From assembly GCA_963971425.1 (NCBI GenBank), contig OZ020516.1, positions 1,302,001 to 1,366,000 on the forward strand: DNA of 64,000 nt, in the 5' to 3' direction. Shown piece by piece: positions 1-64,000 of this stretch. The DNA comes from Bryoerythrophyllum caledonicum. Taxonomy: Eukaryota > Streptophyta > Bryopsida > Pottiales > Pottiaceae. Made by a program: the position numbers and the translations under genes. The notes beneath the pieces were generated by a model. The model did not search any database. It was not told the origin of the DNA and was given only the letters and a program-made list of their open reading frames with translations. Position 1 is the stretch's first letter; every line of letters starts with the position of its first letter.

Positions 1-1412
1 TTGGGGGGTTACCCCCTGGAAGAACTCGGATTTTTTGGGCAGGGGAAGAGGCGTAGGAAGGGAGAAAACTGAGAGAATGAGAGCCGGAAGTCCCGGCCAC
101 TAAGAGTGCGAATTAGGTTAGGAAGAGCAGCAGGAGCTGAAGACGATCAAGATCGCGAGGAAGAGCAGGAGGCTGAAGACGATCAAGACCACGAGGAACG
201 AGACGATCAGGAGTAGCAGGAGCTGAAGACGATCAAGATCACCAGGAGCTGAAGACGATCAAGACCACGAGGAACGAGACGATCAAGATCGCGAGGAAGA
301 GCAGGAGGAGCTGAAGACGATCAAGATCGCGAGGAAGAGCAGGAGGCTGAAGACGATCAAGAGCACGAGGAAGAGCAGGAGGAGCTGAAGACGATCAAGA
401 TCACCAGGAGCTGAAGACGATCAAGAGCACGAGGAAGAGCAGGGGCTGAAGACGATTAGGAGCAGCAGGAGCTGAAGACGATCAAGATCACCAGGAGCTG
501 AAGACGATCAAGACCACGAGGAACGAGACGACCAAGATCACCAGGAGCTGAAGACGATCAAGACCACGAAGGGCGAGAGCCGGAACTGAAGGAAGGAGGG
601 TGAATCGAATCAACCAGGGAGCCTCTCCTCACCCCCCGGCTAGTAGTAAATTCCTTATGCAATAAGGAACCCTAAATTTCTAAATACTAAAACCACGTGG
701 AAGCGCTGCCAATTTTTTGCTAGAATTAGGGTTTGCTTCACACTCAACTAAACAACCGGATAATTGGTCATTAGTAAGTAAAATCAGCCGGAGGTTCATT
801 CGCAACGAGGTTGAGGTGGGATACTTGTGTGAATGGATGTGGTATATGCGTGGAATGTGATTCACGATCTTGGATACATCATATGTTGAAGGTGCACTGC
901 TGGTCGCTTGCTGTGAGGTCCAGGGTCGAGTCAAGTGATCAATTGAATGCTGCCATCATGTTAAGCACAAAAAACTAATAAGAATAGAAAAAACAAACAT
1001 AAGAATCGGAGTTGAAGTCAAGGAGATAATTAGGATTATAAGTTGGTAGAAAATAGGGAAGCCTGTTTGCTGCCAACTGGTTCCAGGGTCACACCTAAGC
1101 CTGAACCTGATCATTAAGGGTCTAATCAAGTTCGGAATGCTGAATTGAACCCATGAGCGTTGACAACGTTGCATTCGGAGCCCTAGAGCAAAAGTTACGC
1201 TTGTTCAGAGGTGGGTTCAATTAGAAGGCTGGATTAAGTCACCACCTCACTAGTTAACCACAAGGAACCCAAGTGAACATGAGACGTGTCGCCATGCTTG
1301 TATAAGTTGTGTATGAATGGGCTGAGGGTTGGTTACACAAGCAACCACGCCCCATATTAGGATCTTGTGTTCAAGATAAGCCACCCTTTAGGGGCGGTTT
1401 ATTTGGCTCACA
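1..1412 (-). mobile_element. Family-A LTR-like unit A1 (partial)
   Basis: This is a reverse-orientation copy of the unit seen complete at 13,042-18,963 and again from 34,640. Its start lies at 1,405-1,412, where the plus strand reads GGCTCACA, the complement of the family start TGTGAGCC. Going left it shares with A2 the blocks around 1,150-1,250 and 600-760, including the phrase around the GCAGCGCTTCC motif, then a minisatellite, then the C-C-GGGG-CTTCCGG block near 90. The unit runs off the left edge of the window. It abuts the B1 element, so it probably inserted into it, but the second target-site flank is outside the window. No protein-coding potential is convincing here. Orientation is given relative to A2; true transcriptional sense is unknown. 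Confidence 0.75.
119..590. repeat. Composite minisatellite inside A1
   Basis: About 470 bp of tandem, imperfect units built from GAAGACGATCAAGA, TCGCGAGGAAGAGCAGGAG and CACCAGGAGCT blocks. Spacing alternates between about 21 and 36 bp. The array sits at the same place in the family-A unit as the 35-bp array at 13,890-14,195 and the 27-bp array at 35,475-39,409, and its complement uses the same vocabulary (CTCTTCCTC, GATCGTCTTC). Confidence 0.85.
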
Positions 1413-1911
1413 GGGCACTTCAACAAATCCAGAGTCTCTGGACACTCCGTCACCCCAGACGCCAGCGGAGGGCATCGTACTTTCCAATCCAAGTACGAGT
1501 AAGATCCTGAAGACCCTTTCGGATATCCTGTCGCCACCCAAGATGCGTCTGTCAGATCCTCCGGCGGAAGGCGGCCTCCTTGTCCCACCAAGGTCCGTCT
1601 TCCGGAGGTTGGCGCCCGTGCCAAGGAGTCCGTCCGGAAGTTACAGGGACTTGGTCCGAGAGACCAAGTTAGCTTCTGCGGGGGGGACATCGGCACCCCC
1701 GATTCCGGATGGATCTCCGCAACAGCCTTCTCCACCGCCAGACGCCAATACTCCGTTGGTGGTTGTCCGTCCAACAGCCGGACCATCGACTCGGAGGACC
1801 AACCTTTCACCGGCAACGTCAAAGAAGGCGAAGGGCAAGGCGCGCGTTCCGGTGGAGATCTCCTCCTCCCGCCGGAGTGGAAGAAATCGGGGCCCAGGTC
1901 CTCCCACTTAG
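1413..1911 (+). pseudogene. B1 gag-like protein, C-terminal fragment
   Basis: The open frame gives the C-terminal, proline- and serine-rich third of the family-B protein, matching the minus-strand copy at 3,684-4,371 nearly residue for residue (NPESLDTPSP..., GSYRDLVRETKLAS, SPATSKKAKGKARVP). It ends in a basic tail, EISSSRRSGRNRG, and a stop at 1,909-1,911. Everything upstream has been removed by the A1 junction, so no start codon belongs to it. The tail looks like a nuclear localisation or nucleic-acid-binding segment; that is inference from charge alone. No zinc knuckle, protease or polymerase motif is present. Confidence 0.75.
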
Positions 1912-1970
1912 GATTAGTTAGACTTTATGTTTTTTTTTTTTTTTTTTTCAGGGTTAGAATCCGGATCAAC

Positions 1971-2008
1971 AGCGACTAACGATGGGGCCCCAAGTGCACC
2001 CGGCTGCT
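1971..2008 (+). other. Conserved post-ORF block of family B (B1 copy)
   Basis: Just after the frame, B1, B2 (3,601-3,640, minus), B3 (6,978-7,018) and B5 (16,907-16,947) share a strongly kept block: GCGAYTAAC, then ATGGGGCYCC, then GCACCCGGCT. The surrounding noncoding sequence is far more diverged. In B3 and B5 the block is bounded by GTAG and CTAC, so it could fold. Function unknown. Confidence 0.6.
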
Positions 2009-3600
2009 GCTGAAATCAATAGCTAGTTTTGTAGTTAGAGAAGGAATTCCGGAGGTCGGAACTGTTTTGTGATTTTAGGATCTGAGATCCGATCTAGGAC
2101 TTTTCCGGATTTCTCGGATCTTTTTGATAAGATCTAGTGGATTTTCCGTAGGAGTAGGTAGTAGGAAATCTGAAATTAGAGAATTCAGAGAGTACTTAGT
2201 AGTGAGGCTTTGGAAAAAACTTCTTATCTTGTCTTCTCACTTAGTAATATACATTACCATTTGTACCAGCCTTGCTATCTCGTACTTATGGGTGGTGTGT
2301 GGAGCTTTGTGAGTGTCTGATCCATTCTTGTGGGTATGGTTGTGTGAGTATTTCTTCCGGAATTAGAGTTTCTCAGTTATTTGCCGAAGGGGGAAGCTAT
2401 CTAGGTCATTATTAGGAGATCGCCTGGGAGAGCTGGAGAGAGCTATTGCAGAGGTGGTCCTGGTAGTCTCCAGGGTCCGGAAGTAGCCAGGAGGGGAAGA
2501 GACGAACTGCAGAGGTGTTCCTGGTAAGTTCTAGTTCATGGCAGAGTCCGTGTTAAACTGGATTCCGGTCAATTCCGGAGTCCTCCCTTAAGATAGGAAA
2601 AAAGCCTCATAACAATATCTAGACGGAACAACCATAGTGAATGGTGAGGTCTGTTATGGGAAAATGCAACCGTACCCACCAGAATGTCGTTGTAATCCAG
2701 ACGTGTCGCTGTGTGACCGCATTCGGAAGGCCTTACGGGTGTCGTAAGAGTCTACATCTGGCATCAACAATTCCAATCACCAGTTAGCAGAGTAGGGAGA
2801 GAGGTGTCCGGTCACTATAAGTTCCGGACAGTGGATGCCTAGCCACTTAAAGTCACAGGGCAGTGGGAAATCCAGCCACTTATACAAAACATGATCAGTG
2901 GACTCCGGTCACTTGTTTAAAAATTCTAGGAGCCCCTCTGAGGAGGAATAGATACAAACCAAACTACCCTCCCGACTTCCGGAAATTACTTTCCGGAAAT
3001 CATTGTACATAATCCGGATTCCGGAAGGATCCGGATCTTCCCTACGTAAGTAAAGAGTTTAGCTAACTTATGAACGGATTGCTGGGATAAAGCTTAGTAA
3101 TTCAGAGTATAGGAAAAAGAACATTAGGTCTATGTGTGAACGAAACCGGAGCGGTTACTTTGGAAAGCACTTAGTGATGATCGGGTGCATTCCGGAGGGA
3201 TACTGTCTCTACGAACTGCAATGGCGCCTAAGGTTAACCACTCCACTTTTGGAAAAATCCTCACACAATCATACATACAAGAATGGATCTGTTTCCCACA
3301 ACGTCTACACTCCACACCAAGGATACGAGGAAGCAAATCTGGCAAGAAGGTACGAAATGTATTCAAAGGGAGAAAAACAAGATGAAAGGTTTTTTCCAAA
3401 ACCTCACTACTAAGTACTAACTAAGCCTCCTCTAAACTTAGTCCTCCTACCATATCTACTGGAAATCCGCTATAGCTTATCTAAGAGTTTCGAGAAATCC
3501 GAAAAAATTCCAGATTGGATCTTAGATCCTAAATCTCGGAAAAGTTTCCAGCTCCTAAATCCCCATTCTAACTACGAAAATGGGCAGCCAATTCCGTCAA

Positions 3601-3640
3601 CAGCCGGGTGCACTTGGGGCCCCATTGTTAATTGCTGCTA
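3601..3640 (-). other. Conserved post-ORF block of family B (B2 copy)
   Basis: Minus-strand copy of the block described at 1,971-2,008: AGCAATTAACAATGGGGCCC followed by AAGTGCACCCGGCTG. It lies about 45 bp after the stop codon of the B2 frame. Confidence 0.6.
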
Positions 3641-3683
3641 ATCCGAAATCTAGACCCAAAAAGAAGACTACACCTAAACTAAC

Positions 3684-4371
3684 CTAAGTCGGTGCACCCG
3701 GCCCTCGGTTTCTCCCACTCCTGCGAGAGGGAGAGATCTCTATAGGGGCCCGCTGCTTGCCCTTTGCTTTCTTCGATGTTGCCGGCGAAAGGTTGGTCTT
3801 CCGGGGCGACCGTCCGGTCGTTGGAGGAACCCTAGCCATTGGGGTCATGGAGTCCGGCGGTGGAGGGGGCTGCTCCGGTGAACCTTCTAGAACATGAGGT
3901 GTTGGTCGTTCCGTCTCAGAAGCTAACCTGGTCTCTTGAACCAAGTCCTTGTAGCTTCCGGAAAGACTCCTTGGTCCGGGTGCCAATCTCCAAGACACGG
4001 ACTTCAGTGGTGCCGAGAGGTCGACTTCTGCCGGAGGATTTGGCACGCGCATGTTGGGTGGCGACAATAGATCCGGCAGCTTCTTCAGTATCTCACTCGT
4101 ACTAGGGTTGGAAGGTACGATATCCTCCGCCCGTGTCCGAGGTGACGGAGTATCCAGGGACTCCGGATTTGCTAAGGTACCCGAAGCTCGAGTTGTCTTG
4201 GGCTGTGGTGGTTCCGGAGGGGCCGTGGTCCGTTCCGGGGTCGTGGCCTCTTCCGGTACTGGTGCTGCTGGGTCTTCCGGAAGTCCCTGGGTAATGTTCT
4301 CGACCAACAACTTCATCTGCTACTAGACATGGCCCATCTTCTCCGCTTGATCCAGGAGAAACCGGATGATG
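3684..4371 (-). pseudogene. B2 gag-like protein, C-terminal half
   Basis: Frame continuing from 8,254 after removal of B3. It starts in the conserved helix IIRFLLDQAEKM (compare B5 IIRFLHDHGKKM), has two adjacent stop codons after MGHV, then runs open for about 210 codons through an acidic and proline-rich region (PPEPPQPKTTRASG) to the basic tail EISPSRRSGRNRG at 3,690-3,730. Stop at 3,684-3,686. The family architecture is N-terminal globular block, acidic linker, coiled coil, disordered tail. The two stops at about 4,320-4,330 mean the copy is dead unless another member supplies protein. Confidence 0.75.
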
Positions 4372-4696
4372 TTGGCTGTGGGAAGTCGTCCCACAGGTTT
4401 TCGGAGGTTTACCATAAAACCCGGCTTAAATAAAAGAAATAGTGGTGATAAAATAAGTAAAATTGCGTTAGGTAGTACGGAATCAAAAACTAGAAAATAA
4501 GATGAGCGCCGGATCAGCTAAGTCCTTAAAAGGTCTAACAAAGTGCATAATCCGGACGACCAGTCACGTGTGAATCCGGGTATAATCTAGGGAACCCGGA
4601 AGAACCTTGAACCGGGAGAGGAAATCAGGATATACCTACTACGGAACCTGTCATAATGGCGATAGTGAAGTCAGAGCCGTTAAAAAGCATTGATGG

Positions 4697-4704
4697 TGAC
4701 GTCA
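4697..4704 (+). promoter_or_regulatory. TGACGTCA palindrome in the B3 leader
   Basis: A perfect TGACGTCA, the core recognised by plant bZIP/TGA factors. The same site lies at 59,936-59,943 in B6, 41 bp before a TATA box. In B3 the TATA position has decayed to TTACCAAAAAGG near 4,738. Role inferred from position and motif only. Confidence 0.45.
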
Positions 4705-4951
4705 CTACCGTTGGAGAAATCCCGTACTTTGGGACCGTTACCAAAAAGGCCAACCGATGGGGAATACCCAAAACAATTTTCTTCCTCCCCCTCCATTTCT
4801 TCTTCTCTTCCTCCGGACTGTTTTCGATCCCTCTTTCTTAGTCCTTCTACAGGTTTTTAAGCCGGTTGCTCCTCAAGCATCCGGCAGTAGTAGAGAGCTC
4901 TTGTGAGGTCAGTGCGTGCAGGTACGACCGGAGGACTGACGGGAGAACGCC

Positions 4952-6924
4952 ATGGCCGGCGAGCGACCCGGGAAATAGGAGAAGGTGAAGAGCGCTGCCA
5001 CCGGGGGACCACCCATTGGGAGGGTGATACCGGAGTACCCGGCGGCCGACCGAGACATGCACACCTTGTTCCACTTTCTGGACATCATGGGGTGCTCCGG
5101 CCTGATAGCAACTGTTTGGGGAACTAAAGATGAGAAGGTCATGACGGAGCTCATAGACGCATCCGACAACCAGTATGACTGTAGTATACGCGCACACCCG
5201 GAGAAGTGGACCCAGGCAGAGTGGAAGCGGACCTACGGCTTCGCTGATGGGGACGTCAAGGTAACTGAGAGGAAGGATGAGCTCACGGACGGCGAGTTCC
5301 GGGGACCGGCTGATCCGAAGGAGGGATACTCCATCGCCGACCTAACTGACCCACGAGCTCAGATCGTAATAGGGTTTCTAAACCCTATTTTTCATCCGGA
5401 GAAATCCAAGCGCTTAGTATTGAAGTGGGCAGCAACGTTTTTAGGAGCTATGCGCGAGAAGATCACCGTTGACTGGGGTTCCTCATGCAGGATTTGGTGG
5501 AGCAACTGATCAAGAACCTCCACCGAAACAGGAAGGCGGGGTCGCCGCTTCCGGCTTACCCGACCTACCTCAATGACCATCATGAACTGCTAAAATTGGA
5601 AGAACACGACGAATATGAAGCCTGGCTGACCATTCAGAGGTACGGAGGGGTGGAGGCTGATGAGCAGGGTGATGAAGACGAAGAAACGGAGACAGCTCCG
5701 GCGCCGACACCACAGATCCGGAAAAGTAGTCGATCAGCTCAACCGGAATCACCACCGGTGCGATCTCCACCCACCCGTCTGGACCGGGCTCCCGAAGGTG
5801 AAGATGAAGATGGAGCGGGGCCGTCCAAGCGACCAGAGCGATGCCCGATCCCGGATCTCTAGACACTCACCGGGAGGCACAAGGAAGACATCATGGAGCT
5901 GCTCTAGCACGTTGCCTGGAGAGCTTCCCGGATCAACCAACACCTGAACGACAGCACCTCCCTGATATACGCCATCATGGGGGAGTTCCGGCTCGAAAAT
6001 TCGGAGGAGATTCTGCCCCGGTTGAAGAGCCTTGGGGAAACTGATTTCCGATTGGAGCAGATGGAAGCCCAGCACCGGACCCTTCTGCAAGCCCGGTCGA
6101 AGATGCAGCAGGACCTATCGAAAGCAGATGCAGCGCTTGAAGAAGCCCAAGTATTCCGCAAGGCAGCAGAAGCGAAGGCAGCCGGATCAGCTCAAGCCCT
6201 TGGCGAGGTACGGGAAGCATTGAGTTTTCTGGTTGACACTGTCAACCGGAGCATTCTCTTCACGGAGTATCTGGAGAAGAGAGGTGAAGCAAACCGGGGT
6301 CAGGTCATCCGTTTTCTTTTGGATCACACCCGGAAGATGGGGAAGACTTGGGGGCAGATGCAGTTACTGGCGAACAACGCAGCCAGCATCGTCATCCCGG
6401 AGAAGCCGGTGGAGCCGACCCCCACCATCGATCTTACCTCGTCCCCAGAGGCAACCGGACCTTTACAACAGGCACATGAACCCTCCGGGAAGGGTAAGGG
6501 ACCGATGGAGGAGACGGTGGTTACTCCGGAGACAGCCCCGCCCGGATAGAGTGGGAGGGCACCTCCCAACAGTTCGGAGACGGTCCGGAAGACCCAACTC
6601 CCTTCAGCACTATTTCAGGATTCTCCTTCCAGCTTCCAGATCCCCCTTTCGCCACCGACCTCCAGTCGATGGAAGACGACCTCCCCCCTTTCTCGAGGTC
6701 ATCCGGGTACGGCCACCAGTCCCAAGGCAGCACATGGGACTTCCCCCGGCACAGTAGAGAAGGCGACGCAGGTTGCAGCTGCAATCGATCAACCCGTTTC
6801 TGAAGCTCCCGCTCCCGGAAGTGTTCCAGTACCGGATTCCATTCCGGATAGGGTAAGTGGCAGGAAGCAGACCGTGGGAGCGTCTCCGATGCGCCGGAGT
6901 GGACGGAACAAGAAGACTCCTTAG
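4952..6924 (+). pseudogene. B3 gag-like protein
   Basis: Begins at ATG 4,952 (MAGERPGK), equivalent to the B6 start at 60,177, and ends at the stop 6,922-6,924 after the basic tail MRRSGRNKKTP. Recognisable blocks: VIPEYP...MGCSGL, the signature FLNPIFHPEK near 5,380, a coiled coil from about 6,050 to 6,200, then DTVNRSILF and a proline-rich tail. Breaks: TAG at 4,976 where B6 has CAG; a one-base deletion near 5,480; TAG at 5,860; TAG at 5,905 where B5 and B6 have CAG; TAG at 6,547. About 655 codons if read through. It resembles gag-like proteins in having a globular front and disordered basic end, but lacks a CCHC knuckle. I do not recognise a named domain with confidence. Confidence 0.75.
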
Positions 6925-6977
6925 TTAGATTATTAGTTTTTGTAGAAGATTTGTTAGTACCGGTCATCAAACTTGCA

Positions 6978-7018
6978 GTAGCGATTAAAGATGGGGCTCC
7001 AGATTGCACCCGGCTACC
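6978..7018 (+). other. Conserved post-ORF block of family B (B3 copy)
   Basis: GTAGCGATTAAAGATGGGGC then TCCAGATTGCACCCGGCTACC, 53 bp after the stop codon of the B3 frame; same block as at 1,971, 3,601 and 16,907. Confidence 0.6.
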
Positions 7019-8253
7019 GACCTGTCTGTCGAAACCGGAAACTTAGAATTGATGACCGGCGGAAAAATCGGATCTGAGATCCATAATTTTCGGATCTCAG
7101 GTTTGAAACCCCGGACCTTTAGAGATAAGATTTTCTAGGTTAGATTCTCCGGATTTCTCGCAGATAAGGTAGTGCGTGGATCCGGTTGATTTTCTAGTAC
7201 CTAGGGTAATGAGTTTTCTTAACTCAGGATCTTGTTTTCCTTATGTTTGAATATATTTCAGAGCTATCACTAGAATTGCTACCTAGTTTGTGCAACATAT
7301 GATGTTCTTTCGTAAGGTACAAGGTCCGTTGCTGTAGAACGTATTACGCAGGTTTCTGTGAAGAGAAGGATGTTTTGATGAACTAAGGAGTGAGCCGGTT
7401 TGGATTTCTAGCAGGGGAGTGTCCGGAATAACTGGAGGAGATTGCAGAGGCGTTCCTGGCCACCTTCAGAGTCCGGAAGAACCAGGAGGGGAAGAGATAT
7501 ATTGCAGAGGTGTTCCTGGTAGTCTCTAGGGCACGGAATAGTTCGTGTGAACCCGGATTTCGGTCCAAAACTGGAGTTTACCCCCACGATAGGAAAAACC
7601 TGCTATGTGAGTCTAGAAGGAGTCCTCCCTAGTGAAACAACATCACTATCTTTGTAGGGCTACAAAAGTGCTACCGGAACGTCGTGGTAGTCCGGACTTA
7701 TCTTTGTGTGACTGCATCCGGAAGGCCTTCCGGATCTCGTGAGAGTTTAGTCTAGTATCAACACCACATCACCGGTTAGTAGATTAGGAGGAGAGTGATT
7801 GTCCGGACACTATAAAATCCGGGGCAGTGGGTGTCTAGCCACTTAAAGTCACAAGGCAGTGGAGAATCTGACCACTTATACAAAATAGGATCAGTGGCCT
7901 TCCGGTCACTTGCTTAAACGTTCCGGAAGTTGCTCTGAGGGGAAACAGAGGTAAATCAAACTACCCACCTGGTTTGCCGGAAATCATTTCTAGAAACAAC
8001 TGTACAAAACTTCCGGAAACTAGTTCCGGTACATTCGAGATATGTTTTGGACACCGGTGTACGGTTTAAGGATCCGGCTCCTTTGCGGAATAGAGTGACT
8101 AACCTAGGTGATTGATACTTAGTGGTTTTGGATAATTTGAAAGGATAAATAGATCTCTGTGGGAATGAAACCGGAGTGGTTCACTTTGGAAGTACTTAGT
8201 GACGATTGACTGCATTCCGGAGGAATACTGACTCTGCAAACTACAACATTGGC

Positions 8254-9622
8254 CCTGGTCACTTTCTTCTCTTTCTCCACCAGTTTGGTGAAGAGTTGGC
8301 TCCGGTTGTCCACGTCATTCGGAACCTCCAGGGCCTTCCAGACCTCCGTCAGGGCAGCCGCGGATGCGTTGGCCTTTGCCTCCGCATGTTTGAAGGCCAC
8401 CACTATGAGGGCTGTCTCCTAAAGGTAGTGGTCTACCTTCTTCTCCATCTTCGTGTTGGCCTTGTACATGGTGGAGATTTGAAGGTGCAATACCTTCGTG
8501 TCTGTCTCTCTACTCCGGAGTTCCTCCACCCTCTTGATGGCGTCCTCCAGCCGGTCGACTTCTAAACTCCGAAAGATTTATTCTACGCTGGTGGTGATGA
8601 TGAAGTTGGTCTCTTTAAGGAGTCCAACTCTCCAACCAACCTCGCGCAGGAGATCATCCATCTACTTCAGTTGATCTTTGAAATCCTCCCGGTCAATCTT
8701 CCTCTTCTTCCGGCTGGTTACCGCTGATGGTCCGAACTCGTCTTCTCCGGATGATGCGGAGGAGCTGCATATGTCCGGACTCTCCGGCATTGACTCCTTC
8801 CCCCGAGGCATCTTCTGAGTCTTCTTGCCTTCCGGAGTACCTACGATTGTTGCTTCCGGCATGGGCTCCTTCCCTCCTGATTCTTCCAAAACCTCTTCAC
8901 CGCCGTACTTGTCGAGGTTGAGTACTTCGTCGTACCGTCTCACCTCCGCCGGAGTGAGCTGCTGGTGGTGACAGTAGAGACACCACATATGAGGCCAGGG
9001 GTGTTGTCGATTTCTTCACCTTCTGGAGGTTGGCCACGAGACGGTTGATCATCTCGCTCATGAGCATCCCCGAGTCCATGACGATCTTCCCCCAGAGTGC
9101 TCCAAGGAAAGTACATGCCCACTTTGCCACCACCCGCCTCGGCTTTTCCGGATGGAAAACAGGGTTTAGAAACCCTAGCACAAGCTGGGCATCCTGGTGC
9201 AGAAGGTCTTGCATGTTGTAACCCTCTTTCGAGTCGGCTTGTCCCCCGAACTCGTCCACCAGAAAGTCGTCCCGCCGTTCCACCACCTTGGTGCGGCTGG
9301 CTCGGAAGTCGTATGCCTGAGTCCACTCCGGAACTCCCCAGAGCTCCGGATGGGCTCACAGCAATCCTTCGTACTTTGGGTCCGGAGTGCCTACCAGCTC
9401 CTTGACGTAGACCTCTTCCCGGATGCCCCAGGCGACTTCGAGCAAACCTTCGCACCCCATCGTCTTCAGGCTCTCTTTCAGAAGGTTGTACTCGTCTAGG
9501 TCTGCTGGGATGTCCGGAATAACGCGCGTCAAGGGAGGGAGCGCAACAGCCGGCTCTTTGTCTCTCCGTTTGGGCCCATCTCTATTCGTTCTCTTCTTCT
9601 TTGCCATAGGGACCGTCTTCAT
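8254..9622 (-). pseudogene. B2 gag-like protein, N-terminal half
   Basis: Starts at ATG 9,622 (MKTVPMAKKKRTNRDG), with a second ATG at 9,607 that aligns better with the start of the other copies. It carries the family blocks MGCEGLLEVAWG, ADSKEGYNMQDLLHQDAQ, FLNPVFHPEKPRR and LMSEMINRLVANLQK. Stops and frame changes occur near 9,357, 8,990, 8,660 and 8,420. A lysine- and glutamate-rich coiled coil follows, and the frame meets B3 at TTGGC (8,249-8,253) in the middle of the conserved KVTRAN-IIRF stretch. Here the residue after LLH is glutamine, where B5 has a stop. Confidence 0.75.
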
Positions 9623-10147
9623 GAGTCCTGCCTACTTCGTCACAGTCTCTCAATGTTGTCTCTGCACGCACCAACCTCACCAAAATCCTCCCTAACGGAC
9701 GCACGTTCGTTCTAACCGTCTAAGCTCCAAACCCTAACGGCCAATGGTTAGAAAACCGCAAGAGTGAGAGACAAAGGAAGAGAGAGAGAGCGCGCTGGAG
9801 CGGAACCTCAATACGCGAAGAAGAAATGAAAAGAAAGAGTTTTCCCTCGAGCCACGGCCTTTTGTAGTCTATCCAATAGTACGGCTCATGATGACAGTTG
9901 ATGGTGATAGCTCTGGATGACGGCTCCGGATGACAGGTTGTCCCGGAATTTCGTTAACTACTTTGGCTCTACATTTAGCAGCTTTAGGCTCAGTTAGGGT
10001 TTGCAGCCGGGTCCATCCATCTTGATTCTTACAAGCTGACTATAGGTTGTATTTTAGTACAAACTATCGTAACTACTTAACAAAAAATTTGTTTTTTGCC
10101 AGATTTTAAGGTTAACTTCTGGCACCATTTGGGAACGGAGTCCCACA

Positions 10148-10749
10148 GCATCACACGGATGCCCATACATGGATTCACATGTGAACTTGGGAAAATTGGG
10201 ACAGAGATGCCGACATAAAATATTCACAATTGATCAATAGAAATCTAAGTTTAGAGAACAATGTTGGGCAGTGGAACATGCATGCGGATATCTCCCGATA
10301 AATGCAGACTAAGAATTCAATACGTAACCGTTTAATTTTAAAAAGTGTCATACAATAAATAAGGGGTGGTTGTTGTTGACAAACACATGTAATCTATAGA
10401 GAATTGGTAGAACTGTTTCAACCAAAGTGCTTTACAGATGCGTGCTACCCGTTTAGTTTCATGGAACTCATATTTTAGGAAATGGACTATAGCCTTCCTA
10501 GGATTCTTGAATGGATCTACATCTGCAACAACGACACATATAGGCCACAAATACAGCCCAATTCTTATACTAATTGAGACCTTTTGAATAATGTTCAAAA
10601 GCGATAGAAGCTAGGCCTTTGACTCGTGTTGTTAGCACGGACATAAAGAATTTGTGATAAGATTATGAGGGCAATAATAATTCCACTGCCTCCATCAACC
10701 TTTGTGGACACTCAGAGCACTATGTCTTGACATTAAAATATAGCAGAAG
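10148..10749. other. Unassigned stretch between B2 and B4
   Basis: About 600 bp with no similarity I can see to the elements on either side. A minus-strand frame at 10,598-10,338 is open for 86 codons (contains LYLWPICVVVADVDPFKNPRK) but starts without good context and I recognise nothing in it. It may be the continuation of the broken DUF7869-like gene or plain intergenic sequence. Confidence 0.3.
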
Positions 10750-11440
10750 TTGTTGCAGTGTGTAGAGTCCGGAATTTGTACAATGATTGCCGGAACTTGT
10801 TTCCGGACAACCAGCAGGTAGTTTGATTATTCTCTTTTCCCCCTCAAAGAGTCTTCCGGAAGGTTTAAACGAGTGACCGGAAGGCCACTAAATCCTCTTA
10901 CAGTGGCCGGACACCCACTCTTCCTACTCTGCTAACCGGTGATTGAATGCTGCTGCTAGATTTGTACTATCACATCATTCAGATGGCCTTCTGGACGCAG
11001 TCACGCAGAGACAAGTCCGGACTACAACCACATTCCGGTAAGTGCAGTTGCGATTCTCCAGAAGAGATGTTTATCAGTAACAAGGAGCACTCCGACAAGA
11101 CCTACGTATCAGGATTTTTCCTATCTTGGGGAAAAACTCCAGTGCCCGATTTCTCCCACTTCTGCGCGTGGGAGATATCTCTACAGGAACCCGCTGCTTA
11201 CTTTTTCCCTTCTTTGATGTTGACGGAGAAGAGTCGACCTTCCAGGTCGTCGGTTTGGTAGCTGGGGAAATCCTTGCCAGCGGAGTTCTAGGGTCCGGAG
11301 GTGGCGGTTGCCGTTTTGGTACAGCTTCTGGAACTAGAGGCAACGGTCGTTTCGGCTCAGCAGTCGGTTTGACCTCTCTGACAAGGTCCCTGTAACTTCC
11401 AGGAAGACTCCCTAGTCCGTGTGCCAACCTTCGGGACAAT
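10750..11440 (-). mobile_element. Family-B remnant B4
   Basis: Minus-strand fragment containing the end of the gag-like frame (11,439-11,150: GSYRDLVREVK, SPSTSKKGKSKQRVPVEIS, RRSGRNR) joined directly to late 3' noncoding sequence of family B (TCCGGA dyads, the 'cactgg-ccgga' block at about 10,880-10,910). The roughly 1 kb normally between them is deleted, as are the last 100-200 bp. It ends the DUF7869-like pseudogene on its C-terminal side, with a short GGTTGGCACAC duplication at the junction (11,430-11,455). Confidence 0.65.
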
Positions 11441-13041
11441 CGTGTGCCAACCTAGAGGAGCTTGTGTTTCCGCGGAACCTAGGCTTCCAAGCCGTTAAAA
11501 TACAATGTGTATACATCCAGATTGGTTCAGATTCAGTTTCTTCAACCCAATTATTTCTATTATTAGAATCCCACCCTTGGTACGTTTCCAAGTCTACATG
11601 ATGTTGGGGTGCAGGTTTTAAGTATTGCACTTTAATCTCATTAGAATGTTCACGATCCTGTTGTAGATTAGTCAACGCCAAGGCAATCCAAAATGGGAGC
11701 AAATCCCCATCAACAGAACGCACCGCAAGTACATAGCCCTTGTACACATTTCTACCAACCCGAAACGATGGAGAGGGACAATGACGTCGTTGTCCAATGA
11801 ATGGAGGGTCCTCTGCATACTCCTCCCTCAACGACCCATCAATCTCATATTCATCCACCATGGATGGAGCATATCTAGATAGTGGCCAGAATCCCTCTTG
11901 TAGGAGAGGCGATTCTTCCAAAGGCACCTCGAGGGAAGCCTTAATTCCTCTCCAATAGTACATAATATGCTCACTCTTCCTCCTATACTCATCCGAAAGA
12001 TCCTCATTAGCCATAGATTCCCAAAGACTTCAAAACCCAGAGATACCCTTCATAACCTCATCATAATTCTCATGACGTCGCGGAATGAGAGGAATCGGCT
12101 GTCCAGGAGGCAAAAATGGCCTACCATCTGCCGTCACTTTCCACACCTGGATTCCTCCATCCTCCTCGGGCAACTAATCCCTATTAGTACAAAGAATTTT
12201 GTACTGCATCTTTGGCAATCCACCAGATCCCTTGTAGAATTTGAATTGTTGGCCCTTCGTGTGACCCATAAGGGCCTCTTCGCCAATGCACAAATATCCT
12301 TCTAAAAAGCCCTTGAAGTCCGGCACCTCTTCAATGAGGTGTGGAATAACTGGCATTTTCTTAGCATCCATGAATGATTTCATCAAGAGTGGAATTGTTG
12401 GATAGCTATTTGACTTGAGTTTGGAACTCCATCTCCCAAACATTGCGTCAATATCCTCGTGTGTATGACCAACAAGTAAGAAGTTGACAAACACTTCACG
12501 GAAAATACCCATATGAACGAGGAGGGCAAAAAAAGCAAACACAAATCTATTTTTATTGTCCCCTGTGGAATTATCCAACTGCATTTGTGGAATTGGGGGT
12601 AATTATCTCGTAGGAAGAGGTTCAACCGGTGGAGCGGCAAGGGATCCAAGACACACGTTAGTATCCGCAAGCACAGCCTCAGAGAGAGGAAAAGTTCTTC
12701 CTTCCGGAAATAATTCACGAGAAGAATACACCGGTGGACTCTCTAAGTCCCGAAGTAACTTTGCAATGGATCCAACAGTGTGGTTTGAGTCCGTGGAGAA
12801 GATGTCAAGACTATAATGGGCATAACAAACATCTCCATGTCCATGCGCAATCATTCTAGTTACAGCCACAAGCAATTTCATGAAGGACTCCGTTGCTTTG
12901 TTCTTGTGAGAAAAATGAGGAGATGCGGTTTTGCTATGATCCATTTTATCATGGATGATGCACACAACCTCATTGGATTTTCCTTCCGAGTTCTTCCGGT
13001 TCCCATAATATAAAATAGGATGAGTCTGTTGAGAGGCCTGA
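11441..13041 (-). pseudogene. DUF7869-like protein, C-terminal part
   Basis: Reading leftward from 13,041 the frame contains VVCIIHDKMDHSKTA, the stretch SFMKLLVAVTRMIAHGHGDV, then QLDNSTGDNKNRFVFAF and FLLVGHTHEDIDAMFGRWSS, all typical of DUF7869 (a DDE-like domain of multicopy, probably transposon-derived plant proteins). After it comes a C-terminal block, FRVGRNVYKGYVLAVR...GDLLPFWIA, also family-typical. In-frame stops: TAA 12,603, TAG 12,174 (CTNRD*LP, where relatives as I remember have Trp), TGA 12,030. The reading frame is otherwise unbroken for about 530 codons. The end is cut by B4. The N-terminal part is beyond A2 at 18,964-20,030. No function beyond the domain can be claimed. Confidence 0.8.
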
Positions 13042-13889
13042 TGTGAGCCAAATAAACCGCCCCAAACGGGTGGCCTATCTTGAACACAAGATCCTAAAAT
13101 CGGGATGAAATCCCGTGCGCAATTATCATTGGAACTAACCATACATGCTACAATCAGGTCATAGTGGTTTGGTTGTGGTTACTTGGTGTCTTGGTGGACC
13201 AAGAGGTGGTGATGACTGAATTCAGCCTTAAATTGATCCCAAACTTCAAGCACACCTAAGTTTTGCCCTAGGACTCTGTTTTCGATATTTTAAAGCTTAG
13301 ATGGGTTCAGCTCGGCCTTATGAACTTGATTAGACCCTCAAAGACCACTTTCAGATCAAGATGCGACCCTAACAGCAGCGGACAGCAGACAGGCTTCCTT
13401 TTCTTATCCAGAATTTATATTCCTATTATCTCTTTGGTTATAACTCCGTTTTTTATGTTTGTTTTTCATATCCTTATTGTTTTTTTGTGCTTAATGCAAT
13501 GGCAATGTTCAATTACCTATCTAATTTACCCTCTGACTCACAGCCAACGACCAGCAGTGCATCGTTCAACTTATACGTTTTATTCAAAACCATTCACCAT
13601 ACATCATATGCATGTCATGCACATTCACACAAGGAATATTTCTCAAACACCCTACCATACGTTTACTTCCAGCTGCGTTAACTTCTTGTGTATGTTAATA
13701 ACCGGTTGTTTCCTTAGGTTGATGTAAAAACCCTAATTCCAGTAAAAATTGGGCAGCGCTTCCGCACGTCGGTTGTAGATAACAAAATTAGGGTTCCTTC
13801 AATTACACACAAAAAGACATGATGAACTAATTTGAGGGAGAGGAGGGGCTCTCTGATTCCTTCCAATTCACCCTCTGCCCTTGTTGTGA

Positions 13890-14195
13890 TCGTGTTCTTT
13901 CCCTTCTACTCGACTTCATGATGACCGTGCTCTTCCTCTTCTGCTCGCCTTCATGATGGCCGTGTTCTTCCTCTTCTGCTCGCCTTCGTGATGGTTGTGT
14001 TCTTCTTCTTCTGCTCGCCTTGGTGATGATCGTGTTCTTTGTCTTCTGCTCGCCTTTGTGATGATCGTGTTCTTCATCTTCTGCTCGCCTTCGTCATGAC
14101 CGTGTTCTTCCTCTTCTGCTCGCCTTCGTGATGATCGTGTTCTTCCTCTTCTGCTCGCCTTCGTGATGATCGTGTTCTTCCTCTTCTGCTCGCTA
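13890..14195 (+). repeat. 35-bp minisatellite inside A2
   Basis: About eight to nine tandem units of a 35-base sequence, typified at 14,101-14,135: CGTGTTCTTCCTCTTCTGCT followed by CGCCTTCGTGATGAT. Same internal position as the arrays of A1 and A3. Confidence 0.9.
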
Positions 14196-14865
14196 ACCTA
14201 ATTACTCTCCAGCTCTAGCCGGGGCTTCCGGTCGTCTCAATCTCTTCGTCACACGACATAACACAAAAAAAACTTGGTGGCCGGGGCTTCCGGCTCTCTC
14301 CAGTCCACTCTTCTACATTCCTTCACTCTCTAATCTCCCTGTCCTTCAGTCACACATACGAATGAGAGTCTCTCCAGGGGGTAATTGTGGGAATCCGTTC
14401 CCACAAGGTTCCGGAAGTTAACCTAAAAATCCGGCAAAAACAAAAAAAATTTAGTGTTAGAATGTTAGAATCATAAGTTTGAACTATAGAATAGATAAAT
14501 AAGAAATAAGACAACCTAGGGGTACCAAGGATCCTTAAAACCATTTAGGAATTCCCATAAATCCAAGGGATTGGAACCAGAGACAACACTCACATCCGGA
14601 ACCTGCCGGAAGGAACCCGGATCCAATGTTGGTTAGGAGCCGGAACCGCTATTATGACCGTAACGGCCGTCCGTACACCACAGAGGGTATTAAAGCAAGA
14701 AGTTAGGTCTGACGCCCCATACTTCTTGGCTTACTCTTTTCCCTTCGCTCTTACGTCTTGCCTTCTTGATTTACCTAGAGCGGAAGTATTTCCAGTAGAG
14801 AGAGTGTGTGGTGAGGTCAGTGCGTGCAGGTGGTACCGGAGAGACTGTGAGGAATCTGTGCAGAA

Positions 14866-16861
14866 ATGGCAGAAGGAGAACCTTCCCGGACTACTCGTGG
14901 TACAACGACGCAACTGGCGGTTCAGCGGGTAGTCCCGATCATACCGACAGAACCGGAAGAGAAGGCCGTCCTCGAACACTACCTCACCAACATGGGCTGC
15001 CGCGGGCTTCTCGACGTTGCGTGGGGAGCAAAGGAGTCGAAGCTGGTGGTGGAGTTACTCGGTGCACCAGACAACCAGTACGACGGCACCATACGAGCTC
15101 ACCCCGAGACATGGGGTATTCCGGAGTGGCAGCGCACCTACTCTTTTAGTAGCGGAACCGTCAAGACAGCGGAGCGGAACGACAACATCCTCGAGGACGA
15201 GTTCACGAAGCAAGCCGACCCCAAGGAAGGCTACAGTATCGACGACCTCCGGCATTAAGACGCGCAAATTGTGGTAAGATTCTTAAACCCTATCTTTCAC
15301 CCGGAGAAACCTAAACGGGTGGTGTCTAAATGGGCCACCACCATACTAGGTTCGATGAGGGAGAAATTTAGTATAGATTGGGCCTCGCTTATGAGCGAGA
15401 TGATCAACCGGATGGTGAGAGGACTCCAGAAGTCGAAGAAGGCCGGCACCCCTCTTCCCTCATACTTCACCCACCTCTATGCGCAACACGATGTGCTTAC
15501 CCCGGATGAGCAAGATGCATACGAGATGCTGCTGGAGATCCAGAACTATGGCCGGCCGGAACCAGGAGAAGACAACGAGGTTTTGGAGGACGCGGAGACT
15601 TCCTTGCCCGAGGATGTTCCCCAAACCCGGAAGAGGAGCAGATCGGTACTGCGGGAGTCGACACCAGGACCATCTACATCGATTCAGTCAACGGGTGAGC
15701 AACCTCCGCAAAACCCCAGGCCTGCTCCACGTGAAGGTTGCATTCATGATTCCTCCGGCGGAGCCCCCGCACCTTGTTGGACTCGACGGGCCCGACCTGC
15801 TGGAGCTCATTCAGCATGCAAGTTGGCGTGCGGCGATCGTGTGCCAATCCAAAGCACGATTACGAGAAGTCTTGGACGGCATCTGGTGGGAGCTGGAGGT
15901 AGAGAGGGTCGTGGAGATACCGACAGCGATCCAAAAACTACAGAAGAGCACGCTCCGCCTCCAAGCCTTGGAGATACAGCAGGCTGCTATCATCCGGAGT
16001 CGAGACAAGTTTGCAGCCACATGCGACGAGATGTTTACGGCATTGACAGCATCCAGGAAGAAGCAAAAGGAAGCTGAAGATCGCGCAGACGCTGCCGCAC
16101 AGGCCTTGATAGAGGTAGGCACAACATTGGCCTTTCCAGTTGACACTCTCAACCGGAGTCTTCTCTTCACAGATCAGCTCGAGAAGGAAGGCAAACTGAA
16201 CCGGATCCAGATCATACGGTTCTTGCACGACCACGGCAAGAAGATGGAGAACACATGGACTCGGATGCAGGAACTGGTGGCCAATCTGCCCACTGAGGGA
16301 CCGGAGAACCGGAGCACCCAAGCACCGGAGGACATCGTAGTTCGGGTCCGTATCCGGACATCTCCAGACGAACCCGGACCTTCAAGCGTACACCCGGAGG
16401 CTTCCGGGAAGCAGACGGAGACCCCGACTCCGTCGGAGCATGCTGCACCCATGACCGGCAGTCCTCCCGGCAACCCGAGTCCCGGTGCTGGAAAGCATTG
16501 GACAGAGTTACTACCGGAGGTAAGTCAGGGCAAAACCCCTTCTTCCATCCGGCCTGCACCTACTCCTCCCTCATCAGGCCGCCGGAAGTCCACTCCTCCA
16601 CTCGCTAGGCATTTGGCGACGGATCTTCCTAGTCCCGGAGCCGAATTCCAAAGATTTGCTGAAGCTCCAGAGACCATTGTGGTGGATTCCACCTCCGAGC
16701 CTCCTCCCCCGGCAACATCACAACCTCCAACTTCCGGAGCTGGATCACAAGACCTTCCGGCAGCTTCTACACCACATAGGAGGAGGGCCGGCAAGGCCAA
16801 GGTAGAAGCATCTGCGAGGCGTACCAGTCCTAGATTCAAGAACATTGGATCACCCCCTTAG
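14866..16861 (+). pseudogene. B5 gag-like protein
   Basis: The best preserved family-B protein, starting at ATG 14,866 (MAEGEPSRTTRG). Residues 1-130 contain MGCRGLLDVAWG and ADPKEGYSIDDL; a TAA at 15,256 replaces the glutamine codon expected from B2 (LLHQDAQ). The same frame continues with FLNPIFHPEKPKRVVSKWA, LMSEMINRMV and YEMLLEIQNYG to about 15,700; a frameshift between about 15,700 and 15,790 then moves coding into the next frame, with LELIQHASWR, a coiled coil (about 15,930-16,120), FPVDTLNRSLLF, a 180-codon proline-rich region and the tail RRRAGKAKVEASARRTSPRF. Stop 16,859. Roughly 660 codons in all. One stop and one frameshift: close to functional, but broken. Confidence 0.8.
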
Positions 16862-16906
16862 GTAGGTTAGATTTAGGAGTAGTAGCAGCTTAGGGATCGG
16901 AATTAG

Positions 16907-16947
16907 GTAGCGATTAACAATGGGGCCCAGAGTTGCACCCGACTACC
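16907..16947 (+). other. Conserved post-ORF block of family B (B5 copy)
   Basis: GTAGCGATTAACAATGGGGC then CCAGAGTTGCACCCGACTACC, 45 bp after the B5 stop codon. Confidence 0.6.
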
Positions 16948-18963
16948 TAATCCGGAAACTAAGTCTTCCGGAAACTTGGAACACTTCCGGAACTTTGCGT
17001 ACTTTTTGGATGTCCGGAATCCGGACCCGAGAAAATAGGATCTGAGATTCACTTTTCCGGATTTTTCGGAATAAGATCCTTAACTTTAAGGATAAGATCC
17101 CCCGGATTTCTCGTAGATAGGATAGGCCCTAAAATAGGAATAGTTCTAAGTACTTAGTGGATAAGTTTTAGAAAACTCAGGGCCTTGTTTCTTTTTCCTT
17201 CACGTTGAATATATTTTCAGAGCTTTCACTGGATTTGCTACCTAGTACTTGTGAAGAGAGTTATTTTGCGTGTGAGGTTCAAGGTCCGTTACTGTAGTAC
17301 GTATTTGTGCAAGTTTCTTCGAAGAGAAGGCTGTTTTGTTGAGCTAAGGAGTGAACCGGCTTGGATCTTCAGCAGGGGAGTGTCCGGAATAACAAGAGGA
17401 GGTTGCAGAGGTGCTCATGATCACCTTTAGAAGTCCGGAAGAACCAGGAGGAGAAGAGATCTATTGCAGAGGTGTTCTTGGTAGTCTCTAGGGCACGGAA
17501 TAGTCCGTGTGAACCCGGATCCCGGTCCAAAACTGGAGTTTACCCCCACAATAGGTAAAACCTGCTATGTGAGTCTAGAAGGAGTCCTCCCCAGTGAAAC
17601 TACATCACTATCTTCGTAGGGCTACAGAAGTGCTACCGGAACGTCCTTGTAGTCGGGACGTACCTTTGCGTGACCGCATCCGGAAGGCCTTCCGGATGTC
17701 GTGAGAGTTACGTCTGGAAGCAACACCATACCACCGGTTAGTAGATTAGGAAGAGAATGATTGTCCGATCACTATAAATTCCGGGGCAGTGGGTGTCTAG
17801 CCACTTAAAGTCATAAGGCAGTGGGGAATCCGGCCACTTACACAAAATAGGATCAGTGGCCTTCCGGTCACTCGTTTAAACCTTTCGGAAGCCACTCTGA
17901 GGAGGAACAGAGTTAAATCAAACTACCCTCCTAGTTTCCGGAAACCATTTCTGGGAACAACTGTATAAACATTCCGGAAACTAGTTCCGGAAATTTTTGC
18001 TTGGTTTTGAAATCCGGAAGGATCCGGAACTATTACTGAATAGATTTACTAACCTATGTGATAAATAGACTAGTAGTTTTGGGATAATTTGAAAGGATAA
18101 ATAGATCTCTGTGGGAACGAAACCGGAGTGGTTCACTTTGGAAGCACTTAGTGACGATTGAGTGCATTCCGGAGGAATACTGACTCTGCAAACTACGACA
18201 GTAACCCCCAAGCTCCTTTGCTCCCCTTGCGTTCCCAAGGTGGTTCCCTACCGCCTTTGCTTTCTTCCATGAATGACCTTCTTCTTTAAAAAAATCATTA
18301 ACCTATAACTATTTAATTCCGTGCCACCCTTGCATTAACAAAAGTGGGTGTCCGTCTAACCAAGGAATATCTATATCTCCTACTTTAACTTCATGCCACA
18401 TGGTGTGCGCATGATCACCAATAAGTGAGCTATTTTAGCTAATTCAAGGATGAAAAAATCTAATACTCCACCTAGCTTGGATTTCCTAATTGACTTAGTG
18501 ATTGGTGAGGGTTTTTTCCACTTCTTTTGGACCCCTTTGACTATTTTTTTTAAGGGCTTTTTTAGCCTCTTTATTTTCTTCTTTCTCCTCACCATCATTC
18601 TTCTTCTTCTTCTAATTTTTCCCGTGATTTCCTCACCGTGGCCAATTGCGGTCCCCGACTCGGTAGGAGGTAAATTCTTCTCCACCACTTCCATTTCTAA
18701 TTCTTTTCTATTGTTTTTTTTTGTTTTTTCTAACCTTTTCTTTATTTTTTTCTTTCTATTTATTTTTTGGTTAACTTCATAAAATTCTTGGTTGCCATAA
18801 TGTGGCTCCTATTTTAAGAATTAGCACATAGAAAGGCTATTTAGCCATCTTGATCAAAAATCACGAGCTAATCCAATGGGATAACCCATTTCTACTACTT
18901 GTTAACCTTAATGCACCTGATGCGTGGTCCATTTGTCATCGTGGGCCGTTTTTGCGGCTCACA

Positions 18964-20030
18964 CCTGATGTTACTGCAATTTGACTTCCCACATTTTGTA
19001 TGTGGAGGTCCCTCGTTTACAAGCCTTCTTTAATTGCTTGAGTTGGTCGCATCTTCCACAACAAGCAAAGTTGTCACCAGGCTTCTTCGTAGAGTATAGT
19101 TCAAATTCAGAGCTCCAAATTCGACTAAGACCAGACAAAGATATTGGTTTGAGGCCAAATCTTGAATTCACCTCATTCACTTTGGGCAACACTCCACTCC
19201 ACTGAAAAGAGGCAGGAAGGTGTTTGGAGACCACCTTCTCCCCAGTGCCAAGTGTAGTAGTCTTATTAGAACTGTGATCAGCAGCATCGTCAAGTATATC
19301 ATGCAGAGTAGCAATTGCCTGTAGGGTATAAGTCCGAGGCTTCTTTGTACCAATATTGCCGTGTGCCCCTGCCCGCATGCCATCCTTTGCCTCTCGTTTG
19401 TATTGGTAGAATGTGGCTTGGCTAACCCCCATGATAGTACACCATACATTTGGGCATACATCAATTCCATCAAGCGTCACCACATGGTTGCCATTGGAAT
19501 CCATGTGGATCTGCCTGTGTACATCAAGCCAAACATGTTTCTGAAAGAAAACACCTCCAATGTCAGGGTAAACTTGGGAGCGAAGTACAGAAATTGAACA
19601 CCGTCGATATCGTTGAGTACAATTTCTTGGACAACAAACGATGTTGGCTATAGAGTTGATCGATTGTGTAGTAAGAAGTACTTCCTTCTTTGGTCGGGAA
19701 GGACCTCAACTCTGTGACGAGTGGTTTCGTACGGTCGAACGCCTACTCTAGGTCCGCGACGGAATAATTTCAGAGTTGCATTGTAAATGCTAGTTTGCTC
19801 TTGGTCAAACAAACTCATGTTGCAAAGAAATACCTGTCGAGTTGGCCACGCTCGAAGGGCAAACATCCAATTCAATGGAATTTCAGTCTCATCTAAGCAT
19901 TCAGCGATTAGAATCGCAACATGATCGTCACCAAGTGGCCGACCACTAGTCTCAGGAACAAATCCACAATCAACACTTTGGCAAAGTCCAATTCCCACAT
20001 CAGCCCCAGGTATAATATAAACTAGTTCAG
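18964..20030 (-). pseudogene. DUF7869-like protein, N-terminal part
   Basis: The frame 19,504-18,972 gives DSNGNHVVTLDGIDVCPNVW, GVSQATFYQYKREA, HGNIGTKKPRTYT and a cysteine-bearing FACCGRCDQLKQLKKAC segment, the region that precedes the DUF7869 domain in this family. It extends upstream in frame to about 19,650 with a cysteine-rich stretch (VCCPRNCTQRYRRC). Another frame, 20,010-19,651 (AILIAECLDETEIPLNW), lies further upstream and may be an earlier exon or a separate gene. At 18,969-18,971 a TAA interrupts LQ-HQASQQ; after removing A2 the frame continues at 13,041. A 24-bp tandem duplication (GAACTAGTTTATATT) sits at 20,010-20,060. Confidence 0.7.
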
Positions 20031-23000
20031 AAACAATATAAACTAGTTCAGTATCTTACTGCGCAGAGGCAAGAGCTGAAACACAGAAGTGGAAGCGGAA
20101 GCGAGGCACAGAGAGGGAAGAGTTCGAAATGAGAAATTCCAGGGGAAAGAATGAATGTCAAGATGAACTTCGGTGCACAAAAAACGGAGGTGGGCGAGAA
20201 AGACTTTTTCCAACGGCAGCATTTTTGGGAGGGAAAACAATGTATTTTTGTCACAACTTTAACGGTGACCTTTTTAGGTTTTCAAGTCACTTCAATTTAG
20301 GATTGCGACAAACCCAAATAAAACAAAATGAGATTCGTATTGATAGAATCGGATTTTCTAATGAATGAAAAATTGAAAGTCATATTTGGTTCCATATGTA
20401 AAAAGTAATAAAAATTTACAAAAATCTGCTAAATAGTTTTCAAAAAAATTGATTTAAAAAAAAATAAGCCTAGTAAAATCAGAATCGATTTAAAGAAAAT
20501 CACTCTTAGAATATTAAAAAATTTAATCTACATAGTTTGGATTAGTATTGTTTTCAAATAAAATTTGAAGAAAATTTAATTTGGTTCAGGGTCAAAATAT
20601 TGTATTTTCATTAAAGTATTATTTGTTTGATTAATAAAAAATCAAAATTTTATCAAATTTTGATCACTTTTAAGTAAGATGATAAATGATTTATGTCACA
20701 CACAAGAAGAAGAAGAACTCCGGTTCAAAGGGCCGGCGTGAATAAAGTGTTTGTTTGTTCCACCACTAAGTCCATGTCCACCAAACTTATGTCATGTTTT
20801 TTGTTCACAGTCTCTATAGATTAGGTAATAAGGAAAATTCAATACACTATTCATTTATTTTTGAATAAAAATCAATGTTGAGTAGAATTTAAAATATTAG
20901 ATGAAATGTTGGTTGAAAATTTGAAATTGTTGTAGAATCTAAACCAAGCCTCTACAATATAGATTCTTCACAAGAATGGTATAAAAGAACAACAATCAAT
21001 TGGATATATCAAATTATCGGTCAATGAAAAAATTATACGTAAGACATATAAATTTTTTAAAGAAGCATAATATTACATGCAAATTTTTGAAACAAAAATA
21101 TTAATTACAAAGACGAACTCAAATTGTACTCTTTTTTTATACCAAGATAGAGTTTAACTATAAAATGATATCAATATTACTAAATATCATATTGTTATAG
21201 ACTTGATTTTAAAAACAACCAATTGCTGTTGAACCATTCCATGCTTTTAAAAATATATATTTCATACTACTTATATAAAAACTTTAATGAAATGATTTTA
21301 TAAAATATTAGATGAAATTAAACTTTGTAGCTTGTTTTAGCCCTTGTAGGAAATATGTATAAAACCCCTAAAGACAAAAATCTCCTTGGAGGAGATTTCT
21401 TGAGTTTTAGCAATTACCTATGATTCAAAAAATCTATATTTATGTTTTAAAATTTTATACCACATTTTCCTTGGTCAAAACCTTGTGGAGGAGTTTTTAT
21501 TATGTTCTTTGCTTTGTGGTTCAAATGTTACTACCACTGAAAGTTAAAAATATAGACTCCGCGCAGCTCCAAATTATTCATAGAAGTTTCTATTGACATT
21601 ATGATTTTTCTGACATAATAAGAATATTTCCTTGTTTGCAGATGTACAAAAACAAAATTTGTCTTTGGGTTTCAAAAAAATTTTAACCCAACTCAAACAT
21701 TTTCACGCATTTATTATCAAGAGACACAAAAACATCTTCTTTTCCTCATAAACCATATAGATCCTTATAATTTTTTTCATTTTTATATAATCTACTACAA
21801 TATGTGAAGTAAACCTTGTGAGTGATTGTCAAGATCAATATTCTAAATCATATTTAGTTCAAAAAAACCACAAAACATGAATAATTGACATTTTCTGAAA
21901 TCCAAATCTTTACGTATTGTTTTTGAATATGCTACACTCCTTCTTTACCTTTAAATATTGGTGTACAAGGAACTAGAATCATGCTAAACATAGTGGTAAT
22001 GCATTTAGAATCCCATGAATAGTGCAAGTATTTAACAACAAGTGAAGTGAAAGTTTGCTAATCCACTCAACGCAGGGAAGAAAATTAACCATTTTCCTTC
22101 TTCAACAGCTAAAATCTTTCAATCCATGCGGTCAATGTCAATGAAGTTTTGTAAGTTGATTATTTGGTAAGTATTTTTTAAGATCCTACGGTAAAATTTA
22201 GAAAAACAAGTATATGTTTCCTTCGTTAGTCATTGCACTCGAATCAACAGTTTAGAAGCAATTTTGGTGTGAAATTGATTAGGAACTTTTATTGGGGTTA
22301 AGTAGTATTGAAGTATCTTGTACACCTTAAGTGGTTCAACAAAGGTTGATTAGCTAGGAGTTAGTTGACATTAAAGCTTACTTTGAGTAAAAAAAGTCAT
22401 CAAAGTATACGTGCTGAATGCTAAATCAATCTCAAACAATGCAAGTACTACAAAAACTCGTCAAATTTGCGTTGAATAACAGTTTTGAAGTGACTATATG
22501 AAAAATTATCTCCGAATTATTTAACTAAATTTATAATTCTTTAACTTTCCATTCATTCAAATTTTAAAACAATCAATATTCATCTCAAAGAGTCCTAAAA
22601 TAGAAAAAATTAAGTAATGTAAACCTCTTCTAAAGTATGTAACGCAAACACACTTAACCTAGATCAAAAATATTTTACTTAATTTAATATTCATGAATTT
22701 AAAGTATGTTACTTTTTTCATAATTGTATATTTCTATATAATTGAAAGAAAGTAAGCATAACACATGATCATACTTAATCAATCTATCAATAATAAAATA
22801 CCTTTGGCTTTATGAATATCAGCTATTATACTTAAACGTGTTATATAAGAAATTGACGAAAGAAATCTTTGACAGAAGCCTTAATCTCGAGGATTTAAAG
22901 AAAACCTATATTTAGTTGAACTTATTCAATTCATCTAGTTCATTGAATTCACGTACTATATGTGTATTCTTTAAATTCACTTATCCATTGAATATAATCA

Positions 23001-25249
23001 CTAAAGAAAATTCATATTAAAAGTTGAAGTATTTAAAATAAATTGGTAAGAGAGATGTTTATTTTGTATGCAAGAAATTATATTATCATATATGAGATAG
23101 GATTGAAGAAAAATTGTATTCTAAAGATATATTTTAGGAACCCAAATTATGAATAACAATGTCAAATTTAATTGGATCATACTGATCTCAATTCATGCAT
23201 TTCTCCAAAATATTGCCGTATTTATAGCCATTTTGACTCTCTAAAATAACTAAAAATTTGAATATTACTACTCTTGATGGAATAATATATCTTCATTTGG
23301 CATTTTTTTCCTTTGGAGAGAGGTTTGTATACTAAAAAAGTATTGTAACAAGTAGTAAATTCGAAAACTAGTTCAAATGATAAGAATCAAATATAATAAA
23401 TTAATATCATATTCATTATATTGAGAGAGTATGAGAATTTTGAGACTTTTTGCCGATAATTATAGTAGCTATTTTGAGCTAATTCATGCATTTTGTTTAC
23501 TTTCTAATTATAGAATATCTTTGATTCGTGGATAGCTATTCCAACTAAAATTAAAATTTTAATTTAAAATAGAAGATTAGTATAGATATCAACTACAAAT
23601 TAAGGTCCTATAAATTGAGACTGTGAAAAGCTTTAATATAACGAATATGTTGTACTAAATAAGTTATCGTACTGAATATTTTAATATCTTGCACTTAATT
23701 AGAATTTGTAAACTATGATAAATGATATGAATCATTTTTAGTTAGGTTCTTATGTTTGTAAATTAGAAAGAGTTAAACATGATTTGAATTGAATTTCTAT
23801 GTTTTGTTTAGTGTGATAGTCAATTGCAATGTTTTGAAAACTAGAAAATAGTATAAAGTTGTAATAATCTCCAAATTGTATGATGTAATATATTGTGAAT
23901 TTGTAAACTATTCATGGATCAAGATGTCTGTAATTCTGTATGTCTTTTATATCTTCTGACTTAAGACTTATTTGGTTTCTTATGATTGCTATTATAAAAC
24001 AAGAGTAAATAAAGAAACATGTAGTTTCTATTGAAACAAGTTCAATAAAATTCATTGGTTTGTTATGTTTGTATTGTTTATCATAAGTTGTAATAAATTG
24101 TTAATTGTCAATTGCAACTTCAAATTTGAAATGCAACTTTTCGACCACTTTGAAAGATCAAGTGCAATGTCAAATTTAGGAAAAACCTTTGTCGTGTAAT
24201 ATGTACAGTTTTATTAAATTTGTATAAGTTCAATATAATATAATTTGTATAAATTTGTATAAGTTCAATATAATATAATTTTTTAATTCAAACGAATAAG
24301 GTATACATGATGATTTTTTAAAAAAGTCTTGCATCTTATAATAAATAATCCAAGCATTATAAAAGAGAATAGAAATGATTCACGTCATTTGTAAGAATTA
24401 ACCAATGTACACCTAAATCACAATTTCACACATGATTAGGAGGAGATAAATTAATTTACATTGATAGTAGCGATCGTCAGTTTACAAATTAAAATAAATA
24501 GATAAAAAAAAATTCTCATCATATATACAGTTTACAACTTTTTTAATAAAATACAATAAATTTTGAATGAATTACAAAAAAATCACAGAATCAAATTGTC
24601 TTTAAAATTGATGAACATAATTTTATACTTAAAAACGATTTGGAGGCCATGCTAAAAATGGTCTTAGTCAATCATAACTATTTACAAACTTACAATTTAC
24701 ATCATAAAATTGACACATGAAAAAAAAAAATTTTAAAATTAAATCAAAGATAATATAGATCCACTCAAAGAGTCTTTATTTGATTCACAATGTCTGTAAT
24801 AATTGTTTACAAAGTTATGACTTAAAAGTTATAAGAATAACAATACAATTGGAATGAAAAATATTGTGATTCACATAGATTACAATAATTTAAAAATTGT
24901 AAATATAATTATATCAAGAAATTTTTTAAGAACTATCCAAAGAAACTAATATAGAAAACATTTTCATCATGCAAGGGTATGCCAAAGTTGGTAGTTTACA
25001 AATCATTCTTCCTACAATCAAATAGACCGATGAAAGCCTCACATATTCAATTAGATTAACGAAAACTCATTCACCGAAGAGCGTAGTGAAGGAATGCGTT
25101 ATTTCGGTGGTTTCTAAAATGAAATTGATTGGACATTCATCCATCGTGTCGCTTTAAAATGAAATTTCTATCCAAAGAAGGCAAAAAAGTGGAAACGCCA
25201 CCAATCATTTCACTTTTTCCAAAGGTGAACGAGGGCATGACACCTCACT
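20031..25249. other. AT-rich stretch without recognisable genes
   Basis: 20,031-20,370 has short frames that look like untranslated leader of the DUF7869-like gene. From about 20,380 to 25,249 the sequence is strongly AT-rich, with no reading frame above about 60 codons on either strand, no tRNA-like fold that I could see, and no similarity to the A, B, C or D elements. A 36-bp tandem duplication lies at 24,221-24,290. Confidence 0.6.
24221..24290. repeat. Two-copy tandem repeat, about 36 bp
   Basis: TTTGTATAAGTTCAATATAA plus TATAATT occurs twice in succession. AT-rich, no coding content. Confidence 0.7.
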
Positions 25250-26944
25250 CTCTCTCTCTCTCTTTCACGTCCAGGGTGGTGATGTTACATCAAACCTAGA
25301 CTTTAGTCACTTAATGACAATTTACTTGTCATCAAAACAACTACATGGAACATACCTATCTATCTACACTGATCCATACTGATACATGATCAATACCAGT
25401 ATTTTTACGATATGACTTTGCTATACGTATCAAGGCCTACATATACATATATACTACACAAGACGTAGAAGGAATGACTAAATACACCATATACTTAGGT
25501 ATGATGGGATATATGGTCATCTTACAACATGACTCATACTGAAGTTACCATCAAGCATACTAGTGAAGAATGGCGTACATTCCCATTCCTTCCATTAAAA
25601 AGACAAATTAGTGACATTTGAAGTACGCATGGTTGTCTCTTAAAAAACCGCAGTTAGTACACACGTACCTACAACTGCGGCATATTTTCTGGTGAACGAC
25701 AATATCATTCCCACTGTAGCCGCCTCTTGAACTTACTACTAGTACGTTTACATAGCCCCCATACTCACACAACTTGCATAATGCTGCTGCTGGCGATTGA
25801 GTTCCTCTCACGACATTGGTGTCAACTTACGCACCTCAGCGAGTGGCCTCCGACACAACAATTTGAGTGCGGGACAACCTAGGCACTGCTTACCGCAGGT
25901 ATGCACGTCGTTCTCTATGCACGTCGATATGTTTACATGCCACTGTTGATGCTAGTCACTGTAACTAGTGATCAAGGCAACAATACCAAGTATGAACCAC
26001 ACACTTCAGAACAGGCTCTACGTTGTTTACTCACTCGTGTGTAACATATGCACGTTGTCATGCACGTCGATATGTATGTATATCATTGCTGATACTAGTC
26101 ACTGCAGCTAACAATAACAGCGGCAACACCATGCAGAGTCTACACACTTCAGAACAGGCTTTATGGGGTTTTTTTCACTCGTGTGTAACATACGCTAGTG
26201 TAGTCATCATCTCCTAATGGTTACTGAACTGACTCTCGTTCTGGACCAGGATATACTCGTCGTAAGTCAGAAGTGATCATATTGCTCACTGCCACACAAC
26301 GTGGAGTGTGTGGTACAAAACTAACGGTGATGTGCACAGACTGTTACTAAATGCCAGAAGCACACACGTCACTTTCAGGAATACCAACTTCGATTGGCAA
26401 CATGACTGAACAGGTTCTTCGTGTATTGCTGTGACCAGAGAGATATTTAGTAGTATGATATTGTTTTTGAATGGGGATATAATGCTTAAACTGTGACAAC
26501 GATAACAAGTATTTGCCATGCTGTAGACACCTCGCGTACGACAATTAACACACTACTTGTCTGTTTTTTGTTATGGGCGCAGGTGAGGCATGGCATCCTC
26601 AGATTGGGACATTACAACCCTCCATCACTATAAACTAGTATCTTCTTCCCTCAACATGCTTGGTTAAAGTTTCAAATAGTGTAACTTATTTAGTGATTCT
26701 GTGACTACAATGCGTCTGTTCAGTTTTCTCACACTAGTGAACCTAAACTATTGCTCTTCTAATGAGCATAAGTTCTCCAATCCTTTACGCCCAGACCCAC
26801 CATACGAATATTATGGTGTGATATATACTAACCTATTCCGCTAATACACTAGTTTATGGCCTCGTACTGTATGACCAAGCCCTAACGAGTACAGTCATGT
26901 ATAGAAACTGTCCAATCTTGGGATGTCATGAGAAAAAAAATGTC
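25250..26944. other. No gene seen; tandem duplication at 25,919-26,205
   Basis: Opens with a (CT)n run at 25,250-25,264. Two adjacent copies of a 143-bp unit start at 25,919 and 26,062; each holds GCACGTCGATATGT, CACTTCAGAACAGGCT and TCACTCGTGTGTAACATA. The short frames here (all under 85 codons) show no recognisable product. Confidence 0.5.
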
Positions 26945-27404
26945 TATCTCTCTCTCTCTCTCTCGCTAGGGTTTCTAGTCTACTCTCTTTTTCTCTGTGC
27001 GAGCGTGAGAAGTGAGGGTGCGTTTGAGTGCGCGATTGTTTGCATTGTATGTGCGTTGTATGTCTCTCTCTCTCTCTATCTAAGTTACAGCTCGCTAGGG
27101 TTTCTATCTTCTATCTATTTCTGTGTGTGCACGTGTCAGAAGTAAGCACGCGTGTTATTGTGTTGTGTGTGCATTGTATGTGAGTTGTGTGTGCGTTGTA
27201 TGTGCATTGTATGTGTGTTGTGTGTGCGTTTTGTGTGCATTGTGTGTGCGTGTGAGTGCGCAAGTGTGTGCACGTGTGTGTGTGCATATCTATGTGAGTG
27301 TTTGTGTAGTTCCAGGTGTGTGTAGGTGAGTCTCAGGTGTGTGTGTGTGAGTCCTATGTGTGTGTATGTGTGGATGAGGTCGTGATTGCTTGCGCCTAGG
27401 GTTT
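26945..27404 (+). promoter_or_regulatory. (TC)n, TG-rich tract and three telo-boxes upstream of a gene
   Basis: Two copies of a roughly 120-bp unit begin with (TC)n runs at 26,945 and 27,062, then a TG-rich tract (27,120-27,370). TAGGGTTT, the complement of the plant telo-box AAACCCTA, occurs at 26,967-26,974, 27,096-27,103 and 27,397-27,404. In plants this box is common just upstream of start regions of highly expressed housekeeping genes. Here it precedes the gene at 27,441-30,510; the regulatory role is inference. Confidence 0.45.
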
Positions 27405-27865
27405 GAAAGATTCTGAAAAATAATCACTTCAGCGAGGGTTTTGATAGTGTTTTGCAAGGTATTCGAGCTATTTAGGTCTCGGAGGTTTTGGATTGTTTTT
27501 GCGAGGGTTTTGGTTGTTCTGCGAGGGTTTTCTCTGGCTGTGGACGTGAACCAAATCCTAATTTTACATATCTACCCAAAAATCAAAAGCGCCCTGCGAA
27601 TTTGTATGTTACAGCTTCTCGTTGGATTTTATCCATACACTCCAAGTAAGTTTATGATACCTTTTTTAATTTTGTGTTGCTTGTTTCAAACTTTAAGTGT
27701 TATTGTGAGTATATCATTGTATGTGTGCATGAATGGAGAAGTACTGCAACCATTGTTTGTAAGTTTGTTATCATAATCTCGTTGTGTATGTCTCCTCGTC
27801 TGCCTGCGTTTCTGGGTGCACTGAATTGTTGCTGAACTCGAAAAACAACCATACTTTGAATCATT

Positions 27866-28263
27866 TTATCCTCGAGCCGAGAATAACTTCCTTGCCGTGG
27901 TTTACATAATGTGTGTTTGTGTATGATAATTTGGCATCGATTTGTGCAATTCAGTGACGCTTTACTATGATAAAAACCATTGCTATATATCAGTATATCC
28001 TCGAGTAGTTCACTAGTCGCGTAATCGTCGTAAGATTCAATGATAGTCATTAGAATACTTAACCAAAGTAACATTCAACGAGAATAGAGGAAACATATTC
28101 TCGAGCCGAGGATAGATTAAACATAAATTCGTTCACAATTAAGTATTGAATTCCATCATGCACACCCGAAGTAGTTGAATTAATATAAAGAAAACTTATG
28201 TTCAACAATAGATCAAAGAACTCTCACTGATTAGATAGAGATTTATCCTCAACCCGAGCATAA
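27866..28263. repeat. Hairpin motif cluster in intron 1
   Basis: Copies of a near-perfect inverted repeat, TTATCCTCG-nnn-CGAGGATAA: 27,866-27,886 (loop AGC), 28,096-28,114 (loop AGC), 28,243-28,263 (loop ACC, more diverged), and a half site at 27,996-28,008. All fall within the predicted intron 27,646-28,309. Confidence 0.65.
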
Positions 28264-29709
28264 GCCCGATAATGAAACACTAATTTGTGAATACATTTTG
28301 ATATTTCAGATGGTGACAACCGAAATGGAATGGGATGACAACTACGACTACTCATCCTCTGAGTATTTTATTGAGCGGTTCGAAAATCCAATGGCCCCAT
28401 CCCCCTTCATAGAAGAAGTCGTTGAGAACTATGGAACTCTTTGGGCATTCAAGGATGTCGTTAAGAGCTGGTCGCTATCGAAAGCTGGGAAGTGTATCCA
28501 AATCACGCTAAAAGTTAACGATGACGTTCCGTATGTACACATCAACTGAAATGAAAGAGTATCATTCATTGAGCAACAACAACGAGAGTTCATCGTACTT
28601 GGCGTTCAGGCTATCAATGAGGATGGAGATGATCTTCCACACTGCCATTCCATTGTCGTCAAAGTGGGTACTTCTAACGGGCAATTTGATTTCCAAGAAT
28701 TGCTTGAAAGCGTGGTGAGGAACGGTCAGGGATCGCTGAAGGAGGCGTTTGAGAAGTACCTACCCTAGGATAACGATGACGCGGTGAAGGTCAATAGGCG
28801 GTTGGTTTGAGTTCACCAATTATTGTCTGCCTTCGAAGCTCGACAAGCTCCAGTTGAAGGCGCTCAACGTCGTCGTCCTCGAGCAAGTATTGCGGATGCG
28901 GGGAATCCATCGGGTTCATCCATTCCAAAAACATCAAGGCATCCTCCTCCAAGGTGCCAGACAACTACTGCCGCAACGCCTGGCGAACCATCATCAAAGA
29001 GGAGAAAAGCAACTACCGGAGGAAGCTCGGCATCCACGGTAACGCGGGTTGTCACTCCAAATAAGGCGCGGAGCGATACCCAAGTTGATTTCCAGAAGAT
29101 CACGGAGTCACAACGCCTTTTCTGGGAAGAGTGCAAAGGATGCTTTCCATTCGAATCATCAACATATAGTGTGCGGATAGAACAATGTGTTGTTGCAAAA
29201 GCTCAATACGTGATTTGGGGAATGGACGAGGGCATGTGCTAAGCACTATGGACTTTCTTGTCCAGCTTGGCGAAATCGATCAACGCCAAAAAATCTGTGT
29301 TTGTCCAATCGATGATGACGGTGAGCCGATAAATACCTAGCCTAATTCCTGGGACGATATCAAGAAAGGGAAGATTATGCTCATCAACGGACAGCATAGC
29401 GTGGAGGCATCCAAGCGACTTCAAGACAATGACAATTGCGGGGAGAGTCGGAAAAACGGCCTTCGCACTTGGGGTGCTAATGTAGTTTGGTCAAGAGATC
29501 CTCTAATGTTGTAGAGGATTTCTAAATTTTACAATGACACAAACTACCTAGATCATGTACAGCCAACATGGGGTAACCAGATCTCGAGTTGCAAGAGAAT
29601 CTGGCTAAACTCGGGCCGTCCGTCTTATCAACAAGGGGAGGCCGCATCCCTAAATAATGGTGCTTTATTTGGCCAAGAGAAGTACTTGGTAAGCTTTCCC
29701 TTTCTTGAG

Positions 29710-29938
29710 TATCCTCGGGTCGAGGATAATACTAACTACACACTATGTTTGGAATCAATATCGTATGACGACTCGTCTGTTGCAAACACAATGTTCTATT
29801 ATTTCTTGTATTGTATCCTCGTGTCGAGGATAATCTTTGAGACACACTATCTTTTGTTATCAATCTCATATATGGACCCGTTTGGTGCAACATCGTGTGT
29901 TTCATTATGTTTTGTATTGTATCCTCGGGTCGAGGATA
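29710..29938. repeat. Hairpin motif cluster in intron 2, period about 105 bp
   Basis: TATCCTCG-loop-CGAGGATA at 29,710-29,728 (GGT), 29,814-29,832 (TGT) and 29,920-29,938 (GGT). Stems are perfect in all three. The sequences between (ACACTATGTTT..., CGTnTGGTGCAA...) are also related, so part of the spacing is a tandem repeat of 104-106 bp. Confidence 0.75.
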
Positions 29939-30510
29939 ATATTTGCATAACACTATGTTTTGTATCCATGTCCGCGATCACCACTTCAGTCTTTTGATTG
30001 TCAATCGTTACATAACCTGACTACTCTTTGATGTGTATATTGCAGTTATTCTCCAAACTAATTGTTACCCGCTTTCAAAACATCGATCCAACCAAAGAAG
30101 GAAAGCAGGTCAACAAGTCATCAGACATCACCAACGAGATCAAAGTGATCACCCTCCCTGATGACATTTTTAAGATGTGAGAAGACTTTCTCGAACGACA
30201 TACAAAAGGTGAGAACATCAACCCCGACACCTTGAGCCTTTACAAAGAGGCAAGAGGGTTTAGAGCTTCACCAATTCATCAGGAATTCTTCAAGAGATTG
30301 GGGCATCTCTCGGATAAGGACTTGAGGGATCTGTTCTGCTACCTGGTGGACAATAATCAAGCGTATGGATACCCCAAGGTCACGCTCTGTAGAACAAACG
30401 TCGTTCATGGGTTGTGCTATCACTACAAAGAGTGGTCAGATCGCCGTAAGAGAAAGTGCATCGTCTTGCAGGAATTGGTCGCGATTGACCCATGGGTGAA
30501 AGTCCACTAA

Positions 30511-31087
30511 GGTGGTATATTTATAGTGTCACAAATGGTTTTGGAAAGAGTCACAAACCTTCTTTTGCTGCATAGTGCGAATGTGGGATCGATCTTGGAA
30601 TTCTATTGATGGAATGTGATAATTGCCTTGATTTAAAGTCTAGGAACCTCATAAATGTTGAGTTTTGATTTACAATTTGGCCAATATAGGTATATCTTTC
30701 ATCAGTATATACCTGTCACAAGTATATGACATTTGCCAAATATACTTATTTTGAGAGTTCTAGGAAGTTAAACACTCCAAAATTTTTGAGACACATTCAC
30801 GCCTAAATGTGTTCATATATTATAATTGAAAATTCTAGATCGGAAACTTATTTTCACTTTTATTGCTAAAAAACGAGATATTTCTTCAAGGCTCCTAAAA
30901 TAGGATTCAATGTTGATTTTTTCTTTGATTTCTTATCCAATCATATACATCATGCATAGATCCATCTTGAAACATAATTTTTTCTGAAGAAAAACCTTTT
31001 TTTTCCATTAAATTGGGCAAAATTAAGTTTTTTTGGCCAAAAAAATATACTTTTCGGTATATTTTTTTTGCCCAAAAGTGAGTAACC
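30511..31087. other. Intergenic, nothing recognised
   Basis: AT-rich sequence between two convergent degraded genes. GGTATAT and TATACT elements recur between 30,680 and 31,065, but I see no gene, RNA or repeat array. Confidence 0.5.
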
Positions 31088-31800
31088 CTAGCTGACTTCT
31101 ACCCCCATCCCTGCATTTTTTGATGCCAGACGGGTCCACAAACGACCCGGTATAGAAAGCGTGGAAGCAAGAGCATTGTGTATCGTCTGCCACGTACAAT
31201 ATGCTCCTTGTCCGTCCGGAGTTTTTCCGTTGTGCTCAGCCGCCGGCCACACAAGTGGCTTAATATCGTTCTGGATATTAATGGCATCCTGTACGAGACT
31301 AAACATGCACCCGGGTTGTCGAGAGGCTCTGACAGTTGAGCAACGTATTCTTGCACCGTCCCTGCGTACATAGGTTCCAAAGCTGTATATACTCGCCTTG
31401 GAGTTCCTGCATTTTTGGCGGAAATCAGAAACATTACGAACTCAATTGTCGTCTGGAGCTCCATGAAGAAGTCCATTGTAGTTGAAATCGCAAAGTATCT
31501 TTTTTTGGACATGCCTTCTCCAACTTTGGTTCTTGGTCAGGAGAGTAGTGATAGAATTGAAACCTCGCCCAATAAGTTTTTGATGGATCAGAATAATTCG
31601 ACTACAGCACGGAGAAGAGCGTTTGTAATCATATCGGAAATGCCATCTTTCTTCGTCCGTGGAGACATGCGGCTTGTGATGACCAGTTCCTTACTCAGGA
31701 ACTTGTACCTTGGCTGCGACGTTTGGTTTCCGAATGCCCTGTTGGGCAATTACGTGATTATGTTAATAACAATCGCATAGGGTTCCACCGTTGGCGCCTA
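31088..31800 (-). pseudogene. Unrecognised protein fragment
   Basis: A minus-strand frame is coherent from about 31,800 to 31,310: NRAFGNQTSQPRYKFLSKEL, TKKDGISDMITNALLRAVVE, KKRYFAISTTMDFFMELQTT, TPRRVYTALEPMYAGTVQEY, interrupted by stops near 31,755, 31,592 and 31,550. A frameshift near 31,305 leads to VQDAINIQNDIKPLVWPAAE and WQTIHNALASTLSI, ending at 31,088. I do not recognise the family. The orientation is convergent with the gene at 27,441-30,510. The composition and stops suggest an old gene or transposon fragment. Confidence 0.45.
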
Positions 31801-32184
31801 ATAGTCCTTTCATGAAATATATTGTAGATGGGATGGTGCTCTCCAACAAGAACGTTGGTTTTGTCTATGATATTCCACATGGTTCTACTTCATCGGCTTC
31901 ATAGTTTCATCGGCTTCTATTTTGCAATATAGTAGGCATTTAGTATCGACATTGTAAACACCCTTTTACAGTTTGAATATATAAATATTTTACAACTACA
32001 ACAAGTTTTTTTGTAACTTATTGGCTTTGTTTTGAGTTTTTCGTTTTCTATGTAACTCTATTCAACTTTTTGTTGGTTCTAAGATTTATCATTGTGTTCA
32101 GTGTTATTGTTTATCCTCTGGTCAGGCATGCTGATTTTACGGTGAAAACAGGGAAATTTGTATTTCTTCGGGGCTGGTTTATTT

Positions 32185-32205
32185 TTATCCTCGGGTCGAG
32201 TATAC
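32185..32205. repeat. Hairpin motif, isolated copy
   Basis: TTATCCTCGGGTCGAGTATAC, the same motif as in the introns at 27,866 and 29,710, 65 bp before a predicted splice acceptor (TTTTGTAG, 32,263-32,270). A half-copy TTATCCTCTGGTCAGG lies at 32,111. Confidence 0.6.
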
Positions 32206-32270
32206 GTTAGATTGATCTGAATTGTGTGATGTTTTACCCATTGCTTCTTTTATCACGTGTGTCTTTTGTA

Positions 32271-33091
32271 GGTTGTCAAAGCTACCATCCCTCCTCTATG
32301 TAGGAGTGATCGTAGTAAACCGCTCTCCAATCGTGGCTCGTTATCTGAGTACTCTGGATCTCTTACTAGAGGTTTTTCTCAATCCCACCATTCAAAGCCG
32401 TTTCTTATGTGCACTGCAACTGATGCTCTCTCTGCTATCATGGACTTTTCTACACAGAAGGTCGATGATGGTGTTGTTGATAGCCCTCCTGAACGGAGGG
32501 CCGGAATTCCTTGTGTGGCATCTCCTTCGCCACTCCAGCGGATGTGTGCTTCTGTAGAGCCTATTAGCGATTGCACTCCTAAACAACAGCTCTATATTAA
32601 TGGTGCAATTCGTATAAACAAGGTGAAGGAGTTTGAGCCTATCTCTTCCAATTTGATTATTTCCCCTTCGTTTATACCTGTCGAGTCTTCTCCTACCCCT
32701 GCTAAGCGAAGGCGGCTTCCTAGTTCAAGATCTGAAGGTATTATAGGAGTTAGTAATCCTCCCTCCTGTTCAATGAGATTGCATACTGAATCTCTTAGTT
32801 TAAAGCCTGGATCTTTGAGATCCGCATCTTTACAGTTTCGTCGGAATTTACTATGCTTGAGTGGAGGTGGTGGTTTTGGGGCTGCTAGTGGTCAGTGCCA
32901 TCAATCACGACATTCATTTGTGCTAAATCCGTAAATTATTCGGAAGTGGATGATTACTATAAACCCTATTCTCGGAGGAAGGAAACTATGATTGGGTATG
33001 CGAAAGTGAAAGCGTAGGAGGCCTTGCTTCTACAAGCACGAGGAGGTGGTTCTACAGTTCCTTCTATTGAAGGGGCTACTCCTAAGTAGGA
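32271..33091 (+). pseudogene. Unrecognised exon, serine-rich
   Basis: After an acceptor-like TTTTGTAG, the frame is open from 32,272 to 32,934 (222 codons: VVKATIPPLCRSDRSKPLSN, TDALSAIMDFSTQKVDD, QLYINGAIRINKVKEFEPIS, SPTPAKRRRLPSSRSEG). PAKRRRLP is a plausible nuclear localisation signal. At about 32,925 a better continuation lies in another frame (CAKSVNYSEVDDYYKPYSRR), which has one TAG and ends at 33,089. No homologue recognised; a 3' untranslated-like AT-rich stretch follows to about 33,480. It could be the last exon of a gene whose earlier exons are degraded. Confidence 0.45.
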
Positions 33092-33489
33092 ACAATTGTA
33101 TATGCTTTAGGAGTCCTTCCTTGTTTTGTTGTAGAGACGATAGAATAGATCCTAGAATACTATAAATAGAAATTTGCTTGTGATTACCTTTTTGGTAAAC
33201 AATGTCATGAAAATAAAAACTTAGTATTATTATTCTCCATTGTACTCACTCTTCTTTGACTATGGTGGAATTATATTCTCTATGACGATCTATTAATAGT
33301 ATGTCTTCAGTAATGCAATTATGGAGCGTCGTAATGATCATGTTGTTATATTGTTGGAATTAAGATGTTTCTCATATGTTACATGATGTATGCCTTCATT
33401 TGCAACAACTTTTCACGATATTTGTGTCCGAAGTAATAGGCTTTTAGTCTCAAATCTCACGATTTGTCTCATTTTAATGAATATGGTGT

Positions 33490-34639
33490 TGTAAGCTCAA
33501 GTGGGTCCTTGGGGATGGCGGGGAAAATGGCTTTAACAGAGGGCATTACCGTGTTGGAAGAGGCCATGGCTTCCCTACTCCCTCGTTTCACTTTCTTCTC
33601 TCCTGTTGGGTAGCTCTTGAGTACCGGCTCGTCTTCTCGTGTTCTTCAGGTTCCGTGCTTTGGGCTGGACCTCTATTCGTGGCTAGACAAGGTTCATCCT
33701 CCCTTGATCACCAAGCTCCGGGCTGGACCTCTGCTCCTAAATTGGATAGGGTTTGTCCTCGTAGTGATCACTTACCTCGGCTGGACAGGGTTCGTCCTCC
33801 CTTGATCACCGAGCTCCGGGCTAGACCTTTGCTCTTAAGCTGGACAGGGTTTGTCCTCATGGTGATCACTTTACCTTGACTAGACAGGGTTCGTCCTTGT
33901 GATGATCACTAACCTTGACTAGACAGGGTTCGTCCTCCCTTGATCATCGAGCTCCGGGCCGGACCTTGATCACCTAGCTCTAGCCTTCGGGTTCTCCTAT
34001 CGAGCTCCAGCTTTCGTGCTCTCCTCCGAACTCCACTCTTCGTGCTCTCCTAGTCGTCACTCGTCCTTGTTCTTGCTAGAACTGTTGCGGTGTAGGAGTC
34101 CAGGGCGATCGGTTAAGTAGTTGATCCATGCCGAATGAGAAGATTCCTATAGGTTGCAGCCAAAGGCTCTATGTCTGTTCCTCGCTTCCAAGCTTGCTTA
34201 CGAGCTGCTTTTGTTTAATTCTCGCTTTCCCACTTGAGGTTCCGGGCTGCTCTTGTCTGTTCCTTGCTTTCCAGCTCAAGGTTCCGGGCTGCTCTTGTCT
34301 GTTCCTTACTTTCCAGCTCGAGGTTCCGAGCTGCTCTCGTTTGTTCCTTGCTTTCCAGCTCGAAGTTCCCGACTGCTCTCGTCTTTCATTGCTTTCCAGC
34401 TCGAGACTCCGGGCTTGAGGCTCCGTGCTTGGGGCTCGCCCGGTCTTGGCTGGCTCCGGACTTGGGGTCCGGGCTTGAGGCTCCAGGCTTGGGGCTGGCC
34501 CGGGTCCATCCTTGGTTATTTTAAGGTTTCCAAACATTTCTCATTAATCATTTACATCAACCTATGTAATAAATTATTCTAAAGTAGTATCATCCCAAAA
34601 CCTGAACTTATTAGTCTAAGTCTATCATAGTTAGCCTCT
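33490..34639. repeat. Degenerate tandem repeats, C-like vocabulary
   Basis: Between 33,640 and 33,990 a roughly 120-bp unit repeats with CTGGACAGGGTTCGTCCTCC, CTTGATCACCGAGCTCCGGG. Between 34,220 and 34,400 there are four copies of a 42-bp unit (GGTTCCGGGCTGCTCTTGTC TGTTCC...TTTCCAGCTC). A GGCTTGAGGCTCC...GGGGCT array follows to 34,505. Word usage matches the LTR and interior of element C, so this is probably an old member of that family. No gene. Confidence 0.55.
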
Positions 34640-35474
34640 TGTGAGCCAAATAAACCGCTCCCTAACGGATGGCTTATCTTAAACACAAGCCCTAAAACCG
34701 GGATGCAACCCCGTGTGCAATCATCATTGGCACTAACCATTCATGCTAAAATCAAGTCATAGTGGTTAGGTTGTGGTTACTTGGTGTTTTGATGGACGAA
34801 GGTGGTGATGGCTGAATTCAGCCTTAAGTTGATTCCAAACTTCAAGCACACCTAAGTTTTGCCCTAGGACTCTGTTTTCAATGTTTTAAAGCTTAGATGG
34901 ATTCAGCTCAACTTCATGGACTCGATTAAACTCTCAAAGACCACTTCCAGACCAAGGTGCGACCTAGACAGCAGCGGACAGCAGACATGCTTCCTTTTCT
35001 TATCTCCAGAATTTACATTCCCCATATCTCTTTGGTTATTACTCCGTTTTATGAGTTTGTTTTTGTATCCTTATTGTTTTTTTGTGCTTAACGCAATGGA
35101 AGCATTCAATGACCCATCCGAATTAACCCTGGACTCACAGCCCAGCAATCAGCAGTGCAAGACTCAACCCTTACATTTATTCAAAACCATGTACCATACA
35201 TCACGTGCATATCACATACATTCACACGAGGAGCCCTACTCGAACCTCATACCATACAAGTACCTCCAGCTGCATTTACCTATTGTTTTATATTAAAACC
35301 GGTTATGTTGTTATATTGATAGGAAACCCTAATTCTATTGGAAATTGGGCAGCGCTTCCGCGCGATTGTTGTAACTAGAAAATTTAGGGTTCCTTCTCCA
35401 CATGCAATCTAGAGGATAATGAATCAATTGGAAGAGGAAAGAGGCTCCCTGATCCCGCTCAATTCACCTTCTGC

Positions 35475-38400
35475 CTTGATTGTATCTTCCTCCTCTTGTG
35501 CTGTGATCGTGTCATCCTCCTCCTCTTGTGCTGTGGTTTTGTTGTCCTTTTCCTCTGAAGCTGTGATCGTGTCTTCCTCTTCCTCTTGTGCTATGATCGT
35601 GTCTTCATGTTCCTCTTGTGCTGTGATCGTGTCTTCCTCTTCTTAATGTGCTATGATCGTGTCGTCCTCTTCCTGTTGTGCTGTGATCGTCTCTTCTTCC
35701 TCTTGTCCTCTCAACGTGTCATCCTCTTCTTCTTGTGCAGTGATTGTGTCTCCCTCCTCTTGTGCTGTGATCGTGTTTTCTTCCTCTTTTTGTGCTGTGG
35801 TCATGTTATCTTCCTCTTGTGCTGTGATCGTGTCTTCCTCCCCTTGTGCTCTAGTCGTGTCTTCTTCTTGTGCTGTGGTCGTGTCTTCCTCCTCTTGTGT
35901 TGTGGTCGTATCTTCTTCTTCTTGTGCTGTGATCGTGCCTTCCTCCTCTTGTGCTATGGTCATATCTTCTTCTTCTTGTGCTCTAATCGTGTCTTCCTCC
36001 TCTTGTGTTGTGGTCGTGTTTTCTTCCTCTTGTGTTGTGATCGTGTCTTCCTCCCCTTGTGCTCTGGTCGTGTCTTCTTCTTCTTGTGTTGTCATCGTGT
36101 CTTCCTCCTCTTGTGTTGTGGTCGTGTCTTCTTCTTCTTGTGCTGTGATCGTGTCCTCCTCCTCTTGTGCTCTGGTCGTATCTTCTTCTTCTTGTGCTGT
36201 GATCGTGTCTTCCTCCTCTTGTGTTGTGATCGTGTCTTCCTCCTCTTGTGCTGTGGACGTGTTTTCTTCCTCTTGTGCTGTGGTCGTGTCTTCTTCTTCT
36301 TGTGCTAATTCGTGTCTTCCTCCTCTTGTGCTGTGGTCGTGTCTTCTTCTTCTTGTGCTATGATCGTGTCTTCCTCCTCTTGTGCTATGGTCGTGTCTTC
36401 TTCTTCTTGTGCTCTAATTGCCTCATCCTCCTCTTTTGTTGTGGTCGTGTTTTCTTCTGCTTGTGCTGTGATCGTGTCTTCCTCCTCTTGTGCTGTGGTC
36501 GTGTTTTCCTCCTCTTGTGCTCTGGTCCTGTCGTCCTCCTTCTCTTGTGATGTGGTCGTGTCTTCTTCTTCTTGTGCTCTGATCGTGTCTTCCTCCTCTT
36601 GTGCTGTGGTCGTGTCTTCTTCTTCTTCTGCTGTGATCGTGCCTTCTTCCTCTTCTGCTGTGATCGTGTCTTCTCCTCTTGTGCTGTCATGGTGTCTTCC
36701 TCCTCTTGTGCTGTGGTCGTGTTTTCTTCCTCTTGTGTTGTGATCGTGTCTTGTTCTTCTTGTGCTCTGATCAAGTCTTCCTTCTATTGTGCTGTGGTCG
36801 TGTTTTCTTCCTCTTGTGCTGTGGTCGTGTCTTCTTCTTCTTGTGCTCTGATCGTGTCTTCCTCCTCTTGTGCTCTGATCGTATCTTCTTCTTCTTGTGC
36901 TATGATCGTGTCTTCTTCTTCTTGTGTTCTAATCGTGTCTTCCTCCTCTTTTGTTGTGGTCGTGTTTTCTTCCGCTTGTGCTGTGGTCGTGTCTTCTTCC
37001 CCTTGTGCTGTGGTCGTATCTTCTTCTTCTTGTGTTCTCATCCTCTCTTCCTCCTCTTGTGCAATGGTCGTATCTTCTTCTTCTTGTGCTCTGATTGTGT
37101 CTTCCTCCTCTTGTGCTGTGGTCGTGTTTTCCTCCTCTTGTGCTTAGGTCGTGTCGTCCTTCTTCTCTTGTGCTGTGGTCGTGTCTTCTTCTTCTTGTGC
37201 TGTAATCGTGTCTTCCTCCTCTTGTGCTGTGGTCGTGTCTTCTTCTTCTTGTCCTGTGATCGTGTCTTCCTCCTCTTGTCTTGTGATCGTGTCTTCTTCC
37301 TCTTGTGCTGTAATCGTGTCTTCCTCCTCTTGTGCTGTGGACGTGTTCTCTTCCTCTTGTGTTGTGATCGTGTCTTCTTCCTCTTGTGCTGTAATCGTGT
37401 CTTCCTCCTCTTGTGCTGTGGACGTGTTCTCTTCCTCTTGTGCTGTGGTCGTGTCTTCTTCTTCTTGTGCTGTGGTCGTCTCTTCTTCTTCTTGTGCTCT
37501 GATCGTCTCTTCCTCCTCTTGTGTTGTGGTCGTGTTTTCTTCGTCTTGTGCTGTGGTCGTGTCTTCTTCTTCTTGTGCTCTTATCGTGTCTTCCTCCTCT
37601 TGTGTTGTGGTCGTGTTTTTTTCCGCGTGTGCTGTGATCGCGTTCCTCCCCTTGTGCTGTGGTCGTGTCTTCTTCTTCTTGTGTTCTCATCGTGTCTTCC
37701 TCCTCTTGTGCAATGGTCGTATCTTCTTCCTCTTGTGCAATGGTCGTATCTTCTTCATCTTCTACTGTGATCGTGTCTTCCTCCTCTTGTGCTTAGATCA
37801 TGTCGTCTTCGTTCTCTTGTGCTGTGGTCGTGTCTTCTTCTTCTTGTGATGTGATCGTGTCTTCCTCCTCTTGTGTTGTGGTCGTGTCTTCTTCTTCTTG
37901 TCTTGTGGTCGTGTCTTGTTCTTCTTGTGCTGTAGTCGTGTTTTCTTCCTCTTGTGCTGTGGTCGTGTCGTCCTCGTCCTCTTGTGTTGAAATCGTGTCT
38001 TCTTCATCGTGTGTTGTGCGTGTGTCTTCTTCTCTTGTGCTGTGGTCGTGTCTTCTTCCGCTTGTGTTGTGATCGTGTCTTCCTTCCCTTTGTTGTCGTC
38101 GTGTCTTCTTCTTCTTCTTGTGTTGTCATGGTGTCTTCCTTCTCTTGTGTTGTGGTCGTGCCTTCTTCTTCTTGTGCTGTGATCGTGTCTTCCTCCTCTT
38201 GTGCTGTGATCGTGTCTACTTCCTCTTGTGCTGTGGACGTGTTGTCTTCCTCTCATATTGTGGTCGTGTCGTCCTCCTCCTCTTCTGTTGTGGTAGTGTC
38301 TTCTTCTTCTTGTGCTGTAATCGTGTCTTTCTCCTCTTGTGTTGTGGTTGTGTCCTCTTCCTCTTGTGTTGTGGTCGTGTCCTCTTCCTCTTGTGCTGTG

Positions 38401-39409
38401 GTCGTGTCTTTCTCCTCTTGTGCTTCGGTCGTATCTTCTTCATCTTGTGCTTTGATCGTGTCTTCCTCCTCTTGTGCTCCGGTCGTGTCTTCTTCTTTTT
38501 GTGCTCTGATCGCATCTTCCTCCTCTTGTGTTGTGATCGTGTTTTCTTCCTCTTGTGCTGTGGTCGTGTCTTCTTCTTCTTCTGCCGTGATCCTGTGTTT
38601 CTCCTCTTGTGCTCCGGTCGTATCTTCTTCTTCTTGTGCTATGATCGTCTCTTCCTCCTCTTGTGCTCCGGTCGTGTCTTCTTCTTCTTGTGCTCTGATC
38701 GTGTCTTCCTCCTCTTGTGTTGTGGTCGTATCTTCTTCTTCTTGTGTTGTGATCGTGTCTTCCCCCTCTTGTGTTGTGGTCGTGTTTTCCTCCTCTTGTG
38801 CTCTGGTCGTGTCGTCCTCATTCTCTTGTGTTGTGGTCGTGTCTTCTTCTTCTTCTGTTGTGATTGTGTCTTCCTCCTCTTGTGTTGTGGTCGTGTCTTC
38901 TTCTTCTTGTGTTGTGGTTGTGTCTTCTTCTTCTTGTGTTGTGGTTGTGTTTTCTTCCTCTTGTGCTGTGGTCGTGTCGTCCTCCTCTTCTTGTGTTGTA
39001 ATCGTGTCTTCTTCTTCGTGTGTTGTGGTCGTGTCTTCTTCTTCGTGTGTTTTGGTCGTGTCTTCTTCATCTTCTGTTGTGGTCGGGTCGTCTTTTTCTT
39101 CTTCTGCTGTGGTCGTGTCTTCTTCCTCTTGTGCTGTGATCGTGTCTTCCTTCTCTTGTGCTGTGGTCGTGTCTTCTTCTTCTTGTGCTGTGATCGTGTC
39201 CTCCTCCTCTTGTACTGTGGTCCTGTCTTGTTCCTCTTGTGCTGTGATCGTGTCTTCCTTCTCTTGTGCGGTGGTCGTGTCTTCTTCTTCTTGTGCTGTG
39301 ATCGTGTCTTCCTCCTTTTGTGCTATGGTCGTGTTTTCTTCCTCTTGTGCTGTGGTCGTGTCTTCTTCTTCTCGTGCTCTGATCGTGTCTTCCTCCTCTT
39401 GTATTGTCT
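35475..39409 (+). repeat. 27-bp minisatellite, left block
   Basis: Roughly 145 units of TCTTCCTCCTCTTGTGCTGT GATCGTG type; some units have an extra TCC or TTC (30 bp). Adjacent units alternate between TCCTCC and TCTTCT spacers and between GTGGTCGTG and GTGATCGTG, hinting at a 54-bp higher-order unit. Because the period is a multiple of three and the unit lacks stops in several frames, very long frames appear on both strands (Ser/Cys/Val-rich on plus, Glu/Lys/Thr-rich on minus). I consider them non-coding. Confidence 0.95.
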
Positions 39410-39416
39410 TCGTCTT

Positions 39417-40028
39417 TGGTGCTCGAGTGCTGCCTGCTCGGATCTCCTCGCGCTCCGTTGCTTGTTCTTATACCGGCCTCTAGCTTGGGTGGAGCTCGTG
39501 AGCAGCTTCTTGCTTGGGCTGCCTACTCGGACCTCCTCCTCGCGCTCCGCTGCTTGGATTGCCTACTCGGACCTCCCCTCGCGCTCCGCTGGTGCTGGCC
39601 TCCGGATTCATGTTGATGTCGACCTCTAGGCTCCATTGGTACTATTCTCCAGGCTCCGTTGGTGCTGGCCTCCGGGCTCGGCTGGTGCTGTTCACTCTCC
39701 AAGTTCCAGCTCTATAAGAAGTTCGGGCTTGGGCCCTAGAAGTTTCCTTCGAGCTTCAGTTGTTATCTCCGGGCTCCTTGCACTCCGCTCCAACTATCGA
39801 GCTTTGAGTTTTCCCCTTCCGAGCTCCTTATTCCGCTCCAGCTAGGATCGGGTCCTGGACTACTTTTTATCCACACTAAGGTTTTTGAAATACCTTCTAA
39901 CTTTCTTAACTCTAATCTACCTTGAAGGTTAATACTAGTCCAGGGCTAACTCTTATATCTATCTAACTAGTCATATTTAAGATCCCTAACTAACTAACTA
40001 ACAAAATTTTATAATGTGTGGTACGACA
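39417..40028 (-). repeat. LTR of element C (3' LTR)
   Basis: TGGTGCTCGAGTGC...GTACGACA on the plus strand. Compared with 46,831-47,442 I count only about five substitutions by eye and no length change, so the insertion is recent compared with A, B and D. Seven further bases to the left (TCGTCTT) are also shared. Confidence 0.85.
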
Positions 40029-40082
40029 TTACCCCCTTCTCACATGGGAGCGTCCTTGCGACCTGACAAGTCTTCTTCTCCG

Positions 40083-40637
40083 TCACAACTTGTCTTCTTT
40101 GCCGCGATCGTGCTTTTCCTCGCCTTCCACTTTGAGGTCCTGCTTTTCCTCGCCTTCCACTCTGAGGTCGTGCTTTTCCTCGCCTTTCTCTCCGCGGTGT
40201 TGCTCTTCCTCGCCTTCCACCTTGAGGTCTTGCTCTTCCCCACCTTTCACTTTGCGGTGGTGCTCTTTCTTGCCTTCCTCTCCGCCGTCGTGCTCTTCCT
40301 CGCCTTCCACTTTGAGGTCATGTTCTTCCTCGCCTTCCTCTTCGCGATTGTGCTCTTCCCCACCTTTCACTTTGAGGTCGTGCTCTCTTTCCGGTCCGAT
40401 CTCGTTGCTACAGTCGCTCCTCTCTTGGCTCCGGCTTGTTGCTGTAGTCGCTTCCCTTTGGGCTCCGAGCTTCCTCGCTTTTATCCCGGCTCCAAGCTCG
40501 CTAGATGCTGCAGTCGCTCCTCTCTGCGTCTGGTCTTGTTGTTGCAATAGTCGCTTCCTTCCAAGCTCTGGCTCGCTCTTGCTCCTCCTGCTTGCTTGGA
40601 CTGGTCTTATTGGCTCGGGCTTTCTTGGGCTGCTCAA
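40083..40637 (-). repeat. 30-bp repeats with an open minus-strand frame
   Basis: From about 40,110 to 40,400 a 30-bp unit (GTGCTCTTCCTCGCCTTCCA CTTTGAGGTC) repeats about ten times. On the minus strand this gives a 184-codon frame with the decapeptide EEEHDLKVEG repeated, in an element that runs on that strand. It could be a gag-like tail, but low complexity alone explains it; I would not call it a gene. Confidence 0.5.
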
Positions 40638-40639
40638 AC

Positions 40640-41690
40640 CTCGTGGTCGTTATTGCTTGCTCAGGCTTGCTCGGATGCTGGGGTCTCCTTACCGCTGTTG
40701 GCTCGCTCCTCTTGTTTTGTTGGTGTTGGCTCAGCTCGATTGGGTGTTGTTCGGGTCTTCGAGCTCGCTCGCTCCTCTGCACCTGTGCACTACTCCTCTC
40801 TACACGGTTGCACGTCTTGTTCCAGCCTCAAGCTCGGAGCTCCTGTTTGCTCTAATGCCCTTATCTCGGTTGGCTCACTTCAGCTTGCTCTTCTACACCT
40901 ATGCTGGCTCAGCTTGTTCGGGTGCTCAAGTCTTGCTTGGATGCTCAAGTCTTGCTTGGATGCTCAAGTCTTGCTCGTCTCTAGCTCGGGTCTTACTCGG
41001 ATGCTTGAGCCTGCTCGTATCTTGCTCGTTCGCTCCTGCTGGTTCGGCTGCACCTCTTGTGTTACTGGCTGGCTAAGCTGCTCGGGTAGCTCCTCTCGCT
41101 CTTGCTGTGGTGCGCTTGCTCGAGCGTGCTTGGATCTTGCTTGGGTTCTCGGGCCTACTTCGGTCTTGCTCGTTTGCTCCTGCTGGTTTGGCTGCACTTC
41201 TTGTATTGCGGCTGGCTCAGGTCTTGCTCGTTCGCTCTTGCTGGTTCGACTGCACCTCTTCTATTGCTGGCTGGTTCAGCTTGTTTGGGCTGCTTCTCTT
41301 GTTCTTACTCTTGTGCGCTTGCTCGAGCGTGCTTGGATCTTATTCAGGTACTAGAGTACTCGGGTACTCAGGTCTGCTCGAGTCTTGCTCGGGGGCTCGG
41401 GCCTGTTCAGGTCTTGCTCAGATGCTCATGTTTTGCTCCTGTTGGCTCGACTGCACCTCTTGCTCTTGCTCTCTCGGCTGCACCTCTTGCTCTTGCTCGC
41501 TCGGCTGCATCTCTTGTAGTTGCTCGCTGGCTCGGCTGTTTGGGTTGATCCTCTTGCTCTTGCGGGTTTGGGCTTGCTCAAGCTTGCTCGGGCTTGCTCA
41601 GGATTTGCTCGTGATGCTCTTCACCCTGCTGGTCTTGATCCTCGCCCTGCTGGTCGTGTCGTGATGCTCCTCGCTTCCAGCTCTAGTGCG
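40640..41690. repeat. Degenerate GCTCG/TTGCTC-rich interior of C
   Basis: Irregular repeats of GGCTTGCTCGG, CTTGCTCGTTCGCTCCTGCT GG and TCGGCTGCACCTCTTG. Long leucine-, cysteine- and serine-rich frames here are by-products of the repeat. Confidence 0.6.
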
Positions 41691-41694
41691 CGGA

Positions 41695-41985
41695 CCTTGT
41701 CCACGAGTGAGCTCGGGCCTACTTCACGAGTGAGCTCGGACCTACCTCATGGGTGAGCTCGGACCTACGTCACGGGGGAGCTCGGACCTACTTCACGGGT
41801 GAGCTCGGACCTACCTCACAAGTGAGCTCGGACCTACCTCACGGGTGAGCTTAGACCTACCTCACGGGTGAGCTCGGACCTACCTCACAGGTGAGCTCAG
41901 ACGTACCTCACGGGTGAGCTCGGACCTACCTCACGAGAGAGCTCGGACCTACCTCACGGGTGAGCTCGGACCTACCTCGCTACTG
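41695..41985. repeat. 23-bp minisatellite
   Basis: About twelve units of GAGCTCGGACCTACCTCACG GGT. Confidence 0.9.
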
Positions 41986-42729
41986 TAGCCAAGGTGTTGG
42001 TGGCCGTCGTGTCCGCCGTCTCCATCCTCGTGCTAGTCCAGTCGTGATGCTCCTCGCCTGCTGCCCCGCAGCCTTTCCTCGCTATTCGTCCTGGTCCCCC
42101 GCAGCCTCCTCTCGTGGTTCGTCTTTAGTTACCACTGCTTGGACCTACTCGTTACTTCTGAGCTTGCCTGGACTCGTCCTGATCTTCTCTGCTCGGACTT
42201 GCTCGTCCCTTCCGAGCTTGCCTGGATTCGCTCGGGTTGTCTTTGCTCGGACCTACTCGTCCTTCCAAGCTTACCTGGACTCATCTTAGTCTTCACTTGC
42301 TTAGCTCGGTGGTGCTTCTACCTGCTGCCCCGTAGCCTCCTCTTGTGGTTTGTTTTTAGTTACCGCTGCTCGGACTCGTCTTGGTCTTCTCTGCTCGGAC
42401 CTGCTCGTCCTTCCGAGCTTACCATGACTCGTCTTGGTCTTCGCTTGCTTGGCTTGGTGGTGCTCCCGCCTGCTGCTCCACAGCCTCCCCTTGTGATTCA
42501 TCCTGGCCCTTGCTGCTAGGACCTTCCCCCGTAGCTCAAGTGCGCGGACCTCCCTCCCAGCTCTATGCTCGGACTCCTCTTCCAGCTCTATGCTCGGAGT
42601 TAGACTTCGTTCGGACCTTATACAAGTCCTTGGCTCGGAGCTCTTTAGAGGTAGCTTCCTTGTCAGTGCCGGTTGAGCTTCCTTGTTGGTGAGGTCCCTC
42701 CAAGCCCTTGGTCTACCTGCTTGACTAGG
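41986..42729. repeat. Diffuse repeats, interior of C
   Basis: Loose repeats of TGCTCGGACCTGCTCGTCCT TCCGAGCTTACC and CTGCTGCCCCGCAGCCTC over 42,050-42,530. No gene recognised. Confidence 0.5.
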
Positions 42730-43424
42730 GTGTTAGGCCCCGGTGTAAAACCACTACTTGTCTGATTTAGCAATTATCCAATAACCCTGCATCCTACCTA
42801 TTCTAATTCTTTTTAAGAGCTAGTACTATGTGGATACTCACCTCTAAACTTTATGAGGTTGAACGGTGATACCCATCCTCAATACTAAATAGCTAATTAG
42901 AATTTTTATGAAAATTCGTGGTAGGACACTACCCCCTTCTCGACTTCGGCTAAGTGGTCTTCTCTATAGCTCGGGTCGGTTCTGGGATAACTTTGATTCG
43001 GACTTGGTTCGGACGGGCTTGCTCGGATAGGGTCCAGTCCAGCTTGGATATGATCCGGGCACACACTGTTCACTAGTGGACGGAAGGGCAGACTGTAAAC
43101 TATACTGTGTGGAGGGGTTTCTATAGAGCCTAGAGTCTTTACTACCGTCCTTACTTCTCCGCGAGTTCTTGGACAGATGATTGAATCTTGAGCCGCTTTT
43201 CCTAAAGCGACCACAGCTCGGGCGATTTGTGGAGAAGACTCAAAAGCTTTCGTGAGGGATGGTCGATGCTCCCACACTAGTCTTCCTTGTTGTCCTCCTC
43301 CTTGCCACATAGCTACTTGGTGCCCAACGATCAAACATTAAGTTACACCAAAAAATATACAAAGACAAGTTGTTAGTTTTGAGTTCAGCGAAATGATTCC
43401 CCAGCAGCGGCGCCACTTCGTGTC
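42730..43424 (-). mobile_element. Possible small embedded LTR element E
   Basis: On the minus strand, 43,424-43,400 reads TGGCGCCGCTGCTGGGGAA, a strong match to the plant primer binding site complementary to tRNA-Asp (TGGCGCC...CCGGGGA). About 480 bp further on, GAGAAGGGGGTAG runs into TGTCCTACCACGAATTTT at 42,924, a polypurine tract and LTR start resembling those of element C. So the two hallmarks of an LTR element's interior lie only 0.5 kb apart, as in a TRIM-type deletion derivative. LTR limits were not established; 42,730 (TGTTAGGCCCC) is the tentative left end. The frame between them (43,334-42,906) shows no known domain. Confidence 0.45.
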
Positions 43425-43659
43425 GTAGTACGTGTTGGCAACTATTCACATCTTAACACAAAGATACCCTTAAGGTAATCGTTCCCACAGAGAATCACCG
43501 AGAACTACAACGACTAACAACTCATCTATATGTACACCAGGTTACCTTTATGACAATAATTACATCAAAAGAAGGAAAAAGGGTTAGATTACAACGCCGG
43601 AGCGTTTATCTACAGCCACCATCCCGCTCTCCGTACGAGTGCTTCCCTTCGGATAGGGA

Positions 43660-43860
43660 CCTACCTCGTCGGAAGGTAGGGACCTTTGGGTACGGACTTA
43701 CCTCGTCGGAAGGTAGGGACCTTCGGGTAAGGACTTACCTCTTCGGAAGGTAGGGACCTTCGGGTAAGGACCTACCTCGTCGGAAGGTAGGGACCCTCGG
43801 ACAGGGACCTACCTCGTCGGAAAGTAGGGACCTTCGGGTAAGGACCTACCTCGGCTTAGT
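43660..43860. repeat. 37-bp minisatellite with internal dyad
   Basis: Five to six units of GGACCTACCTCGTCGGAAGG TAGGGACCTTCGGGTAA. Each holds CTACCT and AGGTAG six bases apart, so every unit can form a hairpin. Confidence 0.85.
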
Positions 43861-44894
43861 CCCGGTTAAGGGAAGGGGGGGGTTATCTTTACAGCTATAT
43901 AGACTATAGACATCCGGGGTACACAAGTACCCGGATATAGATTATATCACCACGGATGGTAGTCCGTGGACTCGCACAGATTTTAGTGTTCGACACAAGT
44001 AACAGCTACTCTACCTCCCATTCTCTCCTTCTAACTCTACTCACTCACTTGGATGGTTATCGTGTTGCTGAGATCCTCCGAAGGGGTGTTAGACCCGTGT
44101 TTCGAGGCTGCAAGCGACGTAATGTAAGTGAGCAAGGGGCCTACCCGCCCACTATCCGTCCTCCTCCCAGTCTCCCTCCACCTCCGATGCAGCTGGAAGT
44201 GGGATGTTCCAGGGAATGACATGAGTCTTCACAACCGACATCAACCGGTACGCCGGAAGGTCACTCAAGACTCACTTATGACCCTCATACATCCGTCACT
44301 CCCCCCTCGTCCTTCCCTAGACACGTACAATCTCACCTGTTATTTCCATCCACCCAACTAATCTACTTGATGGAACAAGGAAATGACTGTAACGGTTAGA
44401 GTTGGAGCCACGCCCCTACTAGCTATCTTCTCTCCTCACCTGTTATTCCCACCCACCCGGACTAATCTACTTTGATGGAACAAGGAAACAGTGATTAGAT
44501 AGTTAGTATAGACTCGAGGAGTGGACTACTTGAAATGGCACTCACAATCATGTATGCAATCCGAGCTCTCCAACCATCGAAGGTCTTCTCGGAGCGTAGG
44601 TTTAGAATTAAACTGAAAGAAAATACACACATCAAGCAGTGAAGAGAGAGGCCACGAGACTCCTCTCTTATACCGCGAAGGACTCATACAAGAGTCCAAA
44701 ATCCAAATGATACCTTCTAACTAAAAACGGTGACCTTAACTACTCTTGATGGCGTTGGCTGCCACTCCACACGATGTGCACCGTCAGAGGTCACTTATTA
44801 CACAAAACCCAAGGCAAAACCAAGTCAAAACCCAAAAGTCAACGCGGGGCCTAGTCCGCGAATGAACAGTGACCTATCAACTAAGATTTTGACC
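43861..44894. other. Interior of C, 103-bp duplication
   Basis: Contains two copies, starting at 44,334 and 44,437, of CACCTGTTATTYCCAYCCAC CC...ACTAATCTACTT..GATGGAACAAGGAAA. Otherwise no gene or known feature. Confidence 0.5.
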
Positions 44895-45284
44895 CTACTT
44901 CCGGGCCAACTCCTCAAGTCTTCTCTTCTCTTCCCTCCTCTTCTGCTTCTTCGAACTCTTGCTGGAAGTCGGGTGCGCCGCAGCCTTCGCGAGTGTCACA
45001 AGTGGTGATAACAGATCCGTTGATGAAGAGGGTGCCGATCCGGCCATGGATGATCGAGGCAAGGCCTCCATCGAAGTCACGGAGGCATTCGGACCACCCG
45101 GAGTAAGTAGCACAGAAGTCGTGCTTCGGTGGGGCTCAGACCGGGCCGGAAGGGCCGGTACGAGGCTCGGAGTCCCAATGAAAGCCCCCTGTACGGAGGT
45201 GTGTCCCAACTTGACCTCAGCTCGCAGCTCGGACCTACCCTCAGCTCGTAGCTCATGCTCGTGATGCCACAGCTCTCCCCTCAA
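44895..45284 (-). other. Open frame with basic end, possible gag remnant of C
   Basis: 129 codons on the strand of element C, ending in SSKKQKRREEKRRLEELARK. The position in the 5' half of the element and the basic end would fit a gag remnant, but there is no zinc knuckle or recognisable domain and the front half overlaps repeats (GCTCGGACCTACC). Weak. Confidence 0.25.
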
Positions 45285-45539
45285 CTCGCGTGCTCGGACC
45301 TACCTCCAACTCGCAGCTCGGACCTACTTCCAGCTCGCAGCTCGAACCTACCCCGAGTTTGCAGCTCGGACCTACCCCGAGTTTGCAGCTCGGACCTCGT
45401 GGTGCCACAGCCCATGCTCGTGTATTCCCAGCTCGCCCTTTAGCTCTAATGCTCGTGTGGTGGTGGTCTCCTCGTAGTCGTGGTGTCCCAGCTCGCCCTG
45501 CAGCTCAGACCTACCTTAAGTTTGTAACTCGGACCTACT

Positions 45540-45930
45540 TCCTTCAAGGTCCGGGCTCATCCTCTCCTTCGCGGTCCGGGCTTGTCCTCTCCTTCGCGGT
45601 CCGGGCTTGTCCTCTCCTTCGCGGTCCGGGCTTGTCCTCTCCTTCGCGGTCCGGGTTCCTCCTCTCCTTCCCGGTCGTTGCTCATGGTCTCCTTTCCAGT
45701 CCGGGCTCATCCTCTCCTTCCCGGTCCGGGCTTGTCCTCTCCTTCGCGGTCTGGGCTTGTCCTCTCCTTCGCGGTCCGGGCTCGTCCTCTCCTTCGCGGT
45801 CCGGGTTCCTCCTCTCCTTCCCGGACGTTGCTCATGGTCTCCGGCCCGGTCCGGGCTTGTCCTCTCCTTTGCGGTCCGGGCTTGTCCTCTCCTTCGCGGT
45901 CCGGGCTCGTCCTCTCCTTCCCGGTGGTGG
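45540..45930. repeat. 25-bp minisatellite
   Basis: About fifteen units of GGTCCGGGCTTGTCCTCTCC TTCGC with small variants. It yields spurious open frames on both strands because stops are absent in several phases. Confidence 0.9.
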
Positions 45931-46013
45931 TCCTCATCTCTTGCCTATCCGAGCTTGCCTTCCTTGCCTTGGCGGTGGTGGTCGTCCTCCTTCGGTTATC
46001 CAAGCTCCCTTCC

Positions 46014-46416
46014 GAGCTCACATCGGAGCTGAACCTTCTAGGCCGTGTATCTTCCTTTTCCCGCATCCAAACGGGACGATTGACCACTTTATTGACATCT
46101 ACTCATTGTGTAGATGCCGAAAGACTCCTCACTTGTCCCATTTGGACAAGTATCGAGGGAGTTATGCCTCTCCCAAGATTCGGGACTCCCGGGACAGCTT
46201 TCCGGGCTCAGTCCGAGCTCACATCCGAGCTGAACCTTCTAGGCAGCATATCTTCCTTTGTATGCATCCGAATGGAGCGATTGACCACTTGATAGATATC
46301 TCCTTGTTGCGTAGATGCCGATAAACTCCTCATGCAGCTCATTTGGACAAGTATCAAGGGAGTTATGCCTCTCCCAAGATTCGGGACTCTCGGGACAACT
46401 TTCCGGGCTCGGTCCG
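46014..46416. repeat. 201-bp tandem duplication
   Basis: Two copies beginning GAGCTCACATC at 46,014 and 46,215, a third start at 46,417. Each includes TTGGACAAGTATC..GGGAGTTATGCC TCTCCCAAGATTCGGGACTC. Confidence 0.8.
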
Positions 46417-46830
46417 AGCTCACATCTTGTTCGTTACTCGTGCCGCGCCTGCTCTTTGCTTTGCTGCTCGCGGTTGTCTTCCTCTACTCGTCCGCCTCCG
46501 AGCTTGGTTCGCGTTGTGATCTTTGACCGAGTCCATTCCGAGCTATCTTGGTGATGGTTGCCCTCACGGTTCCGTTACTGCCTTTGCCGTCCAGGTATTC
46601 TCGTGATGATGGTGATCCTTATATACGCTCGGTGCGTGCGTGCTCCTTGTTGCGCTGCTTGCGGAGTTGGTGATGTTCCTCCCGCCTATTCGCTCATGTT
46701 CCTCGTCGTTGTCCTTACGGGGTTCTTCCTCGCTTTTGGAGTCTTGTTCCTAGCTTGCTCCACGATGATCCTTGCGTGCTCGCAACCCTCACCTCCGCGC
46801 TTATTGCTTGCTCAAAACCCTCGTCGTCTT
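46417..46830. other. 5' leader region of C, next to its LTR
   Basis: On the minus strand this directly follows the 5' LTR: AAGACGACGAGGGTTTTGAGC. No canonical primer binding site (TGG...) is visible. No coding sequence recognised. Confidence 0.4.
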
Positions 46831-47442
46831 TGGTGCTCGAGTGCTGCCTGCTCGGATCTCCTCGCGCTCCATTGCTTGTTCTTATACCGGCCTCTAGCTT
46901 GGGTGGAGCTCGTGAGCAGCTTCTTGCTTGGGCTGCCTACTCGGACCTCCTCCTCGCGCTCCGCTGCTTGGATTGCCTACTCGGACCTCCCCTCGCGCTC
47001 CGCTGGTGCTGGCCTCCGGATTCATGTTGATGTCGACCTCTAGGCTCCATTGGTACTATTCTCCAGGCTCCGTTGGTGCTGGCCTCCGGGCTCGGCTGGT
47101 GCTGTTCACTCTCCAAGTTCCAGCTCTATAAGAAGTCCGGGCTTGGGCCCTAGAAGTTTCCTTCGGGCTTCAATTGTTATCTCCGGGCTCCTTGCACTCC
47201 GCTCCAACTATCGAGCTTTGAGTTTTCCCCTTCCGAGCTCCTTATTCCGCTCCAGCTAGGATCGGGTCCTGGACTACTTTTTATCCACACTAAGGTTTTT
47301 GAAATACCTTCTAACTTTCTTAACTCTAATCTACCTTGAAGGTTAATACTAGTCCAGGGCTAACTCTTATATCTATCTAACTAGTCATATTTAAGATCCC
47401 TAACTAACTAACTAACAAAATTTTATAATTTGTGGTACGACA
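46831..47442 (-). repeat. LTR of element C (5' LTR)
   Basis: Partner of 39,417-40,028. Ends at ...TTTGTGGTACGACA, after which the 27-bp minisatellite of A3 resumes at GTGGTCGTG. Confidence 0.85.
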
Positions 47443-48196
47443 GTGGTCGTGTCTTCTTTTTCTTGTGTTATGGTCGTGTCTTCTTCTTCTTGTGTTGTGG
47501 TCGTGTTTTCTTCCTCTTGTGTTGTGGTCGTGTCCTCCTCCTCCTTTTGTGCTGTAATCGTGTCTTCTTCTTCGTGTGTTGTGGTCGTGTCTTCTTCTGC
47601 GTGTGTTGTGGTCGCCTCTTCTTCTTCGGGTGTTGTGGTCGTGTCTTCTTCATCTTGTGTTGTGGTCGTGTCGTCCTCCTCCTCTTGTGTTGTGGTCGTG
47701 TCTTCTTCTTCTTATGCTGTGATCGTGTGTTCCTCTTCTTGTGCTGTGATCGTGTCTTCTTCCTCTTGTGCTCTGATCGTCTCTTCCTCCTCTTGTGCTG
47801 TGGTCGTGTTTTCTTCCTCTTATGTTGTGGTCGTGTCTTCTTCTTCTCGTGCTCTAATTGTGTCTTCCTCCTCTTGTGCTGTGGTCGTGTCTTTTTCTTC
47901 TTGTGTTGTGATCGTGTCTTCCTGAATCTCTTGTGCTGTGATCGTGTCTTTTTCGTCTTGTGTTGTGATCGTGTCTTCCTCCTCTTGTGGTGTGGTCGTG
48001 TTTTCTTCCTCTTGTGCTATGGTCGTGTCTTCTTCTTCTTGTGCTGTGATTGTATCTTCCTCCTCTTGTGCTGTGGTCGTGTTTTCTTCCTCTTGTGTTG
48101 TGGTCGTGTCTTCTTCTTCTTGTGTTGTGATCGTGTCTTTCTCCTCTTGTGCTGTGGTCGTGTTTTCTTTCTCTTGTGTTGTGATCGTGTCTTCCT
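47443..48196 (+). repeat. 27-bp minisatellite, right block
   Basis: About 28 more units of the array at 35,475-39,409, separated from it only by element C. The unit series breaks down at 48,190 and single-copy family-A sequence resumes. Confidence 0.95.
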
Positions 48197-49236
48197 CGTT
48201 CTGTTGTTGTCGTTACTCGAACTCTCTCGAATTTGGTACTGTCTACCTATGTATAACTCAATTCAACGGCCGGGGCTTTCGGCTCCTCTTCAGTCCACGC
48301 TTCTACATTCTCCCACTCCTTTTCTACACTCCCTTGCATGAATGAGACCCCCTGTAAGGAGTAACCTCCAAGTCCCTTGCTCCCCTTGCGTTCCCAAGGT
48401 CGTTCCCTGCCGCCTTTGCCTTCTTCCATTAATGACCTCCTTCCTAAAAAAACCATTAACTTATGACTACTTAACTCCATGCCACCCTTGCATTAACAAA
48501 AGTGGGTGTGCCACTAACCAAGGAATATCTAAATCTCCTACTTTAACTTATGCCACATGGTGTGTGCATGATCACCAATAAGAGAGCTATTTTAACTAAT
48601 TCAAGGATGTTAAATCTATCTACTCTACCTAAATTGAATTCCCCATGCTTGGGGTTAGTACTAATTTACCAAGTGATGGTGAGGGTTTTTCCCCACTTCT
48701 TTTGGACCCTTTTTACTTATTTTTTTATGGCTTTTTAGGCCTCATTCTTTTTTGTTTCTCCTCACCATCATTCTTCTTCTACTTCTAATTTTTTCCGTGA
48801 TTTCCTAACCGTGGCCAATGGCGGTCCCCGATTAGGTAGGAGGTAAATTCTTCTCCACCACTTCCAATTCTAATCCCTTTCATTTTATTTTGTTTTCCTA
48901 ACCTTTTCTTTATTTTTCCTTTCAATTTATTTTTTGGTTAACTTCATAAATCCTTGGTTGCCACAATGTGGCTCCTATTTTAAAGAATTAGCGCATGAAA
49001 AGGCTATTTAGCCATCTTGATAAAAAATCATGAGCTAATCCAATGACATAACCGTTTTCTACTACTTATTAACCTTAACGCACATGATGCGTGGTCCATT
49101 TGTCATCATGGGCTGTTTTTGCGGAGAACCCAACTCTTGCTCATGGGCACACGGTCAAGTCCCATCTCTTCGTGTTCAAATGGACCATGGTTGTAAACAA
49201 AATTGGGAGGTCTAAATTGTGAAGGTTGTGAGCAAA

Positions 49237-49927
49237 TCACACCTTGTACTCTTTGCATCGGTTGCCCAATGTTCGCGTGGGGAATTCCTCGCCGTTAAGG
49301 GTTTGGAGTTGAACGGAGTTGTTGGAGAAGACATCCTTCACAAGGTAGGGTCCCAACCACAAGGCGTCAAATTTGCCTCGGAAGTCCAATCTCCTCACGT
49401 TTTGGATTAGGACTAGCATTCCCGCTCTCAATGACCGGACCTTGTTCCGTTTGTCGAAGGCAATCTTCCTCCTCTTAGATGGTGTTGATAAATGGCAAGG
49501 GAAAGTGGTCTTTTTGGGTGTGGTGGTTGAGTTTCCTATAGTCAATGCACACCCGTAGCTTTCCATTTTTCTTTTTAACCAAAACCATGGGGCAGACCCA
49601 ATCGGATATCTCCACGGGTTTAATCAAACCCGCTTGGAGTAGTTTCTCCAATTCTGCCTTGACAATGAGCTGTAGGTTAGGATTCATACGCCGCTCTTTT
49701 TGTCTAATGGAAGTAGTGCCCGGGAGAAGGGGAATGTGATGTTGTGTTACCGCTAGGGGAATGCCCTTGAGGTCTTTGTATGACCATGCAAAAATGTCCC
49801 AAAACTCCACCACTAGTGACTTGTAATTTACCATCTCCTCCTCGGTCAATCTAACATCCACCTTTATACTACGGACCTCGTCCTCGTCGTGAGAGACCAC
49901 CATCAACTTCCAATCATCGTGATGCAC
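49237..49927 (-). pseudogene. Ty3/gypsy polyprotein remnant: RT start fused to integrase end
   Basis: 49,927-49,480 encodes the N-terminal part of a Ty3/gypsy reverse transcriptase: FAWSYKDLKGIPLAVTQHHI, RRMNPNLQLIVKAELEKLL, and the fingers motif KKNGKLRVCIDYRKLN. At about 49,480 (after HFPLPFINT) the frame jumps to the integrase C-terminal domain, read to 49,237: MLVLIQNVRRLDFRGKFDAL, WLGPYLVKDVFSNNSVQL, ending NRCKEYKV. The RT active-site palm (YxDD), RNase H and the integrase DDE core are all missing, so one internal deletion of roughly 2.5-3 kb joined the two parts. Position just right of A3, on the minus strand, fits A3 being its downstream LTR. Confidence 0.9.
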
Positions 49928-50002
49928 ATGTGGTTGTTGAGTGGGTCCCTTGTTCCAATCATTCCGAACTTGGGGGTATGTTGCCCCCGAACCACTAGCT
50001 AG

Positions 50003-50440
50003 AATACCAGTGGATGTTCTCTGAAAGTGGGAGATGGGTTGAGAGGGCCTTCGTCCACCAAAACCTTAAGCTTGAAGGATGAGATGATTCAACGTCTCCT
50101 AGAAGAGATTGAAAACCTCAAGCTACAATATAGTGAAGCAGCCGAGATAGAAGAGTTGTGTCGAGAACATGTTGCAAGCCAGGCTAATATTGGTGGTGTT
50201 GCTCCACATGCAAGCGACACAATCCTCAACAATGTTATTGGCAACATTACTAGCTGCTTGCTAGAGACCCCAACGAGACCACCGCGTCACCGCTTCGCTA
50301 GTCGTCCATCGGTTTTTCTACCGCCACCGACTGTAGCAGCGCAGCCATTTGTAGATTCCATCGGCACCAAGGATTCTTTGTCGTTTTCCCCAACCAATCC
50401 AAGCACGGAACTTGTTCAGCTTCGAAGTACAAACGACATC
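50003..50440 (+). pseudogene. RING-like gene, 5' part, split by element D
   Basis: The frame is open from 50,003 with no certain start; ATG at 50,078 (MIQRLLEEIENLKLQYSEA) begins a coiled-coil-like segment. It runs through a proline-rich stretch (TPTRPPRHRFASRPSVFLPP) to LVQLRSTNDI at 50,440, where D begins. Removing D and one ACATC copy continues it exactly in frame as LRKMIRLMSKQYYQW at 54,774. The gene's true 5' end is unknown; the Ty3/gypsy remnant directly upstream may have displaced it. Confidence 0.6.
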
Positions 50441-51002
50441 TGTTAAGCGGAGAACTAGGATTAGAGGACCAAGGTAGTAATTTTCATTTTTGGACTCCGG
50501 ATGAGTTTCTTAACTCTCCAGTGGATGAACCTGGCCATGCGGATGATTTTCGTCCTAGACAGTGTTTCATCCACTGGACTGGCCAGATGAAACCTGGCTA
50601 GGCGGATGATTTCCGTCCTGACCAATTTCATCCGCCAGTCAGATGAACCTAGGCAGCTAGATGACTTTCATCCAGCCTAGTGTTCATCCGCCGGATGATT
50701 TCAGTTAGGGTTTGGTGCACATGGAGGGGGAGCTTGGGAGCTCTCTCTCTCTCACTCTCTCTCACTCTCTCTCTCACACTTGGAACTTGGAGCTAGAGCT
50801 TAGGAGGATTAGGGTTAGAGGAGTTGTAGAGGTTTGAGGTCACATTGAGTTGGAAAGACTTTGCCATGTACAAAACTATGAACTAGCCAATAAAATCCGA
50901 CGTGATTTGAGGTTTTACAAGGAGTTTTGAGCAAATCAGGGTTTCATTAGGGTTTCTAGGATTTATGTGAAAGTGAGTTTGTAGGTCAATCTCCCTTTAA
51001 CA
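50441..51002 (+). repeat. Left LTR of D
   Basis: 562 bp. Contains a set of CATCCGCC/GGATGA inverted words (50,500-50,700), a (TC)n stretch near 50,740-50,780 and GATTAGGGTT/TTAGGGTTT telomere-like words. Differs from the right LTR by a dozen or more substitutions plus small indels, by eye. Confidence 0.92.
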
Positions 51003-51015
51003 TTGGCGACCATGC
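51003..51015 (+). other. Putative primer binding site of D
   Basis: TTGGCGACCATGC immediately after the LTR end ...TAACA. The position is right for a tRNA primer site; the matching tRNA was not identified. Confidence 0.5.
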
Positions 51016-51249
51016 ACAAGTTCGAATCATGTGGCTCTTGCTACAAGTAGGCAACTAGGGTTTGAAGCTTGGAGATCTAGATCTAGGGTTTTGGAAGCTT
51101 GTTTGTGAAAATTTTGGTTGTTTTTGAGTTGCATCCTAGGTTTAGAGTGTTTCTCTACTCATTGCACTACTAGAGTTTTGTAGGTTTTTGCAAAAACCCC
51201 AACATTTGTATTTTTTGAGAAAATGCAAAATTAGGGTTTCTGGAGGTCT

Positions 51250-51480
51250 GGGAGCCGGCAGCCAGCAGTCCAGGACCAGTCCCTGCCGCAGTCCAGGCCA
51301 GGTCCAGGCAGCAGCCCAAGACCAGTCCCAGCGGTAGTCCAGCCCAGGTCCAGGCAGCAGTCCAGGACCAATCCCAACCGCAGTTCAGGCTAGGTCCAGG
51401 CAGCAGCCCAGGACCACTCCGAGCCGCAGTCCAGGCCAGGTCTAGGCAGCAGTCCAGCCCGCCCCGGTGCCCAGGAGCAG
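51250..51480. repeat. Tandem repeat of about 60 bp in D
   Basis: Four units with GCAGTCCAGGACCAGTCCCA, CCGCAGTCCAGGCCAGGTCC AGGCAGCAG. Confidence 0.8.
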
Positions 51481-51639
51481 GAGGCAAAGGTAACCAAGAG
51501 CTGGAGCAGGCCGGGCAGTAGTTCTTTGGGAGCCAGCAATAGCCGGCAGCCAACAACAAATTCCCTAGGAAAGTTTTCCCCCTTCCCATTTCAAATTATT
51601 GATTTAAAATTTTTTTTGCTCCCAGTCACACCTTTGTAA

Positions 51640-51850
51640 TTGGTGTAGACGTTTAGCGGAACTCTCTTGACGTTTAGCAAACTTTTCTAGACGTTTAGCA
51701 AAACTTTCTAGACGTTTAGCAAACTTTTCTAGATGTTTAGCGGCAGTTTTAGAGGCAGTTTTAGAGGCCATTTTAGAGGCCATTTTAGAGGCCATTTTAA
51801 GGCAATTTCCGAGGTAGTTTAGGAGGCTGTTTTAGAAGCCGTTTTAGAGG
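51640..51850. repeat. GACGTTTAGCAAACTTTTCTA and CCATTTTAGAGG arrays in D
   Basis: Three to four units of about 28 bp (CTAGACGTTTAGCAAACTTT T) followed by five to six short units of CCATTTTAGAGG type. The minus-strand frame (MASKMASKMASK) is a by-product. Confidence 0.8.
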
Positions 51851-51904
51851 CACTTTAAGAGACATTTTAAGAGGTCATTTTTTAGGTAGTTTTGGCTGAA
51901 GTCA

Positions 51905-53330
51905 ACCCGGAGAGTCGAGACCCGGAGGCTTCCAACTACAGTCAGCCCGGAGTCCCAACCCGGCCATCTGATCACTTCCGGTGACACCCGGGGACCAGGA
52001 GGCTTCCAGCTGCAGCCAACCTGGAGTCCCAACCCAGCCATCCGAGCACTTCCAGTGACACCCGGAGAGTTAGACGCAGAGGCTTCTAGTTGCAGCCAGC
52101 CCGGAATTCCAACCCGGCCATCTGATCACTTCTAGTGATACTTGGCGACCTAGAGGCTTCTAGCTGCAGCCAGCCCGGAGTCCCAACCCGGCCATCCGAT
52201 TATTTCAAGTGACACTCGGCGACCCGGAGGCTTCCAGCTCCAGCCAGCCCGGAATTCCAACCCGGCCATCTGATCACTTCTAGTGACACTTGGCGACCCG
52301 GAGGCTTCCAGCTGCAGCCAGCCCGAAGTTCCAACCCGGACATCTGATCACTTCTAGTGACACCCGGCGACTCGGAGGCTTCCAGCTGACGTCAACTCGG
52401 AGTCCCAACCCGGATATTCAAGCACTTCCAGTGACACCTGGAGGGGTTCCAACTACCGCCAACCCGGAGTTCTAACCCAGCCAACCGATCACTTCCAGTG
52501 ACACCCGGCAACCGGGAGGCTTCTAGCTGCAGCCAGCCCGGAGTCCCAACCCGGCCATCCGATTATTTCAAGTGACACCCGGCGACCCGAAGGCTTCCAG
52601 CTGCAACCGGCCCGGAGTTTCAACTTGGCCATCTACTCGCTTCTAGTGACACCCGGCGACCCAGAGGCTTCTAGCTGACGTCAACCCGGAGTCCCAACCC
52701 GGACATCCAAGCACTTCCGGTGACACCCGGAGGACTTCCAGCTGCCGCCAGCCCAGAGTTCTAACCCGGCCAACCGATCACTTCTAGTGACACTCGACGA
52801 CCTGGAGGCTTCTAGCTGCATCAGCCCGGAGTGCCAATCCGGCCATCCGATTATTTCTAGTGACACCCGGAGACTAGGAGACCTCCCACTTGAAATCAAC
52901 TCGGAGTCCCAACCCGGACATCCGAACATTTCCGGTGACACTCGGAGACCCGGAGACCTTCCAGCTGACGTCAACCCGGAGTCCCAACCCAGACATCCAA
53001 GCACTTCCGGTGACACCCGGAGGACTTCCAACTGCCACCAACCCGGAGTCTTTACGCGGACATCCGATCATTTCCAATGACACCCGGAGACCCGGAGGCC
53101 TTTCAGCTGCAGTCCACCTGGAATCCCAACCTGGACATCCGATCACTTCCGGTGACACCCGAAGACCCGGCGACACTCGAAGGTCGGAGGCCTTCAAGCT
53201 TCAACTCAACCCGGAGGTTCCAAATCGGATACCCGAACATGTTCGATGAACACTTGAGACTCGGCAGTCTTCCAGCTGCAGTCAACACCGGCGTACCACC
53301 AAGACCAGGGGACTGTTCCACTCTAGAAGG
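51905..53330. repeat. About 75-bp satellite-like array in D
   Basis: Roughly 18-19 head-to-tail units, e.g. GACCCGGAGGCTTCCAGCTG, CAGCCAGCCCGGAGTCCCAA, CCCGGCCATCCGATCACTTC, CAGTGACACCCGGC. Units vary by up to about 20%. Codon-like frames on both strands come from the repeat and I do not call them genes. Confidence 0.9.
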
Positions 53331-53349
53331 GGGATGGTGCACCCGGACT

Positions 53350-54184
53350 AGGTAAGTTTCCGGAAACACATCTTTCAAGTTAAAAACTAAAAATTTTAAA
53401 AAAATACAAAGGGGAGGGAAAAAAAATTAAATTAAATTAAATTTTTTAAAAAAAATTATAAAGAAGAAGATTAAAAGATGTTATGTTAGGAGGTAATAAT
53501 TGTAAAGGAAAATTCCAGCTACAATATGCGGACACTACTCACTAGGCAATGCCTAGACTAGAGGAATGCACTGCTAATCGGAAAGGAGGAAAGACAATGG
53601 ATGGTTGGCAGGATTGCATGACCAGGGCAGTATATCGGCACCCGGAAAGGGAGGACCATAGGAGGGACGGAGGACAAAAGAGATCCCCGATCACTACCCG
53701 GGCACCCAGAGAAGACCAGATACTGAAGTGCTGGCAAGACAACTCGACTAGGCCAATAACGGATGTCAGTCACCGGAAGCAGAAGACAATTCACTCAGCA
53801 TGGATGGTGACCAGGGAGGAGGAGGTCTAGAAGATGTACGGAGTCAATTCCAACAACCGCGTAAAACCCGGCTAGTACTGCGGCCGGATAAATTGGAGGT
53901 TCACACGGTCATGGGCAGACCACATATTAGCTCCGAGGTGAAGCTTGGAAGTTGGTGTCAAGGCGGAGATTTTGGGACTTGGACAGGGTATTGGCACCCG
54001 GACGGACTGAGGAGAGACGGAGGACGAGGAGATCCATGATCTTTACCCGGCCACGGAGATGGCTTGATAACCGGAGCAGCTGGTGAGAAAACACGTTGGG
54101 GGCATACTCAAAGGCAACACCAGAAGGAGTCATAGATGCCCTTCAACTGAAAAAAAAAAAAACATCGGAGGACCGATGTAGTTT
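53350..54184 (+). other. 3' interior of D without recognisable gene
   Basis: An A-rich stretch (53,390-53,480) precedes a GGA- and ACGG-rich region. The longest frame, 53,549-53,830 (94 codons, DGWQDCMTRAVYRHPEREDH), has no recognisable domain. GTATTGGCACCCGGACGG and GTATATCGGCACCCGGAAAG at 53,630 and 53,985 suggest an imperfect internal repeat. Confidence 0.45.
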
Positions 54185-54197
54185 AGAAGGGGGATAA
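54185..54197 (+). other. Polypurine tract of D
   Basis: AGAAGGGGGATAA directly before the right LTR start TGTTAAG. Nearly the same tract (GAGAAGGGGGTAA) adjoins the LTR of C on the minus strand. Confidence 0.8.
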
Positions 54198-54768
54198 TGT
54201 TAAGTGGAGAACTAGGATTAGAGGACTAGAGTAATAATTTTCATTTTTGGACTCCGGATGAGTTTCTTAACTCTCCAGTGGATGAACCTGGCCAGGCGGA
54301 TGATTTTTGTCCTGGACAGTGTTTCATCCACTGGACTGGCCGGATGAAACCTGGCCAGGCGGATGATTTTCGTCATGACCAATTTCATCCGCCAGTCAGA
54401 TGAACCTGGGCAGCTAGATGACTTTCATCTAGCCCAATGTTCATCCGCCGGATGATTTCAGTTTGGGTTTGGTGCACATGGAGAGGGAGCTTGGGAGCTC
54501 TCTCTCTCACTCTCTCTCTCACTCTCTCTCTCACACTTGGAACTTGGAGCTAGAGCTTAGGAGGATTAGGGTTAGAGGAGTTGTAGAGGTTTGAGGTCAC
54601 ATTGAGTTGGAAAGACTTTGCCATGTACAAAACTATGAACTAGCCAATAAAATCCGACGTGATTTGAGGTTTTACAAGGAGTTTTGAGCAAATCAGGGTT
54701 TCATTAGGGTTTTTAGGGTTTCTAGGGTTTATGTGAAAGTGAGTTTGTAGGTCAATCTCCCTTTAACA
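54198..54768 (+). repeat. Right LTR of D
   Basis: 571 bp, partner of 50,441-51,002. It has an extra TTAGGGTTT word (CATTAGGGTTTTTAGGGTTT) absent from the left LTR. Confidence 0.92.
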
Positions 54769-54773
54769 ACATC

Positions 54774-55852
54774 CTTCGAAAAATGATTAGATTGATGAGC
54801 AAGCAGTACTATCAATGGAAGCTGGCATGCATCTTAAATGTTGACCGTGCGAGGCAAATGGCAGTAGAATTCAAGAAGATTGACAACGAATATCTGACGA
54901 ATAATACGTGCCGTGACTTTGAACTCACATCTTGGGCACACATCAATGAGTTGATTCCAACTGAATTGCCTCAATTGCTAGATGGTAAATCTATTGACTT
55001 GGCAAAGTTGGAGTGGGACCACGTAGAGGCTATGTCTTCTCATGCCCTTCAACCAAAAAGAAACGTGGAAGCACGCAAGTTATGGCCATCACCAGCAAGC
55101 TTCACGCAAAATGAAGATGCTTGCCCGGTTTGTTTAAATCCTTTCGGGCCAGAAGGTGCATATGCTCTTGACACGTGCCGGTGTTTATACCATCCGATGT
55201 GTTTGCTAGGTGGTATCTTGACACGTAGGTTTTGCGCAAAGTGTAGAGCACCATTTCATAAGCGCTTGTATGAATTATTTGGCCTCACCACCTACATGCC
55301 ACCTAGTTGGGAGTTGAACCTGGAGACTGCGCCTCGGGATGCCTATGCTCAAAAGTGGGGAGAAGATTTGGTGTGGAATTGGCTGCGCAATGCCATCAAC
55401 TACATAAGTCCAGTGTCAGCACGCAATTTGGTTGGGAAAATGACCACCAAGAAATTGTACGAGTGGCCAAGAAGCTCATATCAGGAACCACCGCGGACCA
55501 TGCTGGTAAACGAAACTTCTTCTACCAAGTCATGGGCGGATATTGGGATGCTAGACGGAAGCTATTCCAATTTGGGCGACATCCAGATGGGACTTTGTGG
55601 AATCACCAGGGACGTGTGGTGTCAGAATTGGGAGAGGCCATTGATCTTGACCTTTGCAATGCATTGCAATGGGAAGAATTGCAATGGAAGGAAACTTGGA
55701 AGGAGAAAGCTATTGACTTCCTTCTTGAGGAACATAGTCCAGCGACTATGAAGACTCTCAAAGCACTTCGGAACTCCAAAATGTTACGTGCTCTGGTAAA
55801 CTCGGATGGGCCTCACCGGAGGACGCAAGCGGCTCGTAGATTGCTTGATTAG
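54774..55852 (+). pseudogene. RING-like zinc-finger protein, 3' part
   Basis: Continues the frame of 50,003-50,440. It has a zinc-binding block near 55,130-55,260: CPVC-x14-CRCLYHPMC-x10-CAKC, which resembles a RING finger but lacks one of the usual eight ligands (after HPMC the expected second cysteine is missing). APFHKRLYELFGL follows. Near 55,415 a frameshift moves coding to another frame: FGWENDHQEIVRVAKKL, GKRNFFYQVMGGYWDARRKL, FGRHPDGTLWNH, ending RRTQAARRLLD with a stop at 55,850. Total with the 5' part about 495 codons. From memory this resembles a multicopy plant RING-like family, but I cannot name it. A ubiquitin ligase role would be only a guess. Confidence 0.65.
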
Positions 55853-56099
55853 GGGCTGGACGAAGTGGTGAACCAAGTGGAGCTGATGCGTGATGAAGAT
55901 GAGTATAGGCAAATAGAATGCAAGATGAAAGCATATCATTTATAACCATTTTGTATGTTGCGAAATTTCCATGTGCAATATAAATATAAGGACATCTTTA
56001 AAGCATTGACCGAATTCTTGCATCTCCTTTGAAACATTGAAATTAGTTTGAAACATCTAAGATAATTCAATTTGCAAGATAGGAACTTTCCATGGTCCA

Positions 56100-56300
56100 T
56101 GTTCGCGCGCGCTCGGCCTCAAAGCACACTCGCCCGGCCACTGTTCGAGCGCGCCCGTCCTTAAAGCGCAAGTGCCCGACCCCAAAGTGCACGTGCCCGG
56201 CCCCCATTCGCACGCGTGCGGCCACTATGTTCGTACGCGTGAGACCATGATTGGTACACGCCCGTCCCATCTCGTACGCGCGGCCTTCAGAGAGCATGCG
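56100..56300. repeat. GC-rich CGCGCG array, upstream of paralogue 1
   Basis: About seven imperfect units of 25-30 bp with CGCGCCCGTCC, GCCCGGCC and TCGTACGCGCG. Related words, mostly in the opposite sense, form the array at 62,205-62,665; a two-unit remnant lies at 58,268-58,305 upstream of paralogue 2. Confidence 0.65.
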
Positions 56301-56466
56301 CACTAATACTCTAAATTTGGAAATCGTGGCAGGATGGGCCCACTTCCAAGGCGCTTTGGCCTGCAACTGTCACATGGCGGCTGCTTGCTAAGCACTATTG
56401 GGAAGTGTTTTACGGTGTCTATTGACACCCTTTTACTCCCAGCACCCCTTCACGCTAGTTTCAAGC

Positions 56467-57412
56467 ATGTACTCAAGTGAGCCCTCTGAGATTCGGGCTT
56501 CCGAGAACAAAATGAAGAAACGACAGCGTGATGCGAGACGAGTACGCAACCACAAGCAGAAGAAACGCATTCACATATTCATCGATGGCGAGCTGAAGGC
56601 ATTTCGAGGCTGGGGAGATGTACCAAGTTCGTGGACATTTACACTGTGTGCAAAGTACATTGTCTGGTGTCATTTGGGACGAATGTGGCCGCATTCCCGG
56701 TATTCGCAACTTCGGAAATACAACAAGGGTAATTTAAATTACTGCACCAATGAAGTATTCGAAGAACGGTGCATCCAAGCGTACCAACTCATCTAAAACA
56801 CGGCAAAGATTCACCGGAACGAGGTGAATCTATCCATTTTACGTATGGTGTATGCAGATATTATACTTGGAGTAGTAGTCGATTGGAGGACGGTGGAAAT
56901 ACAGCCAAACTCTAAGATGACACCAGTATCCACGGCGACACTACCAATAGAGCGCAAGTTTCTGGGCGAAGCTCTAGGAAAAAAGGCGAAGGAGATTGAA
57001 GTTCCAAACGAGGAAGTCGTGTGGTCAGACACTTCCAGTGACGACTCGGACACTGGATGCGACCCATCTATTCGCAAGGAGATTGAGGGCTTTATTAAAT
57101 GCCATTGGCTAGATTCTGCCCTCCAAGAAACACCGACAGTTGGAGAAGATTCTGGCAAGGAAGAAGATCAAACTGAGATGGACGCGGTTGCATATGAGAA
57201 CATCAATGAAAACCTAGAGTCTTCTGATGATGTTCCAATTGGCCGAGAGGCTCATCTTCAACTTCTTGCTAAATATCAGTAGAGTTTACAAGAAAATAAG
57301 AGTCTAGTAAAAGAAGCCAACCGCAACGAAGTGAACTTCAAAAATTACGCAAACTACTCCAAGAAATGGACAATCAAATCCAGGAATACCCGAAGTTGGT
57401 GTTTATTTTATA
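56467..57412 (+). pseudogene. Unrecognised tandem paralogue 1
   Basis: Chosen start ATG 56,467 (MYSSEPSEIRASENKMKKRQ), aligned with the start of paralogue 2. A basic N-terminus (KKRQRDARRVRNHKQKKR) precedes a conserved block, DGELKAFRGWGDVPSSWTFT LCAKYIVWCHLG, then ERCIQAYQLI, a TAA at 56,794 (paralogue 2 has TAT), then VNLSILRMVYADIILGVVVD WRTVEIQ and an acidic segment (SDTSSDDSDTGCD). A TAG at 57,280 and a frameshift near 57,330 precede a short coiled-coil end (LRKLLQEMDNQIQEYPKL). About 310 residues if intact. No known domain recognised. Confidence 0.55.
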
Positions 57413-58339
57413 GTCGTAGAATTTGATAGCAATGGAAGTAGTGCCATGAATGATAAACGGGCAATTTTGTAACATTTTGAAATCATAGACCTTGTGAATT
57501 TTGTAAATTGCACTTCATTTGTTAAAGGCTTTAGTTCGAAACAATATTGTTTATCTCTGACATTAATCAAGTTTATATGGTTCAGCAAGTTTTTTAATTT
57601 GTACAATGTAATATAGTGAATGTTTTGTACAGTCTTGTATATGTTTAAATTAAATAATTGATGATTGTATTATGATCTTCCATGATTGTACAACTTCATG
57701 CATTCCAGTCAATAAATTAAATTCACTTTTGTCTAATATTTGATAACCGACTACAATAGTCTGTAGTATCATCGAGAATTTTTTTGTAGTGGAATTTATA
57801 TCATGTGTTGAAGAATAAAACTTAAACTTTTGTCTCAAACATGTAAATCATAAGACTAAACAATAAAAATCATGTTACTTTCTTGCATATTAAATGATTT
57901 GGGATGTAACAAAATCCCCAATATTAATGCAACATTATTATTCTTGGTTGAATTATATGTAGCTAATTGCGACGGCCTTCCAAATGATAAGAGATGGCAT
58001 TCTACCATACAAATTATCCATATTATATCTTAATATGAGTATAAGTTTGCCATACAAATCATTTCCCATGCTAATTGAAGGTACTAACTCTTCCCAAAAA
58101 ATCACTAAGTAAGCATAAGTATTGAGTGCCTAAGTAAGTATAAGTATTAAGTATTGTATGTATAAGTATAAGTATTGTATAAGTAAGTATAAGTTCAAGG
58201 CACTAGGTTATAAGTAAGTAGAAGTATTGTATGTCAAGTTCAAGGCACAAGTTCAAGGCACACCTCTCTCGCTTACGCGCGCCTCTTGGTCGTATGCGCC
58301 CGCCATAGATCACTAATTTACTATAAATGTTAGATTTCA
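57413..58339. other. AT-rich spacer between the paralogues
   Basis: No gene recognised. 58,105-58,260 is a loose array of AAGTATAAGTATTG and AAGTTCAAGGCAC words. From about 58,310 the sequence becomes homologous to 56,305 onward, the start of the duplicated segment. Confidence 0.55.
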
Positions 58340-58481
58340 AAGTTACGGGCCCCACCTCCTAGGCGCTTTGGCCTGCAACTGCCACATGGCGGCTGCTTGC
58401 TTGGCACTTTTGGGAAGATTTATACGGTGTCTATTGACACCTTTGTATTTCGCCACCTTCGTATTCCTCCACCTCATCACC

Positions 58482-59408
58482 ATGGATTTTGGACAACCAT
58501 CTACCACTAGCAGTCCCCATGGAAAACGACATCGTGATAAACATCACCCACGCTCAAAGCAGAAGAAGCTTCTTTACGTGTTGTTGGATGAAAAGATGAA
58601 GGCATTTTCTGGTTGGGAGGCAGTTCCAATTCCATGGACATTTGCACAATGTGCAAAATACATTGGATGGTGTCATTTGGGGCACCTCTAGCCATACTTG
58701 CGGTATTCTCTAATGCGACGTACAAACAGGGCCAACTTGGGGGACTGCACCAGTGAGTTCTTCAAGGAGCGTTGCATCCAAGCGTACCAGTCCATTTATG
58801 ACGAGGCGAAAGTGTGCCGCAACTCGGTAAATTTCTCAATTTTACGGATGGTTTACGCGGAGGTGGTACTTGGCGTACCGGTTGATTGGAGGACAATGGA
58901 AATCCAAACACACTCCAAGATGGCGCCAGTCATTGGATTAACAATATCGTTTGTGCGGAAGTTTCCAGGAGAAGGTCTTGGGAGAACCATGGAAGTTGAA
59001 CCTTTGGATCAAAAAATCGAGTGGTCCGCCTCTTCATCTGACGACTCAGATACTGGATGTCATCAGTTTGTGCGTAGGCAACAAGAATTGACCTTCAAAT
59101 CAAGCTTGAACCTAATACCGTCGGTTTCACAAAAAGAGGGAGATGCCACAAAAACGGATGCAGTACCTGAAGAGGGCGTGGATAATAAAAAAAAATCTAT
59201 GTAGGGTGACTGGGTGAGTCGTGACGATTATATTCGAGTTGTGAACTGATTAAATGAAAGCTTGAATATAATTGAGGAACTAGGAGAAGATCTCGATGAG
59301 AAGGAAAATGAAGTTGCGGAATGCTGCGAAGAAATTCAAGATTTGAAGGAACAAGTTCGGGAGAAAGACCATCTTCTTTCAGATTTTACTGGCTATAATG
59401 GAGTTTAA
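58482..59408 (+). pseudogene. Unrecognised tandem paralogue 2
   Basis: ATG 58,482 (MDFGQPSTTSSPHGKRHRDK). Aligns along its whole length with paralogue 1: basic start, DEKMKAFSGWEAVPIPWTFA QCAKYIGWCHLG, ERCIQAYQSIYDEAKVCRN, FSILRMVYAEVVLGVPVDWR, SASSSDDSDTGCH. Stops: TAG 58,689 (paralogue 1 has TGG), TAG 59,202, TGA about 59,247. Beyond these the frame continues with a coiled coil (EELGEDLDEKENEVAECCEE) to a TAA at 59,406. The upstream 150 bp (GGCGCTTTGGCCTGCAACTG, CACATGGCGGCTGCTTGCT) are also shared, so promoter and gene were duplicated together. Confidence 0.55.
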
Positions 59409-59935
59409 AACTACAACAGTGCTCGAAATGTACATAGAGCAATGTTGAAACGTTTTGGTACAAGAGCTTTCGACAATTTTGTACTGCCATTTAATATTGA
59501 GCAATATTTTGAATATTTAATAAAACCTTGTAAATTGAGCGGCATCATGTATATTTAGTGGATTTTTATGAAATGTTTTACATATCAAAATGTTAAGTGT
59601 TGCAATGTTTCAATATATCGTCGAATTAGTGCAAACCTTGTGTGGGAAGTCGTTCCCACAGGTTCCCGGAAGTTAACATAAAAATCCGGCATAAATAAAA
59701 TTTTTAGTAGTAAAAGATAAGTAAAATAGATTAATGTAGTACGGAATTAGAAACTAGAAGCTTAGAAATGTGACGATCCGGGTAAGTGCTTAATAACCCT
59801 AACGGACTGCGTATTCCGGAAGGCTGGAACCGACGAAATCCGGCTATACCCTGAACATTCCGGAGGGACGTAGAACCGGGAAAAGAATTTAGATGATAAC
59901 AGGTTCGAAAACTGTCATAATGATGCTCTCGATGG

Positions 59936-59943
59936 TGACGTCA
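59936..59943 (+). promoter_or_regulatory. TGACGTCA palindrome in the B6 leader
   Basis: Same site and context (GATGG-TGACGTCA) as at 4,697-4,704 in B3. A bZIP/TGA-type site would suit stress-responsive expression of the element; inference from motif. Confidence 0.45.
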
Positions 59944-59976
59944 GAGCCGTTAGGAAATCCCGTACTTGAGGGCCAT

Positions 59977-59985
59977 TATAAAAAG
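59977..59985 (+). promoter_or_regulatory. TATA box of B6
   Basis: TATAAAAAG, 41 bp after the TGACGTCA site and 200 bp before the ATG at 60,177. This places a transcription start near 60,010 and the whole gag-like frame inside the transcribed part of the unit. Confidence 0.6.
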
Positions 59986-60176
59986 AGGCAACCGACGGGA
60001 CTTCCCAAAACAATTATTTTCTCTTCATCTCTTTCTCCGCACTTTTCTCGATTCCTTTTCCTTCCTTCTTCTGCTGGTATCTAAGTCGGTTGCCCTTCAA
60101 GCATCCGGTAGTAGTGGGAGAGTTCTTGTGAGGTCAGTGCGTGCAGGTACGACAGAAGGACAATTGGGAGGGTACC

Positions 60177-62045
60177 ATGGCCGGCGAGCGAGCTGAAAAG
60201 CAGGAGAAGGTGAAGAGCATTGCCAACGGCGGACCACCCATCGTGAGAGTGATACCGGAGTACCCGACGGCGGACCGGGACTTTCACACCTTGTTCCACT
60301 TTCTGGACAAGATGGGTTGCTCCGGCCTAATGACGGCAGCATGGGGAACTAAAGACGAGAAGATCGTGACGGAGTTGATCGGCGCTCCCGACAATCAGTA
60401 TGACGGAACTCTGCGAGCTCATCCAGAGAAGTGGAACCGGGCAGAGTGGAAGCGGACCTACGCTTTCGAAGATGGGGACATCAAGATGGCAGAGCGGAAG
60501 GATGACCTCACGGACGGTGAGTTCCTGGGACCGGCTGACCCGAAGGAAGGGTACTCCATCGGTGACCTAACTGATCCACAGGCCCGGATCGTGATAGGAT
60601 TTCTGAACCCTATCTTCTACCCGGGGAAACCCAAGCGCTTGGTGCTGAAGTGGGCATCGACCTTCTTGGGAGCCATGCGTGAGAAGATTACCGCCGACTG
60701 GGCATCTCTCATGCAAGACCTGGTGGAGTGGCTGATCAAGAATCTTCATCGGAACCGGAAAGCGGGGTCGCCTCTGCCGGTTTACTTGATGCACCTCTAC
60801 CACCGGCACAAGCTTCTCAAGCCGGAGGAGCACGACAAATATGAAGAGCTTTAGTCGTCATGATTCAGAAGTATGGCGGGGTAGAGTCCGGTTCAGAAGA
60901 TGAAGAAGATACGGAGCCGCCTCCGGCGGAAACGCCCGAGACACAAAAGAGGAGTCGCTCGGTGCAACCGGAACAACCTCTGATGATCTCTCCACCCACC
61001 TGTCTAGATCCGACTCGAGAAGATGAAGACGAGGCAAGACCTTTGTGCAAACCGGGCGGTGCCCGACTCCGGATCTTCCGACACTCACCAGAAGACACAA
61101 GGAGGACATCATGGAGCTGCTTCAGCATGTGGCATGGAGGGCCACCTGGATCAACGAACACCTCAACGACAGTATCTCCCTGATATACGCCATCATGGTG
61201 GAGCTCCGGATCGAGAATTTGGAGGAAATCATGCCCCGACTGAAGAGCCTCAAGGAGAGCGAATTTTGGATGGAGCAGATGGAAGTGCAGCATCGAACCC
61301 TTCTCCAAGCATTCCAGAAGGCAGTAGAAGACAAGGCTCTCACCTCAGCCCGAGCCTTGGGCGCAGTCCAGGAAGCGCTAAAATTTCCGGTTGACACTGT
61401 CAACCAGAGCATCTTCTTCAACGAGCGCCTAGAGAAGGAAGGTAAGGTTAACTGGGGTCAAATCATCCGGTTCATTCTCGACCACGCCCGGAAGATGGAG
61501 AAGACGTGAGGACAGATGCAACTACTGGCCAGCAATGTCGTCTGTATCGTCGTTCCAGAGAAACCGGAGACGCCAAATCCCACCATCGACCTTACCTCGT
61601 CCCCGGATGCAACCGTACCGTCACAACAAGCACATGAACCCTCCGGAAAAGGTAAGCAGCCTATGGACAAGACGATGGATACATCGGCCACAGCTTCTCG
61701 TGGACCGTGTAGCAAGGCACCTCCCAACAGTCCCGAGATGGTTAAGAAGACCCCGCTTCCGTCAGTTCTGTTCCAGGAGACTCCTCCCACCTTCTGGATA
61801 CCGCTTTCCCCGCCTACCTCTAGACGCCGGAAGACGACTTCTCCCCTATCCAGAGGCCATCCGGACAGCACCACCAGCCCCAAGACAACAAATGGTACCC
61901 CCACCAGCAGAATAGAGAAGGCCACGCAGGCGGCACCCTCAACCGACCAACCGAAACCGGAAGCTCTAGCTTCCGGAAGTGGGCCAGTAACGAACCCACC
62001 TCTGGACAAGGTTGGTGGCTGGAAGGTACAAGAAAACCCCTTAGT
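60177..62045 (+). pseudogene. B6 gag-like protein
   Basis: Starts at ATG 60,177 in a good context (ACCATGG; MAGERAEKQEKVKSIANG). The N-terminal block is the cleanest in the window, open for 225 codons: VIPEYPTADRDFHTLFHFLD, MGCSGLMTAAWG, ADPKEGYSIGDL, FLNPIFYPGKPKR, LMQDLVEWLIKNLHRNRK. Breaks: a frameshift and TAG at about 60,852, a second frameshift near 61,040, and TGA at 61,507 where B3 has TGG. Later parts: DIMELLQHVAWRATWINEHL, the coiled coil (about 61,230-61,380) and FPVDTVNQSIFF. A small deletion near 62,010 removes the RRSGRN tail. Same family as B2, B3 and B5; no named domain. Confidence 0.75.
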
Positions 62046-62063
62046 TAGATTTAGTCAGGGTTG

Positions 62064-62821
62064 TTCGGCCGTCCGTCCGTCCGGTAGTGTCCGTCCGATA
62101 GAGGCTGCTATCCGTCCAATAAGGGTCAATCCTAGTTTGACCATGACTCGAGGTAAATCAATTTACCCACTGCCACGAAGGCGACTACGTGGCTGACACG
62201 TCGTCAATAGGGTCGCGCGCGTGCGGACAGGGGGGCGGGCGCGTGAAGAGGTCGAGCGCATACGGAGATGGGTCGAGCGCATACTGAAGGAGCCGAGCGC
62301 GTGCGGATATGGGCTGGGCGCGCACTGAAGGGGTCGGGCGCATACAGGGGAGGACCGGGCGCGTACTGTGTTGGGCCGGGCGCGTACAGGGGTGGACCGG
62401 GCGCGTACTGTAAGGGGCTGGGCGCGTGTAGGGAGGACCGCGCGCGTAACGCCAGTGTCCGGGCGCGCGCGGTGAAGGGCCGGGCGCATACTTGGAGGGG
62501 CTGGCGCGTCCGGCCAAAGTCGCGCGCGTTCGTAGAGGGGCTGCGCGCGTTCGTGGGGGAGGACTAGGCGCGTTCGTAGAGGGGGTTGGGCCTGGAGCGT
62601 GGCCTTTGGAGTCGCGCGCGTACGGGTATTGAATTTAAGGGTCGCGCGCGCTCTCTCACTTCTTAACATGCATGAGCTTTATATCGCAATGTGTATGAAA
62701 AATGTTAATCTTTTATTTATCACGAGATGGGCAAAAAGCACCGTTACATCACAATGCTAGTACGTATTGCAAAATGATCAACAATTGAAACCTTCACTAT
62801 CAATACGCTAAGTCAAAATAT
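62064..62821. repeat. Spacer with GC-rich GGGCGCGTAC array
   Basis: 62,064-62,204 has CCGTCCGTCCGTCC and no gene. 62,205-62,665 is an imperfect array of about 15 units, 25-32 bp, with GGGCCGGGCGCGTACAGGGG, TGGACCGGGCGCGTACTGT and GTCGCGCGCGT. 62,666-62,821 is ordinary AT-rich 3' flank of the kinase-like gene. Frames crossing the array are by-products. Confidence 0.7.
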
Positions 62822-64000
62822 CTATATCTCATAGCGGAAGCAAGCGTCCGGAACTTCAAAGTTGAATGGTTTAGCCATTAGCTCGTCAACCACTTTGCAA
62901 AGTGTTGGACGTTTGAGAGGATCTCGCTCCAGTAATTTCCCGATCTTCACTTGAAAAGCTGCGTAGTTGACGGTTGATTTGAAGAATGTTGAGTCAGATT
63001 CTTTCTCCCAAATCGCTCTAGCCATCCACCCAACGGAGTACGAATCGGCGAGCTGGGTGTATTGGTGACGCCGCTGCATCACATCCAAGGCCGTTTCCGA
63101 ATCTTGTGGGCCGAATTTGTAAAACAACTCTGGAGCTACCCAATGTCGTCTACAGCGTTGATTGTTCAGCTTTGTGTCTGTCCGAAATCCATATTTTGAT
63201 GGCTCTTCGTGTAATACTCGGCTCGCAATTCCCCAATCACTAACGCCTATGAAGACGGATCCTGGTTTCTCTGGAGGAAAGTGGAGAAGCACGTTTGTGG
63301 GAGCGATGTCATTGTGAATGACATTTGCCTTGTGGACTTGGGCCATGGTGCACATCAAAGCCCAGGCAAGTCTTGCTCTATTCTTCTAGAAGGCTAAGAT
63401 TTGTGTTGTATCCTCCGCCAAAATATATGGAGCTGAAAGGATTGAGTTGCTCGAAGCCACCGGATTTGCCTTTGAATCGACGGTTTTAAAATGGGCCCAA
63501 CTACCACCATTCCACCATAATGTGTACGCCTCCATATACTTTGTATTCACCGCCCAAAACTTTATAACTCCTGGGTGTGCAACATGACATATCATGGCCT
63601 CGTGAGACCGTTGTCTAAATTTTTCCTTCGGATGAGACGCCGTTGGCATTTTCCCGGCAAACTCCATATATGCCGAAATGGCTCGCACACTCACGATGCA
63701 GAGCTTCCGAACCTTTCCGTATCCACCAACGGCGTCATATCCGGAAAGTCCATAAACTCCGATATCTTCTGGAAGAAATTGCACGCTGTGCAACATATGT
63801 GCCTCCATGGCTGACTTCATCGTTTGTTCATTCCAAGGCATACCTCTCGTACGAGAGCTTGAAAACCGGCCGATGGTGGTCTTCACACCTTCGAGGAACT
63901 TGTGGAGTTCCAAATCTTGTGGCTGATGTAGGCCCCCGCGAGGTTTTTTCACCTCACAATCAAATACATGCGATGCATTACTCGTACATTGAGTGATTAC
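62822..64000 (-). pseudogene. Protein-kinase-like protein, partial at the right edge
   Basis: The frame enters from the window edge (no start in view) and runs to a TAG at 62,822, with one in-frame TAG at 63,386-63,388. Kinase features in order: a glycine-loop-like GGYGKVRKL (about 63,720), a possible VAIK-lysine region (YMEFAGKMP), VIHNDIAPTNVLLHF as catalytic loop (HND in place of HRD), VSDWGIAS in place of DFG, VAPELFYKFG as the APE motif, YSVGWMARAIWE and a lower-lobe DPLKRPT. The catalytic Asp, the loop Asn and the metal-binding Asp are kept, so activity is possible apart from the stop. The HND and DWG forms mark a distinct plant kinase group that I recall as multicopy but cannot name. 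Confidence 0.7.

Follow-up and report, generated by a model that had tools for sequence, protein, structure and literature searches.

The window analysed here, a stretch of 64,000 nucleotides of the Bryoerythrophyllum caledonicum genome, contains two units bounded in the manner of long terminal repeats (LTRs), B3 and B5, together with several partial copies of the same family. Its features are as follows.

4377..8248, + strand: B3, very probably a solo LTR, 3,872 bp, TGTGGGA...CTACAACA, aligning over the full length with each LTR of the full element described below (76.9%)
4372..4376, no strand: left 5-bp target duplication of B3, TTGGC
8249..8253, no strand: right 5-bp target duplication of B3, TTGGC
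4903..4926, + strand: conserved leader block GTGAGGTCAGTGCGTGCAGGTACG in B3, from a pattern search of leaders
4903-4908, + strand: possible 5' splice site GTGAGG in the B3 leader
4952..6924, + strand: relic of the LTR-encoded frame in B3, interrupted, with ATG at 4952 and stop at 6922-6924
7142..8248, + strand: 3' part of the B3 LTR (~1.1 kb, U5 side), the most conserved part across lineages
14386..18200, + strand: B5, TGTGGGA...CTACGACA, read as a solo LTR from a divergent lineage
14381..14385, no strand: left target duplication of B5, GTAAT (matching the right copy at 4 of 5 positions)
18201..18205, no strand: right target duplication of B5, GTAAC
14866..16858, + strand: relic of the LTR-encoded frame in B5, broken
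3246 (approximate)..4376, - strand: 3' half of an older antisense LTR copy, on the far side of B3
8249..10147, - strand: 5' half of the older antisense LTR copy, the target into which B3 inserted
1914..3221, + strand: 3' part of a separate LTR copy
10763..11143, - strand: 3' fragment of a separate LTR copy
59641..~62025, + strand: 5' 2.4 kb of a separate LTR copy, truncated close to the frame end; it includes a TATA box, the leader block and the larger part of the frame

The ends and coordinates of B3 and its flanking TTGGC agree exactly with the preliminary description, which had also recognised the further copies and fragments in the window. It had moreover reported 5-bp duplications on both units, and this is perfect for B3 but reaches only four of five positions in B5. 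Compared with itself, B3 shows no inner direct terminal repeat, as had been described, which excludes short LTRs within its borders. The 5' end of B3 is palindromic. An open frame of 650 codons had been attributed to each unit; it is open in neither, and that of B3 is broken by an in-frame TAG at 4976-4978, a frame shift near 5480-5500 and additional stops. No frame of at least 90 codons lies wholly within 7142..8248 of B3. When the flanks of B5 are joined without the unit, their alignment with window positions 48268-49124 runs straight through the joint (83.8% in 881 columns), and these positions represent an empty site. The joined flanks of B3 gave no blastn match to the B5 LTR, so that the evidence for an older copy surrounding B3 is the set of protein and DNA matches to its left and right. 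No RNA family reached its gathering score in the window, and a search for tRNAs (bacterial settings) found none there.

What kind of element these units belong to was decided by a search of the whole genome (437 Mb, the same genome as the window) for full elements carrying two copies of the unit, the test named beforehand in the preliminary description. Such an element lies at C3:56189-69756. Its two LTRs (C3:56189-60043 and 65902-69756) are direct, have TG...CA ends, measure 3,855 bp each and are 99.87% identical to each other (5 differences) and 76.9% identical to B3, and the element is flanked by TTGAG on both sides. The primer-binding site (PBS) TGGCGCCGCTGCCGGGGATC, which we take to be of tRNA-Asp type, lies 6 nt past the 5' LTR, and a purine tract precedes the 3' LTR. 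Within the interior, Pfam recognises a gag region (Ty3_capsid, 9.4e-9; Retrotrans_gag, 3.2e-8; zinc knuckle, 4e-7) and a pol region (RVT_1, 4.3e-24; RNase H, 7.6e-38; H2C2, 1.4e-14; rve, 7.4e-13), giving the order gag - RT - RNase H - integrase; no aspartic protease family is listed by Pfam between gag and RT at E-values of up to 1. In both LTRs the LTR frame is uninterrupted. Since two 3,855-bp copies surround a PBS-gag-pol interior, the window units are solo LTRs and the family has giant coding LTRs, the first of the two readings offered in the preliminary description. B3 is thus very probably the solo LTR of a Ty3/gypsy retrotransposon whose LTRs measure 3.9 kb and each code for a protein of ~660 residues. 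The RT motifs and the PBS suggest a non-chromovirus, Athila/Tat-like clade.

Only one of the elements read has both LTRs in the usual arrangement. Two further interiors at 99% (C416:532 and C8:8864801) each have a 99% LTR immediately upstream; from the interior start at C7:31161489, a B3-type LTR start (88% over 524 bp) follows 5,865 bp downstream, in the place expected of a 3' LTR; and at C14:7476332 the 5' LTR end, the interior and the 3' LTR start are all present. Besides the full element at C3, three junction loci were read; these are truncated, interrupted or have no 3' LTR within the stretch.

Both B3 and B5 consist of one full LTR with the interior absent and a duplication on the flanks. 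Whether flanks match in other copies, a check that had also been proposed, was addressed with 18 units (16 fetched and the two from the window; the border of L024 was moved two bases outward by hand). Duplications were perfect in 10 of the 18 and agreed in at least four of five positions in 16, whereas mispaired flanks gave 0 perfect and 4 at this level among 306. At L019 the flanks agree in 1 of 5 positions and the duplication is absent. Downstream of the unit, the L019 stretch carries an LTR piece of the family and interior sequence, both on the opposite strand. The flanks of 20 fetched copies have nothing systematic in common (two incidental matches, L014/L028 and L009/L012), and a shared interior beside the single units was therefore rejected.

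Single LTRs are more numerous than interior-joined LTRs in the samples examined. A genome pattern search returned 437 LTR 3' ends versus 10 exact LTR-PBS junctions, a rough ratio, as the two patterns are unequal in stringency and some 3' ends belong to 3' LTRs or truncated copies; among the exact ends listed, 2 of 100 coincide with an LTR-PBS junction. The exact junctions are fewer than the interiors starting at an LTR border, which number at least 24 from 40 scored (119 candidates). Even in the youngest subfamily (≥99% identity), 8 of 14 LTRs stand alone, with a length of 3,855 or 3,856 bp, and a single element has two directly oriented LTRs. Such numbers, and the finding that among the B3-type units fetched none of the 16 whose 3' end can be read precedes a PBS or has an interior in common with the rest, would also be consistent with a self-contained TG...CA unit that holds all required sequences in cis and moves by means of integrase and RT supplied in trans by full elements, the solitary units being new insertions and not remains of recombination. 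We consider this very unlikely: without a repeat and a PBS of its own, the two ends of such a unit cannot arise by the known LTR route, and recombination between LTRs ordinarily yields solo LTRs with target duplications and should be favoured by a near-identical repeat of 3.9 kb. The gag-only, self-contained unit considered in the preliminary description is likewise not needed, even though single units are many, and its frame is not Gag.

Solo LTRs of this family derive from LTRs whose ~660-codon frame is kept by purifying selection between lineages. In seven unsaturated comparisons, dN/dS (NG86) ranged from 0.11 to 0.23, and the copy at 59.6 kb differs from one fetched copy at 17.5/15.7/38.5% of first, second and third codon positions. 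Close B3-type copies show little or no third-position excess (e.g. 5.8/4.1/5.2% and 7.2/6.3/7.6%), as expected from decay after insertion. That the frame could instead be a recent chance capture, a passenger without a role, might be argued from its state in 19 of 20 fetched B3-type copies, which lack one uninterrupted frame, some being cut or split by insertions, and from its lack of identified relatives. A Pfam scan of LTR-frame proteins and pieces gave nothing above cut-off, a PDB search with the N-terminal part found no match, and 0 of 10 pattern matches in viral contigs were confirmed. However, neither the low dN/dS and codon-position bias between lineages nor a protein still recognisable between lineages ~50% identical is expected of a passenger, an explanation to which we give hardly any credence. 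The lowest Pfam E-value among the pieces, 0.0024 for HAUS-augmin3, was taken as chance (17.8 bits, cut-off 29.4). One B5 piece matched PF20167 (Transposase_32, putative plant transposon protein) at chance level (E 0.071, 13.4 bits, cut-off 45), and this family was listed for none of the remaining proteins or pieces scanned. The LTR protein had been called gag-like, and we rejected a diverged Gag: the true gag sits in the interior, the LTR protein shows no similarity to the element's own Gag, and capsid or zinc-knuckle matches were absent from its Pfam scan. A cut-and-paste DNA transposon with TGT...ACA ends, which the discrete unit, precise duplications and palindromic 5' end might recall, is refuted by the full element, in which two copies of the unit serve as LTRs around a PBS, gag, RT and integrase.

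LTRs are usually regarded as non-coding repeats with regulatory roles, and their solo forms as inert scars; here, a solo LTR at its origin possesses a promoter and a protein frame under selection, and loss of the interior alone thus does not abolish coding capacity. The closest precedent is the superantigen of MMTV, an animal retrovirus, also a protein encoded by the LTR of an LTR element. Its frame lies in U3, whereas the present one is downstream of the TATA box and so probably in R or U5. Among non-autonomous plant elements with long LTRs, LARDs and others likewise have LTRs of ~4 kb, but these are not known to code for protein and enclose an interior without gag-pol. Non-chromovirus Ty3/gypsy elements of plants (Athila/Tat-like) share the gag-RT-RNase H-integrase order, TG...CA ends, 5-bp duplications and a tRNA-Asp-type PBS, and differ in that here the LTR itself bears a conserved long frame. 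Additional ORFs of plant elements lie in the internal region, most commonly between pol and the 3' LTR, according to the available part of PMC7264820. Retrosat2, RIRE3 and RIRE8 of rice combine LTRs of ~3 kb or more with an extra ORF0 upstream of gag-pol that evolves faster than ORF1 (PMC3485330, in part). They resemble our element in long LTRs and an extra frame ahead of gag-pol, but, in this comparison of layouts, their ORF0 is not placed inside the LTR in the available text. A literature search for LTR-encoded ORFs returned no plant LTR reported as protein-coding, and the accessible portions of PMC5408684, PMC7466625 and PMC7023750 contain nothing about such ORFs. Repeat annotation based on LTR pairs and internal domains could overlook the frame or label the units as genes.

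A 660-codon frame ahead of PBS and gag raises the question of how Gag is translated. RNA start, poly(A) site, splicing and translation of the LTR frame are putative, and we infer its expression and function. With TATAAA at LTR position ~363, RNA would start near ~390, and the genomic RNA would then carry the LTR frame at its 5' end. Left unspliced, it could serve as both genome and message for the LTR protein, while splicing from the conserved GTRAGG in the leader to TTTTCAG right past the PBS would skip the frame and yield a Gag-Pol message. Reverse transcription would put a copy of the frame in each LTR, and recombination between the two long LTRs would remove the interior and leave a solo LTR with promoter and frame. 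In a tentative and rather doubtful model, a bryophyte-type Ty3/gypsy clade uses its LTR as a gene cassette: the LTR protein would come from unspliced RNA and many solo LTRs, Gag-Pol from RNA spliced around the frame, the promoter-plus-frame module might be swapped between lineages independently of gag-pol, and solo LTRs would form not dead remains but a dispersed gene family acting in trans, to the element's benefit or detriment. By pattern, the leader block occurs in 24 of the 29 leaders inspected, always with GTGAGG or GTAAGG immediately before it, and is missing in five stretches including the 3' LTR of the C14 element. Exact TATAAA is absent from the latter LTR, B3, B5, L034, L009 and the antisense copy. 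The PBS plus CTTTTCAG was found at five places in the genome search, a raw count, and at one of the four junctions read TTTTCCG replaces TTTTCAG.

The 3.8-kb units of the window are ordinary in kind, namely solo LTRs, whereas their parent element is unusual, as its LTR is a selected protein gene. Members of the family in the window are as follows:

4377-8248, forward strand: B3, a unit starting TGTGGGAAGTCGTCCCACA and ending CTACAACA, with TTGGC directly adjoining both ends
14386-18200, forward strand: B5, a second unit with B3-like ends, flanked by GTAAT and GTAAC
10147-8249 and 4376 to about 3246, antisense: the two halves of an older copy of the same family, in which B3 is nested
1914-3221: LTR family piece
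11143-10763, reverse strand: LTR family piece
59641-62025: LTR family piece (the 59.6-kb copy)

The preliminary description had assigned 5-bp duplications to both units, which stands for B3, whereas the flanks of B5 match imperfectly. The further copies it had noted are present as the antisense copy and the three pieces, and the absence of inner terminal repeats from B3 was borne out by self-comparison, which found no direct repeat inside the unit able to serve as a short LTR pair. When joined without the unit, the flanks of B5 align with window positions 48268-49124 with no break where they meet (83.8 % in an alignment of 881 columns), and this segment is an empty site. It is one copy of a repeat family around B5, found also at 13201-13887, 34800-35483 and 664-1246 (reverse strand). 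The joined flanks of B3 gave no blastn match to the B5 LTR.

On contig C3 of the host genome, of which the window covers positions 1302001-1366000, two 5' ends of one LTR variant lie 9,713 bp apart and mark a full element:

C3:56189-60043 and C3:65902-69756: LTRs of identical length (3,855 bp) with 5 differences between them (a T common by chance to spacer and duplication is excluded from this length)
LTR positions 562-2541: LTR frame, 659 codons from ATG plus stop, open in both LTRs
both outer sides: target duplication TTGAG
after the 5' LTR: spacer TGATTT, then the PBS TGGCGCCGCTGCCGGGGATC, which we take to be of the tRNA-Asp type
interior: gag frame of 518 codons with Ty3 capsid, Retrotrans_gag and zinc knuckles (Pfam)
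interior: RT frame of 963 codons with RT and RNase H (Pfam)
interior: third frame with H2C2 and integrase core (Pfam)
before the 3' LTR: purine-rich tract GAGAAAGGGG

B3 aligns end to end with each of these LTRs at 76.9 %. Giant coding LTRs had been proposed initially as one reading of the units, recognizable by two copies of about 3.8 kb around a PBS-gag-pol interior, and the full element shows exactly that. It carries the tested features of a Ty3/gypsy LTR retrotransposon, except that Pfam gave no match to a protease. One stop in the same reading frame separates the gag and RT frames, and the integrase lies in a different, overlapping frame; both the stop and the frame change may reflect either normal expression or decay.

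Other loci agree in part with a giant-LTR element. At C416:532 and C8:8864801 (reverse strand), an LTR stands immediately upstream of the interior, each at 99 %, and on C7 a B3-type LTR start (C7:31167354, 88 %) lies 5,865 bp past an interior start (C7:31161489, 83 %), judged from query matches the position expected of a 3' LTR. C14:7476332 holds the final ~240 bp of a 5' LTR, the interior (85 %) and then the start of a 3' LTR; C1:61321786 shows LTR and interior, with no 3' LTR within the stretch examined, and the junction locus C3:31645289 is interrupted. Two same-strand LTR-PBS junctions 6,963 bp apart (C8:6114046 and 6121009, reverse strand) suggest a tandem LTR-interior-LTR-interior array.

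The host genome (437 Mb) was queried with the first 524 bases of B3; 40 places were scored of 200 candidates, and the 20 best besides B3 were fetched. The 3' end was readable in 16 copies, 13 uninterrupted (about 3.8-3.9 kb) and three split by insertions, while the other four were cut or ran off the fetched stretch. No PBS follows any of the 16, and comparison of the flanks revealed no interior common to them. Matching flanks, expected from the preliminary description, do recur in other copies: with B3 and B5 included, 5-bp duplications are perfect in 10 of 18 units and agree in at least 4 of 5 bases in 16 (the border of one fetched stretch, L024, being placed by hand), against 0 and 4, respectively, of 306 mispaired flanks. 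Genome-wide, the LTR 5' end pattern (24 bases, up to 3 mismatches) gave 131 matches (control 0), the 22-base 3' end pattern 437 (control 1) and the junction pattern, joining a 15-base 3' end to the PBS start, 10 (control 0); among 100 listed exact 3' ends, two coincide with an LTR-PBS junction. Interiors are somewhat commoner than the 10 exact junctions, as a 1-kb interior query had 119 candidates, and 24 of the 40 places scored begin at the LTR border.

Within the youngest subfamily, 14 LTR 5' ends have no less than 99 % identity, and three of the 14 matching 3' ends continue into an interior (the full element, C416 and C8:8864801). Eight young units are solitary and measure 3,855 or 3,856 bp from end to end, and one more pair of ends is separated by 16.8 kb (C3:2411625-2428437); single units are thus common even when young. 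Of the 40 places listed in all, 6 continue into the interior, even though the query was biased towards these. Homologous recombination is efficient in mosses, and the solo excess is consistent with recombination occurring often between LTRs of this length. The host itself appears moss-like, as 300 residues of its plastid PsaB have their best matches in 7ksq, 6l35 and 8htu, which are photosystem I structures of Physcomitrium patens. At C8:8851778-8864801 (total about 13.0 kb), two young LTRs of at least 99 % stand in opposite orientation with a partial interior between them, perhaps from autointegration or rearrangement. On C7, same-strand LTR 3' ends 3,841 bp apart (21425281 and 21429122, reverse strand) look as if two LTRs were joined head to tail without an interior. 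Furthermore, the same 2.1-kb segment (92 %) adjoins the 5' end of two fetched units, L009 (L009:394-2499) and L012, in opposite orientations.

The 650-codon frame of the preliminary description holds for the full element and is broken in B3 itself; a single copy among the 20 B3-type ones fetched has it fully open, and so does the unit of stretch L031. Set against the full element, the frame gives a dN/dS of 0.15 with two other open copies and the same value with the LTR piece of the C14 element; the two pieces of the 59.6-kb copy give 0.11 and 0.20, and two more comparisons 0.16 and 0.23. In three others, with L034 (0.488/2.77) and two B5 pieces (dS not computable), dS is saturated or nearly so. 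As a yardstick, the values were 0.11 and 0.09 for gag, and 0.35 and 0.04 for two pol pieces. One fetched copy differs from the 59.6-kb copy by 17.5/15.7/38.5 % at the three codon positions; the third-position excess is weaker or absent among close B3-type copies (e.g. 5.8/4.1/5.2 %), in keeping with decay of copies once inserted. The protein consists of a conserved N-terminal part of ~225 residues, a low-complexity acidic segment, a part containing heptad-like runs and a basic tail terminating in RRSGRHKKTP. It matched nothing in Pfam above the curated cut-off, nothing in PDB with the N-terminal part as query, and no confirmed relative among viral contigs. The label "gag-like" had to be dropped, since the protein has no similarity to the element's own Gag, encoded in the interior; it is therefore an additional protein.

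Of the 20 fetched B3-type copies, 19 have an exact TATAAA, at LTR 351-364; the full element has it at 366, and it is absent from B3, B5, L034, the C14 3' LTR and the antisense copy. The frame starts downstream of this TATAAA, at position ~575 (full element: 562), and should therefore sit 5'-most on the genomic RNA, before PBS and gag. Between TATA and ATG is a conserved block, GTGAGGTCAGTGCGTGCAGGT, whose pattern is present in 24 of 29 leader stretches, always with GTGAGG or GTAAGG; the exceptions are L032, whose fetched stretch begins within the LTR, the C14 3' LTR and three B3-type copies. Immediately past the PBS, CTTTTCAG follows in three of four junctions read (TTTTCCG in the fourth), and the exact PBS together with CTTTTCAG was found at 5 places in the genome (control 0). 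Judged by their sequence, these motifs look like 5' and 3' splice sites, respectively. On the favoured model, unspliced RNA would act as genome and also be translated into the LTR protein, with Gag-Pol made from a putative spliced RNA.

Between the full element and that at C1:61321786, the LTR is only 45-66 % identical from ~700 to ~2,900, whereas its last ~1.0 kb and the compared interior are 78-91 % identical; dS is 2.77 in the frame (near saturation), 0.44 in gag and 0.82 in a pol piece that aligns poorly (63.6 % protein identity). Similarly, B5 and the B3 type, represented by a fetched copy, differ by 7-15 % across most of the last ~900 bases (one 200-bp window there at 28 %) and by 32-55 % elsewhere. 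If U5 and interior simply evolved more slowly, this would not by itself account for the dS difference. The simplest reading of these alignments is that promoter and frame may have been swapped between lineages separately from U5 and gag-pol, for instance by template switching inside mixed particles.

An LTR-encoded protein is known from MMTV, which resembles the moss element in this coding by the LTR. In a search of open-access literature, we found no case of a plant LTR encoding a protein. The closest layout found is that of Retrosat2, with LTRs over 3.2 kb and an ORF0 upstream of gag-pol (PMC3485330). According to a survey of plant clades (PMC6317226), there are elements with additional ORFs and with LTRs reaching about 5 kb; the passages on them make no mention of coding LTRs.

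Elsewhere in the window, 27-bp repeat arrays occupy 35485-39402 (about 144 copies) and 47443-48194 (about 27), overlain by long frames of repetitive sequence. A 322-codon frame at 54783-55751 (forward strand) has a weak, below-cut-off RING finger match (PF13639, E 0.0045), and an open frame at 62825-63385 (reverse strand) would by eye resemble part of a protein kinase (HNDIAPTNVLL...). Finally, contigs C894 and C821 each carry two stop-free PsaA/PsaB-family frames spanning the whole profile, so that the assembly contains two plastid sequences, one perhaps from a second organism.
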